45,012 nt of DNA from Hydrogenophilales bacterium. GTDB taxonomy: Bacteria > Pseudomonadota > Gammaproteobacteria > Burkholderiales > Thiobacillaceae. Positions within the stretch are counted from its first letter, which is position 1. The number at the start of each line of letters is the position of its first letter. The notes below the pieces were generated by a model. The model was not told the DNA's origin. It searched no databases and saw only the letters and a program-made list of their open reading frames with translations. Location of the stretch: positions 1 through 45,012 of the forward strand of contig JAGXGP010000128.1 in the NCBI GenBank assembly GCA_024636775.1. The letters run 5' to 3'. Shown here piece after piece: positions 1-45,012 of this stretch. The translations under genes were made by a program, and so were the position numbers.

Positions 1-1149
1 GATGCCCTCACGGCCATTGGCTGCCGCGATATGGCGCTGGATGCCGACAGCCTGGTGGCTGAATAGCGGGTGGCTGTAATGGAATTCGCCATGCACCCTT
101 GCCGGATCGGGTTCCTGCAGCGGATTGAGCGAAACAATCACTGGCGTGTCGGTGGGCAGCGGTTGCAGGCGGTTGATCAGGTAATGCACCGCGACGGGGC
201 GATCGCTCAGCTTGCTGTGGCCTGACTGGTAGTTCCAAGCCGCCCACAGATTCTTGCGCCGCGGCAACATGCTGGCGTCGCTGTGCAGGACGGCGCGGTT
301 CGGCTGATAGGACATGTGCCGCAACAGGTGGGATCGGGTCGGATAGTGGTGCGCCAGAATGCCGCGCGACTGGTCACTGTGGCAGGCCAACACCACCTGG
401 TCGTACAGCCCCGATACGCTGCCGCTCACCAATTCGACCTTGTTGCCACGCGGGCGCAGCGACTCCACCGGCTGGCCGAGATGAATCTCACCGATACCGG
501 CTGCCAGCTTGTTTACATATTCGCGCCCGCCACCCTTGACAGTGCGCCACTGTGGTCGGTTCGTTATCTGCAGCAGTCCATGGTTGTGGCAGAAAGTAAC
601 GAAGGACGACAGCGGAAATTCCAGCATCTGCGCGGCCGGGCATGACCAGATTGCGGCCGCCATCGGCAGCAGATACCACTCGATGAAAGGCTTGCCGTAG
701 CCACGCGCCTTGAGGTAATCGCCCAGCGCCATGCTGCTGGCGAGCGCAGATTCACGCACTGCTTCGCGGTTGAAGCGCAGGATATCGCGCAGCATGTGCC
801 AGAACGCGGGCCGCGCAAGATTGGCGCGCTGGCCGAACACGGTGCCGAGCGAGTTGCCGGCCCATTCGAGATCTGGCTGGTCGAGCCGCACGCTGAACGA
901 CATTTCGCTGGTGACGGTTTCCACCCCGAGGGTGTCGAACAGCCGGGTGAGTTCGGGATAAGTGCGATGGTTGAACACCAGAAACCCGGTATCGACCGGG
1001 AAGGTCTGGCCATCCAGCGTGACGTCCACCGTGTGGGTATGCCCGCCGAGGCGATTCTCCGCCTCGAACAGCGTGACCTGGTGGCGCTGGCTCAACAACC
1101 AGGCGGCGGATAGACCCGATATCCCCGATCCAACGACAGCGATGCGCAT
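1..1149 (-). CDS. NAD/FAD-binding oxidoreductase (COG2907-like), partial
   Basis: This gene is missing from the ORF track because its frame stays open to the left window edge; it starts at ATG 1149 and 383 codons are visible. The N-terminus MRIAVVGSGISGLSAAW is a Rossmann FAD-binding motif (GxGxxG, residues about 7-12), followed by a GG doublet in LGGHT, as in flavin amine-oxidase-like proteins. The sequence resembles the predicted NAD/FAD-binding family often found beside DUF1365 and cyclopropane-fatty-acid-synthase-like genes in photo-oxidative stress loci; that association is family knowledge, since the next genes lie outside the window. The start codon is 1 nt after the stop of the glutathione peroxidase gene, so the two are probably co-transcribed. 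The substrate is unknown; an unsaturated lipid-modifying role is inference. Confidence 0.85.
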   Translation of the reverse strand, partial: MRIAVVGSGISGLSAAWLLSQRHQVTLFEAENRLGGHTHTVDVTLDGQTFPVDTGFLVFNHRTYPELTRLFDTLGVETVTSEMSFSVRLDQPDLEWAGNSLGTVFGQRANLARPAFWHMLRDILRFNREAVRESALASSMALGDYLKARGYGKPFIEWYLLPMAAAIWSCPAAQMLEFPLSSFVTFCHNHGLLQITNRPQWRTVKGGGREYVNKLAAGIGEIHLGQPVESLRPRGNKVELVSGSVSGLYDQVVLACHSDQSRGILAHHYPTRSHLLRHMSYQPNRAVLHSDASMLPRRKNLWAAWNYQSGHSKLSDRPVAVHYLINRLQPLPTDTPVIVSLNPLQEPDPARVHGEFHYSHPLFSHQAVGIQRHIAAANGREGI

Positions 1150-1150
1150 A

Positions 1151-1726
1151 TTATTTCCCCGCCTCGGAGTGTTTGGAATGGCCCGGTTTGGTCCTGAGCA
1201 GGGACTCGATGGCCTGCACCATTTCCTTTGATTGCGGCTCGATCTGGCTGGCGAACGACAGTGCGTGCGTGCCGTTGCGATCGATCAGGTATTTGTGGAA
1301 ATTCCAGCGCGGCCGCTCGCCGGTGGCCTTGGCTAGCGCTTCATGCAGAGGGTTGGCGTTGGCCGCTGTCACGCCGGTCTTGGCGAACAACGCGAAATCA
1401 ACCTTGTAGCCAACCTCGCAGAAATTCTTGATGGTGGCGTTGCTGCCTGGCTCTTGCCCACCAAAGTCGTTGGCCGGCATGCCTAGCACCACCAGGCCCT
1501 GCGGCCCGTATTGGTCGGACAATGCCTGCAAGCCCTTGTACTGGCCGGTGTAACCGCACTGGCTGGCGGTGTTTACAATCAGCACCACCTTGCCGGCATA
1601 AGTGCACAGGTTGCGGGTTTTGCCGTCGATATCCGTGAGGCTGAAGTTGAGCAGCGGGGGGCAGGCGGGCGCAGCGTTCACGCTGGCTGTGAGTAGCAGT
1701 GTTGCCATAAATAGGATGGGTTTCAT
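1151..1726 (-). CDS. secreted glutathione peroxidase family protein
   Basis: The 191-residue protein has a signal peptide (hydrophobic LFMATLLLTAS, likely cleavage after VNA-A), so it should act in the periplasm. The thiol-peroxidase signature is visible: catalytic Cys in NTASQCGYTGQY, Gln in FGGQEPGS, and Trp/Asn in WNFHKYL complete the catalytic tetrad. A second Cys in KNFCEVGY matches the resolving Cys of thioredoxin-dependent members, so the electron donor may be thioredoxin rather than glutathione. The start overlaps the stop of the upstream 84-residue ORF by 4 nt (ATGA), and the FAD oxidoreductase follows 1 nt later. The whole set is probably transcribed from the minus-strand promoter at 2009-2037, divergent from the LitR-like regulator. 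The expected role is removal of organic or lipid hydroperoxides. Confidence 0.9.
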   Translation of the reverse strand: MKPILFMATLLLTASVNAAPACPPLLNFSLTDIDGKTRNLCTYAGKVVLIVNTASQCGYTGQYKGLQALSDQYGPQGLVVLGMPANDFGGQEPGSNATIKNFCEVGYKVDFALFAKTGVTAANANPLHEALAKATGERPRWNFHKYLIDRNGTHALSFASQIEPQSKEMVQAIESLLRTKPGHSKHSEAGK

Positions 1727-1977
1727 GTGCGGGTTACCTTACGGCCAGGACAGGGGTCCGAGATTGAACGCGGGTCGAGCAGAGGCGAATTCGATGCGGC
1801 CAACGCGTGATAGAACCAGTACTCGGCCGGTACGTTTGCAGCAGAGGCGGTGCAAGTCGTTTGCGGCGATGGCGTGGTACGGGCAATTGGCGCAGATTCG
1901 CTGGTCGCCGACTCGCTGGTCAGCAACACTGCAGCCAAACCGGCTAATGAAACAAGTAATTGAGAGGGTGGCTGCAT
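1723..1977 (-). CDS. small secreted protein, hypothetical (84 aa)
   Basis: I do not recognise this ORF. It begins MQPPSQLLVSLAGLAAVLLT, which looks like a signal peptide or N-terminal anchor, continues with a Ser/Thr/Ala/Pro-rich stretch and ends in a short region with two Cys. I chose ATG 1977 rather than the track start at 2136 because a good minus-strand promoter ends near 2002 and an operator-like repeat sits just before ATG 1977. Its stop codon overlaps the glutathione peroxidase start (ATGA), which suggests translational coupling. It could instead be a leader without its own function, or an untranslated leader of the peroxidase mRNA. No Shine-Dalgarno sequence is visible. Confidence 0.45.
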   Translation of the reverse strand: MQPPSQLLVSLAGLAAVLLTSESATSESAPIARTTPSPQTTCTASAANVPAEYWFYHALAASNSPLLDPRSISDPCPGRKVTRT

Positions 1978-1978
1978 T

Positions 1979-1991
1979 TTGTCTTGGTCAA
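1979..1991 (-). promoter_or_regulatory. operator-like 13-bp element, copy 1
   Basis: On the minus strand this reads TTGACCAAGACAA and ends 1 nt before the ATG of the 84-residue ORF. It differs by one base from copy 2 at 2042-2054, which precedes the divergent regulator gene. It is a candidate binding site for the MerR/B12 regulator or part of a leaderless-type start region. Confidence 0.5.
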
Positions 1992-2008
1992 ACATTGGAC
2001 ATGTGCTT

Positions 2009-2037
2009 AAATTAGGCCAATAACTTGCATATGTCAA
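2009..2037 (-). promoter_or_regulatory. sigma70-type promoter for the peroxidase/FAD operon
   Basis: Read on the minus strand the sequence has TTGACA, a 17-nt spacer and TAATTT. This is a perfect -35 and a 4/6 -10 element at ideal spacing, with transcription expected from about 2002. The leader to the 84-residue ORF would be about 25 nt. The plus-strand counterpart for the regulator gene is weaker (TTGGAC at 1995-2000 and AATAAC 18 nt further), so the two transcripts would diverge within the same 60 bp. Confidence 0.65.
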
Positions 2038-2041
2038 CATT

Positions 2042-2054
2042 TTGTCCAAGACAA
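2042..2054 (+). promoter_or_regulatory. operator-like 13-bp element, copy 2
   Basis: On the plus strand this reads TTGTCCAAGACAA, which is a dyad (TTGTC-CAA-GACAA), and lies 2 nt before the ATG at 2057. It mirrors copy 1 at 1979-1991. The ORF track treats its first TTG as a start codon; I prefer ATG 2057 because the TTG belongs to this repeated element and no ribosome-binding site precedes it. Confidence 0.5.
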
Positions 2055-2056
2055 AC

Positions 2057-3022
2057 ATGAACGCTGAAGCCATGCCATTCGTCCCGGGTCTGCCGATTTC
2101 ATCGGTAGAGCGCGAAACCGGTTTGTCCAAGGACACCTTGCGTGTATGGGAGCGGCGCTATGGTTTTCCGACCCCCGAGCGGGATGCCAATGGCGAACGT
2201 CTGTATGCGCCGACGCAAGTGCAACGACTGACGCAAATCAAGCGTTTGATGGATCGCGGGTATCGTCCGGGCAAGCTGCTGCCGTTGGATGATGAGGCTC
2301 TGGCAGCACTCGACGAAGCCCGCCCCAGCGTATTGGTCACCCGCAACGTGCAACAACTCGATCACTGGATGCATCTGGTCGAAACCCACGACAGCGAGGC
2401 CCTGCAGCGGCAGTTTTATCGTGAGATGGCCAAACGGGGTTTGGCTGGTTTTGTCCAAGACATCGTTGCACCTCTGATTACCCGCGTGGGTGAAGCCTGG
2501 TCACGCAATGAACTCGGCATATTCGAGGAGCATCTGTTCTCGCAGCATCTGGAGAAAATGTTCCGCACCGTGTTGGCCAATATGTCGCCGCAGCAGGGCA
2601 GCCCGCGTGTGCTGCTCACGACCTTGTCCGGCGAGGAACACACCTTGGGGCTGCTGATGGTGGAAGCCCTGATGGTGGTAGAAGACGTCTGCCCGGTGCT
2701 GCTGGGCCCGCAAACCCCCATCGACGAAATCGTGCGTGCGGCGCAACTCAAACAGGTCGATGCCGTGTGCCTGTCGTTCAGCAGCGCCTATTCGCCCACC
2801 CTCTCAGCACAGGGGTTGCGTGACCTGCGGCAGATGTTGCCCGCTGACATTGAGCTGTGGGCCGGCGGCTACGGCGTCAAGGCAATCCGCAAACCCATCG
2901 ATGGAGTCTGTCTGATGCCCGAGTTCCAGGATTTGTATGATTGCCTCGCAAAGTGGCAAACCGAGCACGGCAGAGAACCTGTTTCAGGCGGTGTGACCCG
3001 CTTACCGGAAACGACAAAATGA
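2057..3022 (+). CDS. litR: MerR-family, B12-binding light-responsive regulator (LitR/CarH-like)
   Basis: The protein of about 321 residues has an N-terminal MerR winged helix (residues about 10-75, with DTLRVWERRYGFPTP), a four-helix cap domain and a C-terminal cobalamin-binding fold. In the cap, Trp148 is followed nine residues later by Glu-His, the Wx9EH signature of CarH-type photoreceptors. The B12 loop reads EEHTLG, a Glu variant of the DxHxxG motif, and keeps the cobalt-coordinating His (about 195). In this family adenosylcobalamin bound in the dark promotes a repressing tetramer that light breaks; light control here is inference. The gene overlaps the lipocalin gene by 4 nt (ATGA) and diverges from the peroxidase/FAD set, which are typical LitR-regulon members. 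Symbol by family resemblance. Confidence 0.88.
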   Translation: MNAEAMPFVPGLPISSVERETGLSKDTLRVWERRYGFPTPERDANGERLYAPTQVQRLTQIKRLMDRGYRPGKLLPLDDEALAALDEARPSVLVTRNVQQLDHWMHLVETHDSEALQRQFYREMAKRGLAGFVQDIVAPLITRVGEAWSRNELGIFEEHLFSQHLEKMFRTVLANMSPQQGSPRVLLTTLSGEEHTLGLLMVEALMVVEDVCPVLLGPQTPIDEIVRAAQLKQVDAVCLSFSSAYSPTLSAQGLRDLRQMLPADIELWAGGYGVKAIRKPIDGVCLMPEFQDLYDCLAKWQTEHGREPVSGGVTRLPETTK

Positions 3023-3549
3023 CCATATTTCCTGTTTTGAGCGCGCTGTTTGCTGTGGTGCTGGTGGCAGCCTGCGCAACGCCTGCTCCACCGCTGTCGA
3101 CTGTTCAATCGGTTGACCTGGCTCGCTATTACGGCACCTGGTATGAAATTGCCCACTTGCCCAACCGTTTTCAATCGATGTGCGTTTCGGACACTCAGGC
3201 TAACTATCGTCCGAATGATGACGTGGTATCAGTCGTGAACCAGTGCCGAACAGCTAAAGGCACGCTCGAGCGGGCCAATGGGCTTGCCAAGGTGGTTGGA
3301 GGAAGTCACGGTGCAAAGTTGCGTGTGAGTTTTTTTCGACCTTTTTATGGCGACTACTGGATCCTGGAACTTGACCCGGATTATCGCTGGGTGCTGATTG
3401 GTGAACCGGGTCGTCAATATGCCTGGGTGCTGGCGCGGCAGCCGCAACTCGACGACGCGACATTACAGCGCCTGTTGGCTCGGGCCAGCGCACTTGGGTT
3501 TGATCGGCAGGCATTTGTGAGAACACCGCATACCCGCCCCCCGGAATAA
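3019..3549 (+). CDS. blc: lipocalin family outer-membrane lipoprotein (Blc-like)
   Basis: I place the start at ATG 3019, which overlaps the regulator stop by 4 nt; the upstream extension in the ORF track is in another gene. A lipoprotein signal is followed by the lipobox LVAAC, giving a mature lipid-anchored Cys at about residue 18. The lipocalin signature YYGTWYEIAHLPNRFQ is present, then the PFYGDYWILELDPDYRW and YAWVLARQP strands of the Blc/ApoD-like barrel. Length (176 aa) is normal. Blc-type lipocalins bind fatty acids or lysophospholipids and are induced under envelope stress. Cotranscription with a light/B12 regulator fits a role in handling damaged membrane lipids, which is inference. 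Confidence 0.9.
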   Translation: MTIFPVLSALFAVVLVAACATPAPPLSTVQSVDLARYYGTWYEIAHLPNRFQSMCVSDTQANYRPNDDVVSVVNQCRTAKGTLERANGLAKVVGGSHGAKLRVSFFRPFYGDYWILELDPDYRWVLIGEPGRQYAWVLARQPQLDDATLQRLLARASALGFDRQAFVRTPHTRPPE

Positions 3550-3622
3550 CCAGCAGACCAGGGAAACGTTCTGGTCGATTGCATGACGAAAACCACTTGA
3601 TATCAACCTTAGGAAAGCACCC

Positions 3623-3988
3623 ATGAAAACTCTTTTACTGATCGCCCACGGCAGCCGTCGCGCAGCATCCAACGACGAAGTTCGCCAACTGACCCAGCGC
3701 CTGAATGTTATCAACCCACTTGGATTCTCCGGAGTGGAAACCGCTTTTCTGGAATTGGCGCAACCCTCCATTCCCGAAGGCTTGGCGGCCTGTGTGGCCA
3801 AGGGCGCTTCCGAGATTGTGGTATTCCCTTATTTTCTGGCCGCCGGAACCCATGTGGTGAACGATATCCCGGAAGCCATTCAGGCGTTTCAGGCTACTCA
3901 CCCCCAGATCAAGGTCAGCCTGACTCCGCATCTGGGGGATTCAGATTTGCTGCCGCAAGCCATTTTGCAAGTTGCCAGCGCGGCCTGA
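3623..3988 (+). CDS. cbiX: CbiX/SirB-type sirohydrochlorin chelatase (short form)
   Basis: This 121-residue protein is a single-domain class II chelatase. The N-terminal LLIAHGSRR carries the metal-binding His, and FPYFLAAGTHVVNDIP carries the second conserved His; both lie where CbiX has them. A ribosome-binding AGGA precedes ATG 3623. Short CbiX proteins insert Co2+ (B12 route) or Fe2+ (siroheme) into sirohydrochlorin; sequence alone does not say which. Both fit this genome: siroheme for sulfite reductases, cobalamin for the neighbouring B12-binding regulator. No other tetrapyrrole gene is near, and the 73-nt gap to blc shows no clear terminator, so read-through from the regulator operon is possible. 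Confidence 0.85.
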   Translation: MKTLLLIAHGSRRAASNDEVRQLTQRLNVINPLGFSGVETAFLELAQPSIPEGLAACVAKGASEIVVFPYFLAAGTHVVNDIPEAIQAFQATHPQIKVSLTPHLGDSDLLPQAILQVASAA

Positions 3989-4085
3989 GTCGCGTTTCGT
4001 CCCGGTTGGTCCGAGGGCGGCTCTAGCCCCAATAGACACTTTTCGACAATACCTGAACTTCCGATGTTGGCAGATTCTGGTAGTG

Positions 4086-5783
4086 CTACTTCTCTGCCTT
4101 GCCCCACGAATCCTTCAGAGTCACCGTCCGATTGAACACCGGCGCACCCGCTTTCGAATCCACGCTGTCGGCGACAAAGTAGCCGTGGCGCTCGAACTGG
4201 AAGTGATCTTCGGCGTTCGCATCAATTAACGCTGGCTCTAATTGCGCACGAATTGTGCGCACCGAGTCGGGATTCAGGTCTTTGATGAAATCACCGCTTT
4301 CGCCGCCCGGCTGCGCGGTGGTGAACAGGCGATCGTACAAACGCGCTTCGGCTTCATACGCATGTGCGGCGCTCACCCAATGGATGTTGCCCTTGACCTT
4401 GACCAAATCGGAACCCGGGGTGCCGGATTTGGTGTCGGGCAGGTAGTCGCAATGCACGGCGGCGATGATGCCGTCGGCGTCTTTGTCACAGCCGGTGCAG
4501 GTGATGACGTAGCCGTAGCGCAGCCGCACTGAATTGCCGGGGAATAGACGGAAGTAACCCTTGGGTGGGGTTTCCTCAAAGTCTTCGCGTTCGATCCACA
4601 GTTCCTTTGACAGCGGCACCATGCGCTTGCCCAACTCGGGCTGTTGCGGGTGATTGGGGGCGAAGCATTCTTCCGACTGGCCTTCGGGGTAGTTGTCGAT
4701 GATGAGTTTGATCGGGTCCAGTACAGCGATCCGGCGCAGCGCGGTGTCGTTGAGACCGTCGCGCTGGCAGGCTTCAAACACGCTGTAGTCGATCCAGCCG
4801 TCGGATTTTGAGACGCCTATCTGGTCGGCAAAACGTTTGAGGCCTTCGGCGGTGTAACCACGACGGCGTGCACCGACCAGCGTCGGCAGGCGGGGGTCGT
4901 CCCATCCGGAGACGTGTTTTTCGTCGACCAGCTGAATCAGCTTGCGCTTCGACAGTACGACGTAGGTGAGGTTGAGGCGCGCGAATTCGACTTGCTGCGG
5001 CAGCGGGCGGGGGAAGAAATCGCCTTCTGCAAGCTTGTTCAACAACCAGTCGTAAAATGGACGCTGGTCTTCGAATTCCAGGGTGCAGATCGAATGCGTG
5101 ATGTGCTCGATTGCGTCTTCAATTGGATGCGCGTAGGTGTACATCGGGTAGATGCACCATTTATCGCCGGTGTTGTGGTGATGCGCACGTTTGATGCGAT
5201 AGATCGCCGGGTCACGCAGATTGATGTTGGGCGAGGCCATGTTGATTTTGGCGCGCAATACGTGCGCGCCGTCCGGGTACTCGCCTGCACGCATCGAGCG
5301 GAACATCGCCAGGTTCTCTTCTACGCTGCGGCTGCGATGAGGGCTGTCCTTACCCGGTTCGGTCAGCGTGCCGCGATAGTTGCGCATCTCGTCGGCAGAC
5401 AGCGATTCGACATAAGCGTGACCAGCCTGGATCAGGTATTCGGCGCAGGCGTACATGGTGTCGAAATAGTTCGACGCAAAATACAGGTGTTCACCCCAGT
5501 CAAACCCCAGCCATTTCACCGATTCGGTGATGGCATCGACGTATTCCTGGCTTTCTTTTTCCGGGTTGGTGTCGTCGAAACGCAGGTGGCACACGCCACC
5601 GTAATCGCGCGCCAACCCGAAGTTCAGGAAGATCGATTTGGCGTGGCCCAGATGCAAATAGCCGTTGGGCTCGGGCGGAAAGCGCGTTTCTACGCGCCCA
5701 TTCCATTTGCCGGCAGCATTCTGCTCGTCAATGAGATTGCGGATGAAATTGGCGGCAGAAGCGGGTGCGGTGTCGTGTGACAT
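4086..5783 (-). CDS. glnS: glutaminyl-tRNA synthetase
   Basis: The 565-residue class I synthetase charges tRNA-Gln in the cytoplasm. The HIGH motif appears in PPEPNGYLHLGHAKS (residues about 37-51) and the KMSKS counterpart is VLSKRKL. The typical GlnRS block VCHLRFDDTNPEKE follows the first motif, and the C-terminal anticodon-binding beta barrels are present through to FNRTVTLKDSW. Length matches the family. It stands alone on the minus strand, 39 nt downstream of the mnmA stop, so it may be part of the same transcript as rluE-nudJ-mnmA. The large plus-strand ORF at 4914-5780 is a shadow of this gene. Confidence 0.97.
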   Translation of the reverse strand: MSHDTAPASAANFIRNLIDEQNAAGKWNGRVETRFPPEPNGYLHLGHAKSIFLNFGLARDYGGVCHLRFDDTNPEKESQEYVDAITESVKWLGFDWGEHLYFASNYFDTMYACAEYLIQAGHAYVESLSADEMRNYRGTLTEPGKDSPHRSRSVEENLAMFRSMRAGEYPDGAHVLRAKINMASPNINLRDPAIYRIKRAHHHNTGDKWCIYPMYTYAHPIEDAIEHITHSICTLEFEDQRPFYDWLLNKLAEGDFFPRPLPQQVEFARLNLTYVVLSKRKLIQLVDEKHVSGWDDPRLPTLVGARRRGYTAEGLKRFADQIGVSKSDGWIDYSVFEACQRDGLNDTALRRIAVLDPIKLIIDNYPEGQSEECFAPNHPQQPELGKRMVPLSKELWIEREDFEETPPKGYFRLFPGNSVRLRYGYVITCTGCDKDADGIIAAVHCDYLPDTKSGTPGSDLVKVKGNIHWVSAAHAYEAEARLYDRLFTTAQPGGESGDFIKDLNPDSVRTIRAQLEPALIDANAEDHFQFERHGYFVADSVDSKAGAPVFNRTVTLKDSWGKAEK

Positions 5784-5822
5784 GGTGAGGTGTGATGCCA
5801 GAAAGCGTGAATTGTAGCGGGT

Positions 5823-6899
5823 TCAGGTGATGATGCCGCCGCCGAGACAGACGGTGCCGTCATACAGCACCACGGACTGGCCGGGCGTGACGGCCCATTG
5901 CGGACTGTCGAAATCGAGTGCCAGCGTCTCACCGTCGAGATGGCTGAAGCGGCAGGGCGCATCGGTCTGCCGGTAGCGGGTCTTGGCGGTGTAGGGCTTG
6001 TCCGGGTCGGGGGCGACGCCGCTGATCCAGTTGAGCTGGCCGGCGGCAAGGGTTGATCGTTTAAGCAACGGATGTTCATGCCCCTGCACCACCACCAGCG
6101 TGTTGGTCGCCATGTCCTTGGCAGCAACGAACCACGGATCGGTATTGCCGTCTTTCTTTCCGCCGATGCCGAGTCCCTGACGCTGCCCCAGCGTGTAATA
6201 CATCAGCCCCTGATGCTCGCCGATCACGCGGCCTTCGGGCGTTTTCATCTCGCCGGGATTGCGCGGCAGGTAGCGCTCGAGGAATTCACGGAAGTTGCGC
6301 TCGCCGATAAAGCAGATGCCGGTGCTGTCTTTTTTGGCGGCGTTGGGAAGGCCGATGTTTTTTGCAATTTCGCGCACTTCGGGTTTAGGCAGATCCGCCA
6401 ACGGAAACAGCGCAGGCTGAACTTGTGACTGACTGAGACGGTAGAGAAAATAGCTCTGATCCTTGTTGGCGTCTTGCGCTTTGACCAGCGTGGCGCGGCC
6501 GTCGGCATCCGTGCCCTTGCCGACGTAGTGTCCGGTGGCGATGTAGTCGGCGCCACGTGCAATCGCGTCGTCAAGAAAGGCCTTGAACTTGATTTCGGCG
6601 TTGCACAGCACATCGGGATTGGGGGTGCGCCCGGCCTGGTATTCGGCGAGGAAATAACTAAACACGCGGTCCTTGTATTCGGCCGCAAAGTTGACCGCCT
6701 CAATCTCGATGTTGAGCACGTCGGCTACCGCCAGCACGTCGAGAAAATCCTGGCGCGCGGTGCACTGCTCGGTGTTGTCGTCGTCGTCCCAGTTCTTCAT
6801 GAATACGCCGAGCACGTCGTAGCCCTGCTGCTTGAGCAGATAGGCCGCAACGGCCGAATCGACGCCGCCCGACATCCCCACAACCACGCGCGTCCTCAT
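5823..6899 (-). CDS. mnmA: tRNA-specific 2-thiouridylase
   Basis: The 358-residue enzyme activates and thiolates U34 of tRNA-Lys, -Glu and -Gln. The N-terminal PP-loop [15 protein letters not shown] binds ATP. The two catalytic cysteines are in [11 protein letters not shown] and [12 protein letters not shown]. Length and C-terminal barrel ([13 protein letters not shown]) are standard. Its ATG overlaps the stop of the Nudix gene by 4 nt. The order rluE-nudJ-mnmA, divergent from icd, is the same as in Escherichia coli, so this is an old conserved block. Confidence 0.97.
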
Positions 6900-7348
6900 A
6901 GATGGCTCACGAAATCGAGTGGAAAGCGCCGCCCGGCCAGATAGTCCTGCACGCAGCGCATCACCAGTTGGCTGCGATGCGGAATGGCGCTGGCGGCGAG
7001 TTCTTCAGGCGACAGCCACACGGCGCGAACGATGCCGTCATCCAGTATGCGTGCGTCATCAAGTCCTGTTTCCTGACAAATGTAGGCGAAGCGCAGGTAG
7101 GTGATATCGCGTTTCGGGTAATAGGTGCTGTAGCAGCCGAGCAGTGCCGTGGGCTCAACGTGATGCGCGGTTTCTTCCAGCGTTTCGCGGCGCACGGCAT
7201 CGAGCAGGGTTTCGCCGGGTTCCCAATGGCCGGCAGGCTGGTTGAGGCGCAGGCCTTCTGAGGTGTGCTCCTCCACCAGCAGAAACTTGCCGTCTCGTTC
7301 AACGATGGCAGCAACGACTACGTGTGGGGTCCAGGTGTCATCAGACAT
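6896..7348 (-). CDS. nudJ: Nudix hydrolase, NudJ-type phosphatase
   Basis: The 150-residue protein has the Nudix box [20 protein letters not shown]. The Gly normally found near the end of the box is Ala (ETAHHV), a conservative change. NudJ hydrolyses nucleoside di- and triphosphates and the thiamine precursor HMP-PP; the latter is family knowledge. The gene overlaps rluE by 8 nt upstream and mnmA by 4 nt downstream, the order seen in enterobacteria, which is the main reason for choosing NudJ among Nudix families. Confidence 0.88.
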
Positions 7349-7907
7349 GCAGTTCTTTCCATTCTCCGGGCTGCAGGGCGTCGAGCGTCCATTCGCCGAT
7401 GGCAGCGCGGATCAGGCGCAGGGTAGGGAAGCCGACTTTGGCTGTCATGCGTCGCACCTGGCGATTTTTGCCTTCCTTGATAATGAGTTCGATCCAGTTT
7501 GTGGGGATGGCTTGCCGAAACCGGACCGGGGGATTGCGCGTCCACAGGCACGCAGGTTCGGCAATACATCGAACCTGCGCCGGCTGTGTAACAAAGTCGC
7601 CCAGGTCGACGCCGTGCCGCAAGGGCTCCAGCACGGTCTCATCCGGCGTGCCTTCCACCTGCGCCCAGTAGATTTTGGGCAGTTTGTGTTTGGGATCGGC
7701 AATCCGACTCTGGAGCGCGCCATCATCGGTTAAAATCAGCAGGCCTTCACTGTCCGCATCCAGACGCCCGGCCGCATACATGCCCGGTAGCGCGAGGTGA
7801 TCACGCAAACCCTGCCAGCGCCCTTCCGGGGTGAACTGGCTCAGTACCCCATAGGGTTTGTTGAAAAGAATCAGGCGCGACACGCTTCGGAGGGGGTAAA
7901 TCCCCAT
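7341..7907 (-). CDS. rluE: 23S rRNA pseudouridine synthase RluE-type
   Basis: This is an RsuA/RluB/E/F-family pseudouridine synthase without an S4 domain. It opens with [20 protein letters not shown] and carries the catalytic Asp in [16 protein letters not shown]. The C-terminal [10 protein letters not shown] motif is present. Length (about 189 aa) and neighbours match RluE, which modifies U2457 of E. coli 23S rRNA. The start is uncertain: ATG 7907 is chosen; ATG 7925 and GTG 7883 are alternatives, and none has a good ribosome-binding site. The track start at 8093 would run into icd and is rejected. The gene diverges from icd, so their promoters must overlap the 5' ends of both genes. Confidence 0.92.
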
Positions 7908-7926
7908 TTTAACGTTTCGAGACATC

Positions 7927-9180
<1,254 letters not shown>

Positions 9181-9307
9181 TTTTCCGGCTGCCACGATGG
9201 CCGGTTGAAGCGCATGCTGCACTGATTTGTCGTAGACACGGAGCGTTTGGAAAAGCGATTGTGGACCAGCTCTTCCAGAGATTGCAGTGATGTTAATTCG
9301 GTAGCAT

Positions 9308-9331
9308 CGGAATATTTTTCAGACTATTCCG
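9308..9331. repeat. inverted repeat upstream of the DUF305 gene
   Basis: CGGAATA and TATTCCG form a perfect 7-bp inverted repeat with a 10-nt gap, about 120 nt before the DUF305 gene. It could be a regulator site. The rest of the 268-nt gap between icd and that gene holds nothing I can name; the ORF at 9247-9552 is a shadow without family features. Confidence 0.35.
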
Positions 9332-9448
9332 ACAACCCTTTCAGCATTGCCCAAGCCGCGCCGGCTGACCGAAATGGTATGGTGAACGCGAGTTTGAGCA
9401 GTACAGCAGACTCGTATTTAGATCACCTCAAAGCTGAAAGGAGCTGTG

Positions 9449-9901
9449 ATGGATCACTATGCAAAGTTTGGCGCGATGATCGCTACATCCACTATCGTGA
9501 TGCTGGTGTTGATGTATTTGAATACGTATCAGCTGGATCATGTGTTCTTTAGTGAGACGCGGGCTTACATGGCGTTGGTAATGGGTGCCTCCATGGCTAT
9601 CATCATGTTGGGCTTCATGAAGAAGATGTATGCCAATCGGAAGGCGAATATTGCTATCTTTATTTTTAGTGGCCTTGTGTTCGTGCTTGCGCTCTGGTTG
9701 GTCCGTAGTCAGGAAACGGTAGAAGATGTGTCCTGGATGAAGGCCATGATTCCGCACCATTCCATCGCCATTCTCACGAGTGAGCGTGCACATATTTCGG
9801 ATCCGCGAGTCAGAGCGCTTGCCGATAGCATCATCAAGGCCCAGCGTCAGGAAATTGATGAGATGAAAATGCTGATCAAGGACATTGAAGCCAGACAATA
9901 A
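9449..9901 (+). CDS. DUF305-domain membrane protein
   Basis: I chose ATG 9449 with a clear AAGGAG ribosome-binding site 5 nt upstream; the track GTG at 9446 is one codon earlier. The 150-residue protein has three hydrophobic segments in its first 95 residues (about 7-24, 36-54 and 66-84). The C-terminal part has MIPHHSIAILTSERA and a following helical stretch, the His-His pattern of DUF305 proteins, which are linked to metal handling. DUF305 genes often lie next to copper-resistance genes, but none is here. The function is not known. It ends before a strong bidirectional terminator. Confidence 0.75.
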   Translation: MDHYAKFGAMIATSTIVMLVLMYLNTYQLDHVFFSETRAYMALVMGASMAIIMLGFMKKMYANRKANIAIFIFSGLVFVLALWLVRSQETVEDVSWMKAMIPHHSIAILTSERAHISDPRVRALADSIIKAQRQEIDEMKMLIKDIEARQ

Positions 9902-9955
9902 GCTTCAGCATCGTGGGTCAGCAACTTGCCGCTGGTTAGTTCGTGCATCCGACAA

Positions 9956-9987
9956 TGAAAAATCCCCGCTTTAGCGGGGATTTTTCA
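9956..9987. terminator. bidirectional intrinsic terminator
   Basis: AAAAATCCCCGC-TTTA-GCGGGGATTTTT is a long perfect stem with A-tract and T-tract on both sides. It serves the DUF305 gene on the plus strand and the cold-shock gene on the minus strand. Confidence 0.93.
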
Positions 9988-10000
9988 TTCAGCTCGACAA

Positions 10001-10207
10001 TCAGGCTTGCGGCTGGATGGCTGAAGCTTGCTTGCCTTTTGGCCCCTGGCTGACTTCGAACGTGACTTTCTGGCCTTCTTTCAGTGTTTTGAAGCCGTCG
10101 CTTTGTATAGCGGAGAAATGTGCGAACACATCCTCGCCGCCGTCATCAGGCGTAATGAAACCAAAACCCTTGGCGTCGCTGAACCACTTGACAGTACCTG
10201 TTGCCAT
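10001..10207 (-). CDS. cold-shock domain protein
   Basis: The 68-residue OB-fold protein binds single-stranded RNA/DNA. RNP1 is KGFGFI (residues about 14-19) and RNP2 is DVFAHFSAI (about 26-34). Length is typical for CspA-family proteins. The start has a very strong GAGGAGGAAG ribosome-binding site. The minus-strand region upstream (10208-10440) is long and AT-rich toward its far end, as expected for the long structured leader of csp mRNAs, but I could not place the promoter. Which paralogue this is cannot be told from the window. Confidence 0.95.
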
Positions 10208-10553
10208 TCAAACTTCCTCCTCGGTGTGACAGTAAACATCACCGTGTCTAACCAAACCACGATGGCGGCGACGTGACGGCTTGGTTTCTTTGGCCGTCGG
10301 CCTGAATTCAAGCGCGCTACCCGGTCGTGCCCTGCGGTAATGCCAAGCCTGTAAGGATCTTGAAACCAAACTTTTTGCTTTTTACTACTGCGTTCGAATT
10401 TTTACAAGTATAAACCGATAAAAAACAAAGGCCTTTGCAGGATTGATGTTTACTTTTAACGTACCGGAAAATGGCGTACCGCGCAGGTTCGTCTTGTGCG
10501 GTCAAGCGCCAGGGCGGCGGCGACGCTAGGACGGATGCGGTAGCATGCGGTCC
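10208..10553. other. intergenic region between csp and earP
   Basis: This 346-nt stretch separates divergent csp and earP. It holds the csp ribosome-binding site next to 10207 and an AT-rich block at about 10365-10460 that may contain promoters. I see no convincing ORF, RNA gene or large repeat. Confidence 0.5.
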
Positions 10554-11699
10554 ATGCGCATCACCTGGGACATTTTCTGCAACGTCATCGACAATTACGG
10601 TGACGTTGGCATTGCCTGGCGGTTGGCGCGCGGGCTGGTCAAGGAACATGACCTCGCCGTTCGCTTATGGGTTGATGACCTGCAGGCGTTCCAGCACATT
10701 TGGCCGGCTGTTGCGGTCGATGCGGATCAGCAGGTTTGCGAAGGAGTGAGGGTCTGTGCGTGGTGCACGCCGTTCGTCACAACCGAGCCGGCGCAAGTCG
10801 TGATCGAGGCGTTTGGCTGTGCCTTGCCGGAATCCTATTTGACGGCGATGAGCGAGCGCGCACCCGCGCCTGTCTGGATCAATCTTGAATACTTGAGTGC
10901 CGAAGCCTGGGTGGCAGGGCATCACCGGCTGCCGTCGCCCCATCCGCGATTGCCGCTGACCAAATACTTTTTCTTTCCCGGCTACACGCCGGATACCGGC
11001 GGCTTGCTGGTCGAGAACGACTTGGCCGACAAGCGTGCGACGTTTCTCGATACGCATCTGCCCGCATTCTGGCGCCAGTTTGGTCTGGAACCACCCGCGA
11101 CAGACGAATTGCGGGTGTCGCTGTTTGCCTATGAAAACCCTGCGTTGCCTGCCTTGCTCGATGCTTGGGCAGCTGATGCCCGACCCGTCACTTGTCTGGT
11201 GCCAGTAGGTCGGGTGATTCCGCAATTGGCAGCCTGGCTGGAAGTTTCCGATTTAAAGGCGGGCGAAGTGCACCAGCGCGGAGCCTTGCAGTTGCGGATC
11301 GTGCCGTTCACCGATCAGGATGCGTATGACCACTTGCTGTGGGCGTGCCATCTGAATTTCGTGCGTGGTGAGGATTCCTGCGTACGGGCGCAATGGGCGG
11401 CGCGCCCGATGGTGTGGCAGGCCTATCCGCAAGATGAGCAGGCACACTGGGAAAAACTGGACGCATTTCTGACGCGCTATACAGCGGACATGGATGGCGT
11501 CTCGGCAGACGCGGTGAGTGCGCTGTGGCGACACTGGAATGGTATGGGCGATGCGGCTGAAATGGCCAGGTGCTGGGCCAACTGGCGTGCCAGGCAGACC
11601 GCAATTGAGCAGTATGCAGCTGCGTGGTGTGACCGCCTCAGGCTGGCAGGGCGGCTGACCGACAAGCTGGTGGAATTTGCCGAAAACAAGTTAAAATAG
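10554..11699 (+). CDS. earP: EF-P arginine rhamnosyltransferase
   Basis: EarP transfers rhamnose from dTDP-rhamnose to Arg32 of elongation factor P. The 381-residue protein begins MRITWDIFCNVIDNYGDVG, matching the conserved EarP opening with the catalytic Asp in NYGD. The donor-binding region includes FVRGEDSCVRAQWAARP with the conserved Glu-Asp pair. I chose ATG 10554 over ATG 10545 because family members start close to WDIFC; neither has a strong ribosome-binding site. It is directly followed by efp, the usual arrangement in EarP-containing beta- and gammaproteobacteria. Confidence 0.95.
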   Translation: MRITWDIFCNVIDNYGDVGIAWRLARGLVKEHDLAVRLWVDDLQAFQHIWPAVAVDADQQVCEGVRVCAWCTPFVTTEPAQVVIEAFGCALPESYLTAMSERAPAPVWINLEYLSAEAWVAGHHRLPSPHPRLPLTKYFFFPGYTPDTGGLLVENDLADKRATFLDTHLPAFWRQFGLEPPATDELRVSLFAYENPALPALLDAWAADARPVTCLVPVGRVIPQLAAWLEVSDLKAGEVHQRGALQLRIVPFTDQDAYDHLLWACHLNFVRGEDSCVRAQWAARPMVWQAYPQDEQAHWEKLDAFLTRYTADMDGVSADAVSALWRHWNGMGDAAEMARCWANWRARQTAIEQYAAAWCDRLRLAGRLTDKLVEFAENKLK

Positions 11700-11743
11700 C
11701 GAGCTTTCTCAACCTCTTAGCGCTCCAGTAGCAGGAAACATCC

Positions 11744-12304
11744 ATGAAAATCGCACAGGAACTCCGCGCCGGCAACGTCGTGATGGTCGGTCAAGACCCA
11801 ATGGTGGTAGTCAGAGCCGAATTCTCGAAATCCGGCCGCAACTCATCCGTCGTCAAGATGAAACTCAAGAACCTGCTCAATGGTTCCGGTACCGAAACGG
11901 TTTATCGCGCCGACGATAAATTCGAAATGGTGTCGCTGGATCGCAAGGACTGTACTTATTCCTACTTCGCCGATCCGCTGTATGTGTTCATGGATACGGA
12001 CTACAACCAGTATGAAATCGAAGCCGACAACCTCGGCGATGCGCTGAACTACCTGGACGATGGCATGCCGCTGGAAGTGGTGTTCTACGACGGCAAGGCA
12101 ATTTCAGTCGAAATGCCAACCACCGTAGTCCGCGAAGTTGAATACACCGAGCCCGCAGTGCGTGGCGATACTTCAGGCAAAGTCATGAAGCCTGCCCGCA
12201 TCAAGCCCACCGGATACGAACTGCCCGTGGCTGCATTCGTGGATATCGGCGACATGATCGAAATCGACACCCGAACCAACGAATTCAAGCGTCGCGCAAA
12301 CTAA
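11744..12304 (+). CDS. efp: elongation factor P, Arg32 type
   Basis: EF-P binds the ribosomal E site and relieves stalling at polyproline. The 186-residue protein has the three-domain layout and normal length. The tip loop reads [10 protein letters not shown], placing Arg at position 32 where EpmA-type organisms have Lys. That is the residue modified by EarP, encoded directly upstream, so enzyme and substrate agree. The 44-nt gap from earP includes GTTAAAATAGCG over the earP stop, which could be a -10 region for extra efp transcription. Confidence 0.97.
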
Positions 12305-12339
12305 TTCCGTCCCGCATTGAAACCGATACTTTGTCGGCT

Positions 12340-12465
12340 GCGCCTTACCCGCAAGGGGTAGGCCGTGGTTGTAAAGATGCTAAAGCATCAACATCCTCGC
12401 TCTGCCGTGCTACAGCACTGTCTTCGGCTTGCCTTCGCGCCTCGGTTCCAATGCGAACCGGAATA
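12340..12465. repeat. hairpin-rich intergenic sequence, possible dispersed repeat
   Basis: Within about 125 nt there are three perfect short inverted repeats: GATGCT-AA-AGCATC at 12376-12389, GTGCT-AC-AGCAC at 12407-12418 and CGGTTC-CAATGC-GAACCG at 12443-12460. A partial one (CCTTACCC with GGGGTAGG) lies at the left. No ORF explains it. Such clusters often belong to genome-wide short repeats, but a second copy is not present in this window. Confidence 0.4.
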
Positions 12466-12484
12466 GCATCCCATTAATTCAAAC

Positions 12485-12515
12485 AAAAGGCAGCTTCGGC
12501 TGCCTTTTGTTTTTT
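12485..12515 (+). terminator. intrinsic terminator after efp
   Basis: AAAAGGCAGC-TTCG-GCTGCCTTTT followed by GTTTTTT: a 10-bp stem with a stable UUCG loop and a T-tract on the plus strand. Confidence 0.93.
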
Positions 12516-12567
12516 GGTCGGCCGCTGACGGCGTTAAAATAGCGCTTAGATTTTTCGTTACCCGCTC

Positions 12568-16005
<3,438 letters not shown>

Positions 16006-16062
16006 AGCCTGTGGCGCCAGCGATACACAATGCGCAATCAGGCATTTATTTGTAAGAATGTG

Positions 16063-16091
16063 TTGACAGGTATAACGTTATATTAGAAAAT
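16063..16091 (+). promoter_or_regulatory. candidate promoter for a small RNA
   Basis: A consensus TTGACA at 16063-16068 is followed 17 nt later by GAAAAT (4/6 match). The spacer contains the perfect palindrome TATAACGTTATA (16071-16082), and TTATAACG recurs at 16094-16101, as expected for a regulator site over a promoter. The block is far more AT-rich than its surroundings. Confidence 0.5.
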
Positions 16092-16097
16092 ACTTAT

Positions 16098-16195
16098 AAC
16101 GCTGATGTTGCCGCAACGGCCGTCAGTGTTGTCTCCTCCAATCCTCCCTCCAAGGTGGATACTCAGCCCGACTCAAAAGAGTCGGGCATTTTTTT
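16098..16195 (+). ncRNA. candidate CU-rich small RNA
   Basis: Between dnaE and acyP there is no ORF, but a promoter-like block (16063-16091) precedes a perfect rho-independent terminator (16166-16195), which defines a transcript of about 100 nt. The 5' part can fold (CTGA...TCAG enclosing GCCG-CAA-CGGC). The middle is single-stranded and carries CTCCTCC and CCTCCCTCC, which complement Shine-Dalgarno sequences, as in anti-SD regulatory RNAs such as cuckoo/CcsR-type RNAs. It could instead be only the dnaE 3' end with its terminator. I could not match it to a known RNA family. Confidence 0.4.
16166..16195 (+). terminator. intrinsic terminator
   Basis: GCCCGACTC-AAAA-GAGTCGGGC followed by ATTTTTTT is a 9-bp perfect stem with a T-tract on the plus strand. 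It ends dnaE and/or the candidate small RNA. Confidence 0.93.
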
Positions 16196-16235
16196 GTCCG
16201 GCGTTCCTGTTCGGCGCAAAGCTGACCGGAGACGG

Positions 16236-16505
16236 TTAGCCTGCGCGTTTTTCAAAATGGTTGAATTGACCCTGTGCCTCACCGACGATGACGCGCTCGA
16301 CCTGTGCCATGGGTGGGCCGGTTTTCGTCCAAGCGAGCAGCGCGTTCACGGCCTCGGTTGAACCTTGAATTACCGCTTCGACCGAGCCATCGGGTCGATT
16401 GCACACCCACCCGGTGACACCCAGGCGCTCAGCCTCCTGCCGCATCGATTCGCGAAACCACACGCCCTGCACCCGGCCCAGAATCTGCAGGTGGAGGGTT
16501 TGCAT
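16236..16505 (-). CDS. acyP: acylphosphatase
   Basis: The 89-residue enzyme hydrolyses carboxyl-phosphate bonds of acylphosphates. Motif 1 [12 protein letters not shown] has the phosphate-binding Arg, and motif 2 [17 protein letters not shown] has the catalytic Asn. Length and start are standard for the family. It begins 7 nt after the metG stop on the minus strand and is probably transcribed with metG. It converges with dnaE and the candidate small RNA. Confidence 0.94.
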
Positions 16506-16512
16506 GGCCGAT

Positions 16513-18570
16513 TTACTTTACCTTCATGCCGGCTTGCGCGCCGTGATCCGGCGACAGGATGAAGAGACCGGGTTCGCTGCCGGAGGCCGCCAGCACCATG
16601 CCTTCGCTCATGCCGAACTTCATCTTGCGTGGCGCCAGGTTGGCGACCATCACGGTGTAACGGTCGATCAGGGCTTCGGGTGCGTAGGCTGACTTGATCC
16701 CGGCAAACACCTGGCGTGTGCCGAGGTCGCCGAGATCGAGCGTCAGGCGCAACAGCTTGTCTGCGCCTTCGATATGTTCGGCGTTGGCGATACGCGCAAT
16801 CCGGAGGTCGATCTTGTTGAAGTCATCAATGCTGATGGTGTCGGCTGCCGGAAGGATCGCGTTGACCTGAGCCTCGGCATGGCGAGCCGGAGCCGGTGCA
16901 GAGACCACGGGAGGCGTGGTGGCCGCGAGGTTGTCCTTGTTGGCGTCTACCATGGCGTCGATGGATTTGGGGTCAATACGTGTCATGAGATGGCTGTACT
17001 CGTTGATGGTGTGACGGATGAACAGGCTCTGCGCGTCGTCCCAGGTCAGGGGGTCAATATTGAGGAAGGCTTCGACCTGTTCTGCAAGTTTAGGCAGCAC
17101 AGGCTTCAGGTACAAGGTCAGCAAGCGGAAGCAATTCAGTGCAACCGTGCAAACCTCGTGCAGGCGATATACCGCTTCGTCTTTCTTCGCCAGTTCCCAG
17201 GGTTTTTCGTCGGCCACGTACTGGTTGGCGCGGTCGGCCAGCGCCATAATTTCGCGCAGGGCCTTGGCAAAGTCGCGTGATTCGTAATGTGCGGCGATCG
17301 AGCTGGCAGCGGCCTGGAATTCGCCGATGAGCTCAAGATTGGCGACGCCATCGGCCAGCTTGCCGTCGAATTTCTTGTGGATGAAGCCGGCGGTGCGGCT
17401 GGCGATGTTGATGAACTTGCCGACCAGATCCGAGTTCACTCGAGCCACGAAATCCTCGAGGTTCAGATCGATGTCTTCCATTGTGCCGTTGAGCTTGGCG
17501 GCGTAGTAGTAACGCAGCCATTCGGGGTTCAGGCCTTGTGCCAGATAGCTGTCGGCGGTGATGAAGGTGCCGCGCGACTTCGACATCTTCTGCCCGTTTA
17601 CCGTCAGAAAACCGTGCGCGTAAACAGCGGTCGGCAGGCGGTGGCCGGAATACTTCAGCATCGCCGGCCAGAACAGGGCGTGGAAATAGAGGATGTCCTT
17701 GCCGATGAAATGCACCAGCTCGGTTTTGGACTCGGGGCCCCACCAGGCGTCGAAGTCGAGGCCGTTGTCTTTGGCGTATTTGGCAAAGCTCGCCATGTAG
17801 CCCACCGGCGCATCCAGCCACACATAGAAATACTTGCCCGGCGCACCGGGGATCTCGAAACCGAAGTAAGGCGAATCACGGCTGATGTCCCAGTTGTTCA
17901 GACCCGAAGCAAACCATTCCTGCATCTTGTTGGAGGCTTCGGACTGCAGTGCGCCCGAGGTCGTCCATTCGCGCAGAAAGGTTTCACAGGCGCCAAGCTT
18001 GAAGAAGTAGTGCTCGGAATCCTTGTGTACCGGCGTCGCACCGGATACAGCCGATACCGGATTTTTCAACTCAGTCGGGCTGTAGGTCGCGCCACAGACT
18101 TCGCAGTTGTCGCCGTACTGATCCAACGCCCCGCACTTGGGGCACTCGCCCTTGATGAAACGATCCGGCAGGAACATGTTTTTGACTGGGTCGTACAGCT
18201 GCGCGATGGTCTTGACGTCGATAAGACCGGCTTCCTGCAGACGCAGGTAAATCTTGGAAGCCAGCTCGCGGTTCTCGTCCGAATGCGTCGAATAGTAATG
18301 ATCGAAGTCAATGTTGAAACCGGCAAAGTCACGCGTGTGTTCGTCCCACACCCGGTCGATCAGGGTTTCTGGCGTGATGCCTTCCTTTTCCGCACGCAGC
18401 ATGATCGCTGTGCCGTGGGTGTCGTCGGCGCACATGTAGCGGCAGTCGTGGCCATGCATTTTCTGGAAGCGCACCCAGATATCGGTCTGGATGTATTCAA
18501 CCAGATGGCCAAGGTGAATGCTGCCGTTGGCGTAGGGCAGGGCGGAGGTGACGAGGATTTGGCGGGACAT
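16513..18570 (-). CDS. metG: methionyl-tRNA synthetase
   Basis: The synthetase of 685 residues starts at ATG 18570 ([16 protein letters not shown]); the track adds 14 unlikely upstream residues. The HIGH motif is [11 protein letters not shown] and the KMSKS motif is [10 protein letters not shown]. The zinc knuckle [18 protein letters not shown] has four cysteines, and a C-terminal tRNA-binding domain follows ([20 protein letters not shown]), giving the long dimeric form. It charges tRNA-Met in the cytoplasm. acyP follows 7 nt downstream. The 447-codon ORF on the plus strand at 17287-18630 is a shadow. Confidence 0.98.
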
Positions 18571-18654
18571 GGAAACAGCGGGGATTACCCAGTGGGCGCA
18601 GGAAGCCGCCATTTTACCCGAAGGGCATGAATACCCGTGGCGCTTAAATAACGG

Positions 18655-19257
18655 TTAGAAGCGCGAGCCGGGCAGCTTCAAAAACTCAATTTCATCGTCG
18701 GTCGAAGGCCGCCTCAGTATCGCGTTGCGATGCGGAAAACGCCCGAAGCGCGCCACCACGTCCCGATGCTGCCGCGCATAGTTCAAAAAGTCATCGAAGA
18801 TTGCACGTTCTTCAATCGCGGCTTCGTCTGCCAGTTTCTCGTACAGCGCAACCGATAACTCCTGCATTTCATTCGATTCGGCGTGTTCCAGTGGCAGATA
18901 CAGAAACACGCGTTCGATCGGTGTCAGATGCTGCTCATCGCCGGCTTTCAGCGCAGCCAGACTCAAGGCCAGGGCCTGCGGGTCGGTGGCAAATGCCTGC
19001 GACTGATCGCGATGGATGTGATGTGGAAACTGATCGAACACGATTACCAAAGCCAGCCGGCCGCGGGGGGTGTCGGCCCAGTGATCAAGTTTCCCTGCTG
19101 TTGCCTCAACCAGGGTGTCGGCAAACTGGTCGACTACAGCCTGATCATTGGCCGCCGATTTTGCGAACCACAGCTTGCGCTGCCGGCCGACGATTTCAGT
19201 TGCAGAACCGGATGGACCGAACCAGAAGTCGAGTACGTTTTCAGGTTGAGTCATCAT
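18655..19257 (-). CDS. DUF924 family protein
   Basis: The 200-residue protein begins with VLDFWFGPSG and contains VIVFDQFPHHIHR and VARFGRFPHRNAILRR, the conserved blocks of the DUF924 family. It is probably all alpha-helical and cytoplasmic; no signal peptide is visible. The function of the family is unknown. Two adjacent ATG codons (19257, 19254) could start it. It is the last ordinary chromosomal gene before the accessory island. The 226-nt gap to the next gene shows nothing recognisable. Confidence 0.85.
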   Translation of the reverse strand: MMTQPENVLDFWFGPSGSATEIVGRQRKLWFAKSAANDQAVVDQFADTLVEATAGKLDHWADTPRGRLALVIVFDQFPHHIHRDQSQAFATDPQALALSLAALKAGDEQHLTPIERVFLYLPLEHAESNEMQELSVALYEKLADEAAIEERAIFDDFLNYARQHRDVVARFGRFPHRNAILRRPSTDDEIEFLKLPGSRF

Positions 19258-19483
19258 ACGTAGCAGATTGGGCCAGAGTTGTGCTGTCTTCGTGACTTGT
19301 TATTCTAATGGTCGCACTCACCCATGTACGGAAGTTCAAACTTAGTAGCACGACATGTCTCATGTTCGGCCTAAGCCGTCATACAGATTTCTCTTAATCA
19401 GTCGTTCAACACTCGCCTTTAGCCGACCGCATATGGCGGATCCTGAAGAATGTAGTGAAATGTGGGTTGGCTGTAAGGCATTT

Positions 19484-20107
19484 TTATGCGCCACTGCCAG
19501 CAAATTTTTTCCAGTCTTCATTTTCAACAAGTGTTGACCTGTATATTTTCAGTGACTTACAGCCTTCAATTGTTTTAAGCGTCTTTTTGACATGATCCAC
19601 GACTGAAGCTGGTAGCCACGGGCTTAACGTAATGCGCCTCACTGCTTCTATTGGTAAGGTCACTCGGAAAGTTGGCGCACCTTTCGTATTGGTGCCATAG
19701 AAGAGCCTAAACTCCTTTTCATCAACAAATGCGTAACGTTTCAAAAAAGGGAGGTCAGACTGTAATGGCGCACATCTCCTAAGAGCTTCTATTGTTTTGT
19801 ACTGCACTTCTTCTGCGCGCAATCCAGGTATCGAATTTGCAGCTGCAATTAGCTGACTCTTATCGAACTCTATGCATGCACCGCCGCTTCCATGGGAAAA
19901 AACTCTCCAATGATGGTAGGTTTCCGGTGCCTCAGCGAGGCAAAGAGCGTAAGTGCTAAGAAAATTATTTGCGCGGGCGAACTGATCTATGTAGTAGGAA
20001 TCATTTCTATCGTCCCAGGAAGCAGGGTTTAATAAGACAAGTTCCTTCGATTGCAAGAAGTCGATTAAATAGGGAAGTTCGGTATATCGGCGAAGGGATG
20101 ATTCCAT
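19484..20107 (-). CDS. DUF2971 domain protein
   Basis: The 207-residue protein opens with SLRRYTELPYLIDFLQSK, then LLNPASWDDRNDSYYIDQF and TYHHWRVFSHGSGGACIEFD, matching the DUF2971 family. There is no signal peptide or membrane segment. The family has no established biochemical role; members are frequent in variable and defence-rich regions, which is general knowledge. It diverges from the large Mrr-NACHT gene with a 160-nt spacer, and both have more AT-rich codons than the flanking housekeeping genes, suggesting they arrived together. It may be a partner, regulator or unrelated passenger. Confidence 0.75.
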   Translation of the reverse strand: MESSLRRYTELPYLIDFLQSKELVLLNPASWDDRNDSYYIDQFARANNFLSTYALCLAEAPETYHHWRVFSHGSGGACIEFDKSQLIAAANSIPGLRAEEVQYKTIEALRRCAPLQSDLPFLKRYAFVDEKEFRLFYGTNTKGAPTFRVTLPIEAVRRITLSPWLPASVVDHVKKTLKTIEGCKSLKIYRSTLVENEDWKKFAGSGA

Positions 20108-20274
20108 GGCTAGATCTCAGTTTCTGCGTAGCGCATAACGTCTAAGTGGAGGTTTGGGGGGATTAAGTCGAAAGTCTCACGGCCGGCCGTAACTGTTATT
20201 CGCAGTTCGCCAGTCATCGTAGGCATGTATATCTGCTTATCGCGACTGTATGCTCCTAGAAAACCCTATTGGCC

Positions 20275-23200
20275 ATGATACCAATTACGACCATGAACAG
20301 TCCTCAGCTCTCTACGTCGATTCAAGCACCGCCGGATTGCGTCCCTGCTATGGGCCCAATCGAAACCGTCTCGCAGGTACTTCCCTTTGGCGAATTGACG
20401 TGGGAAAACTTTGAACGGCTTTGTCATCGGCTCGCCAGCCAAGATAACGAGGTCGAACATAGCGCGCGATATGGCTTAGCCGGCCAAGCGCAGCAGGGCA
20501 TCGATATTTTTGCGCGTAAGAAGAATGGGAAGTACGACACGTGGCAGGCGAAACGCTACAAAAAGTATTTGCCGAGTCAATTGAAGTCTGCGGCCACTGC
20601 CTTTTTGAAAGGTAATTGGGTTGCTAGATCTGAGACGCTTTTCATCGCTGTCCAGGCCTCGCTTTCCGACACTAAGATCCAAGATGAGATCGAGACGCAG
20701 ACCAAGCGTCTCAAGAAAAAAGGTGTGCTACTGGTTGTTCTAGGGGGCGAAGAGCTTAGCAGGCGCCTGCATGCCTACCCACACTTGGTCCATGACTTCT
20801 TCGGTCGCTCTTGGACTAAGGCGTTCTTTGGGGACGCTGTAAATCAGGATCTGCTTGCCACCTTGGATGGTGCGGAGATCGCTAGCGTTCGCAAACAACT
20901 TGCGCAGGTATATCAAACACAGTTTCATCTTCTTGATAGTGGCGCAATCGAAAGTAACGATTCATTGATCGGGTCTGATATAGAGCGGGAACGCGGACTC
21001 CTAGCCCGCTTTACGCGCCCCGACATTCAGGTCCGGGAATTGCGCGACGCAACCGCTACCTCCGCGCCCCACGATTCTGCAGATATGGGGAATGCGTCAA
21101 GGGACAACCAGGCTCAACGTGAGTCCGTGCGTTTGAACAAGGGGGTCGAAAGAATCCGCAGAATTCCAATCGCTGCCTGGCTCACGCAATCAGATCAGTT
21201 AGCCTTACTTGGAAATGCGGGGACTGGGAAAAGCACGGTGCTCCGGTGCATTGCGCTTGATCTGATTGGCGACCAAGCTGGTCTACCGGAGATTGCCTCA
21301 CGCTGGGGAAATCTGATACCTATATATATATCTTTCGCCAAGTGGGCTCGCGCCGCCGAGCATGCTGGGGGGCAGATTGGTTTGAAGGACGTAGTTCGCT
21401 CATCCTTGCAGCCACTGTTGACGACCCCGGACCTTGTCGGACTTCTGGACCGCGCGATTAATGAGCATCGCATTTTGTTGCTCGTAGACGGACTCGACGA
21501 ATGGTCAAACGAGCAGGCAGCACGAACAGCTTTGCAAACACTTCTGACTTTTGTCGGTACGCATCGGATTCCCGTAGTTGTAACCGCAAGGCCGCGCGGC
21601 TTGAACAGAATTGGCGCCATTCCAAGCAATTGGTCTATCGGAACGCTGGCCCCCCTGTCTGCGGATCAACAGAGGATGTTGGTGCTTCGGTGCCTTGGGC
21701 TGACGGTGAAAGAAGAAACGAGCGCGACTGCTATTCGTGATCACTCCCTCAATCATGTGGCAGAACGCTTCTTTCGCGAGCTAAAACGCGAATCCGGTTT
21801 GGCAACGCTTGCTGAGATACCTCTTCTCTTGGTCAGTCTGCTCGCGCTTGCGATGCGTCGAATCACTCTCCCTAAACAACGCGCTCAAGCACTCGAACAG
21901 CTGATCGACATCCTGTTGGAAGTCCACCCGCAAAGCCGCGCGACTGCGGCCGGTGACGTCCAAGCGAGGTTCAATGTCGCTGGAGATATTGAAGTGAGGA
22001 AAGGAGCCATCGCAGCGTTGGCGTTTGCATCGCGTCTCGAAGGAGGAGACGCTGGATACCCAACGTCAAGGGCGAAGGAGAAAATACGAGAGTTTCTTGC
22101 CGATCCGCACACTGCATTTCCCCCAGATAAGGCGATACAGGCCGCAAATGAAATACTGGCAGTTAACGCCGAAACCATTGGACTGCTGGTAGAAAAAGGG
22201 CCAAGCGAGATAGGGTTTGTGCATGCCAGCCTAGAAGAATATTTGTCAGCGATTCATATACAAAGCTGGCAACTCGAAACGCTGGTTTCTTTCATTCGAG
22301 ACAACGCAACAAACGCGAGGTGGCGGAATGTCATCGGTAATTTGGTTGCGATAACTAGACGCCCTACTGAGATTGATCAATTGGTGGAAGCTATAGAGTC
22401 GGTAGAAACGGACGTTCTTGGAGAAACGGCAAGAAACCAACTTCTGACGGACATTGCATTCTCGCCGTCGAAGATGTCGTCCACCACTGCTACTCGCCTA
22501 GGTTTGAGCAGCATTGCGTTGGTTGAGGGATCGGGGGCTGTTAGCGAGCGCACGGATATTCTCTCTTCCGTGTTGAATGGAACAAACCATCCCATCCTCG
22601 GGCCAATCTTGCTGGACCGGGTGCTAACTTGGGCACCCAAAAGTCTGGACTACACCGAGCAGTTATTTGAAGTATTGGGAACTTGGGATCAGGCTCCGGA
22701 CCTGCTGTCGACCTTAAAACGGGGGCTCACTGAACAGACAAGGTGGAGTCAACGCTCGGCCGCCAGAGCGATGGCAAAGGTCTTTGGTGGAAACAAAGAG
22801 GTACAGCAGTGGCTTATCGGCATTCTGAACGGAGTCACTGACCTGCAGACAACGGGCGCTGCGATTGAAGCGCTTGTAATCGGTTGGCCATCGGCGGATG
22901 GTCTTGAGCAGGCCATTGCCGATGCAGGTGCGTCGTTAAAACCCAGTCTGCGTTTGGTTGCGATCTGGGCCTTGGCCAAATTAGGGCAACACAACGAAGG
23001 ACATTTATCTGAACTGCTTGAAATGCTTGGAGAGCCGAGTGTTCTGGACTACTGGGATCGGCCATTAGCAGCCGAAGCGCTGTCGACTGCATGGTCCAAT
23101 CATCCAACGGTGATTGAACACTGCATCAGGAGTGTTCAGAGGTACGGCGTACGTAGGCGTACCTTGGATCGCGAGATGAGCATTGATTTTCTACTCGGCT

Positions 23201-25176
23201 GCTCCACCGCGAACCAGAGTATTCGTAGGTGGATCGTTGATGAGCTTGAGGACGATCATCCATTTATTTCGGCTCATGGTAGTTGGGATCGTCTCGCCCC
23301 ATTTGCACAAGTTGACAACACCATAAAAGAATCCTTGGTGGTTGCAATCACCGATAAAACGACTGCGGCCGTAGACTATAAAGTATGCGGCCTTATTGCA
23401 GCGCTTAAGGACCCCAGGCTTAAGTCCTTCGCAATTCAGAAAGTGAAAAGTGCTGACGCTGCATGGTCACAGGCTTGGTACCTTGACGCGCTCCTCAATG
23501 GATGGCCATTAGACCAAGACGTACTGGATCTTGTGGCTGAGATTCGGGTCTGGCCTGATGAAAAGTTGGCCGAGCTGGTGACTCTCCTTCCCAAAATTCT
23601 GACCAATCGTCAAGAGTGCAGAAGCCGCCTATTAGCTTTGCATCGATCACAGAAATCTCATCGCTTGCATGCTTACCCCCATATTTTTGCAGAGATAGGA
23701 TGCGATTCGACTGACCAAGAAGTTGTCGACGAACTGGTAAAGGCTGCAAAATCAAACCGTTCATGGGGGGGCTCCGAATCGCTAATACGCAAATTCAGCG
23801 CCAATCCGTCGGTTCAAGCTTTGGCCCGCGAGCGTCTGCTCGAACGAGCTCCCCCGCTCTTTGCGATCGCTGACGCTTACTCCCACGTTCAGGACCTTCG
23901 TGCGAATGTGCTTAATCGAATCGGCGCGTTGCCGACTTCGCTACGTTACATTCTTGCGGAGGTCGCGAGCATTGAAGGTGGCCATCACGACGTTATGGCA
24001 GAACTTCTGAATCGCTATGACTGGGAAGTGGACGGAGATTTGAAAGTTCTCTTTTCGATTCGGTATTGCGAGCATCTGAAGTCATCGAAGGGCAACGCCG
24101 CGAAGGCAATTGAGACGTTACTGGCAGACGTACGTTCGGTGGGGCCGGATTATGAGGAGCGTCGTGCAGCGGCTGTGGCTGGTCTTATAACGCTTGGCGC
24201 CATGATGGAGTTCGGTAAGCTTCGCGAGGATAACAAGCCATTGACCATTATTGTCGGGAAGTACGATCAAGCGAGTGGCGCCCTCTTAGAGCTTATCGCT
24301 CGAAGGTGGGATGAGTTGAAATTGCAGCTCGGTGAAGATCTGGTCAACCGGATTGGGCGGCACTCTTCGATGGAAACCGTATGGGACTCTCTTGCCCCAT
24401 TCCTCGTGTGGAACGATCGGTTGCGTCAAGAGTTCGTCAGCTATTGCGAGCTAGCCCATGCATCCCTTGGTATTCCATCCTTGAGAGCATTAGCGCAAGA
24501 ACGTCCCAATAGTGAATTGCTTGAAAGTCACTGCTTGCACGCCGTTGAGTACATACATCAGTCAAATGGGCGCTCTCCTTGGGCTGCCAATGCACTGGCA
24601 TTCGAAGCGGCATACTTCCTGCGCGATCAATTTGGCGGAAAGGCTGACATTTCTCGCCGCCTGCATGATGTCTTCGCCATGCGGCGTGATGCAGAGAGCG
24701 CGATGATGCTTGCAATCTACAATCCTGAGCATCACGCTTTGGGTACGCTGAACGTTTCCCCTCTAGAGCTTGGGACTCAACATCACTCATGGGCTGTCGC
24801 TTGCACCGTCTCATCCGCCAAACAAAATAGTGCTGAGTTCGTCGAAGTCCTGCGCGCGATGATCAATCGTGACGCACATAGTCTGTGGGACTTTCAGGCC
24901 TACACGAATATTGCCGTACTGGAGCGACTTTCTCGCGAACCTGAAGCGTTAGCGATTATTGTGCGCGCTCTGGCTGGTGAAGTTACGAACAGTGAAGCGG
25001 CCAGCCTGCCGCGTTACCTTGCGTCGATTACACCATTCGATGAAGCCACACTCCTCACTCTTCGAAGTAAGTTGGACTTTTTTAGCCGCAGAATAGGTGT
25101 GGTTGTCGCTGGGTACGATGCACTCGCAGATGAGATCCGGCCCATTTCCCATTCACTGTTGGATGCGCTTCGTTAA
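20275..25176 (+). CDS. Mrr-like nuclease / NACHT STAND NTPase with helical repeats
   Basis: This protein of about 1633 residues has three parts. At the N-terminus (about 35-165) is a restriction-endonuclease-like domain with GIDIFA and WQAKRY, the D...QxK active-site pattern of Mrr-type PD-(D/E)XK nucleases. At about 300-560 is a NACHT NTPase with Walker A LLGNAGTGKST (about 311-321) and Walker B ILLLVDGLDEW (about 398-408). The last 1000 residues are helical, HEAT/TPR-like. This effector-NTPase-sensor order is that of antiviral STAND systems, which degrade DNA after sensing phage proteins; the role here is inference. The start is uncertain: ATG 20275 is used; TTG 20269, ATG 20293 and ATG 20350 are possible, none with a good ribosome-binding site. 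The frame is intact. Confidence 0.85.
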   Translation: MIPITTMNSPQLSTSIQAPPDCVPAMGPIETVSQVLPFGELTWENFERLCHRLASQDNEVEHSARYGLAGQAQQGIDIFARKKNGKYDTWQAKRYKKYLPSQLKSAATAFLKGNWVARSETLFIAVQASLSDTKIQDEIETQTKRLKKKGVLLVVLGGEELSRRLHAYPHLVHDFFGRSWTKAFFGDAVNQDLLATLDGAEIASVRKQLAQVYQTQFHLLDSGAIESNDSLIGSDIERERGLLARFTRPDIQVRELRDATATSAPHDSADMGNASRDNQAQRESVRLNKGVERIRRIPIAAWLTQSDQLALLGNAGTGKSTVLRCIALDLIGDQAGLPEIASRWGNLIPIYISFAKWARAAEHAGGQIGLKDVVRSSLQPLLTTPDLVGLLDRAINEHRILLLVDGLDEWSNEQAARTALQTLLTFVGTHRIPVVVTARPRGLNRIGAIPSNWSIGTLAPLSADQQRMLVLRCLGLTVKEETSATAIRDHSLNHVAERFFRELKRESGLATLAEIPLLLVSLLALAMRRITLPKQRAQALEQLIDILLEVHPQSRATAAGDVQARFNVAGDIEVRKGAIAALAFASRLEGGDAGYPTSRAKEKIREFLADPHTAFPPDKAIQAANEILAVNAETIGLLVEKGPSEIGFVHASLEEYLSAIHIQSWQLETLVSFIRDNATNARWRNVIGNLVAITRRPTEIDQLVEAIESVETDVLGETARNQLLTDIAFSPSKMSSTTATRLGLSSIALVEGSGAVSERTDILSSVLNGTNHPILGPILLDRVLTWAPKSLDYTEQLFEVLGTWDQAPDLLSTLKRGLTEQTRWSQRSAARAMAKVFGGNKEVQQWLIGILNGVTDLQTTGAAIEALVIGWPSADGLEQAIADAGASLKPSLRLVAIWALAKLGQHNEGHLSELLEMLGEPSVLDYWDRPLAAEALSTAWSNHPTVIEHCIRSVQRYGVRRRTLDREMSIDFLLGCSTANQSIRRWIVDELEDDHPFISAHGSWDRLAPFAQVDNTIKESLVVAITDKTTAAVDYKVCGLIAALKDPRLKSFAIQKVKSADAAWSQAWYLDALLNGWPLDQDVLDLVAEIRVWPDEKLAELVTLLPKILTNRQECRSRLLALHRSQKSHRLHAYPHIFAEIGCDSTDQEVVDELVKAAKSNRSWGGSESLIRKFSANPSVQALARERLLERAPPLFAIADAYSHVQDLRANVLNRIGALPTSLRYILAEVASIEGGHHDVMAELLNRYDWEVDGDLKVLFSIRYCEHLKSSKGNAAKAIETLLADVRSVGPDYEERRAAAVAGLITLGAMMEFGKLREDNKPLTIIVGKYDQASGALLELIARRWDELKLQLGEDLVNRIGRHSSMETVWDSLAPFLVWNDRLRQEFVSYCELAHASLGIPSLRALAQERPNSELLESHCLHAVEYIHQSNGRSPWAANALAFEAAYFLRDQFGGKADISRRLHDVFAMRRDAESAMMLAIYNPEHHALGTLNVSPLELGTQHHSWAVACTVSSAKQNSAEFVEVLRAMINRDAHSLWDFQAYTNIAVLERLSREPEALAIIVRALAGEVTNSEAASLPRYLASITPFDEATLLTLRSKLDFFSRRIGVVVAGYDALADEIRPISHSLLDALR

Positions 25177-25240
25177 ACGTCGCGCCCAATGTAAAGGCTG
25201 GCGAATGAGGGACGCGATCAGCTTTACGTTTTGATTCCGG

Positions 25241-25252
25241 TGGAATATTCCA
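25241..25252. repeat. 12-bp palindrome after the NACHT gene
   Basis: TGGAATATTCCA is a perfect palindrome 65 nt after the NACHT stop codon. Together with the inverted repeats at 25338-25365 and 25378-25461 it makes the 274-nt gap unusually rich in dyads. Confidence 0.35.
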
Positions 25253-25337
25253 TACCCGTTAATGGCCGGTTTGGCCGAGTGCCGGACATTTTTCTATCAA
25301 CCCGTCAGATGGCTTGGGGTCGGCTGGAGTCATTGAA

Positions 25338-25365
25338 AGCATGTTCCAGTTATTTGGCACATGCT
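25338..25365. repeat. 7-bp inverted repeat with 14-nt loop
   Basis: AGCATGT and ACATGCT are perfect complements separated by 14 nt. There is no T-tract, so it is not a normal terminator. Confidence 0.35.
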
Positions 25366-25377
25366 ATATCCAGTTAA

Positions 25378-25461
25378 TTGTTAGGTAAGAAACTATCGCT
25401 GGCTTTCAAAACGCATTTCGCCACATCAACTCCCCTACCAAGGGCCCTTGTTACCTAACAA
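25378..25461. repeat. 11-bp perfect inverted repeat ending in the tauE gene
   Basis: TTGTTAGGTAA at 25378-25388 is the exact reverse complement of 25451-25461, which encodes the last codons and stop of the TauE/SafE gene. It is an inverted copy, so it is not a target-site duplication, but it could mark an old rearrangement at the island edge. Confidence 0.4.
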
Positions 25462-26353
25462 GATACTTCACCCCAATGCCCAGCAGCACACTTGCCAGCA
25501 AGATACGCAACCAGCTTTCCTTGAAATGTCGGCTGATGTGCGGGCCCAGAAAGGCGCCTGCTACGGTGCCGATCAGCATGGGAATCAGCAGTCCCCAATC
25601 CAGCTGTACGCCCATGGCCATGTAGTTGGCAATGGAGGCCGACGAGCTGATGAAAATGGCCAACGCTGCCGTGCCTGCCACCACAAACATGGGCAGGCGC
25701 AGCACCATGGCCATGAACGGCACCAACAAAAAACCACCGCCCACACCCAGGGCCGAGGCGAGGGCGGCAATGGTGAATCCGGCCGCAAATGCAGTGGCGG
25801 GACGATATCCAAAGACCTCTCCACCAAACTCGAACTCAAGGCGACGCCATGACCAGGGTCGGCGCTGCACGCCTACTGAGCAAGTTGGCGCACCTTGAAG
25901 TACCAGACCTTCGAAGGCGGCGGATGCACGGGAGGAAGGGCCTGACAATTTGCTGGACCGGCGCAGGGACCACGCTAGTTGCGCAGCGATGAACAGCACC
26001 AGAATCGCGAACGCAGGTTTGAATTCGGAGAGGTCGGCCAGGTAATGCATGGATAAACGGCTACCCACCAACGCACCCAGCAAGCCACCCGTTGCCAGGA
26101 TGAATCCCAGCCGGAGCACGACGCGGCACTGCCGCAGGTAATGGGGTACAGCGATCAGTGGGGTGGCCAGGGTGAGTACCTGAGCCATGGGTTTGACCTG
26201 ATTGGCGTCGGTGAGTCCTAACACGGAGATCAGACCAAACGAGGCCAGAATCCCCCCGGCCGCCCCCACCAGCGAAAACACCAAGCCGACCAGTCCGCCC
26301 CAGGCAAACGGCAGCAACAGATCTGGCCAAAGTGTTGTCAGTTCGATGGGCAT
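25451..26353 (-). CDS. TauE/SafE family membrane exporter
   Basis: The 300-residue inner-membrane protein shows eight or so hydrophobic segments in two halves, with the glycine-rich repeats LVGLVFSLVGAAGGILAS near the N-terminus and LASALGVGGGFLLVPFMA in the second half. These are the hallmarks of the TauE/SafE/YfcA family, proposed to export sulfite, sulfoacetate or other small organic anions. A sulfite exporter would make sense in a sulfur oxidiser with aprA, but the substrate cannot be read from sequence. A basic cytoplasmic linker of about 50 residues (130-180) joins the halves. A CDGSH gene follows closely upstream on the same strand (33 nt). Confidence 0.88.
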   Translation of the reverse strand: MPIELTTLWPDLLLPFAWGGLVGLVFSLVGAAGGILASFGLISVLGLTDANQVKPMAQVLTLATPLIAVPHYLRQCRVVLRLGFILATGGLLGALVGSRLSMHYLADLSEFKPAFAILVLFIAAQLAWSLRRSSKLSGPSSRASAAFEGLVLQGAPTCSVGVQRRPWSWRRLEFEFGGEVFGYRPATAFAAGFTIAALASALGVGGGFLLVPFMAMVLRLPMFVVAGTAALAIFISSSASIANYMAMGVQLDWGLLIPMLIGTVAGAFLGPHISRHFKESWLRILLASVLLGIGVKYLVR

Positions 26354-26386
26354 GCTTGCCTTCTTATTTTGGACGAAAAAATGAGA

Positions 26387-26638
26387 TCAGAAAATATCGT
26401 CGGGCAGGTCGTTGTGCGAACCGTCACAAAAGGGTTTGGTTTGGGTGTGCTTGCAGTTGCACAGCCAAACAGTGGTTTTCTCTTCGACTACAAACGACAC
26501 GGGTTCCATATCGGTGCCTTCGTGCGAGCCGTCACAAAACGGTTGCGTCATCGAGCGACCACACGAACACCACCAGTATTCACCGGGTTCGAGTTCAAGT
26601 TCGGCGGGGTTTTTATCAAAAACAACGGGTTCGGACAT
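26387..26638 (-). CDS. twin CDGSH iron-sulfur protein
   Basis: The 83-residue protein has two complete CDGSH motifs, WCSCGRSMTQPFCDGSH and LCNCKHTQTKPFCDGSH, each able to bind a [2Fe-2S] cluster with three Cys and one His. Tandem CDGSH proteins of this size are common in bacteria and are thought to carry electrons or sense redox state; no specific partner is known. There is no signal peptide, so it is cytoplasmic. It may be co-transcribed with the TauE/SafE gene 33 nt downstream. Confidence 0.93.
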   Translation of the reverse strand: MSEPVVFDKNPAELELEPGEYWWCSCGRSMTQPFCDGSHEGTDMEPVSFVVEEKTTVWLCNCKHTQTKPFCDGSHNDLPDDIF

Positions 26639-27122
26639 GCTGGACTCCTGCGTTTAAAGCGACATTCTAGCCGCATCGGTGCGCCGGAAGTCCGTACAGT
26701 TTGTGTGTCAATTGGGTTGGGGTGGGGTGTGGCTTGTGTATGCACGCTACAAAAGAGTCTGCCATTCAATGGTGCAGCGCTCCCACGTAGTGAGCGCTGG
26801 CGCGTGCATCATGCTTCACAACCCGGTTTCGGCATCAGCAGCGCAATGCGAGCGCCATCGGTACACCGGAGTCGAAAATGTCTGTTCATTTCCCTTGTAC
26901 CCTTTCAAAGACACATGGTGATCCTGGTCACACCATGCTTATGGATTGTGATGGGCCATGACCCTATTTCCTTACCCAATGAATGATTGGCCTCGGCAGG
27001 CATTGCTTTAACTCGCAATAAGCATCTGTGCGACGCACTCCACGGTGGCATGTCCTACACTGAGCGATGCGGTCTTCACCGCGTTCGTCTACACCTATAG
27101 ACCCGACTGCCAAGGGAGCTCA
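26639..27122. other. intergenic region upstream of the BCCT gene
   Basis: This 484-nt gap lies between the divergent CDGSH and BCCT genes. It contains CAGCGCTC-N9-GAGCGCTG (26775-26799), a perfect 8-bp inverted repeat, and ATGGTG-N10-CACCAT (26915-26936), a perfect 6-bp one with an inner GTGA/TCAC. Either could be a regulator site for the transporter. I see no convincing ORF; the 205-codon plus-strand ORF at 26369-26986 reads across the CDGSH gene and is a shadow. Confidence 0.45.
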
Positions 27123-29111
27123 ATGTCTGATTCGCCCGAAGAACGCACGTCGCCTTGGCGTGTCCAGATCAACCCGCCGGTTTTTATCCTGTCGGGCGTT
27201 TTTACCTTGGTGTTCGTCGGGCTGGCGGTGCTTTACCCCGACGCTGCAGCGGGGCTCTTCACAGCCACGCAGGACTGGGTCACGCATTCGGCGGGCTGGT
27301 TCTATGTGATCTCCGTGGCGGGCTTTCTGGTGTTCGTGGTGGCGCTGGCGGTATCGGGTTACGGCCGCATCAAGCTCGGCCCCGACCACAGCGAACCCGA
27401 TTACAGTTACCTGTCCTGGTTTGCGATGCTGTTTTCGGCGGGAATGGGTATCGGCCTCATGTTCTTCGGCGTAGCCGAACCGGTCATGCATTTTGTCAGT
27501 CCGCCGGTCGGTACCGGCGAGACGATCGCGGCGGCGCGCAACGCCATGCGGATCACCTTGTTCCATTGGGGCGTGCATGCCTGGGCGATTTACGCGGTGG
27601 TGGCCTTGTCGCTCGCCTACTTCGCCTATCGGCACAACCTGCCGCTGAAGATCCGCTCGGCGTTCTATCCGCTCATCGGCGAGCGGATTTATGGTCCGAT
27701 CGGCCACGCGGTCGATATCTTCGCCGTGCTCGGCACCTTGTTTGGCGTGGCGACTTCGCTCGGCTTAGGCGTGATCCAGGTGAACGCGGGCCTGAACTAT
27801 CTGTTCGATGTGCCCGCCACCATCGGCGTCCAGATCATCCTGATCGCGGTGATCACGTCGATTGCGACGCTATCGGTGGTGCTGGGTCTGGACGCCGGCA
27901 TTCGACGCCTCTCCGTGTTTAACGTTGTGCTCGCGGTGCTGTTGCTGTTCTTCGTCCTGGTGACCGGACCGACGGTATTCCTGCTGCAGACGCTGGTCCA
28001 GAACACCGGCATGTATCTGTCGAACCTGTTTAGCATGACCTTCAATCTCTACGCCTACGAACCGACTACCTGGATCGGCGGCTGGACCTTGTTTTACTGG
28101 GGCTGGTGGATCGCATGGTCGCCCTTCGTCGGCATGTTCATCGCGCGCGTTTCGCGCGGCCGAACCATTCGCGAATTCGTCGTCGGCGTATTGCTCGTGC
28201 CGGTAGGATTCACCTTCATGTGGCTGACGTTTTTCGGCGACACCGCACTCCACATGATCCTGATCCAGCACATTGGCGACCTCGCCGATGCGGTGGCGGC
28301 GGATACCTCGGTTGCCCTGTTCAAGTTCCTGGAGCACCTGCCATTTTCTGGTATCACCTCGCTGCTGGCGACGTTGCTGGTGGTCACGTTCTTCGTGACC
28401 TCGTCAGACTCGGGTTCGCTGGTGGTCGACATGCTGACCTCGGGCGGGGAAGAAGAATCTCCGGTATGGCAGCGCGTGTTCTGGGCTGTGGTGGAAGGCG
28501 TGGTCGCTGCCGCGCTGTTGCTTGCCGGGGGATTGCAGGCATTGCAGACCGCGACAATTGCCAGCGCACTGCCGTTCACGGTGATCATCATCCTGATGTG
28601 CTGGGGGCTCGTCAGGGCGCTGCGCATCGAGTCGGTCAAGCGCCTGAGTCTGCGCCGGGCGGGAGTGGCATCGAGAGGACTACAGGCAGGCCAGAGCTGG
28701 CAAAGTCGCTTGCACAATGTGATCCACCAGCCGAGTCGCACCGAGGTCGACCGCTTCGTCCAGGAGGTGGTCAAACCCGCCCTGGGCGAGGTCGTCGGCG
28801 AATTGAAGCGGCAGGACAGAGACGCGCGCACCGGCGAAGACCAGCAAGGCCGGGCCTGGATCGAAATTGTCCACGGCGACGAGATCGATTTTTTCTACTC
28901 AGTCCATCCGCGTCCCTATGAATCGCCTTCGTTCGTGTTGCGCGACACCCGGGCTCGCCGCGTCGAGGCGCTGAAATATTACCGCGCCGAAGTCCATCTG
29001 CGCGAAGGCGGACAGGATTACGACATCATGGGATGGAGCGCCGACGAGGTGATCAACGATGTCCTTGATCAGTACGAACGACACATGCATTTTTTACAGG
29101 CGGTCCGATGA
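27123..29111 (+). CDS. betT: BCCT family transporter (BetT-like)
   Basis: The 662-residue inner-membrane protein starts at ATG 27123 with an AAGGGAG ribosome-binding site; the track start at 27045 is upstream of that. Twelve hydrophobic segments lie between about residues 20 and 520. The third carries GMGIGLMFFGVAEPVMHF and the eighth FYWGWWIAWSPFVGMF, the aromatic-box region of betaine/choline/carnitine transporters. The glycine-rich motif resembles proton-coupled BetT more than sodium-coupled BetP. The C-terminal cytoplasmic tail of about 140 residues, as in E. coli BetT, may sense osmolarity. No choline oxidation genes are here, so uptake of betaine or choline as osmolyte is the likely use. 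A porin gene follows 36 nt later. Symbol by resemblance. Confidence 0.88.
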   Translation: MSDSPEERTSPWRVQINPPVFILSGVFTLVFVGLAVLYPDAAAGLFTATQDWVTHSAGWFYVISVAGFLVFVVALAVSGYGRIKLGPDHSEPDYSYLSWFAMLFSAGMGIGLMFFGVAEPVMHFVSPPVGTGETIAAARNAMRITLFHWGVHAWAIYAVVALSLAYFAYRHNLPLKIRSAFYPLIGERIYGPIGHAVDIFAVLGTLFGVATSLGLGVIQVNAGLNYLFDVPATIGVQIILIAVITSIATLSVVLGLDAGIRRLSVFNVVLAVLLLFFVLVTGPTVFLLQTLVQNTGMYLSNLFSMTFNLYAYEPTTWIGGWTLFYWGWWIAWSPFVGMFIARVSRGRTIREFVVGVLLVPVGFTFMWLTFFGDTALHMILIQHIGDLADAVAADTSVALFKFLEHLPFSGITSLLATLLVVTFFVTSSDSGSLVVDMLTSGGEEESPVWQRVFWAVVEGVVAAALLLAGGLQALQTATIASALPFTVIIILMCWGLVRALRIESVKRLSLRRAGVASRGLQAGQSWQSRLHNVIHQPSRTEVDRFVQEVVKPALGEVVGELKRQDRDARTGEDQQGRAWIEIVHGDEIDFFYSVHPRPYESPSFVLRDTRARRVEALKYYRAEVHLREGGQDYDIMGWSADEVINDVLDQYERHMHFLQAVR

Positions 29112-29147
29112 GCAGCACGAGCGGATTGACACTTCAAGGAGACCCCA

Positions 29148-30323
29148 ATGCCGACATCAAACGTGCGCAATACTTACCTGCGCGGCGCCCTGTTATCCAC
29201 GCTTTTGGCCAGCGTTGCCCTGGCGGATGGCGCTTGGGCAGTCGATCTCGGCAACGGTTTTCGGCTCGGTGGCGCGTTGCGCTACAACTACACCTACAAG
29301 GACTGGGACCCCAAATACAATGACACGGGTCTGATCGATTTCGATACTGCGCGTATCGATGCAGGCTATGACAACGGGCCATGGCTGGCATCGGCCCAGT
29401 ACCGCTATTACCGTTATCGCGGCGGCGCCGATACCCATTTTCTGCATCACGCCTGGGTGGGATATCGGCTCAATGACGAGACGCAACTGCATGTCGGGTT
29501 GAATCCGATTCCTTTTGGCATCACGCCGTTCGCCTCGCACAATTACTTTTTCTCGATGGCGTATTACGTCGGTTTGGAAGACAGCTACAACCTGGGCGGA
29601 AAATTGATTCATCGCAACGGGCCGTGGGATCTGCAACTGGCTTACTACGTCCGCGACGGTGGGCATTGGAGCGGCGACAGCGAAAGCAGCGCCCGTTACA
29701 CCTTCAACGTCGTCGAGAACGGCGCCGTGCGCAACAGCGAACGCGATACTGTGGTGGGCCGGGCAGCCTATACCTTCGGCAAGGACACGGAGCAATCCAG
29801 CGAGTTCGGCGTGTCCTTGCTGTCCGGGCGCCTGCCGAATGCAGGCACCGGCCGCGATGGTTCTCGCCGCGCGGGTGCGGTGCACTACAAGGGCGATTAC
29901 GGGAAGTGGGGCGTCATGTTGCAGGCGACGCGTTACGTGAACAGCGTCGAGAACCCGCCGGGTCAGGACCGCAACGTGGTGATCATGGGTGCGTACGACT
30001 TCCCCTATGCGGTGGCGGCACGCGCCAATCTGTATACCACCAACCTGAGCTATCGCGTCGGCGAATGGGGTCCGCTACGCGACATCACCGTCTATGCCGA
30101 CTACAGCATGCTCTCCAAGGATGCCGCCGGATTTCGCGACAGCCAGCAACAGGTGTACGGCGTGTCGTTTACGCCAATTGACAAGGTGTTTGTCTACGTC
30201 GATTACCTGCGGGGCCGCCAGCATCCGTATATCGGCCCCAACTTCAGCACGGGTCTGGCCGCAGGCGGGACCGACGATTCCTGGCACGACCGCTTCAACG
30301 TCAACGTGGGCGTGTATTTCTGA
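29148..30323 (+). CDS. outer-membrane porin-like beta-barrel protein
   Basis: The 391-residue protein has a signal peptide (LLSTLLASVALADGAWA, cleavage before VDLGNG). The mature part alternates aromatic and polar residues in about 16 beta-strand-like stretches and ends in VNVGVYF, with the C-terminal Phe used for barrel assembly. It resembles phosphate-selective-porin-like or OprP/OprO-type proteins only in general form; I do not recognise a specific family. It lies 36 nt after the BCCT transporter gene with a good ribosome-binding site (AAGGAGA), so it probably gives the same solute passage through the outer membrane. Confidence 0.82.
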   Translation: MPTSNVRNTYLRGALLSTLLASVALADGAWAVDLGNGFRLGGALRYNYTYKDWDPKYNDTGLIDFDTARIDAGYDNGPWLASAQYRYYRYRGGADTHFLHHAWVGYRLNDETQLHVGLNPIPFGITPFASHNYFFSMAYYVGLEDSYNLGGKLIHRNGPWDLQLAYYVRDGGHWSGDSESSARYTFNVVENGAVRNSERDTVVGRAAYTFGKDTEQSSEFGVSLLSGRLPNAGTGRDGSRRAGAVHYKGDYGKWGVMLQATRYVNSVENPPGQDRNVVIMGAYDFPYAVAARANLYTTNLSYRVGEWGPLRDITVYADYSMLSKDAAGFRDSQQQVYGVSFTPIDKVFVYVDYLRGRQHPYIGPNFSTGLAAGGTDDSWHDRFNVNVGVYF

Positions 30324-30353
30324 TTCGGTACGCCCACTGCGTTCGCAGAGCGT

Positions 30354-31610
30354 TCAGCGATTTCCCTGCGGGGCCGCGGCCTCCTCATCCGGCGTATCGG
30401 CCAGCAACACGAGGGCTTCGGGCGACGTCCGCACCATCAGCGTGAACGGCGCATGGTCCTCCATCGGCGTCGGCGGCGCCTGCCGGATGCGCAGCAGCAC
30501 GAACGTCGACAACAGCAGAAGTGTGACCGCGTAATACACCGGCAGACTGCTCGGACCGAAGCCCGCGATCAACAGCCCCACGGCTGCAGGGCCCACGGCA
30601 GCGCCGATGCCATGCAACAACAGCAGACCGCTAATACCTTCCAGGCTTTCTTCCGGGCGGAGGTGGTCGTTCAAGTGCGCGACGCTGATCGAATAGACGC
30701 TGAAGGCGAGTCCGCCGAACAGGAAGCTTGAGATCATGAGGCCGGCCATTGATTTAGGCGCCGCCGCCATCGAGATCAGCGCGAACATCGACGCCGCTGC
30801 CGCGACCAGCGCCAGCACCCGCCGCCGGTCGACCCGGTCGGACCAGTGTCCAATCGGCCATTGCAGGGCGGCACCGCCCAGTATCGTGGCCGCCATGAAA
30901 CTCGCGATCCCCGCGGTGTCGAGTCCAACGCGCTGCGCGTACACAGGTCCCATGCCCCAGAACGCGCCGATCACCAGCCCAGATGCGAGCGCGCCAGCAA
31001 CCGCGGCTGGTGACGAAGTATAGAGAAATCGTAAACCGAGGCGGGGGGTCTTGACTGGCAGCGGCTGGGCGATGCTGGTGAACGCGATGGGCACGAGGCC
31101 TAGTGACAGCAGAATGGACGCTATCCCGAACAGCGTGAATCCCGATGGATCTGCCCAGGTGATGAGCACCTGTCCGAACGCGAGTGCGAGCAGGGTGACG
31201 GCCATGTAGGCCGCAAACACTTGTCCGCGCCGCGCATTCGGCGTTTGTGCGTTGAGCCAGCTTTCGATAACGGTGTAAATTCCCACGAGACACGCGCCGG
31301 TAATCACGCGCAAAATCAACCAGACCGCGGGCTCGATCACGAGGACATGCAGGATCGCCGTCGTGGCGGCGATAGCGGCGAACATGGCGAATGCGCGGAT
31401 ATGTCCAACACGCCGGATCAGCCCCGGGCAAAAGAACGTGCCGGCGAAAAAACCCACGAAGTAGGCGGACATCACCAGCCCAATCACGGAATCCGAAAAC
31501 CCGGCCAGACCCGCGCGCAGGGCAAGCAGGGTGCCGAACAGCCCACTGCCAATGAGCAGGATGCCGATACCGGTCAGCAAGGAAACAATGGGAAATAAGG
31601 TGGACAGCAT
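30354..31610 (-). CDS. MFS transporter (YcaD-like)
   Basis: The 418-residue inner-membrane protein has twelve hydrophobic segments and the MFS loop motif GHWSDRVDRRRVL between segments 8 and 9 plus a related LIRRVGHIRAFA between 2 and 3. The overall pattern matches the YcaD/UMF-type putative transporters; the substrate is unknown. I start at ATG 31610 (MLSTLFPIV) instead of the track start 31670 because the added 20 residues are not membrane-like. It is convergent with the porin gene (30-nt gap) and is the last gene before the integrated element at 31783. Confidence 0.82.
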   Translation of the reverse strand: MLSTLFPIVSLLTGIGILLIGSGLFGTLLALRAGLAGFSDSVIGLVMSAYFVGFFAGTFFCPGLIRRVGHIRAFAMFAAIAATTAILHVLVIEPAVWLILRVITGACLVGIYTVIESWLNAQTPNARRGQVFAAYMAVTLLALAFGQVLITWADPSGFTLFGIASILLSLGLVPIAFTSIAQPLPVKTPRLGLRFLYTSSPAAVAGALASGLVIGAFWGMGPVYAQRVGLDTAGIASFMAATILGGAALQWPIGHWSDRVDRRRVLALVAAAASMFALISMAAAPKSMAGLMISSFLFGGLAFSVYSISVAHLNDHLRPEESLEGISGLLLLHGIGAAVGPAAVGLLIAGFGPSSLPVYYAVTLLLLSTFVLLRIRQAPPTPMEDHAPFTLMVRTSPEALVLLADTPDEEAAAPQGNR

Positions 31611-31782
31611 GTGCGGCGTGCGCGGGAGTTTAGTGGCCTTCACTATCGACCATATCGTGGGATTGATCAAACAGGGTGATCAACCCGGACGACCGTTGCG
31701 CCTTGCTCGGGCGAGTCATGGCGCGTCCGGCTCGGTATCCGGTGGCGATGACTTTAATTGTAATTGTGACGTAAACCGGAAT

Positions 31783-31829
<47 letters not shown>

Positions 31830-32361
31830 AATGAAAGCAAGAAGTTAACTCTTTTATAAACAAAGTATAGCGCCAACCGGCATCACGCAATAACCGGAAA
31901 AACGCTACGGTTTTGAGCAATGCTGGCAACTTGGGTCACGATTTGGTCACATGAGACAACTGGAAACGAATTTGCCGTGTGTGTTCGGCTGCTTGTGTTA
32001 TTCGCGTGTTTAATGGCCATGGAAGTCGTTGGATGTCTTAGTGGAATGGCGGATTAACAGACGAAACATCATCTAGTCAGCCTTTATAAGTCAATGATTT
32101 GTCTATCCCGCACATTGATATTTTTCGCCAGAAAGCTTGAAAAACAAGAACAGAACTTTGAAGTGTTTACGATTTGGCTACGCACTGGAAATGAAGCCTG
32201 CAAATTTAACTAAATTCGTCGAATAAATTTACAGTCGCATTCCATCTCATGAAATAGTTCATAAACAATCAATCAGTTAACCGTTGCGCATGTAAATTGC
32301 TTAACTGAAGCGGTAGTGCATCAGATATACACATAACTTAAAATTCTTAAAGGGGATGAGA
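31830..32361. other. AT-rich stretch inside the left end of the element
   Basis: This 532-nt segment has no ORF with coding character. It is clearly more AT-rich than the chromosome outside the repeat. It contains CAGTTAA...TTAACTG (32274-32307), a 7-bp inverted repeat, and a weak promoter-like pair (TTAACT, 17 nt, GATATA) before the PEP-CTERM gene. Integrase arm sites or excision sites may lie here but I cannot point to them. Confidence 0.45.
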
Positions 32362-32946
32362 TTGGCCAATAAAAGAAATGCAGCATTAATGGTTGTTATG
32401 CTGAGTGTGATGAGTGCAACCGAGGCTAGTGCCCTCAATATTTCAAGTGCTTTGGGCTCAGGAGGATACGACGTGGTCTCGGTTACCGTGGCCACCGAAG
32501 GGATAGTTGATATGTCTTTCACGGGGGGAGGCTTCACTTACGCGAGCTTTTCATTGTTCGATGCTGCGGGTGACCATCTGATAACGAATGAGGAGTCCAA
32601 TAGTTCCTATTTCCCTAAGATTACTCAGACCCTCGCTCCAGGAGCATATTCATTGCTTGTTACCACGTGTTGTTATTCCGGCAGTCTAGTCTTGAATCAA
32701 GGCGGTTATTTAACGAATACCGACGGATTCAACTACGGATACTACTTTAATAGCGGCAACGCCACCCTTGCAGGGATGGCGGCATATATTAGTGTTCCCA
32801 ATGCCCACTGGGAAGGTAATCCGTATACGCTAACAATCACTGGCGCAGTACCTGAACCGCAAGCCTATGTCATGTATCTGGCCGGCCTTGGATTGGTGGG
32901 AGCCATTGCTCGACGCAAGAAGCGCGTAGAGATATGGAAAATATAA
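32362..32946 (+). CDS. PEP-CTERM sorting-domain protein (cargo gene)
   Basis: The 194-residue protein has a signal peptide (LMVVMLSVMSATEASA), a beta-rich extracellular domain with YDVVSVTVATEGIVDMSF, resembling DVUA0089-type modules, and a C-terminal PEP-CTERM signal: VPEPQAY, a hydrophobic helix YLAGLGLVGAIA and a basic tail RRKKR. PEP-CTERM proteins are processed by exosortase and exported in biofilm or exopolysaccharide-producing Gram-negatives. I prefer the TTG at 32362, because AAAGGGG lies 6 nt before it but directly abuts the track ATG at 32356. The protein is unusual as cargo on such a small mobile element. Confidence 0.85.
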   Translation: MANKRNAALMVVMLSVMSATEASALNISSALGSGGYDVVSVTVATEGIVDMSFTGGGFTYASFSLFDAAGDHLITNEESNSSYFPKITQTLAPGAYSLLVTTCCYSGSLVLNQGGYLTNTDGFNYGYYFNSGNATLAGMAAYISVPNAHWEGNPYTLTITGAVPEPQAYVMYLAGLGLVGAIARRKKRVEIWKI

Positions 32947-32955
32947 GTGGTATTC

Positions 32956-33056
32956 GTTATCCACATATCCACGCCGCTCGAAGCCCCGGCGGGCTGCCCC
33001 TAGGCAAGCCCAGAAGCCGGGGGCGCGAAGCGCGGCGGGGTGGGTATGTGGGTAAC
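32956..33056 (+). repeat. 101-nt long imperfect hairpin
   Basis: The outer arms GTTATCCACATATCCAC (32956-32972) and GTGGGTATGTGGGTAAC (33040-33056) pair at all 17 positions if two G-U pairs are allowed on the plus strand. Inside, GCCGC pairs with GCGGC, GCCCCGGC with GCCGGGGGC (one bulge) and GGGCTGCC with GGCAAGCCC (one bulge) around the loop CCTA, giving about 38 pairs in all. There is no T-tract, so it is not an ordinary terminator. It could be a single-strand origin or, in a satellite phage, a packaging-signal hairpin; both are inference. Confidence 0.75.
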
Positions 33057-33071
33057 GCGGCGCCGAGCTAG

Positions 33072-33100
33072 TTGACTTACTCTTTTCCTGTCTGTTAAAT
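33072..33100 (+). promoter_or_regulatory. promoter of the rep gene
   Basis: TTGACT, a 17-nt spacer and TTAAAT, with transcription expected near 33107. The resulting leader to ATG 33247 is about 140 nt long and rich in complementary segments. Confidence 0.7.
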
Positions 33101-33101
33101 T

Positions 33102-33217
33102 TTGGTCGTCTGTCACAAGACCAATAGAGCAAGAACATCCCGGCCGAAAGGACGGTGCCAGCAAAACCAAGGGCACCCCGGACATAGCAAATGACGGTGT
33201 TAAAACCGTCTTGTGAC
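33102..33217 (+). promoter_or_regulatory. structured leader of rep with competing pairings
   Basis: GTCACAAGAC (33112-33121) is perfectly complementary to GTCTTGTGAC (33208-33217). Other pairs are TTGGTC/GACCAA (33102-33124), GGTGCC/GGCACC (33154-33177) and GACGGT/ACCGTC (33193-33210). ACCGTC can also pair with an earlier GACGGT at 33151-33156 and shares 3 nt with the long-range arm, so several folds exclude each other. This is what copy-number control by attenuation or antisense RNA would look like; no known riboswitch was recognised. Confidence 0.5.
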
Positions 33218-33246
33218 TTCATCGTTAATCAACGTATGGAGTTGTT

Positions 33247-34362
33247 ATGTCTGATTCGTCATCCTTATCGCCTGAATTGCTTTCAGCATCTGAAGGTATT
33301 CCCACACCAAATACTCAACACGGCCAAGCTGCGGACTGCACAGCAGTGGAGGCGCGTGTCTGCACGCGCTCCGCTGTGGTGGAGTCCGCAGCCCCCCGTA
33401 TAGTAACTACGGGGGGAAACCTATCTCCCCAGAATTCAACAGACCCTCACGGCACAACTGCTCATGTCGACTGGTTTGCCTGCACGCTCTCAACTCGAGG
33501 CAAAACCACCTATGACGACGAGCAGCTGATTTTTATTTCTGAGCTGCTTCGGTTTCTCGCCATCAAAGAATCGCAGATCGTCGAAGGTGGTAAAGGTTGG
33601 TTTGGCTATAAGCGCATGGCCAAGATCCTGAGTCCGGACGGACAGGTTAACTACGGCCTACTCGCTTACGGGGGGGAAAGCCAAAAGGGGAGTGTCCATG
33701 TAGAGATCAACGGCCAAGGTTGTGCGGCGGTTGTTCATTGGGAAGAAATCGTGGAATGGGGTGAGAAGCGCAACGCAGTAATCACGCGGCTCGACCTAGC
33801 ACACGATGATTTCACCGGTGACGAGATCACCGTTGCTGTCGCACTGGATTGGTTTCAGGAAGGACGATTCAACAGTAATGGACGGCCACCAGCAGGGGAG
33901 CTAAGAGATGATCTTGGCTCAGGCAAGGGGAAAACGTTGTATGTGGGTAGCCGCACCGGAGGTAAGTACCTACGGATTTACGAGAAGGGAAAACAATTAG
34001 GAGACACGTCCAGTCCGTGGACTCGGGTTGAGGTCGAACTGCGCAACCAGGATCGTGTGATTCCGTGGGATGCGCTGACTCGTCCCGGCACCTACCTTGC
34101 TGGAGCCTTCCCATGTCTTGCATTTCTGTCAGCCGTGCAGGAAAAGATTCGCACCATCGCCAAGTCCGCACAGACCACCCTGACGGTTGCGACGCATCAT
34201 CTTCAAAAGTCCGGCGGCAAGCTGGTGGACTTGCTGATGAACATGCACAACGAAGATGCCGCGGCCGTAGTCGAGAAAATCCGCGGGGAAGGTATCCCTC
34301 GTCGACTTTCGGCTTACGCTTCCTACTTGCTACCCCCGGCGCAACTCGCGGATAAACCATGA
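33247..34362 (+). CDS. replication initiation protein (Rep_trans / RstA-like)
   Basis: The 371-residue protein starts at ATG 33247 with GGAG 6 nt upstream. The first 70 residues are low-complexity and are encoded by strong DNA hairpins. From AHVDWFACTL onward it shows the pattern of phage/plasmid replication initiation factors (Rep_trans): VHVEINGQGC, then ITRLDLAHDDFTGD, then GGKYLRIYEKGKQLG with the Tyr that may form the nick-site bond, and WTRVEVELRN. Proteins of this family start rolling-circle replication in pT181-type plasmids and in filamentous phages such as CTXphi (RstA). Its stop overlaps the HTH gene start (ATGA). It should replicate the excised circle. Confidence 0.85.
   Translation: MSDSSSLSPELLSASEGIPTPNTQHGQAADCTAVEARVCTRSAVVESAAPRIVTTGGNLSPQNSTDPHGTTAHVDWFACTLSTRGKTTYDDEQLIFISELLRFLAIKESQIVEGGKGWFGYKRMAKILSPDGQVNYGLLAYGGESQKGSVHVEINGQGCAAVVHWEEIVEWGEKRNAVITRLDLAHDDFTGDEITVAVALDWFQEGRFNSNGRPPAGELRDDLGSGKGKTLYVGSRTGGKYLRIYEKGKQLGDTSSPWTRVEVELRNQDRVIPWDALTRPGTYLAGAFPCLAFLSAVQEKIRTIAKSAQTTLTVATHHLQKSGGKLVDLLMNMHNEDAAAVVEKIRGEGIPRRLSAYASYLLPPAQLADKP
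33330..33416 (+). repeat. two adjacent strong hairpins inside rep (candidate origin)
   Basis: Hairpin 1 (33330-33390) has TGCGGACT/AGTCCGCA outer arms, then CACAGC/GCTGTG, then GGA/TCC, then GCGCGTG-TCTG-CACGCGC, 24 pairs with small bulges. Hairpin 2 (33392-33416) is CCCCCCGTA-TAGTAAC-TACGGGGGG, 9 perfect pairs. In pT181-type plasmids the double-strand origin lies inside the rep gene and is a cruciform, so this is a candidate nick site; loop TAGTAAC is a plausible target. Confidence 0.65.
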
Positions 34363-34721
34363 TTCTCTGGTCAGTTCAGGAAGTGGGTCGCCAGCTTGGC
34401 GTGTCTGCACGGACAGTGTTTCGGTTGATCGGGCGCGGAGAGTTGCCAAGGGCCAAATTGGGACGTTTGGTGCGTGTTCCCGCAGATGCAGTACTGGAAT
34501 ACGTAGCGCAGTTAGTTGCACACGGGCAAAATAGCGCTTGCGTGATGTCGGTGGCGTGGAAGGAGGTAAAACCATGCCATACAGACGAAAGGACTCGCCA
34601 ATTTGGTGGGTCAGTATCAACAACGCAAGCGGCAATCGAGTTAGACGCTCTACTGGCACGCAAGACCGAAAGGAAGCCGAAGCCCTCGAAGCAAAGTGGA
34701 AGCTGGAGGCCCACCAAGTGA
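34359..34721 (+). CDS. AlpA-like helix-turn-helix protein (putative excisionase)
   Basis: The first 50 residues, with WSVQEVGRQLGVSARTVFRL and LGRLVRVPADAVLEYV, form the winged HTH of MerR/excisionase-type (HTH_17) proteins. It starts on the ATGA overlapping the rep stop. The ORF continues to 120 codons and overlaps the integrase gene by 148 nt in another frame; only the N-terminal part has clear family features. Position between rep and integrase suggests control of excision (Xis) or of integrase expression. Confidence 0.75.
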   Translation: MILWSVQEVGRQLGVSARTVFRLIGRGELPRAKLGRLVRVPADAVLEYVAQLVAHGQNSACVMSVAWKEVKPCHTDERTRQFGGSVSTTQAAIELDALLARKTERKPKPSKQSGSWRPTK

Positions 34722-35650
34722 AGCACTGGGGTAAGAAGCCAACACACACCTTTGAGCAGCTTATGGTGTCGCACTACAACGCTGTTGCAGGCGATTTGCG
34801 TAGTCCCGAGCGGATACTGTCGGCGATCCGGCGGCTGAAGCCGTTTTTCGAAGGGAAGGTGGTTGAAGAACTTAGACGTTCTGATATCACTTTTTATATC
34901 GAGAAAAGGAAAGCTGATGGGATTTCGAATGCCACGATAAACCGGGAACTGGATGTACTTTCTGCTGCGATCAACCATGCCCGCTACAAATGGGAATGGG
35001 AGATCACGAACCCGGTAGAAAGAATGTCGCTCAAGGAACCGGAAGGCCGACTGCGTTGGTTAAGCCGTGCTGAAGCGGATGTTTTGATTCGTGAGGCGGA
35101 ACAAGAACCGAAGTCGCCGCACTTGGCTGATTTCATTCGACTGGCCCTGAATACGGGTTGTCGGAAGAATGAATTGCTGAAACTGGAATGGGATCGGGTG
35201 GATTTGAAAGAGAACCGCCTCTACCTCGAAGGACAGCACACCAAGAATGGCAAACGGCGCTTGATCCCGCTGAATGTAGAAGCCCGCCAAGCGCTTTTAG
35301 GGCGTACTCGTTTTCGCGCCCAGCATTGCCCAGAGTCTCCTTGGGTTTTTGCGCATAGGAGCGGGGAGCGGGTGCAGTACATGCAGAACGGCTATGGGTC
35401 GGCATGTGTGCGTGCAGGGATCAAGGATTTTCGAGTCCATGACATGCGCCACACATTTGCTTCATGGCTGATAAGTGCAGGTGTTCCGTTGGCAGAATTG
35501 CGTGATTTGCTCGGCCATTCAACCATTGAAATGACTGAACGCTACGCACACTTGGCACCGGATAACCACGTAAGGGCTGTCAGTGTTCTAGATCGGTTGT
35601 CACGATCCAGTCACGAAGTAGGGACTAGTGCGATTCAACAAGTTAGTTAA
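34574..35650 (+). CDS. int: tyrosine recombinase integrase
   Basis: I start at ATG 34574, preceded by GGAAGGAGGT, rather than the track ATG 34538. The 358-residue protein has an N-terminal arm/SAM-like core-binding part and a complete catalytic domain: Arg in NTGCRKNELL, Lys in HTKNGKRRLIPL, HxxR in VHDMRHTFASWL, and His and the nucleophilic Tyr in LLGHSTIEMTERYAHL. All active residues are present. The gene ends 12 nt before the right att copy in tRNA-Pro, the normal position for a tRNA-targeting integrase. It should carry out integration and excision of the element. Confidence 0.95.
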   Translation: MPYRRKDSPIWWVSINNASGNRVRRSTGTQDRKEAEALEAKWKLEAHQVKHWGKKPTHTFEQLMVSHYNAVAGDLRSPERILSAIRRLKPFFEGKVVEELRRSDITFYIEKRKADGISNATINRELDVLSAAINHARYKWEWEITNPVERMSLKEPEGRLRWLSRAEADVLIREAEQEPKSPHLADFIRLALNTGCRKNELLKLEWDRVDLKENRLYLEGQHTKNGKRRLIPLNVEARQALLGRTRFRAQHCPESPWVFAHRSGERVQYMQNGYGSACVRAGIKDFRVHDMRHTFASWLISAGVPLAELRDLLGHSTIEMTERYAHLAPDNHVRAVSVLDRLSRSSHEVGTSAIQQVS

Positions 35651-35662
35651 CTCGTTGAAATA

Positions 35663-35741
<79 letters not shown>

Positions 35742-35810
35742 AGGCAGATGCGAGATCAGTGATGTGCTGACTCTGTTTGAAGAACTAACGGGAGTAAAAC
35801 TGTGCGGTTG

Positions 35811-36812
35811 TTAAAAACTTCGGTCAACCGCGAAAGCCGCCAATTGTAGCAAAGCTGATTTGGAATTTGAATCTGGCAAGCAAGAAATAGCTGCATTGGC
35901 GGTTTCCGCTTCGCGTTTTGCGGCTTCGCGCGTGTACTGCAGGGCGCGCGTATCCTTGATTGCGGCGAGAACGCTCTGGAACTCGCTAAGTCCGCCGTGC
36001 TTGATCGCCTTGCGGATGCTGGCGGCCTGCTCGGCTGTTCCGTGCTTCATTGCGTAGAGCAGCGGGAGAGTGGGCTTACCTTCGGCAAGGTCGTCGCCGA
36101 TGTTTTTTCCAGTTTTGAGGAAATCGCCGGAGTAGTCCAGCACATCGTCGACCAGCTGAAATGCGGTGCCGAGATGCATGCCGTAGCGGGCCAGGGCGTC
36201 TTTTTCTTCTTCCGTGGCGCCACCGATGACCGCGCCCAGTCGCCCTGCGGCTTCAAACAGTTTGGCGGTCTTGTAACGGATGACGCGCAGGTAATTTTCT
36301 TCGTCGATGTCGGGATCGTGGCAATTAAGCAGTTGCAGCACTTCGCCTTCGGCAATGGTGTTGGTGGCGTCAGACAGGATGCGCATGACTTCCACGTTAT
36401 CGACGGAGACCATCATCTGGAATGCGCGCGAGTAGAGAAAGTCACCCACCAGGACGCTGGTGGCATTGCCAAACAGGGCATTGGCCGTTTCGCGGCCGCG
36501 TCGCAGCTCTGACTCGTCGACCACATCGTCGTGAAGCAGGGTGGCGGTGTGAATGAACTCAACGACGGCAGCGAGTTCATGGTGAGCACGGCCCTGATAA
36601 TTAAAACAGCCGGCTGCCAGTAGCACCAATGCAGGGCGCAGGCGTTTGCCACCACTATTGATGATGTACTCGGAGACCTGGCGTATCAACACCACATCGG
36701 AATACAGGCTTTCGCGGATGACTTGGTCGACGGCATGCATGTCGTCGGTCAGAAAGGATTGCAGGCTCTCCAGAGACACGATAGGCGGCTTGTTATTAGA
36801 TAAAGCCCACAA
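35811..36812 (-). CDS. ispB: octaprenyl diphosphate synthase
   Basis: The 333-residue long-chain polyprenyl diphosphate synthase makes the ubiquinone side chain. The first Asp-rich motif is [16 protein letters not shown] (DDxxD) and the second is [25 protein letters not shown], the IPP-binding block, precedes the first. Length and sequence fit IspB. It is divergent from rplU, the same arrangement as in E. coli and many proteobacteria, with a 137-nt promoter region between. Confidence 0.96.
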
Positions 36813-36880
36813 TGTTAGCAGTCTGGCCAGGGTTTTTCATCGCTTCCCTGGGATTATCCGTAATGGACGTATTAAATAGT

Positions 36881-36909
36881 TTGACTCATCGGGTGTTCGG
36901 AGCTAAAAT
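36881..36909 (+). promoter_or_regulatory. promoter of rplU-rpmA
   Basis: TTGACT, a 17-nt spacer and TAAAAT give a strong sigma70 promoter, with transcription from about 36916 and a leader of about 34 nt. Confidence 0.8.
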
Positions 36910-36949
36910 CTTGCGCTTTCCTGGGTTCGAAATTGGTTGGAGATCCCCA

Positions 36950-37261
36950 ATGTACGCAGTCATCAAAACCGGCGGCAAGCAATACCGCGTGAGCGCCGGC
37001 GATAAACTTAAAATTGAAAAGCTCGAAGCCGACATCGGCAGCGAGATCACCTTTGATCAGGTGCTGATGGTAGGCGATGGTGCCGACATCAAAATGGGTG
37101 CGCCCATGTTGCGTGGTGCTACGGTTACAGCCACTGTGCTGAACCAGGCACGCGGCGACAAGATCAAAATCTTTAAAATGCGCCGTCGTAAGCATTATCG
37201 CAAGAGCCAGGGCCATCGTCAGCACTTCACCGAAGTGCAAATCGGCGGCATCACGGCATAA
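36950..37261 (+). CDS. rplU: 50S ribosomal protein L21
   Basis: The 103-residue protein starts at ATG 36950 ([18 protein letters not shown]), the typical L21 opening; the track adds 46 upstream codons that include the promoter. The basic [19 protein letters not shown] block near the C-terminus contacts 23S rRNA. It is followed by rpmA 12 nt later, the universal rplU-rpmA-obgE order. Confidence 0.98.
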
Positions 37262-37273
37262 GGAGCACGAAAC

Positions 37274-37552
37274 ATGGCACACAAGAAAGCAGGCGGTAGT
37301 TCACGTAACGGCCGCGACTCGGAATCGAAACGTCTGGGCGTCAAGTGTTATGGCGGCGAGCTGGTTATAGCTGGCAACATCATCGTGCGCCAGCGCGGTA
37401 CCCAGTTTCATCCCGGCGACAACGTTGGTATCGGCAAGGATCACACCTTGTTTGCCAAAGCTGACGGCACTGTCAAATTCGAAGTCAAGGGCGCTGCCCG
37501 TCGCAGAATGGTTCGTGTCGTGCCAATCGCGGTCGAGTCAGTTGCGGCTTGA
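37274..37552 (+). CDS. rpmA: 50S ribosomal protein L27
   Basis: The 92-residue protein begins [20 protein letters not shown], whose N-terminal tail reaches the peptidyl-transferase centre. No N-terminal extension of the Firmicutes type is present. An AAGGAGC ribosome-binding site precedes the start, and an intrinsic terminator follows at 37585-37616. Confidence 0.98.
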
Positions 37553-37573
37553 GCTGATTTGAACTAAGACTGA

Positions 37574-38969
<1,396 letters not shown>

Positions 38970-38973
<4 letters not shown>

Positions 38974-41090
38974 GTCGTGATACGTCGGTAAATGTCGGTG
39001 ACTTTCACCGGTAATTGTCTCACGTCATCCAGAATGATGTAACGCGCCGCGCCGTACATGTGCGGGAGATAGTCGCGGGCTTCGCGATCGAGCGTGATGC
39101 AAAAAGGGTGAATCCCGGTGCGGCTGGCCTCCATCAATGCCATCCGTGTGTCCTCGACGCCATAGACGCCGCGATACACATCGAAATAATCATCCGGTCG
39201 GCCATCTGACAACGTGACCAGCACGCGGGTCTTGGCTTCCACCTTGTTCAGCAGCTTGGTCATGTGGCGCAAGGCAAAGCCCATGCGTGTGTACTCCTGC
39301 GGCCGGATGCCCGAGATGCGTGCTTTCACCTCGTCGTCGTAGCGATCGTCGAAGGTCTTGATGCGAAACAGTTCGCAGCGCTTGCGTGTGGTCCCCGAAA
39401 AGCCATAGATGGCATAGCGGTCACCCAGCAATTCCAGTGCTTCACACAGCAGGATCAGCGCCTCGCGCTCGGCTTCGTTGATCCAGCCCTTGGTGGAGCC
39501 GCTCATGTCGACCAGAAAGGCAACGGCGATGTTGCGTTCGGCGCGGTGCGTGCGCATGAACAGCCGGTCGCTCATCTCGCTGCCATCGCGTGCGTCGGCC
39601 AAGGCTTCGATCAGGGCATCGAGGTCGATTTCGTCACCCTGGGTTTGGCGTTTTTCGAGGCGATTTTCATCACGTAGTGCTTCAAACTTTTTGCGCAGGT
39701 GTCTGACCAGGCCAGCATGTTTGCCGAGGGTGTCACGATAAAAGTCGTCGTAGACCGGAGTGACGGGCTTTTCCCGCATCACGCACCAGTTCTTGCGGTA
39801 GTGCTGGCGGCCGTGATCCCACTCCGGATACAGTTCAGCGCCTTTCTCGTGGTATGTGCCTTGCCAGACCGAGTCGGTGTCTTCGGGTTGATCAAAGACC
39901 CGATTCGGATCGTATTCGCCGTCGCCTGCCGGCGTCAGGTAGTCAGGAGGGATTTCGCCAAAATCCAGGTAAACCGAGGTGAGCAGTTGCTTGACGCCGT
40001 CGGGCGGCGCGATGGGCGCGTCGTCCAGGGTGATGTCGAAATCGAGCTGGCCGTTTTCGTCGCGCGGCTCCACGTTCAACTCGGGTGGGGTATCGGGTGC
40101 CTCCGGCGCCTCAGCTTGATTGGCCTGGTGTTCGTCCAGCAGTTCGGCCAGTTTGATGCGCAGTCGAGCCTTCTCAATGTCTAGCCGGGCGGCTCGGGCG
40201 GCGGCAATCGCTTCCGGGCGCAGGCAGCCCTGGTCGCTCCACTGTGGACAGTCTGCGTCTTCATAGGCGGCAGCTAATAGCGCCAGGCTGTCATCCAGTG
40301 TGGCCTCGCGGGTCGACAATGTCACCTCATAGGGCTGCCAGCTTGCGGGCAGAGCGGGGTCGAGTTGGCTACGCAATCGCTGCATTTGGCGATGCAGGCC
40401 CGGCAACTCACGTGCGATATGTGCGCTGAGTCGCAGGATTTCCAATGCGTAAAGCCGGTTCAGGGCACGTTCGGGGTCGGCGTAGCTGGCAGCGATGGCG
40501 GCATGGTCGATGCGCAGACTGCCAAAGCGGGTTTGCGCCCACAGCAGCGCGACGGTGATTTTGGCGAGCTGGAAATTGTCGTCCAGGTCCGGCAGGGTCG
40601 CGATCAGCGGCGGCAACACGATGCGTTCGCCATCGGTCCAGGCCGCATCGCCTTCTTCGAGTTTCAGTCGCCGGCCGGAGAGGCCGCAGACGAAGTTGCC
40701 GAGGATGGGCGCGATGTCCTCGAACAGCGCGCCTGCTGCATCGTGCTGGTGCTGCGCTTCGTCAAAGCTGTCGACCTGCTCCATGATCCTGAGCGCGTTC
40801 TGCAGGCCCGTGCGGTCGAACACGTCGCAGGTGTGTATCGCCCAGGCTTCGAGCAAGCGCCGTTCCATACGCGGTAACAGGGCAGGGGCGCGGCGCCCGA
40901 ACTGCCAGGCCAGCGTGATGTGGGTGGACGCAATGCGGCGTATCCAGTTGAGGATGAAATCCTGCTCGTCGCGTGCGAGCAGGGTCAGCTCGGCAGCGAG
41001 TTCCTCGACCTTGAAATAAGTGAATTCGGTTTCCAGCCAGACGTGGAGGTTTTTCTCCATGTCTGCGGCAGTAAGCGGCACCAACGCCAT
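38970..41090 (-). CDS. cbbO: CbbO/NorD-type von Willebrand factor A protein
   Basis: The 706-residue protein ends in a VWA domain with the MIDAS metal site DMSGSTKGW (residues about 515-523), the Thr in QEYTRMGF and the Asp in LSDGRPDDY. The long N-terminal part is alpha-helical, with an acidic linker in the middle. This layout is that of CbbO, which docks the CbbQ AAA+ ring on RuBisCO to remove inhibitory sugar phosphates; NorD, in nitric-oxide reductase operons, is the close alternative. The partner gene directly upstream looks like CbbQ, but no RuBisCO or nor genes are in the window, so which paralogue this is stays open. Confidence 0.85.
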
Positions 41091-41106
41091 GATTAAAACG
41101 ACGCCA

Positions 41107-41919
41107 TCAGAAGATGGAGGAGGAGAGTTCCTGGATCGCTTTCAGCATGTCTGGGTCGTCGGTGACCGCCTGAGCAACGGCAGCCTTGCAGGCAGTGACC
41201 GGGCTCACGCCATCAGAAATCAGCTTGCCTGCATGCACCAGCAAACGGGTGGACGCACCTTCCTCCAGGCCACTGCCTTTCAGGTTGCGCGTCATTTGCG
41301 CAAAGCGCACCAGGTTGTCGGCGACGGCCTCCGAGACACCTGATTCGGTGGCAACAATCCGGCGCTCAAGCGTAGCCGAAGGGTAGTCGAACTCCAGCGC
41401 AACAAAACGTTGCCGGGTCGATTGCTTCAAGTCCTTGAGCACGCTCTGGTAGCCAGGGTTATAAGAAATGGCGAGGCAGAATTCGGGCGGGGCTTCGACC
41501 GTTTGCCCGAGTTTTTCCATCGGCAGGGTGCGGCGATCGTCGGCCAGCGGGTGGATCACGACCATGGTGTCCTTGCGCGCTTCGACGATTTCATCCAGGT
41601 AGCAAATGCCACCACAGCGTACGGCGCGGGTGAGCGGGCCGTCGACCCACACGGTTTCGCCGCCTTTGACCAAATAGCGGCCCACCAGATCAGAAGCAGT
41701 GAGGTCGTCGTGGCACGATACCGTAATCAACGGGCGTTTCAGTCGCCACGCCATGTGTTCCATGAAGCGGGTCTTGCCGCAGCCGGTGGGGCCTTTTAAC
41801 AGAACGGGGATTTGTTGCCGGTAAGCGGCTTCGAACAATTGAATTTCCTCACCGACAGCTTCGTAATAGGGTTCGTTTTCGATGAGATGGTGCGCTGGAT
41901 CAAGGGTGCGTGCGTTCAT
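41107..41919 (-). CDS. cbbQ: CbbQ/NorQ-type MoxR AAA+ ATPase
   Basis: The 270-residue ATPase starts ATG 41919. Walker A is [19 protein letters not shown] (residues about 40-58), Walker B is [10 protein letters not shown], and the sensor region is [27 protein letters not shown] near the N-terminus and [14 protein letters not shown] match CbbQ closely. CbbQ rings with CbbO remodel RuBisCO using ATP. It lies 16 nt before cbbO and 23 nt after a DUF4124 gene. The pair next to aprA fits an autotrophic sulfur oxidiser. Confidence 0.9.
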
Positions 41920-41942
41920 GGAGACGGGTTCAGGATGACTTG

Positions 41943-42410
41943 TTAGAAGCAGCTGGATTGCTGTTTTTGTCGTTCGAGGTCGCGGACTTCCTCATTCCAT
42001 TTGTTCATTTGCTTCAGGGTGTAACCCTTTCGTCGCGCCTGATCCATTTTGTCCAGTACACGGCCCAATGTATTGGACAAGGTGTCGCATTTGTTTGCGC
42101 TGCCGTTCTGGGTGGGTTTTCCGGAGCTACTCTGCAATTTGAGGTGTTGGGTATCAGGCGCGGGGCCGGGTTCATTTTTTGAGACAGCTGGCTGGGTCGC
42201 TTCCATCTGAACAGGAACCACGCGCGGCCGATCCGGTATCGGCGCAGGATCGATATCGATTTTTTTCACTTCTTGCGCTTTGCTACATGGCTTGTTGGAA
42301 TAGGTAACCGCACCCTGCGCGTCGATGCATTTGTTTAGTGTTGCTTGCGCAGTCGCAATGGCCGGACACAGCGAAATCAACGTGAGCAGGACGAACGCAG
42401 GAAGGTGCAT
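41943..42410 (-). CDS. secreted DUF4124-domain protein
   Basis: I start at ATG 42410 ([19 protein letters not shown]), a signal peptide; the track start at 42566 reads through the upstream gene. The mature protein begins with [16 protein letters not shown], the DUF4124 motif with two Cys, followed by a Pro-rich spacer and a helical, charged C-terminal part. It should be periplasmic. DUF4124 has no known activity. It sits 4 nt after ykgJ and 23 nt before cbbQ and shares their transcript. Confidence 0.8.
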
Positions 42411-42414
42411 AGGG

Positions 42415-43326
42415 TCAGTTCTCGTTAGAGTATTTATCGTCTTCGATTTCCATTTTTTTCTGGAATTCGGCTTCTTGATTCTGCCCGGCCATCGCACGCT
42501 TGCGTTCCAGACGCTTTTCATAGGCGCCTGGATGTTGCTCAATGAAGTCTTCACCAAATAGTGCATGGCGCAGAAAGTTCAGGCCAAAGTCGAGCAAGGC
42601 CTCGTCATCGGCAATCAGCAGCGCCATGACTTCAACCGGGATGTTGTAGGTTTCGTTGAAGCTCGGGCTCATGATGAATGCACGAAAGCGATCCATGTCG
42701 TAGCTGGCCATGAAAAACAGCTGGTTGGACACGGGGGTGGGCTTGCCGATGGAGGGACCCGCTGACTTGCGCTTAACGATCAGCTGGCGCCAGGCGTGTG
42801 CCTTTTCGTCGTACTCGACTACACCCTGTTCGGTGCGGTATTGCTCAATGGTTTGGGTTTTGTCTTCCAGATGACCCAGGCAGTGCTTTTCTTTGACCAT
42901 GGCGTAGGCGCTGCGATCAACGTATTCATCGGAGCGGCGCATGGTCAGCAAGGCGACTGGGTAGTAACGGCATGCAGTGGGTCGGTCTTCGTAGACTCCA
43001 CAGCCTTCCGGGGTCATGAACTGGCATGCCGTGCCTTCGTCAACCGGCTTCAGCTTCACACCGGGCATACCATCCTTGTCCATCTCAAAAGGGGTTGAAT
43101 ACTGTTTGAGAAATTCACCAGACGGCATGTCCAGTCGTTTTTTCAGACGCAGGATATCGTAGGGCGTCAGCGGGATATCGATATTGCTGCAACATGCATT
43201 CCAGCATTTGACGTTGCGATGACAACGGAACTGGAATGAGGTGTTGTCTCCCAGCATATTGGGTTTGACCGGGCTGCCCGCAAACGGGGAGTCGTTGATC
43301 ATGTCTTTGAAATCTTGTTCGTTCAT
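42415..43326 (-). CDS. ykgJ: YkgJ family zinc/iron-chelating cysteine-cluster protein
   Basis: The 303-residue protein has the cysteine cluster FRCHRNVKCWNACCSNIDI near residues 33-51 and EGCGVYEDRPTACRYYPVA around 107-125, as in YkgJ-type proteins thought to bind zinc or an iron-sulfur cluster. The C-terminal part is long and charged (KRKRAMAGQNQEAEFQKK type). It has no signal peptide. It is the first gene of the minus-strand operon with the DUF4124 and cbbQO genes; the relation to RuBisCO activation is unclear. A 9-bp inverted repeat lies upstream. Confidence 0.85.
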   Translation of the reverse strand: MNEQDFKDMINDSPFAGSPVKPNMLGDNTSFQFRCHRNVKCWNACCSNIDIPLTPYDILRLKKRLDMPSGEFLKQYSTPFEMDKDGMPGVKLKPVDEGTACQFMTPEGCGVYEDRPTACRYYPVALLTMRRSDEYVDRSAYAMVKEKHCLGHLEDKTQTIEQYRTEQGVVEYDEKAHAWRQLIVKRKSAGPSIGKPTPVSNQLFFMASYDMDRFRAFIMSPSFNETYNIPVEVMALLIADDEALLDFGLNFLRHALFGEDFIEQHPGAYEKRLERKRAMAGQNQEAEFQKKMEIEDDKYSNEN

Positions 43327-43371
43327 TTCTTGCTACCTTCCGGGGCGAACCCCTCAATTCATTAACACACA

Positions 43372-43420
43372 GTCGAAAGCATTGTTTCTGATCCAGAACG
43401 CTAGAGTACGCGCTTTCGAC
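43372..43420. repeat. 9-bp inverted repeat upstream of ykgJ
   Basis: GTCGAAAGC (43372-43380) and GCTTTCGAC (43412-43420) are perfect complements 31 nt apart, in the region that should hold the ykgJ-cbbQO promoter. They could be paired sites of a dimeric regulator. Confidence 0.4.
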
Positions 43421-43461
43421 AGGATGCTAAACCTTGTTGCGCTTGCTGTTTAATGGGGTGT

Positions 43462-43490
43462 AAAAAAACCGGGCGCCCGAAGGCGCCCGG
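43462..43490 (-). terminator. intrinsic terminator of aprA
   Basis: On the minus strand CCGGGCGCC-TTCG-GGCGCCCGG is followed by TTTTTTT, a very strong 9-bp GC-rich stem with UUCG loop, 23 nt after the aprA stop. Confidence 0.95.
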
Positions 43491-43512
43491 AGTTCACTGG
43501 CTGACTAACGAA

Positions 43513-45012
43513 TTAGTGAGCAGCGGGCTTGAACAGCTTGGACTTGTCGACAATATCCACGTGGGCGCGCTTGAAGCAGTTCCACTGTTTGGAGGTCTTG
43601 TCGTAGACCGAGTTCACGAAGCAATGCCAATTCTCTTCATCGACAAAGTTCTTGTCCATGCGGTAGTAGAAGCCGGGGTAACGACTTTCCTGACGGAACT
43701 GGATGTGCTTCATGTGGGCTTCCGCCGTAAGGATACGGTGGTAGTTTTCCCAGGCGCGGAGCAGTTCGTGCAGGTCTTTTGCACGCATCTTCTCAGCGTC
43801 TTCTTTCAGCATGTTCAACTTCTCTTCAGCCACGCCCAGCATGTTTGCATTGGTGGTGTAGTAAGTCGCCACGCCCGCCACATACTCGTCCATGATCTTC
43901 TGCAAACGGAACTGCAGCATCTTGGGCGTGATGTAGTTGGGGTTCACATCAATAGCGGTGGTGTAATCCTTGTGCTCCAGGAAGGTACGCACCGGCTTGT
44001 AGATATCTTCCACTAGTTGCTCGACAGAGGTGTCGAGTTCGGGCTTCATGTCTTTGTTGTCAATGCAGTACTTGACCATGGATTTGGCGCACATGCGGCC
44101 TTCGGCGTGTGAGCCGGAGGAGAACTTGTGGCCGGATGCGCCCACGCCGTCGCCGGCGGTGAACAGACCCTTGACCGTGGTCATCGAGCGATAGCCCCAG
44201 CTCCAGCCCGAGGGCAGGTGTGCCGGAATCTTGTCCTTGTCTGCATGATCTTCCGAGGTCGGCGCGCCTACATCGGTCGGACCCGACACCCAGATGCCAC
44301 AGCAACCGGAGTGTGAACCCAGCAGGTAGGGCTCGGTCGGCATGAGTTCGGAGTTTTTCTTCTCCGGTTCGATGTTCTCGCCCACCCAGATACCACACTG
44401 GCCGACGCACATGTCGAGGAAGTCTTCCCACGCTTCTGCTTCCAGGTGCTTCACTTCGCGCGGGGTCAGGGTCTCGCGCAGTTTGGCGAGAGCGGTCACG
44501 GTGTCCATGTAGATGGGGCCGCGGCCTTCCTTCATTTCCTTCAGCATCAGGTGGTTACGCAGACACGATGCGGGAACGGCAGCCTGCCCGTAGGGCGGGT
44601 AGTCGTTCAGCAGTTCCTTGTTTTTCACCATGTAGACTTCGCCGTACGCGTTCACAGCTTGCGCTTTGAACAGCAGGAACCATGCGCCAACCGGGCCGTA
44701 ACCGTCTTTGAAACGGGCGGGCACGAAGCGGTTTTCCATCATGGTCAGCTCGGCGCCAGCTTCAGCAGCCATCGCGTAGGTCGAACCTGCGTTCCACACC
44801 GGGTACCAGGCACGGCCGGTACCTTCACCGACGGAGCGCGGACGGAAGATGTTCACGCAACCACCGGCGGCCAGCAGGATGGCCTTGGCCTTGTAGACGA
44901 CAACCTTGTGGTCGCGGGTCGAGAAGCCGACTGCACCGGCGATGCGGCTCGGGTCGTTCTTGTCGTTGACCAGCTTGACGATGAAGATGCGCTCTTCGAT
45001 GCGGTCCATGCC
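43513..45012 (-). CDS. aprA: adenylylsulfate reductase alpha subunit, partial
   Basis: The visible 499 codons are the C-terminal part; the frame is open at the right edge and about 130 N-terminal residues with the first FAD motif lie outside, so the track Met at 45009 is internal. AprA is the FAD subunit that interconverts APS and sulfite plus AMP; in sulfur oxidisers it works toward APS. Characteristic blocks are ILLAAGGCVNIFRPRSVGEG, TMMENRFVPARFKDGYGPVG, SGCCGIWVSGPTDVG and TAGDGVGASGHKFSSGSHAE, which line the FAD and substrate sites. In a sulfur oxidiser aprB would lie upstream, beyond the window. Its strong terminator ends the transcript before ykgJ. Confidence 0.97.
   Translation of the reverse strand, partial: GMDRIEERIFIVKLVNDKNDPSRIAGAVGFSTRDHKVVVYKAKAILLAAGGCVNIFRPRSVGEGTGRAWYPVWNAGSTYAMAAEAGAELTMMENRFVPARFKDGYGPVGAWFLLFKAQAVNAYGEVYMVKNKELLNDYPPYGQAAVPASCLRNHLMLKEMKEGRGPIYMDTVTALAKLRETLTPREVKHLEAEAWEDFLDMCVGQCGIWVGENIEPEKKNSELMPTEPYLLGSHSGCCGIWVSGPTDVGAPTSEDHADKDKIPAHLPSGWSWGYRSMTTVKGLFTAGDGVGASGHKFSSGSHAEGRMCAKSMVKYCIDNKDMKPELDTSVEQLVEDIYKPVRTFLEHKDYTTAIDVNPNYITPKMLQFRLQKIMDEYVAGVATYYTTNANMLGVAEEKLNMLKEDAEKMRAKDLHELLRAWENYHRILTAEAHMKHIQFRQESRYPGFYYRMDKNFVDEENWHCFVNSVYDKTSKQWNCFKRAHVDIVDKSKLFKPAAH

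Follow-up and report, generated by a model that had tools for sequence, protein, structure and literature searches.

The gene at positions 20275–25176 of the window (the whole 45,012-nucleotide stretch analysed here, the Hydrogenophilales contig JAGXGP010000128.1) very likely encodes a single-gene, NLR-like (bacterial NACHT) anti-phage receptor, in which a HEAT sensor, a NACHT switch and an Mrr nuclease would together bring about abortive infection. A preliminary description had proposed an antiviral STAND protein, and what we observed—domain profiles, invariant catalytic and Walker residues, carriage on mobile elements, and Avs2, restriction and CBASS genes beside homologues—supports that proposal. 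The features of the gene are as follows:

20275–25176, forward strand: whole gene, Mrr-NACHT-HEAT protein of 1633 aa (intact ORF; full-length homologues of 1626–1754 aa)
20380–20832, forward strand: Mrr-type PD-(D/E)XK nuclease domain, residues ~36–186 (Mrr_cat match and invariant residues among homologues)
20413–20415, 20503–20505, 20545–20547 and 20551–20553, forward strand: nuclease catalytic codons for E47, D77, Q91 and K93, respectively
21160–21690, forward strand: NACHT NTPase, residues ~296–472 (Pfam NACHT; model matches to NLRC4, NLRP3 and NOD2)
21211–21234, forward strand: Walker A motif GNAGTGKS, residues 313–320
21478–21501, forward strand: Walker B motif LLVDGLDE, residues 402–409
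21691–22374, forward strand: NACHT-associated helical, winged-helix-like region, residues 473–700, with an invariant H650 (Foldseek matches to NLRC4; alignment of 11 members)
22342–25173, forward strand: C-terminal HEAT-like alpha-solenoid, putative sensor, residues ~690–1633 (AlphaFold2 model; Foldseek; HEAT_2)

The gene comes from a draft assembly that is broken into 159 contigs and is 87% complete. Within this assembly it is a single unbroken ORF of 1633 codons running from an ATG at 20275 to a stop at 25176, with no internal stop codon, just as had been described. Two other starts are available—an in-frame TTG at 20269, which would give 1635 aa, and an ATG at 20293—and inspection for ribosome-binding sites revealed none clear enough to choose among the three.

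Comparative work was based on an alignment and tree of 11 full-length members: those of Bradyrhizobium, Aromatoleum, Enterobacter, Pantoea and Streptomyces, two from IMG/VR contigs, three from genomes of the same order, and the window protein itself. On the window protein alone the nuclease call is weak: Pfam Mrr_cat gives a sub-threshold match to the full protein (E 0.05, residues 40–98) and E 0.0038 with the N-terminus alone, and the score lies below the gathering score. The call becomes firm when family members are used, because Mrr_cat matches eight of the 11 homologous N-termini (best 8.5e-6) and residues E47, G75, D77, Q91 and K93 (that is, Q91-x-K93) are invariant across all 11 divergent members. 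The GID...QAK motif, on which an Mrr-like nuclease had originally been proposed, is real. The secondary structure predicted for the N-terminus (helix 43–56, strands 74–82 and 87–91, helix 100–112, strand 119–127) follows an order that fits a restriction-endonuclease core, at low model confidence: AlphaFold2, working from a five-sequence alignment, models this part poorly (pLDDT ~30–70). Sequence searches of the PDB, with the protein as query and with profiles, returned no nuclease template. The E, D and (Q/E)xK residues of the Mrr/PD-(D/E)XK group are all present in a predicted alpha-beta core, and the nuclease activity is putative.

The central NACHT NTPase, also part of the preliminary description, is well supported. 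Pfam NACHT matches residues 308–472 (E 1.5e-10, 41.6 bits against a cut-off of 26.7) and is present in all six members scanned, while the core Walker residues G313, G318, K319, S320, D405, D408 and E409 are invariant across the 11 members, as are R439 and H650. In the AlphaFold2 model of residues 1–700 the NACHT module is predicted with confidence; among solved structures it is best matched by the animal NLRs NLRC4, NLRP3 and NOD2 (Foldseek, lowest E 1.5e-10), with alignments to NLRC4 that span more than 500 columns. The likeness to animal NLRs lies in the fold of this NACHT-winged-helix module; the animal proteins combine it with a CARD or PYD effector and leucine-rich repeats, whereas here it is combined with a nuclease and a HEAT-like solenoid.

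The solenoid begins at residue ~650–700 and is ~950 residues long, somewhat shorter than the 1000 or so residues of helical repeats first estimated; the all-helical nature of the region is borne out by modelling, by Foldseek and by HEAT_2. Specifically, the AlphaFold2 model of residues 640–1633 is a continuous all-helical alpha-solenoid of ~50 helices (mean pLDDT 77), and HEAT_2 is found by sequence in three of six members (up to 1.7e-6). Since Foldseek matches the solenoid only to generic HEAT-repeat proteins (CAND1, karyopherins), and with low TM-scores, the region is HEAT-like in the model yet has no close match among solved sensors. This large and divergent solenoid is the putative sensing region, and the sensor family appears uncharacterised. 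The profile searches (Mrr_cat, NACHT, Avs) and C-terminal structure prediction that had been put forward as checks thus support a nuclease, a NACHT module and a HEAT-like solenoid.

How does this protein compare with known systems? The preliminary description placed it among Avs and bacterial NACHT defence proteins; the bacterial NACHT half of that placement stands, by virtue of the NTPase, while the profiles do not place the protein in Avs1–5. Like bNACHT proteins, it has a central NACHT domain with Walker A and a NACHT-type Walker B, and an N-terminal effector domain. Among the closest known systems is bNACHT clade 6, in which an N-terminal PD-(D/E)XK nuclease, a central NACHT and a C-terminal helical part are encoded in one gene (PMC12169576). 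The clade-6 proteins bNACHT25 and bNACHT32 depend on their PD-(D/E)XK nuclease for defence, and DNA is degraded on infection (PMC12169576). Clade 6 carries the C-terminal helical domain NCH1, where the window protein seems to have its ~950-residue solenoid instead; this comparison with bNACHT25 is by description rather than by sequence. No Pfam match to NCH1 was obtained in six members, the presence of an NCH1 model in the library being unconfirmed. Proteins with an Mrr_cat nuclease, a STAND NTPase and C-terminal repeats have also been described from P4 satellites (PMC9122126). These share the order of parts and carriage on mobile elements with the window protein, again as compared by description, and may differ from it in repeat class and in NTPase clade.

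Avs1–4 (AVAST), and Avs2 in particular, share the nuclease-STAND-sensor plan; the Avs1–4 nucleases cut phage and host genomes once phage proteins are recognised (PMC12931631). It is nevertheless unlikely that the window protein is one more Avs type proper, with a C-terminus that senses terminase or portal proteins. Such an identity would account for the resemblance of the nuclease to the Avs2 N-terminus and for the Aromatoleum copy, which lies directly behind an Avs2 gene. However, that resemblance is weak and is the only PADLOC match of the window protein (Avs2, residues 43–110, 1.7e-5, where the genuine Aromatoleum Avs2 scores above 1600 bits), and BLASTP of the window protein against the same Aromatoleum Avs2 found nothing significant. 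Moreover, the NTPase is of NACHT type, neither it nor the sensor matches any Avs profile, and the HEAT-like solenoid is unlike the assigned Avs sensors. We therefore rejected membership of Avs1–5.

A bacterial NACHT receptor is the preferred reading. PADLOC (2023) has no profile covering the Mrr-NACHT-HEAT family as a unit, RefSeq labels members just 'NACHT domain-containing protein', and the Mrr nuclease-STAND-repeat architecture has been described; for these reasons we regard the window protein as one more representative, as yet uncharacterised, of a known kind. The earlier suggestion of a possible new subtype accordingly holds in that no named sensor family matches, and does not hold for the architecture, which was already known (PMC9122126, PMC12169576).

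By analogy with characterised relatives, the receptor would sense infection, oligomerise, cleave DNA and abort the infection in the following way. At rest, the HEAT solenoid would keep the NACHT module closed. The solenoid would bind a sign of infection, most probably a conserved protein of the phage, either directly or through a host chaperone, and binding would lead to nucleotide exchange and oligomerisation of the NACHT module. Oligomerisation would in turn bring the N-terminal Mrr-type nuclease domains together, and the clustered nucleases would cleave the DNA of phage and host alike, with no strict requirement for a particular sequence. With its DNA destroyed, the infected cell would die or stall ahead of phage release.

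Conservation along the protein, as judged from the alignment, is what would be expected if the effector and switch stayed constant while the sensor diverged: mean pairwise identity among the 11 members is 42–45% in the nuclease, 36–38% in the NACHT module and 20–25% in most of the sensor. In the tree, the window protein pairs with the Enterobacter IncHI2 plasmid copy (100/100), and the three other same-order genomes cluster with the Pantoea plasmid copy and a viral-contig copy, so that the gene tree, as reconstructed, is incongruent with the species. The distribution is sporadic. At E <= 1e-30, relatives are present in three of 398 other genomes of the same order, and none was found in the congeners searched. 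A phylum-wide search gave partial, weak matches only, and E. coli genomes (near mode) and a first viral scan gave none. The phage records yielded no close homologue, and the viral contigs yielded only the two distant ones from IMG/VR. It is very improbable that the protein is a non-defence STAND regulator or a housekeeping DNA-processing protein that merely shares these domains. NACHT and HEAT domains do occur in other roles, and the defence function is inferred here; against this stand the sporadic distribution, an insertion where congeners have an empty site, an effector-type nuclease and the defence neighbours described below.

Family members occur across several proteobacterial orders, Deinococcus and Streptomyces. 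On a Deinococcus plasmid (L009, 7920–12787) the restriction endonuclease and NACHT parts are annotated as two genes. A split effector was considered and rejected, because the downstream frame is open back into the nuclease gene and a frameshift is likelier than real fission. On a Lysinibacillus plasmid (L075, 6001–8884) a member is broken into several small ORFs. Both look frameshifted or fragmented, through decay or sequencing error. Two further plasmid proteins of ~1050–1080 aa, from Streptomyces rochei (L073, 4935–8084) and Rhodococcus opacus (L074, 5959–9201), share the Mrr-type N-terminus and the HEAT repeats at the C-terminus, and Pfam detects neither NACHT nor any other NTPase in them; a switch-free relative of the Mrr-NACHT-HEAT family is possible. 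A broader and more tentative idea, which we consider rather less probable than its opposite, is that the window protein belongs to an unnamed family of NACHT receptors whose ~950-residue HEAT solenoid, unlike the assigned Avs and bNACHT sensors, responds to phage cues of a new class by driving an Mrr nuclease, with the actinobacterial nuclease-HEAT proteins suggesting a sensor-effector variant without the switch. The Mrr-NACHT-HEAT proteins are in any case a widely scattered, horizontally moving addition to the bacterial relatives of NLRs, and the identity of the trigger would reveal what a HEAT-type NLR sensor reads in phage.

Carriage on mobile elements is common in the family. Full-length relatives lie on Enterobacter, Pantoea and Streptomyces plasmids (the carriers include conjugative and other plasmids), the Bradyrhizobium copy lies in an integrase/primase island adjoining guaA, and in the two IMG/VR contigs the gene adjoins recombinase or integrase genes. 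The Enterobacter plasmid homologue has the accession WP_063863497.1. More generally, homologue contigs carry recombinases, integrases or a terminase (neighbours named from translations). Defence genes are found nearby in several cases. In Aromatoleum toluolicum (L002), Avs2 (3420–7943) and the NACHT gene (7995–12899) stand head-to-tail with a 51 bp gap; the upstream gene matches PADLOC Avs2 over its whole length (1681 bits, E=0), and the pair are perhaps two different nuclease-STAND receptors in one operon. In genome G789 the neighbourhood of the family gene includes a NERD-UvrD helicase, a WYL protein and a type III restriction enzyme (6.5e-131). On the Enterobacter IncHI2 plasmid, TIR and CBASS-phospholipase genes precede the family gene, and transposases lie in between. 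Since most homologues are on plasmids, prophage-like or integrase-bearing elements, where competition between elements is common, the same machine could be aimed at plasmids, satellites, competing integrative elements or host damage instead of lytic phage, guarding its carrier element or cell. We regard this target as improbable: general antiviral use is indicated by the copies that are chromosomal and by neighbours such as Avs2, restriction and CBASS genes, and relatives of the same architecture stop phage (PMC12169576).

In the window, the anti-phage candidate lies in a variable insert together with a divergent neighbour:

19258–25313, no strand: variable insert comprising the DUF2971 and NACHT genes (from comparison with the closest genome, G020, and empty congener sites)
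19484–20107, reverse strand: DUF2971 protein of 207 aa, divergent neighbour of the NACHT gene, PADLOC candidate PDC-S31 (2e-13; profile searches)

The insert is ~6 kb in size, with a GC content of 51.6% against 58–60% in the flanks. In 19 of the 24 congeners searched, the flanking DUF924 (18655–19257) and CDGSH (26387–26638) genes are 17–49 bp apart in the aligned ends. In G020, DUF924 and a TauE-CDGSH pair are ~21.5 kb apart, with Tad-pilus and RHS-type genes (named from translations) in between; there, the place of the DUF2971-NACHT insert is taken by a Tad/Flp pilus cluster together with an RHS-repeat protein of 1741 aa (L060/L061; G020:C19:33000-57500). The DUF924-CDGSH interval is a variable site at which the NACHT gene looks recently acquired, and acquisition was very probably horizontal. 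No direct repeats of at least 9 bases bound the insert, and a sigma-70 promoter scan over it found none.

A two-gene system with DUF2971 was rejected, because no DUF2971 gene is obvious in the homologue neighbourhoods examined (annotation tables, ORF lists) and the protein is nearly absent from congeners and plasmids. The TauE-type permease gene at 25451–26353 is probably a separate, earlier addition to the site, since it is shared with G020 and the other congeners lack it in the DUF924-CDGSH interval. Further downstream, the window contains an integrative element in tRNA-Pro (element 31785–35741; tRNA 35665–35741), with a tyrosine integrase at 34538–35650 and a Rep_trans replication-initiation gene at 33247–34362; its other attachment site is a ~45–52 bp copy of the tRNA-Pro end at 31778–31829.
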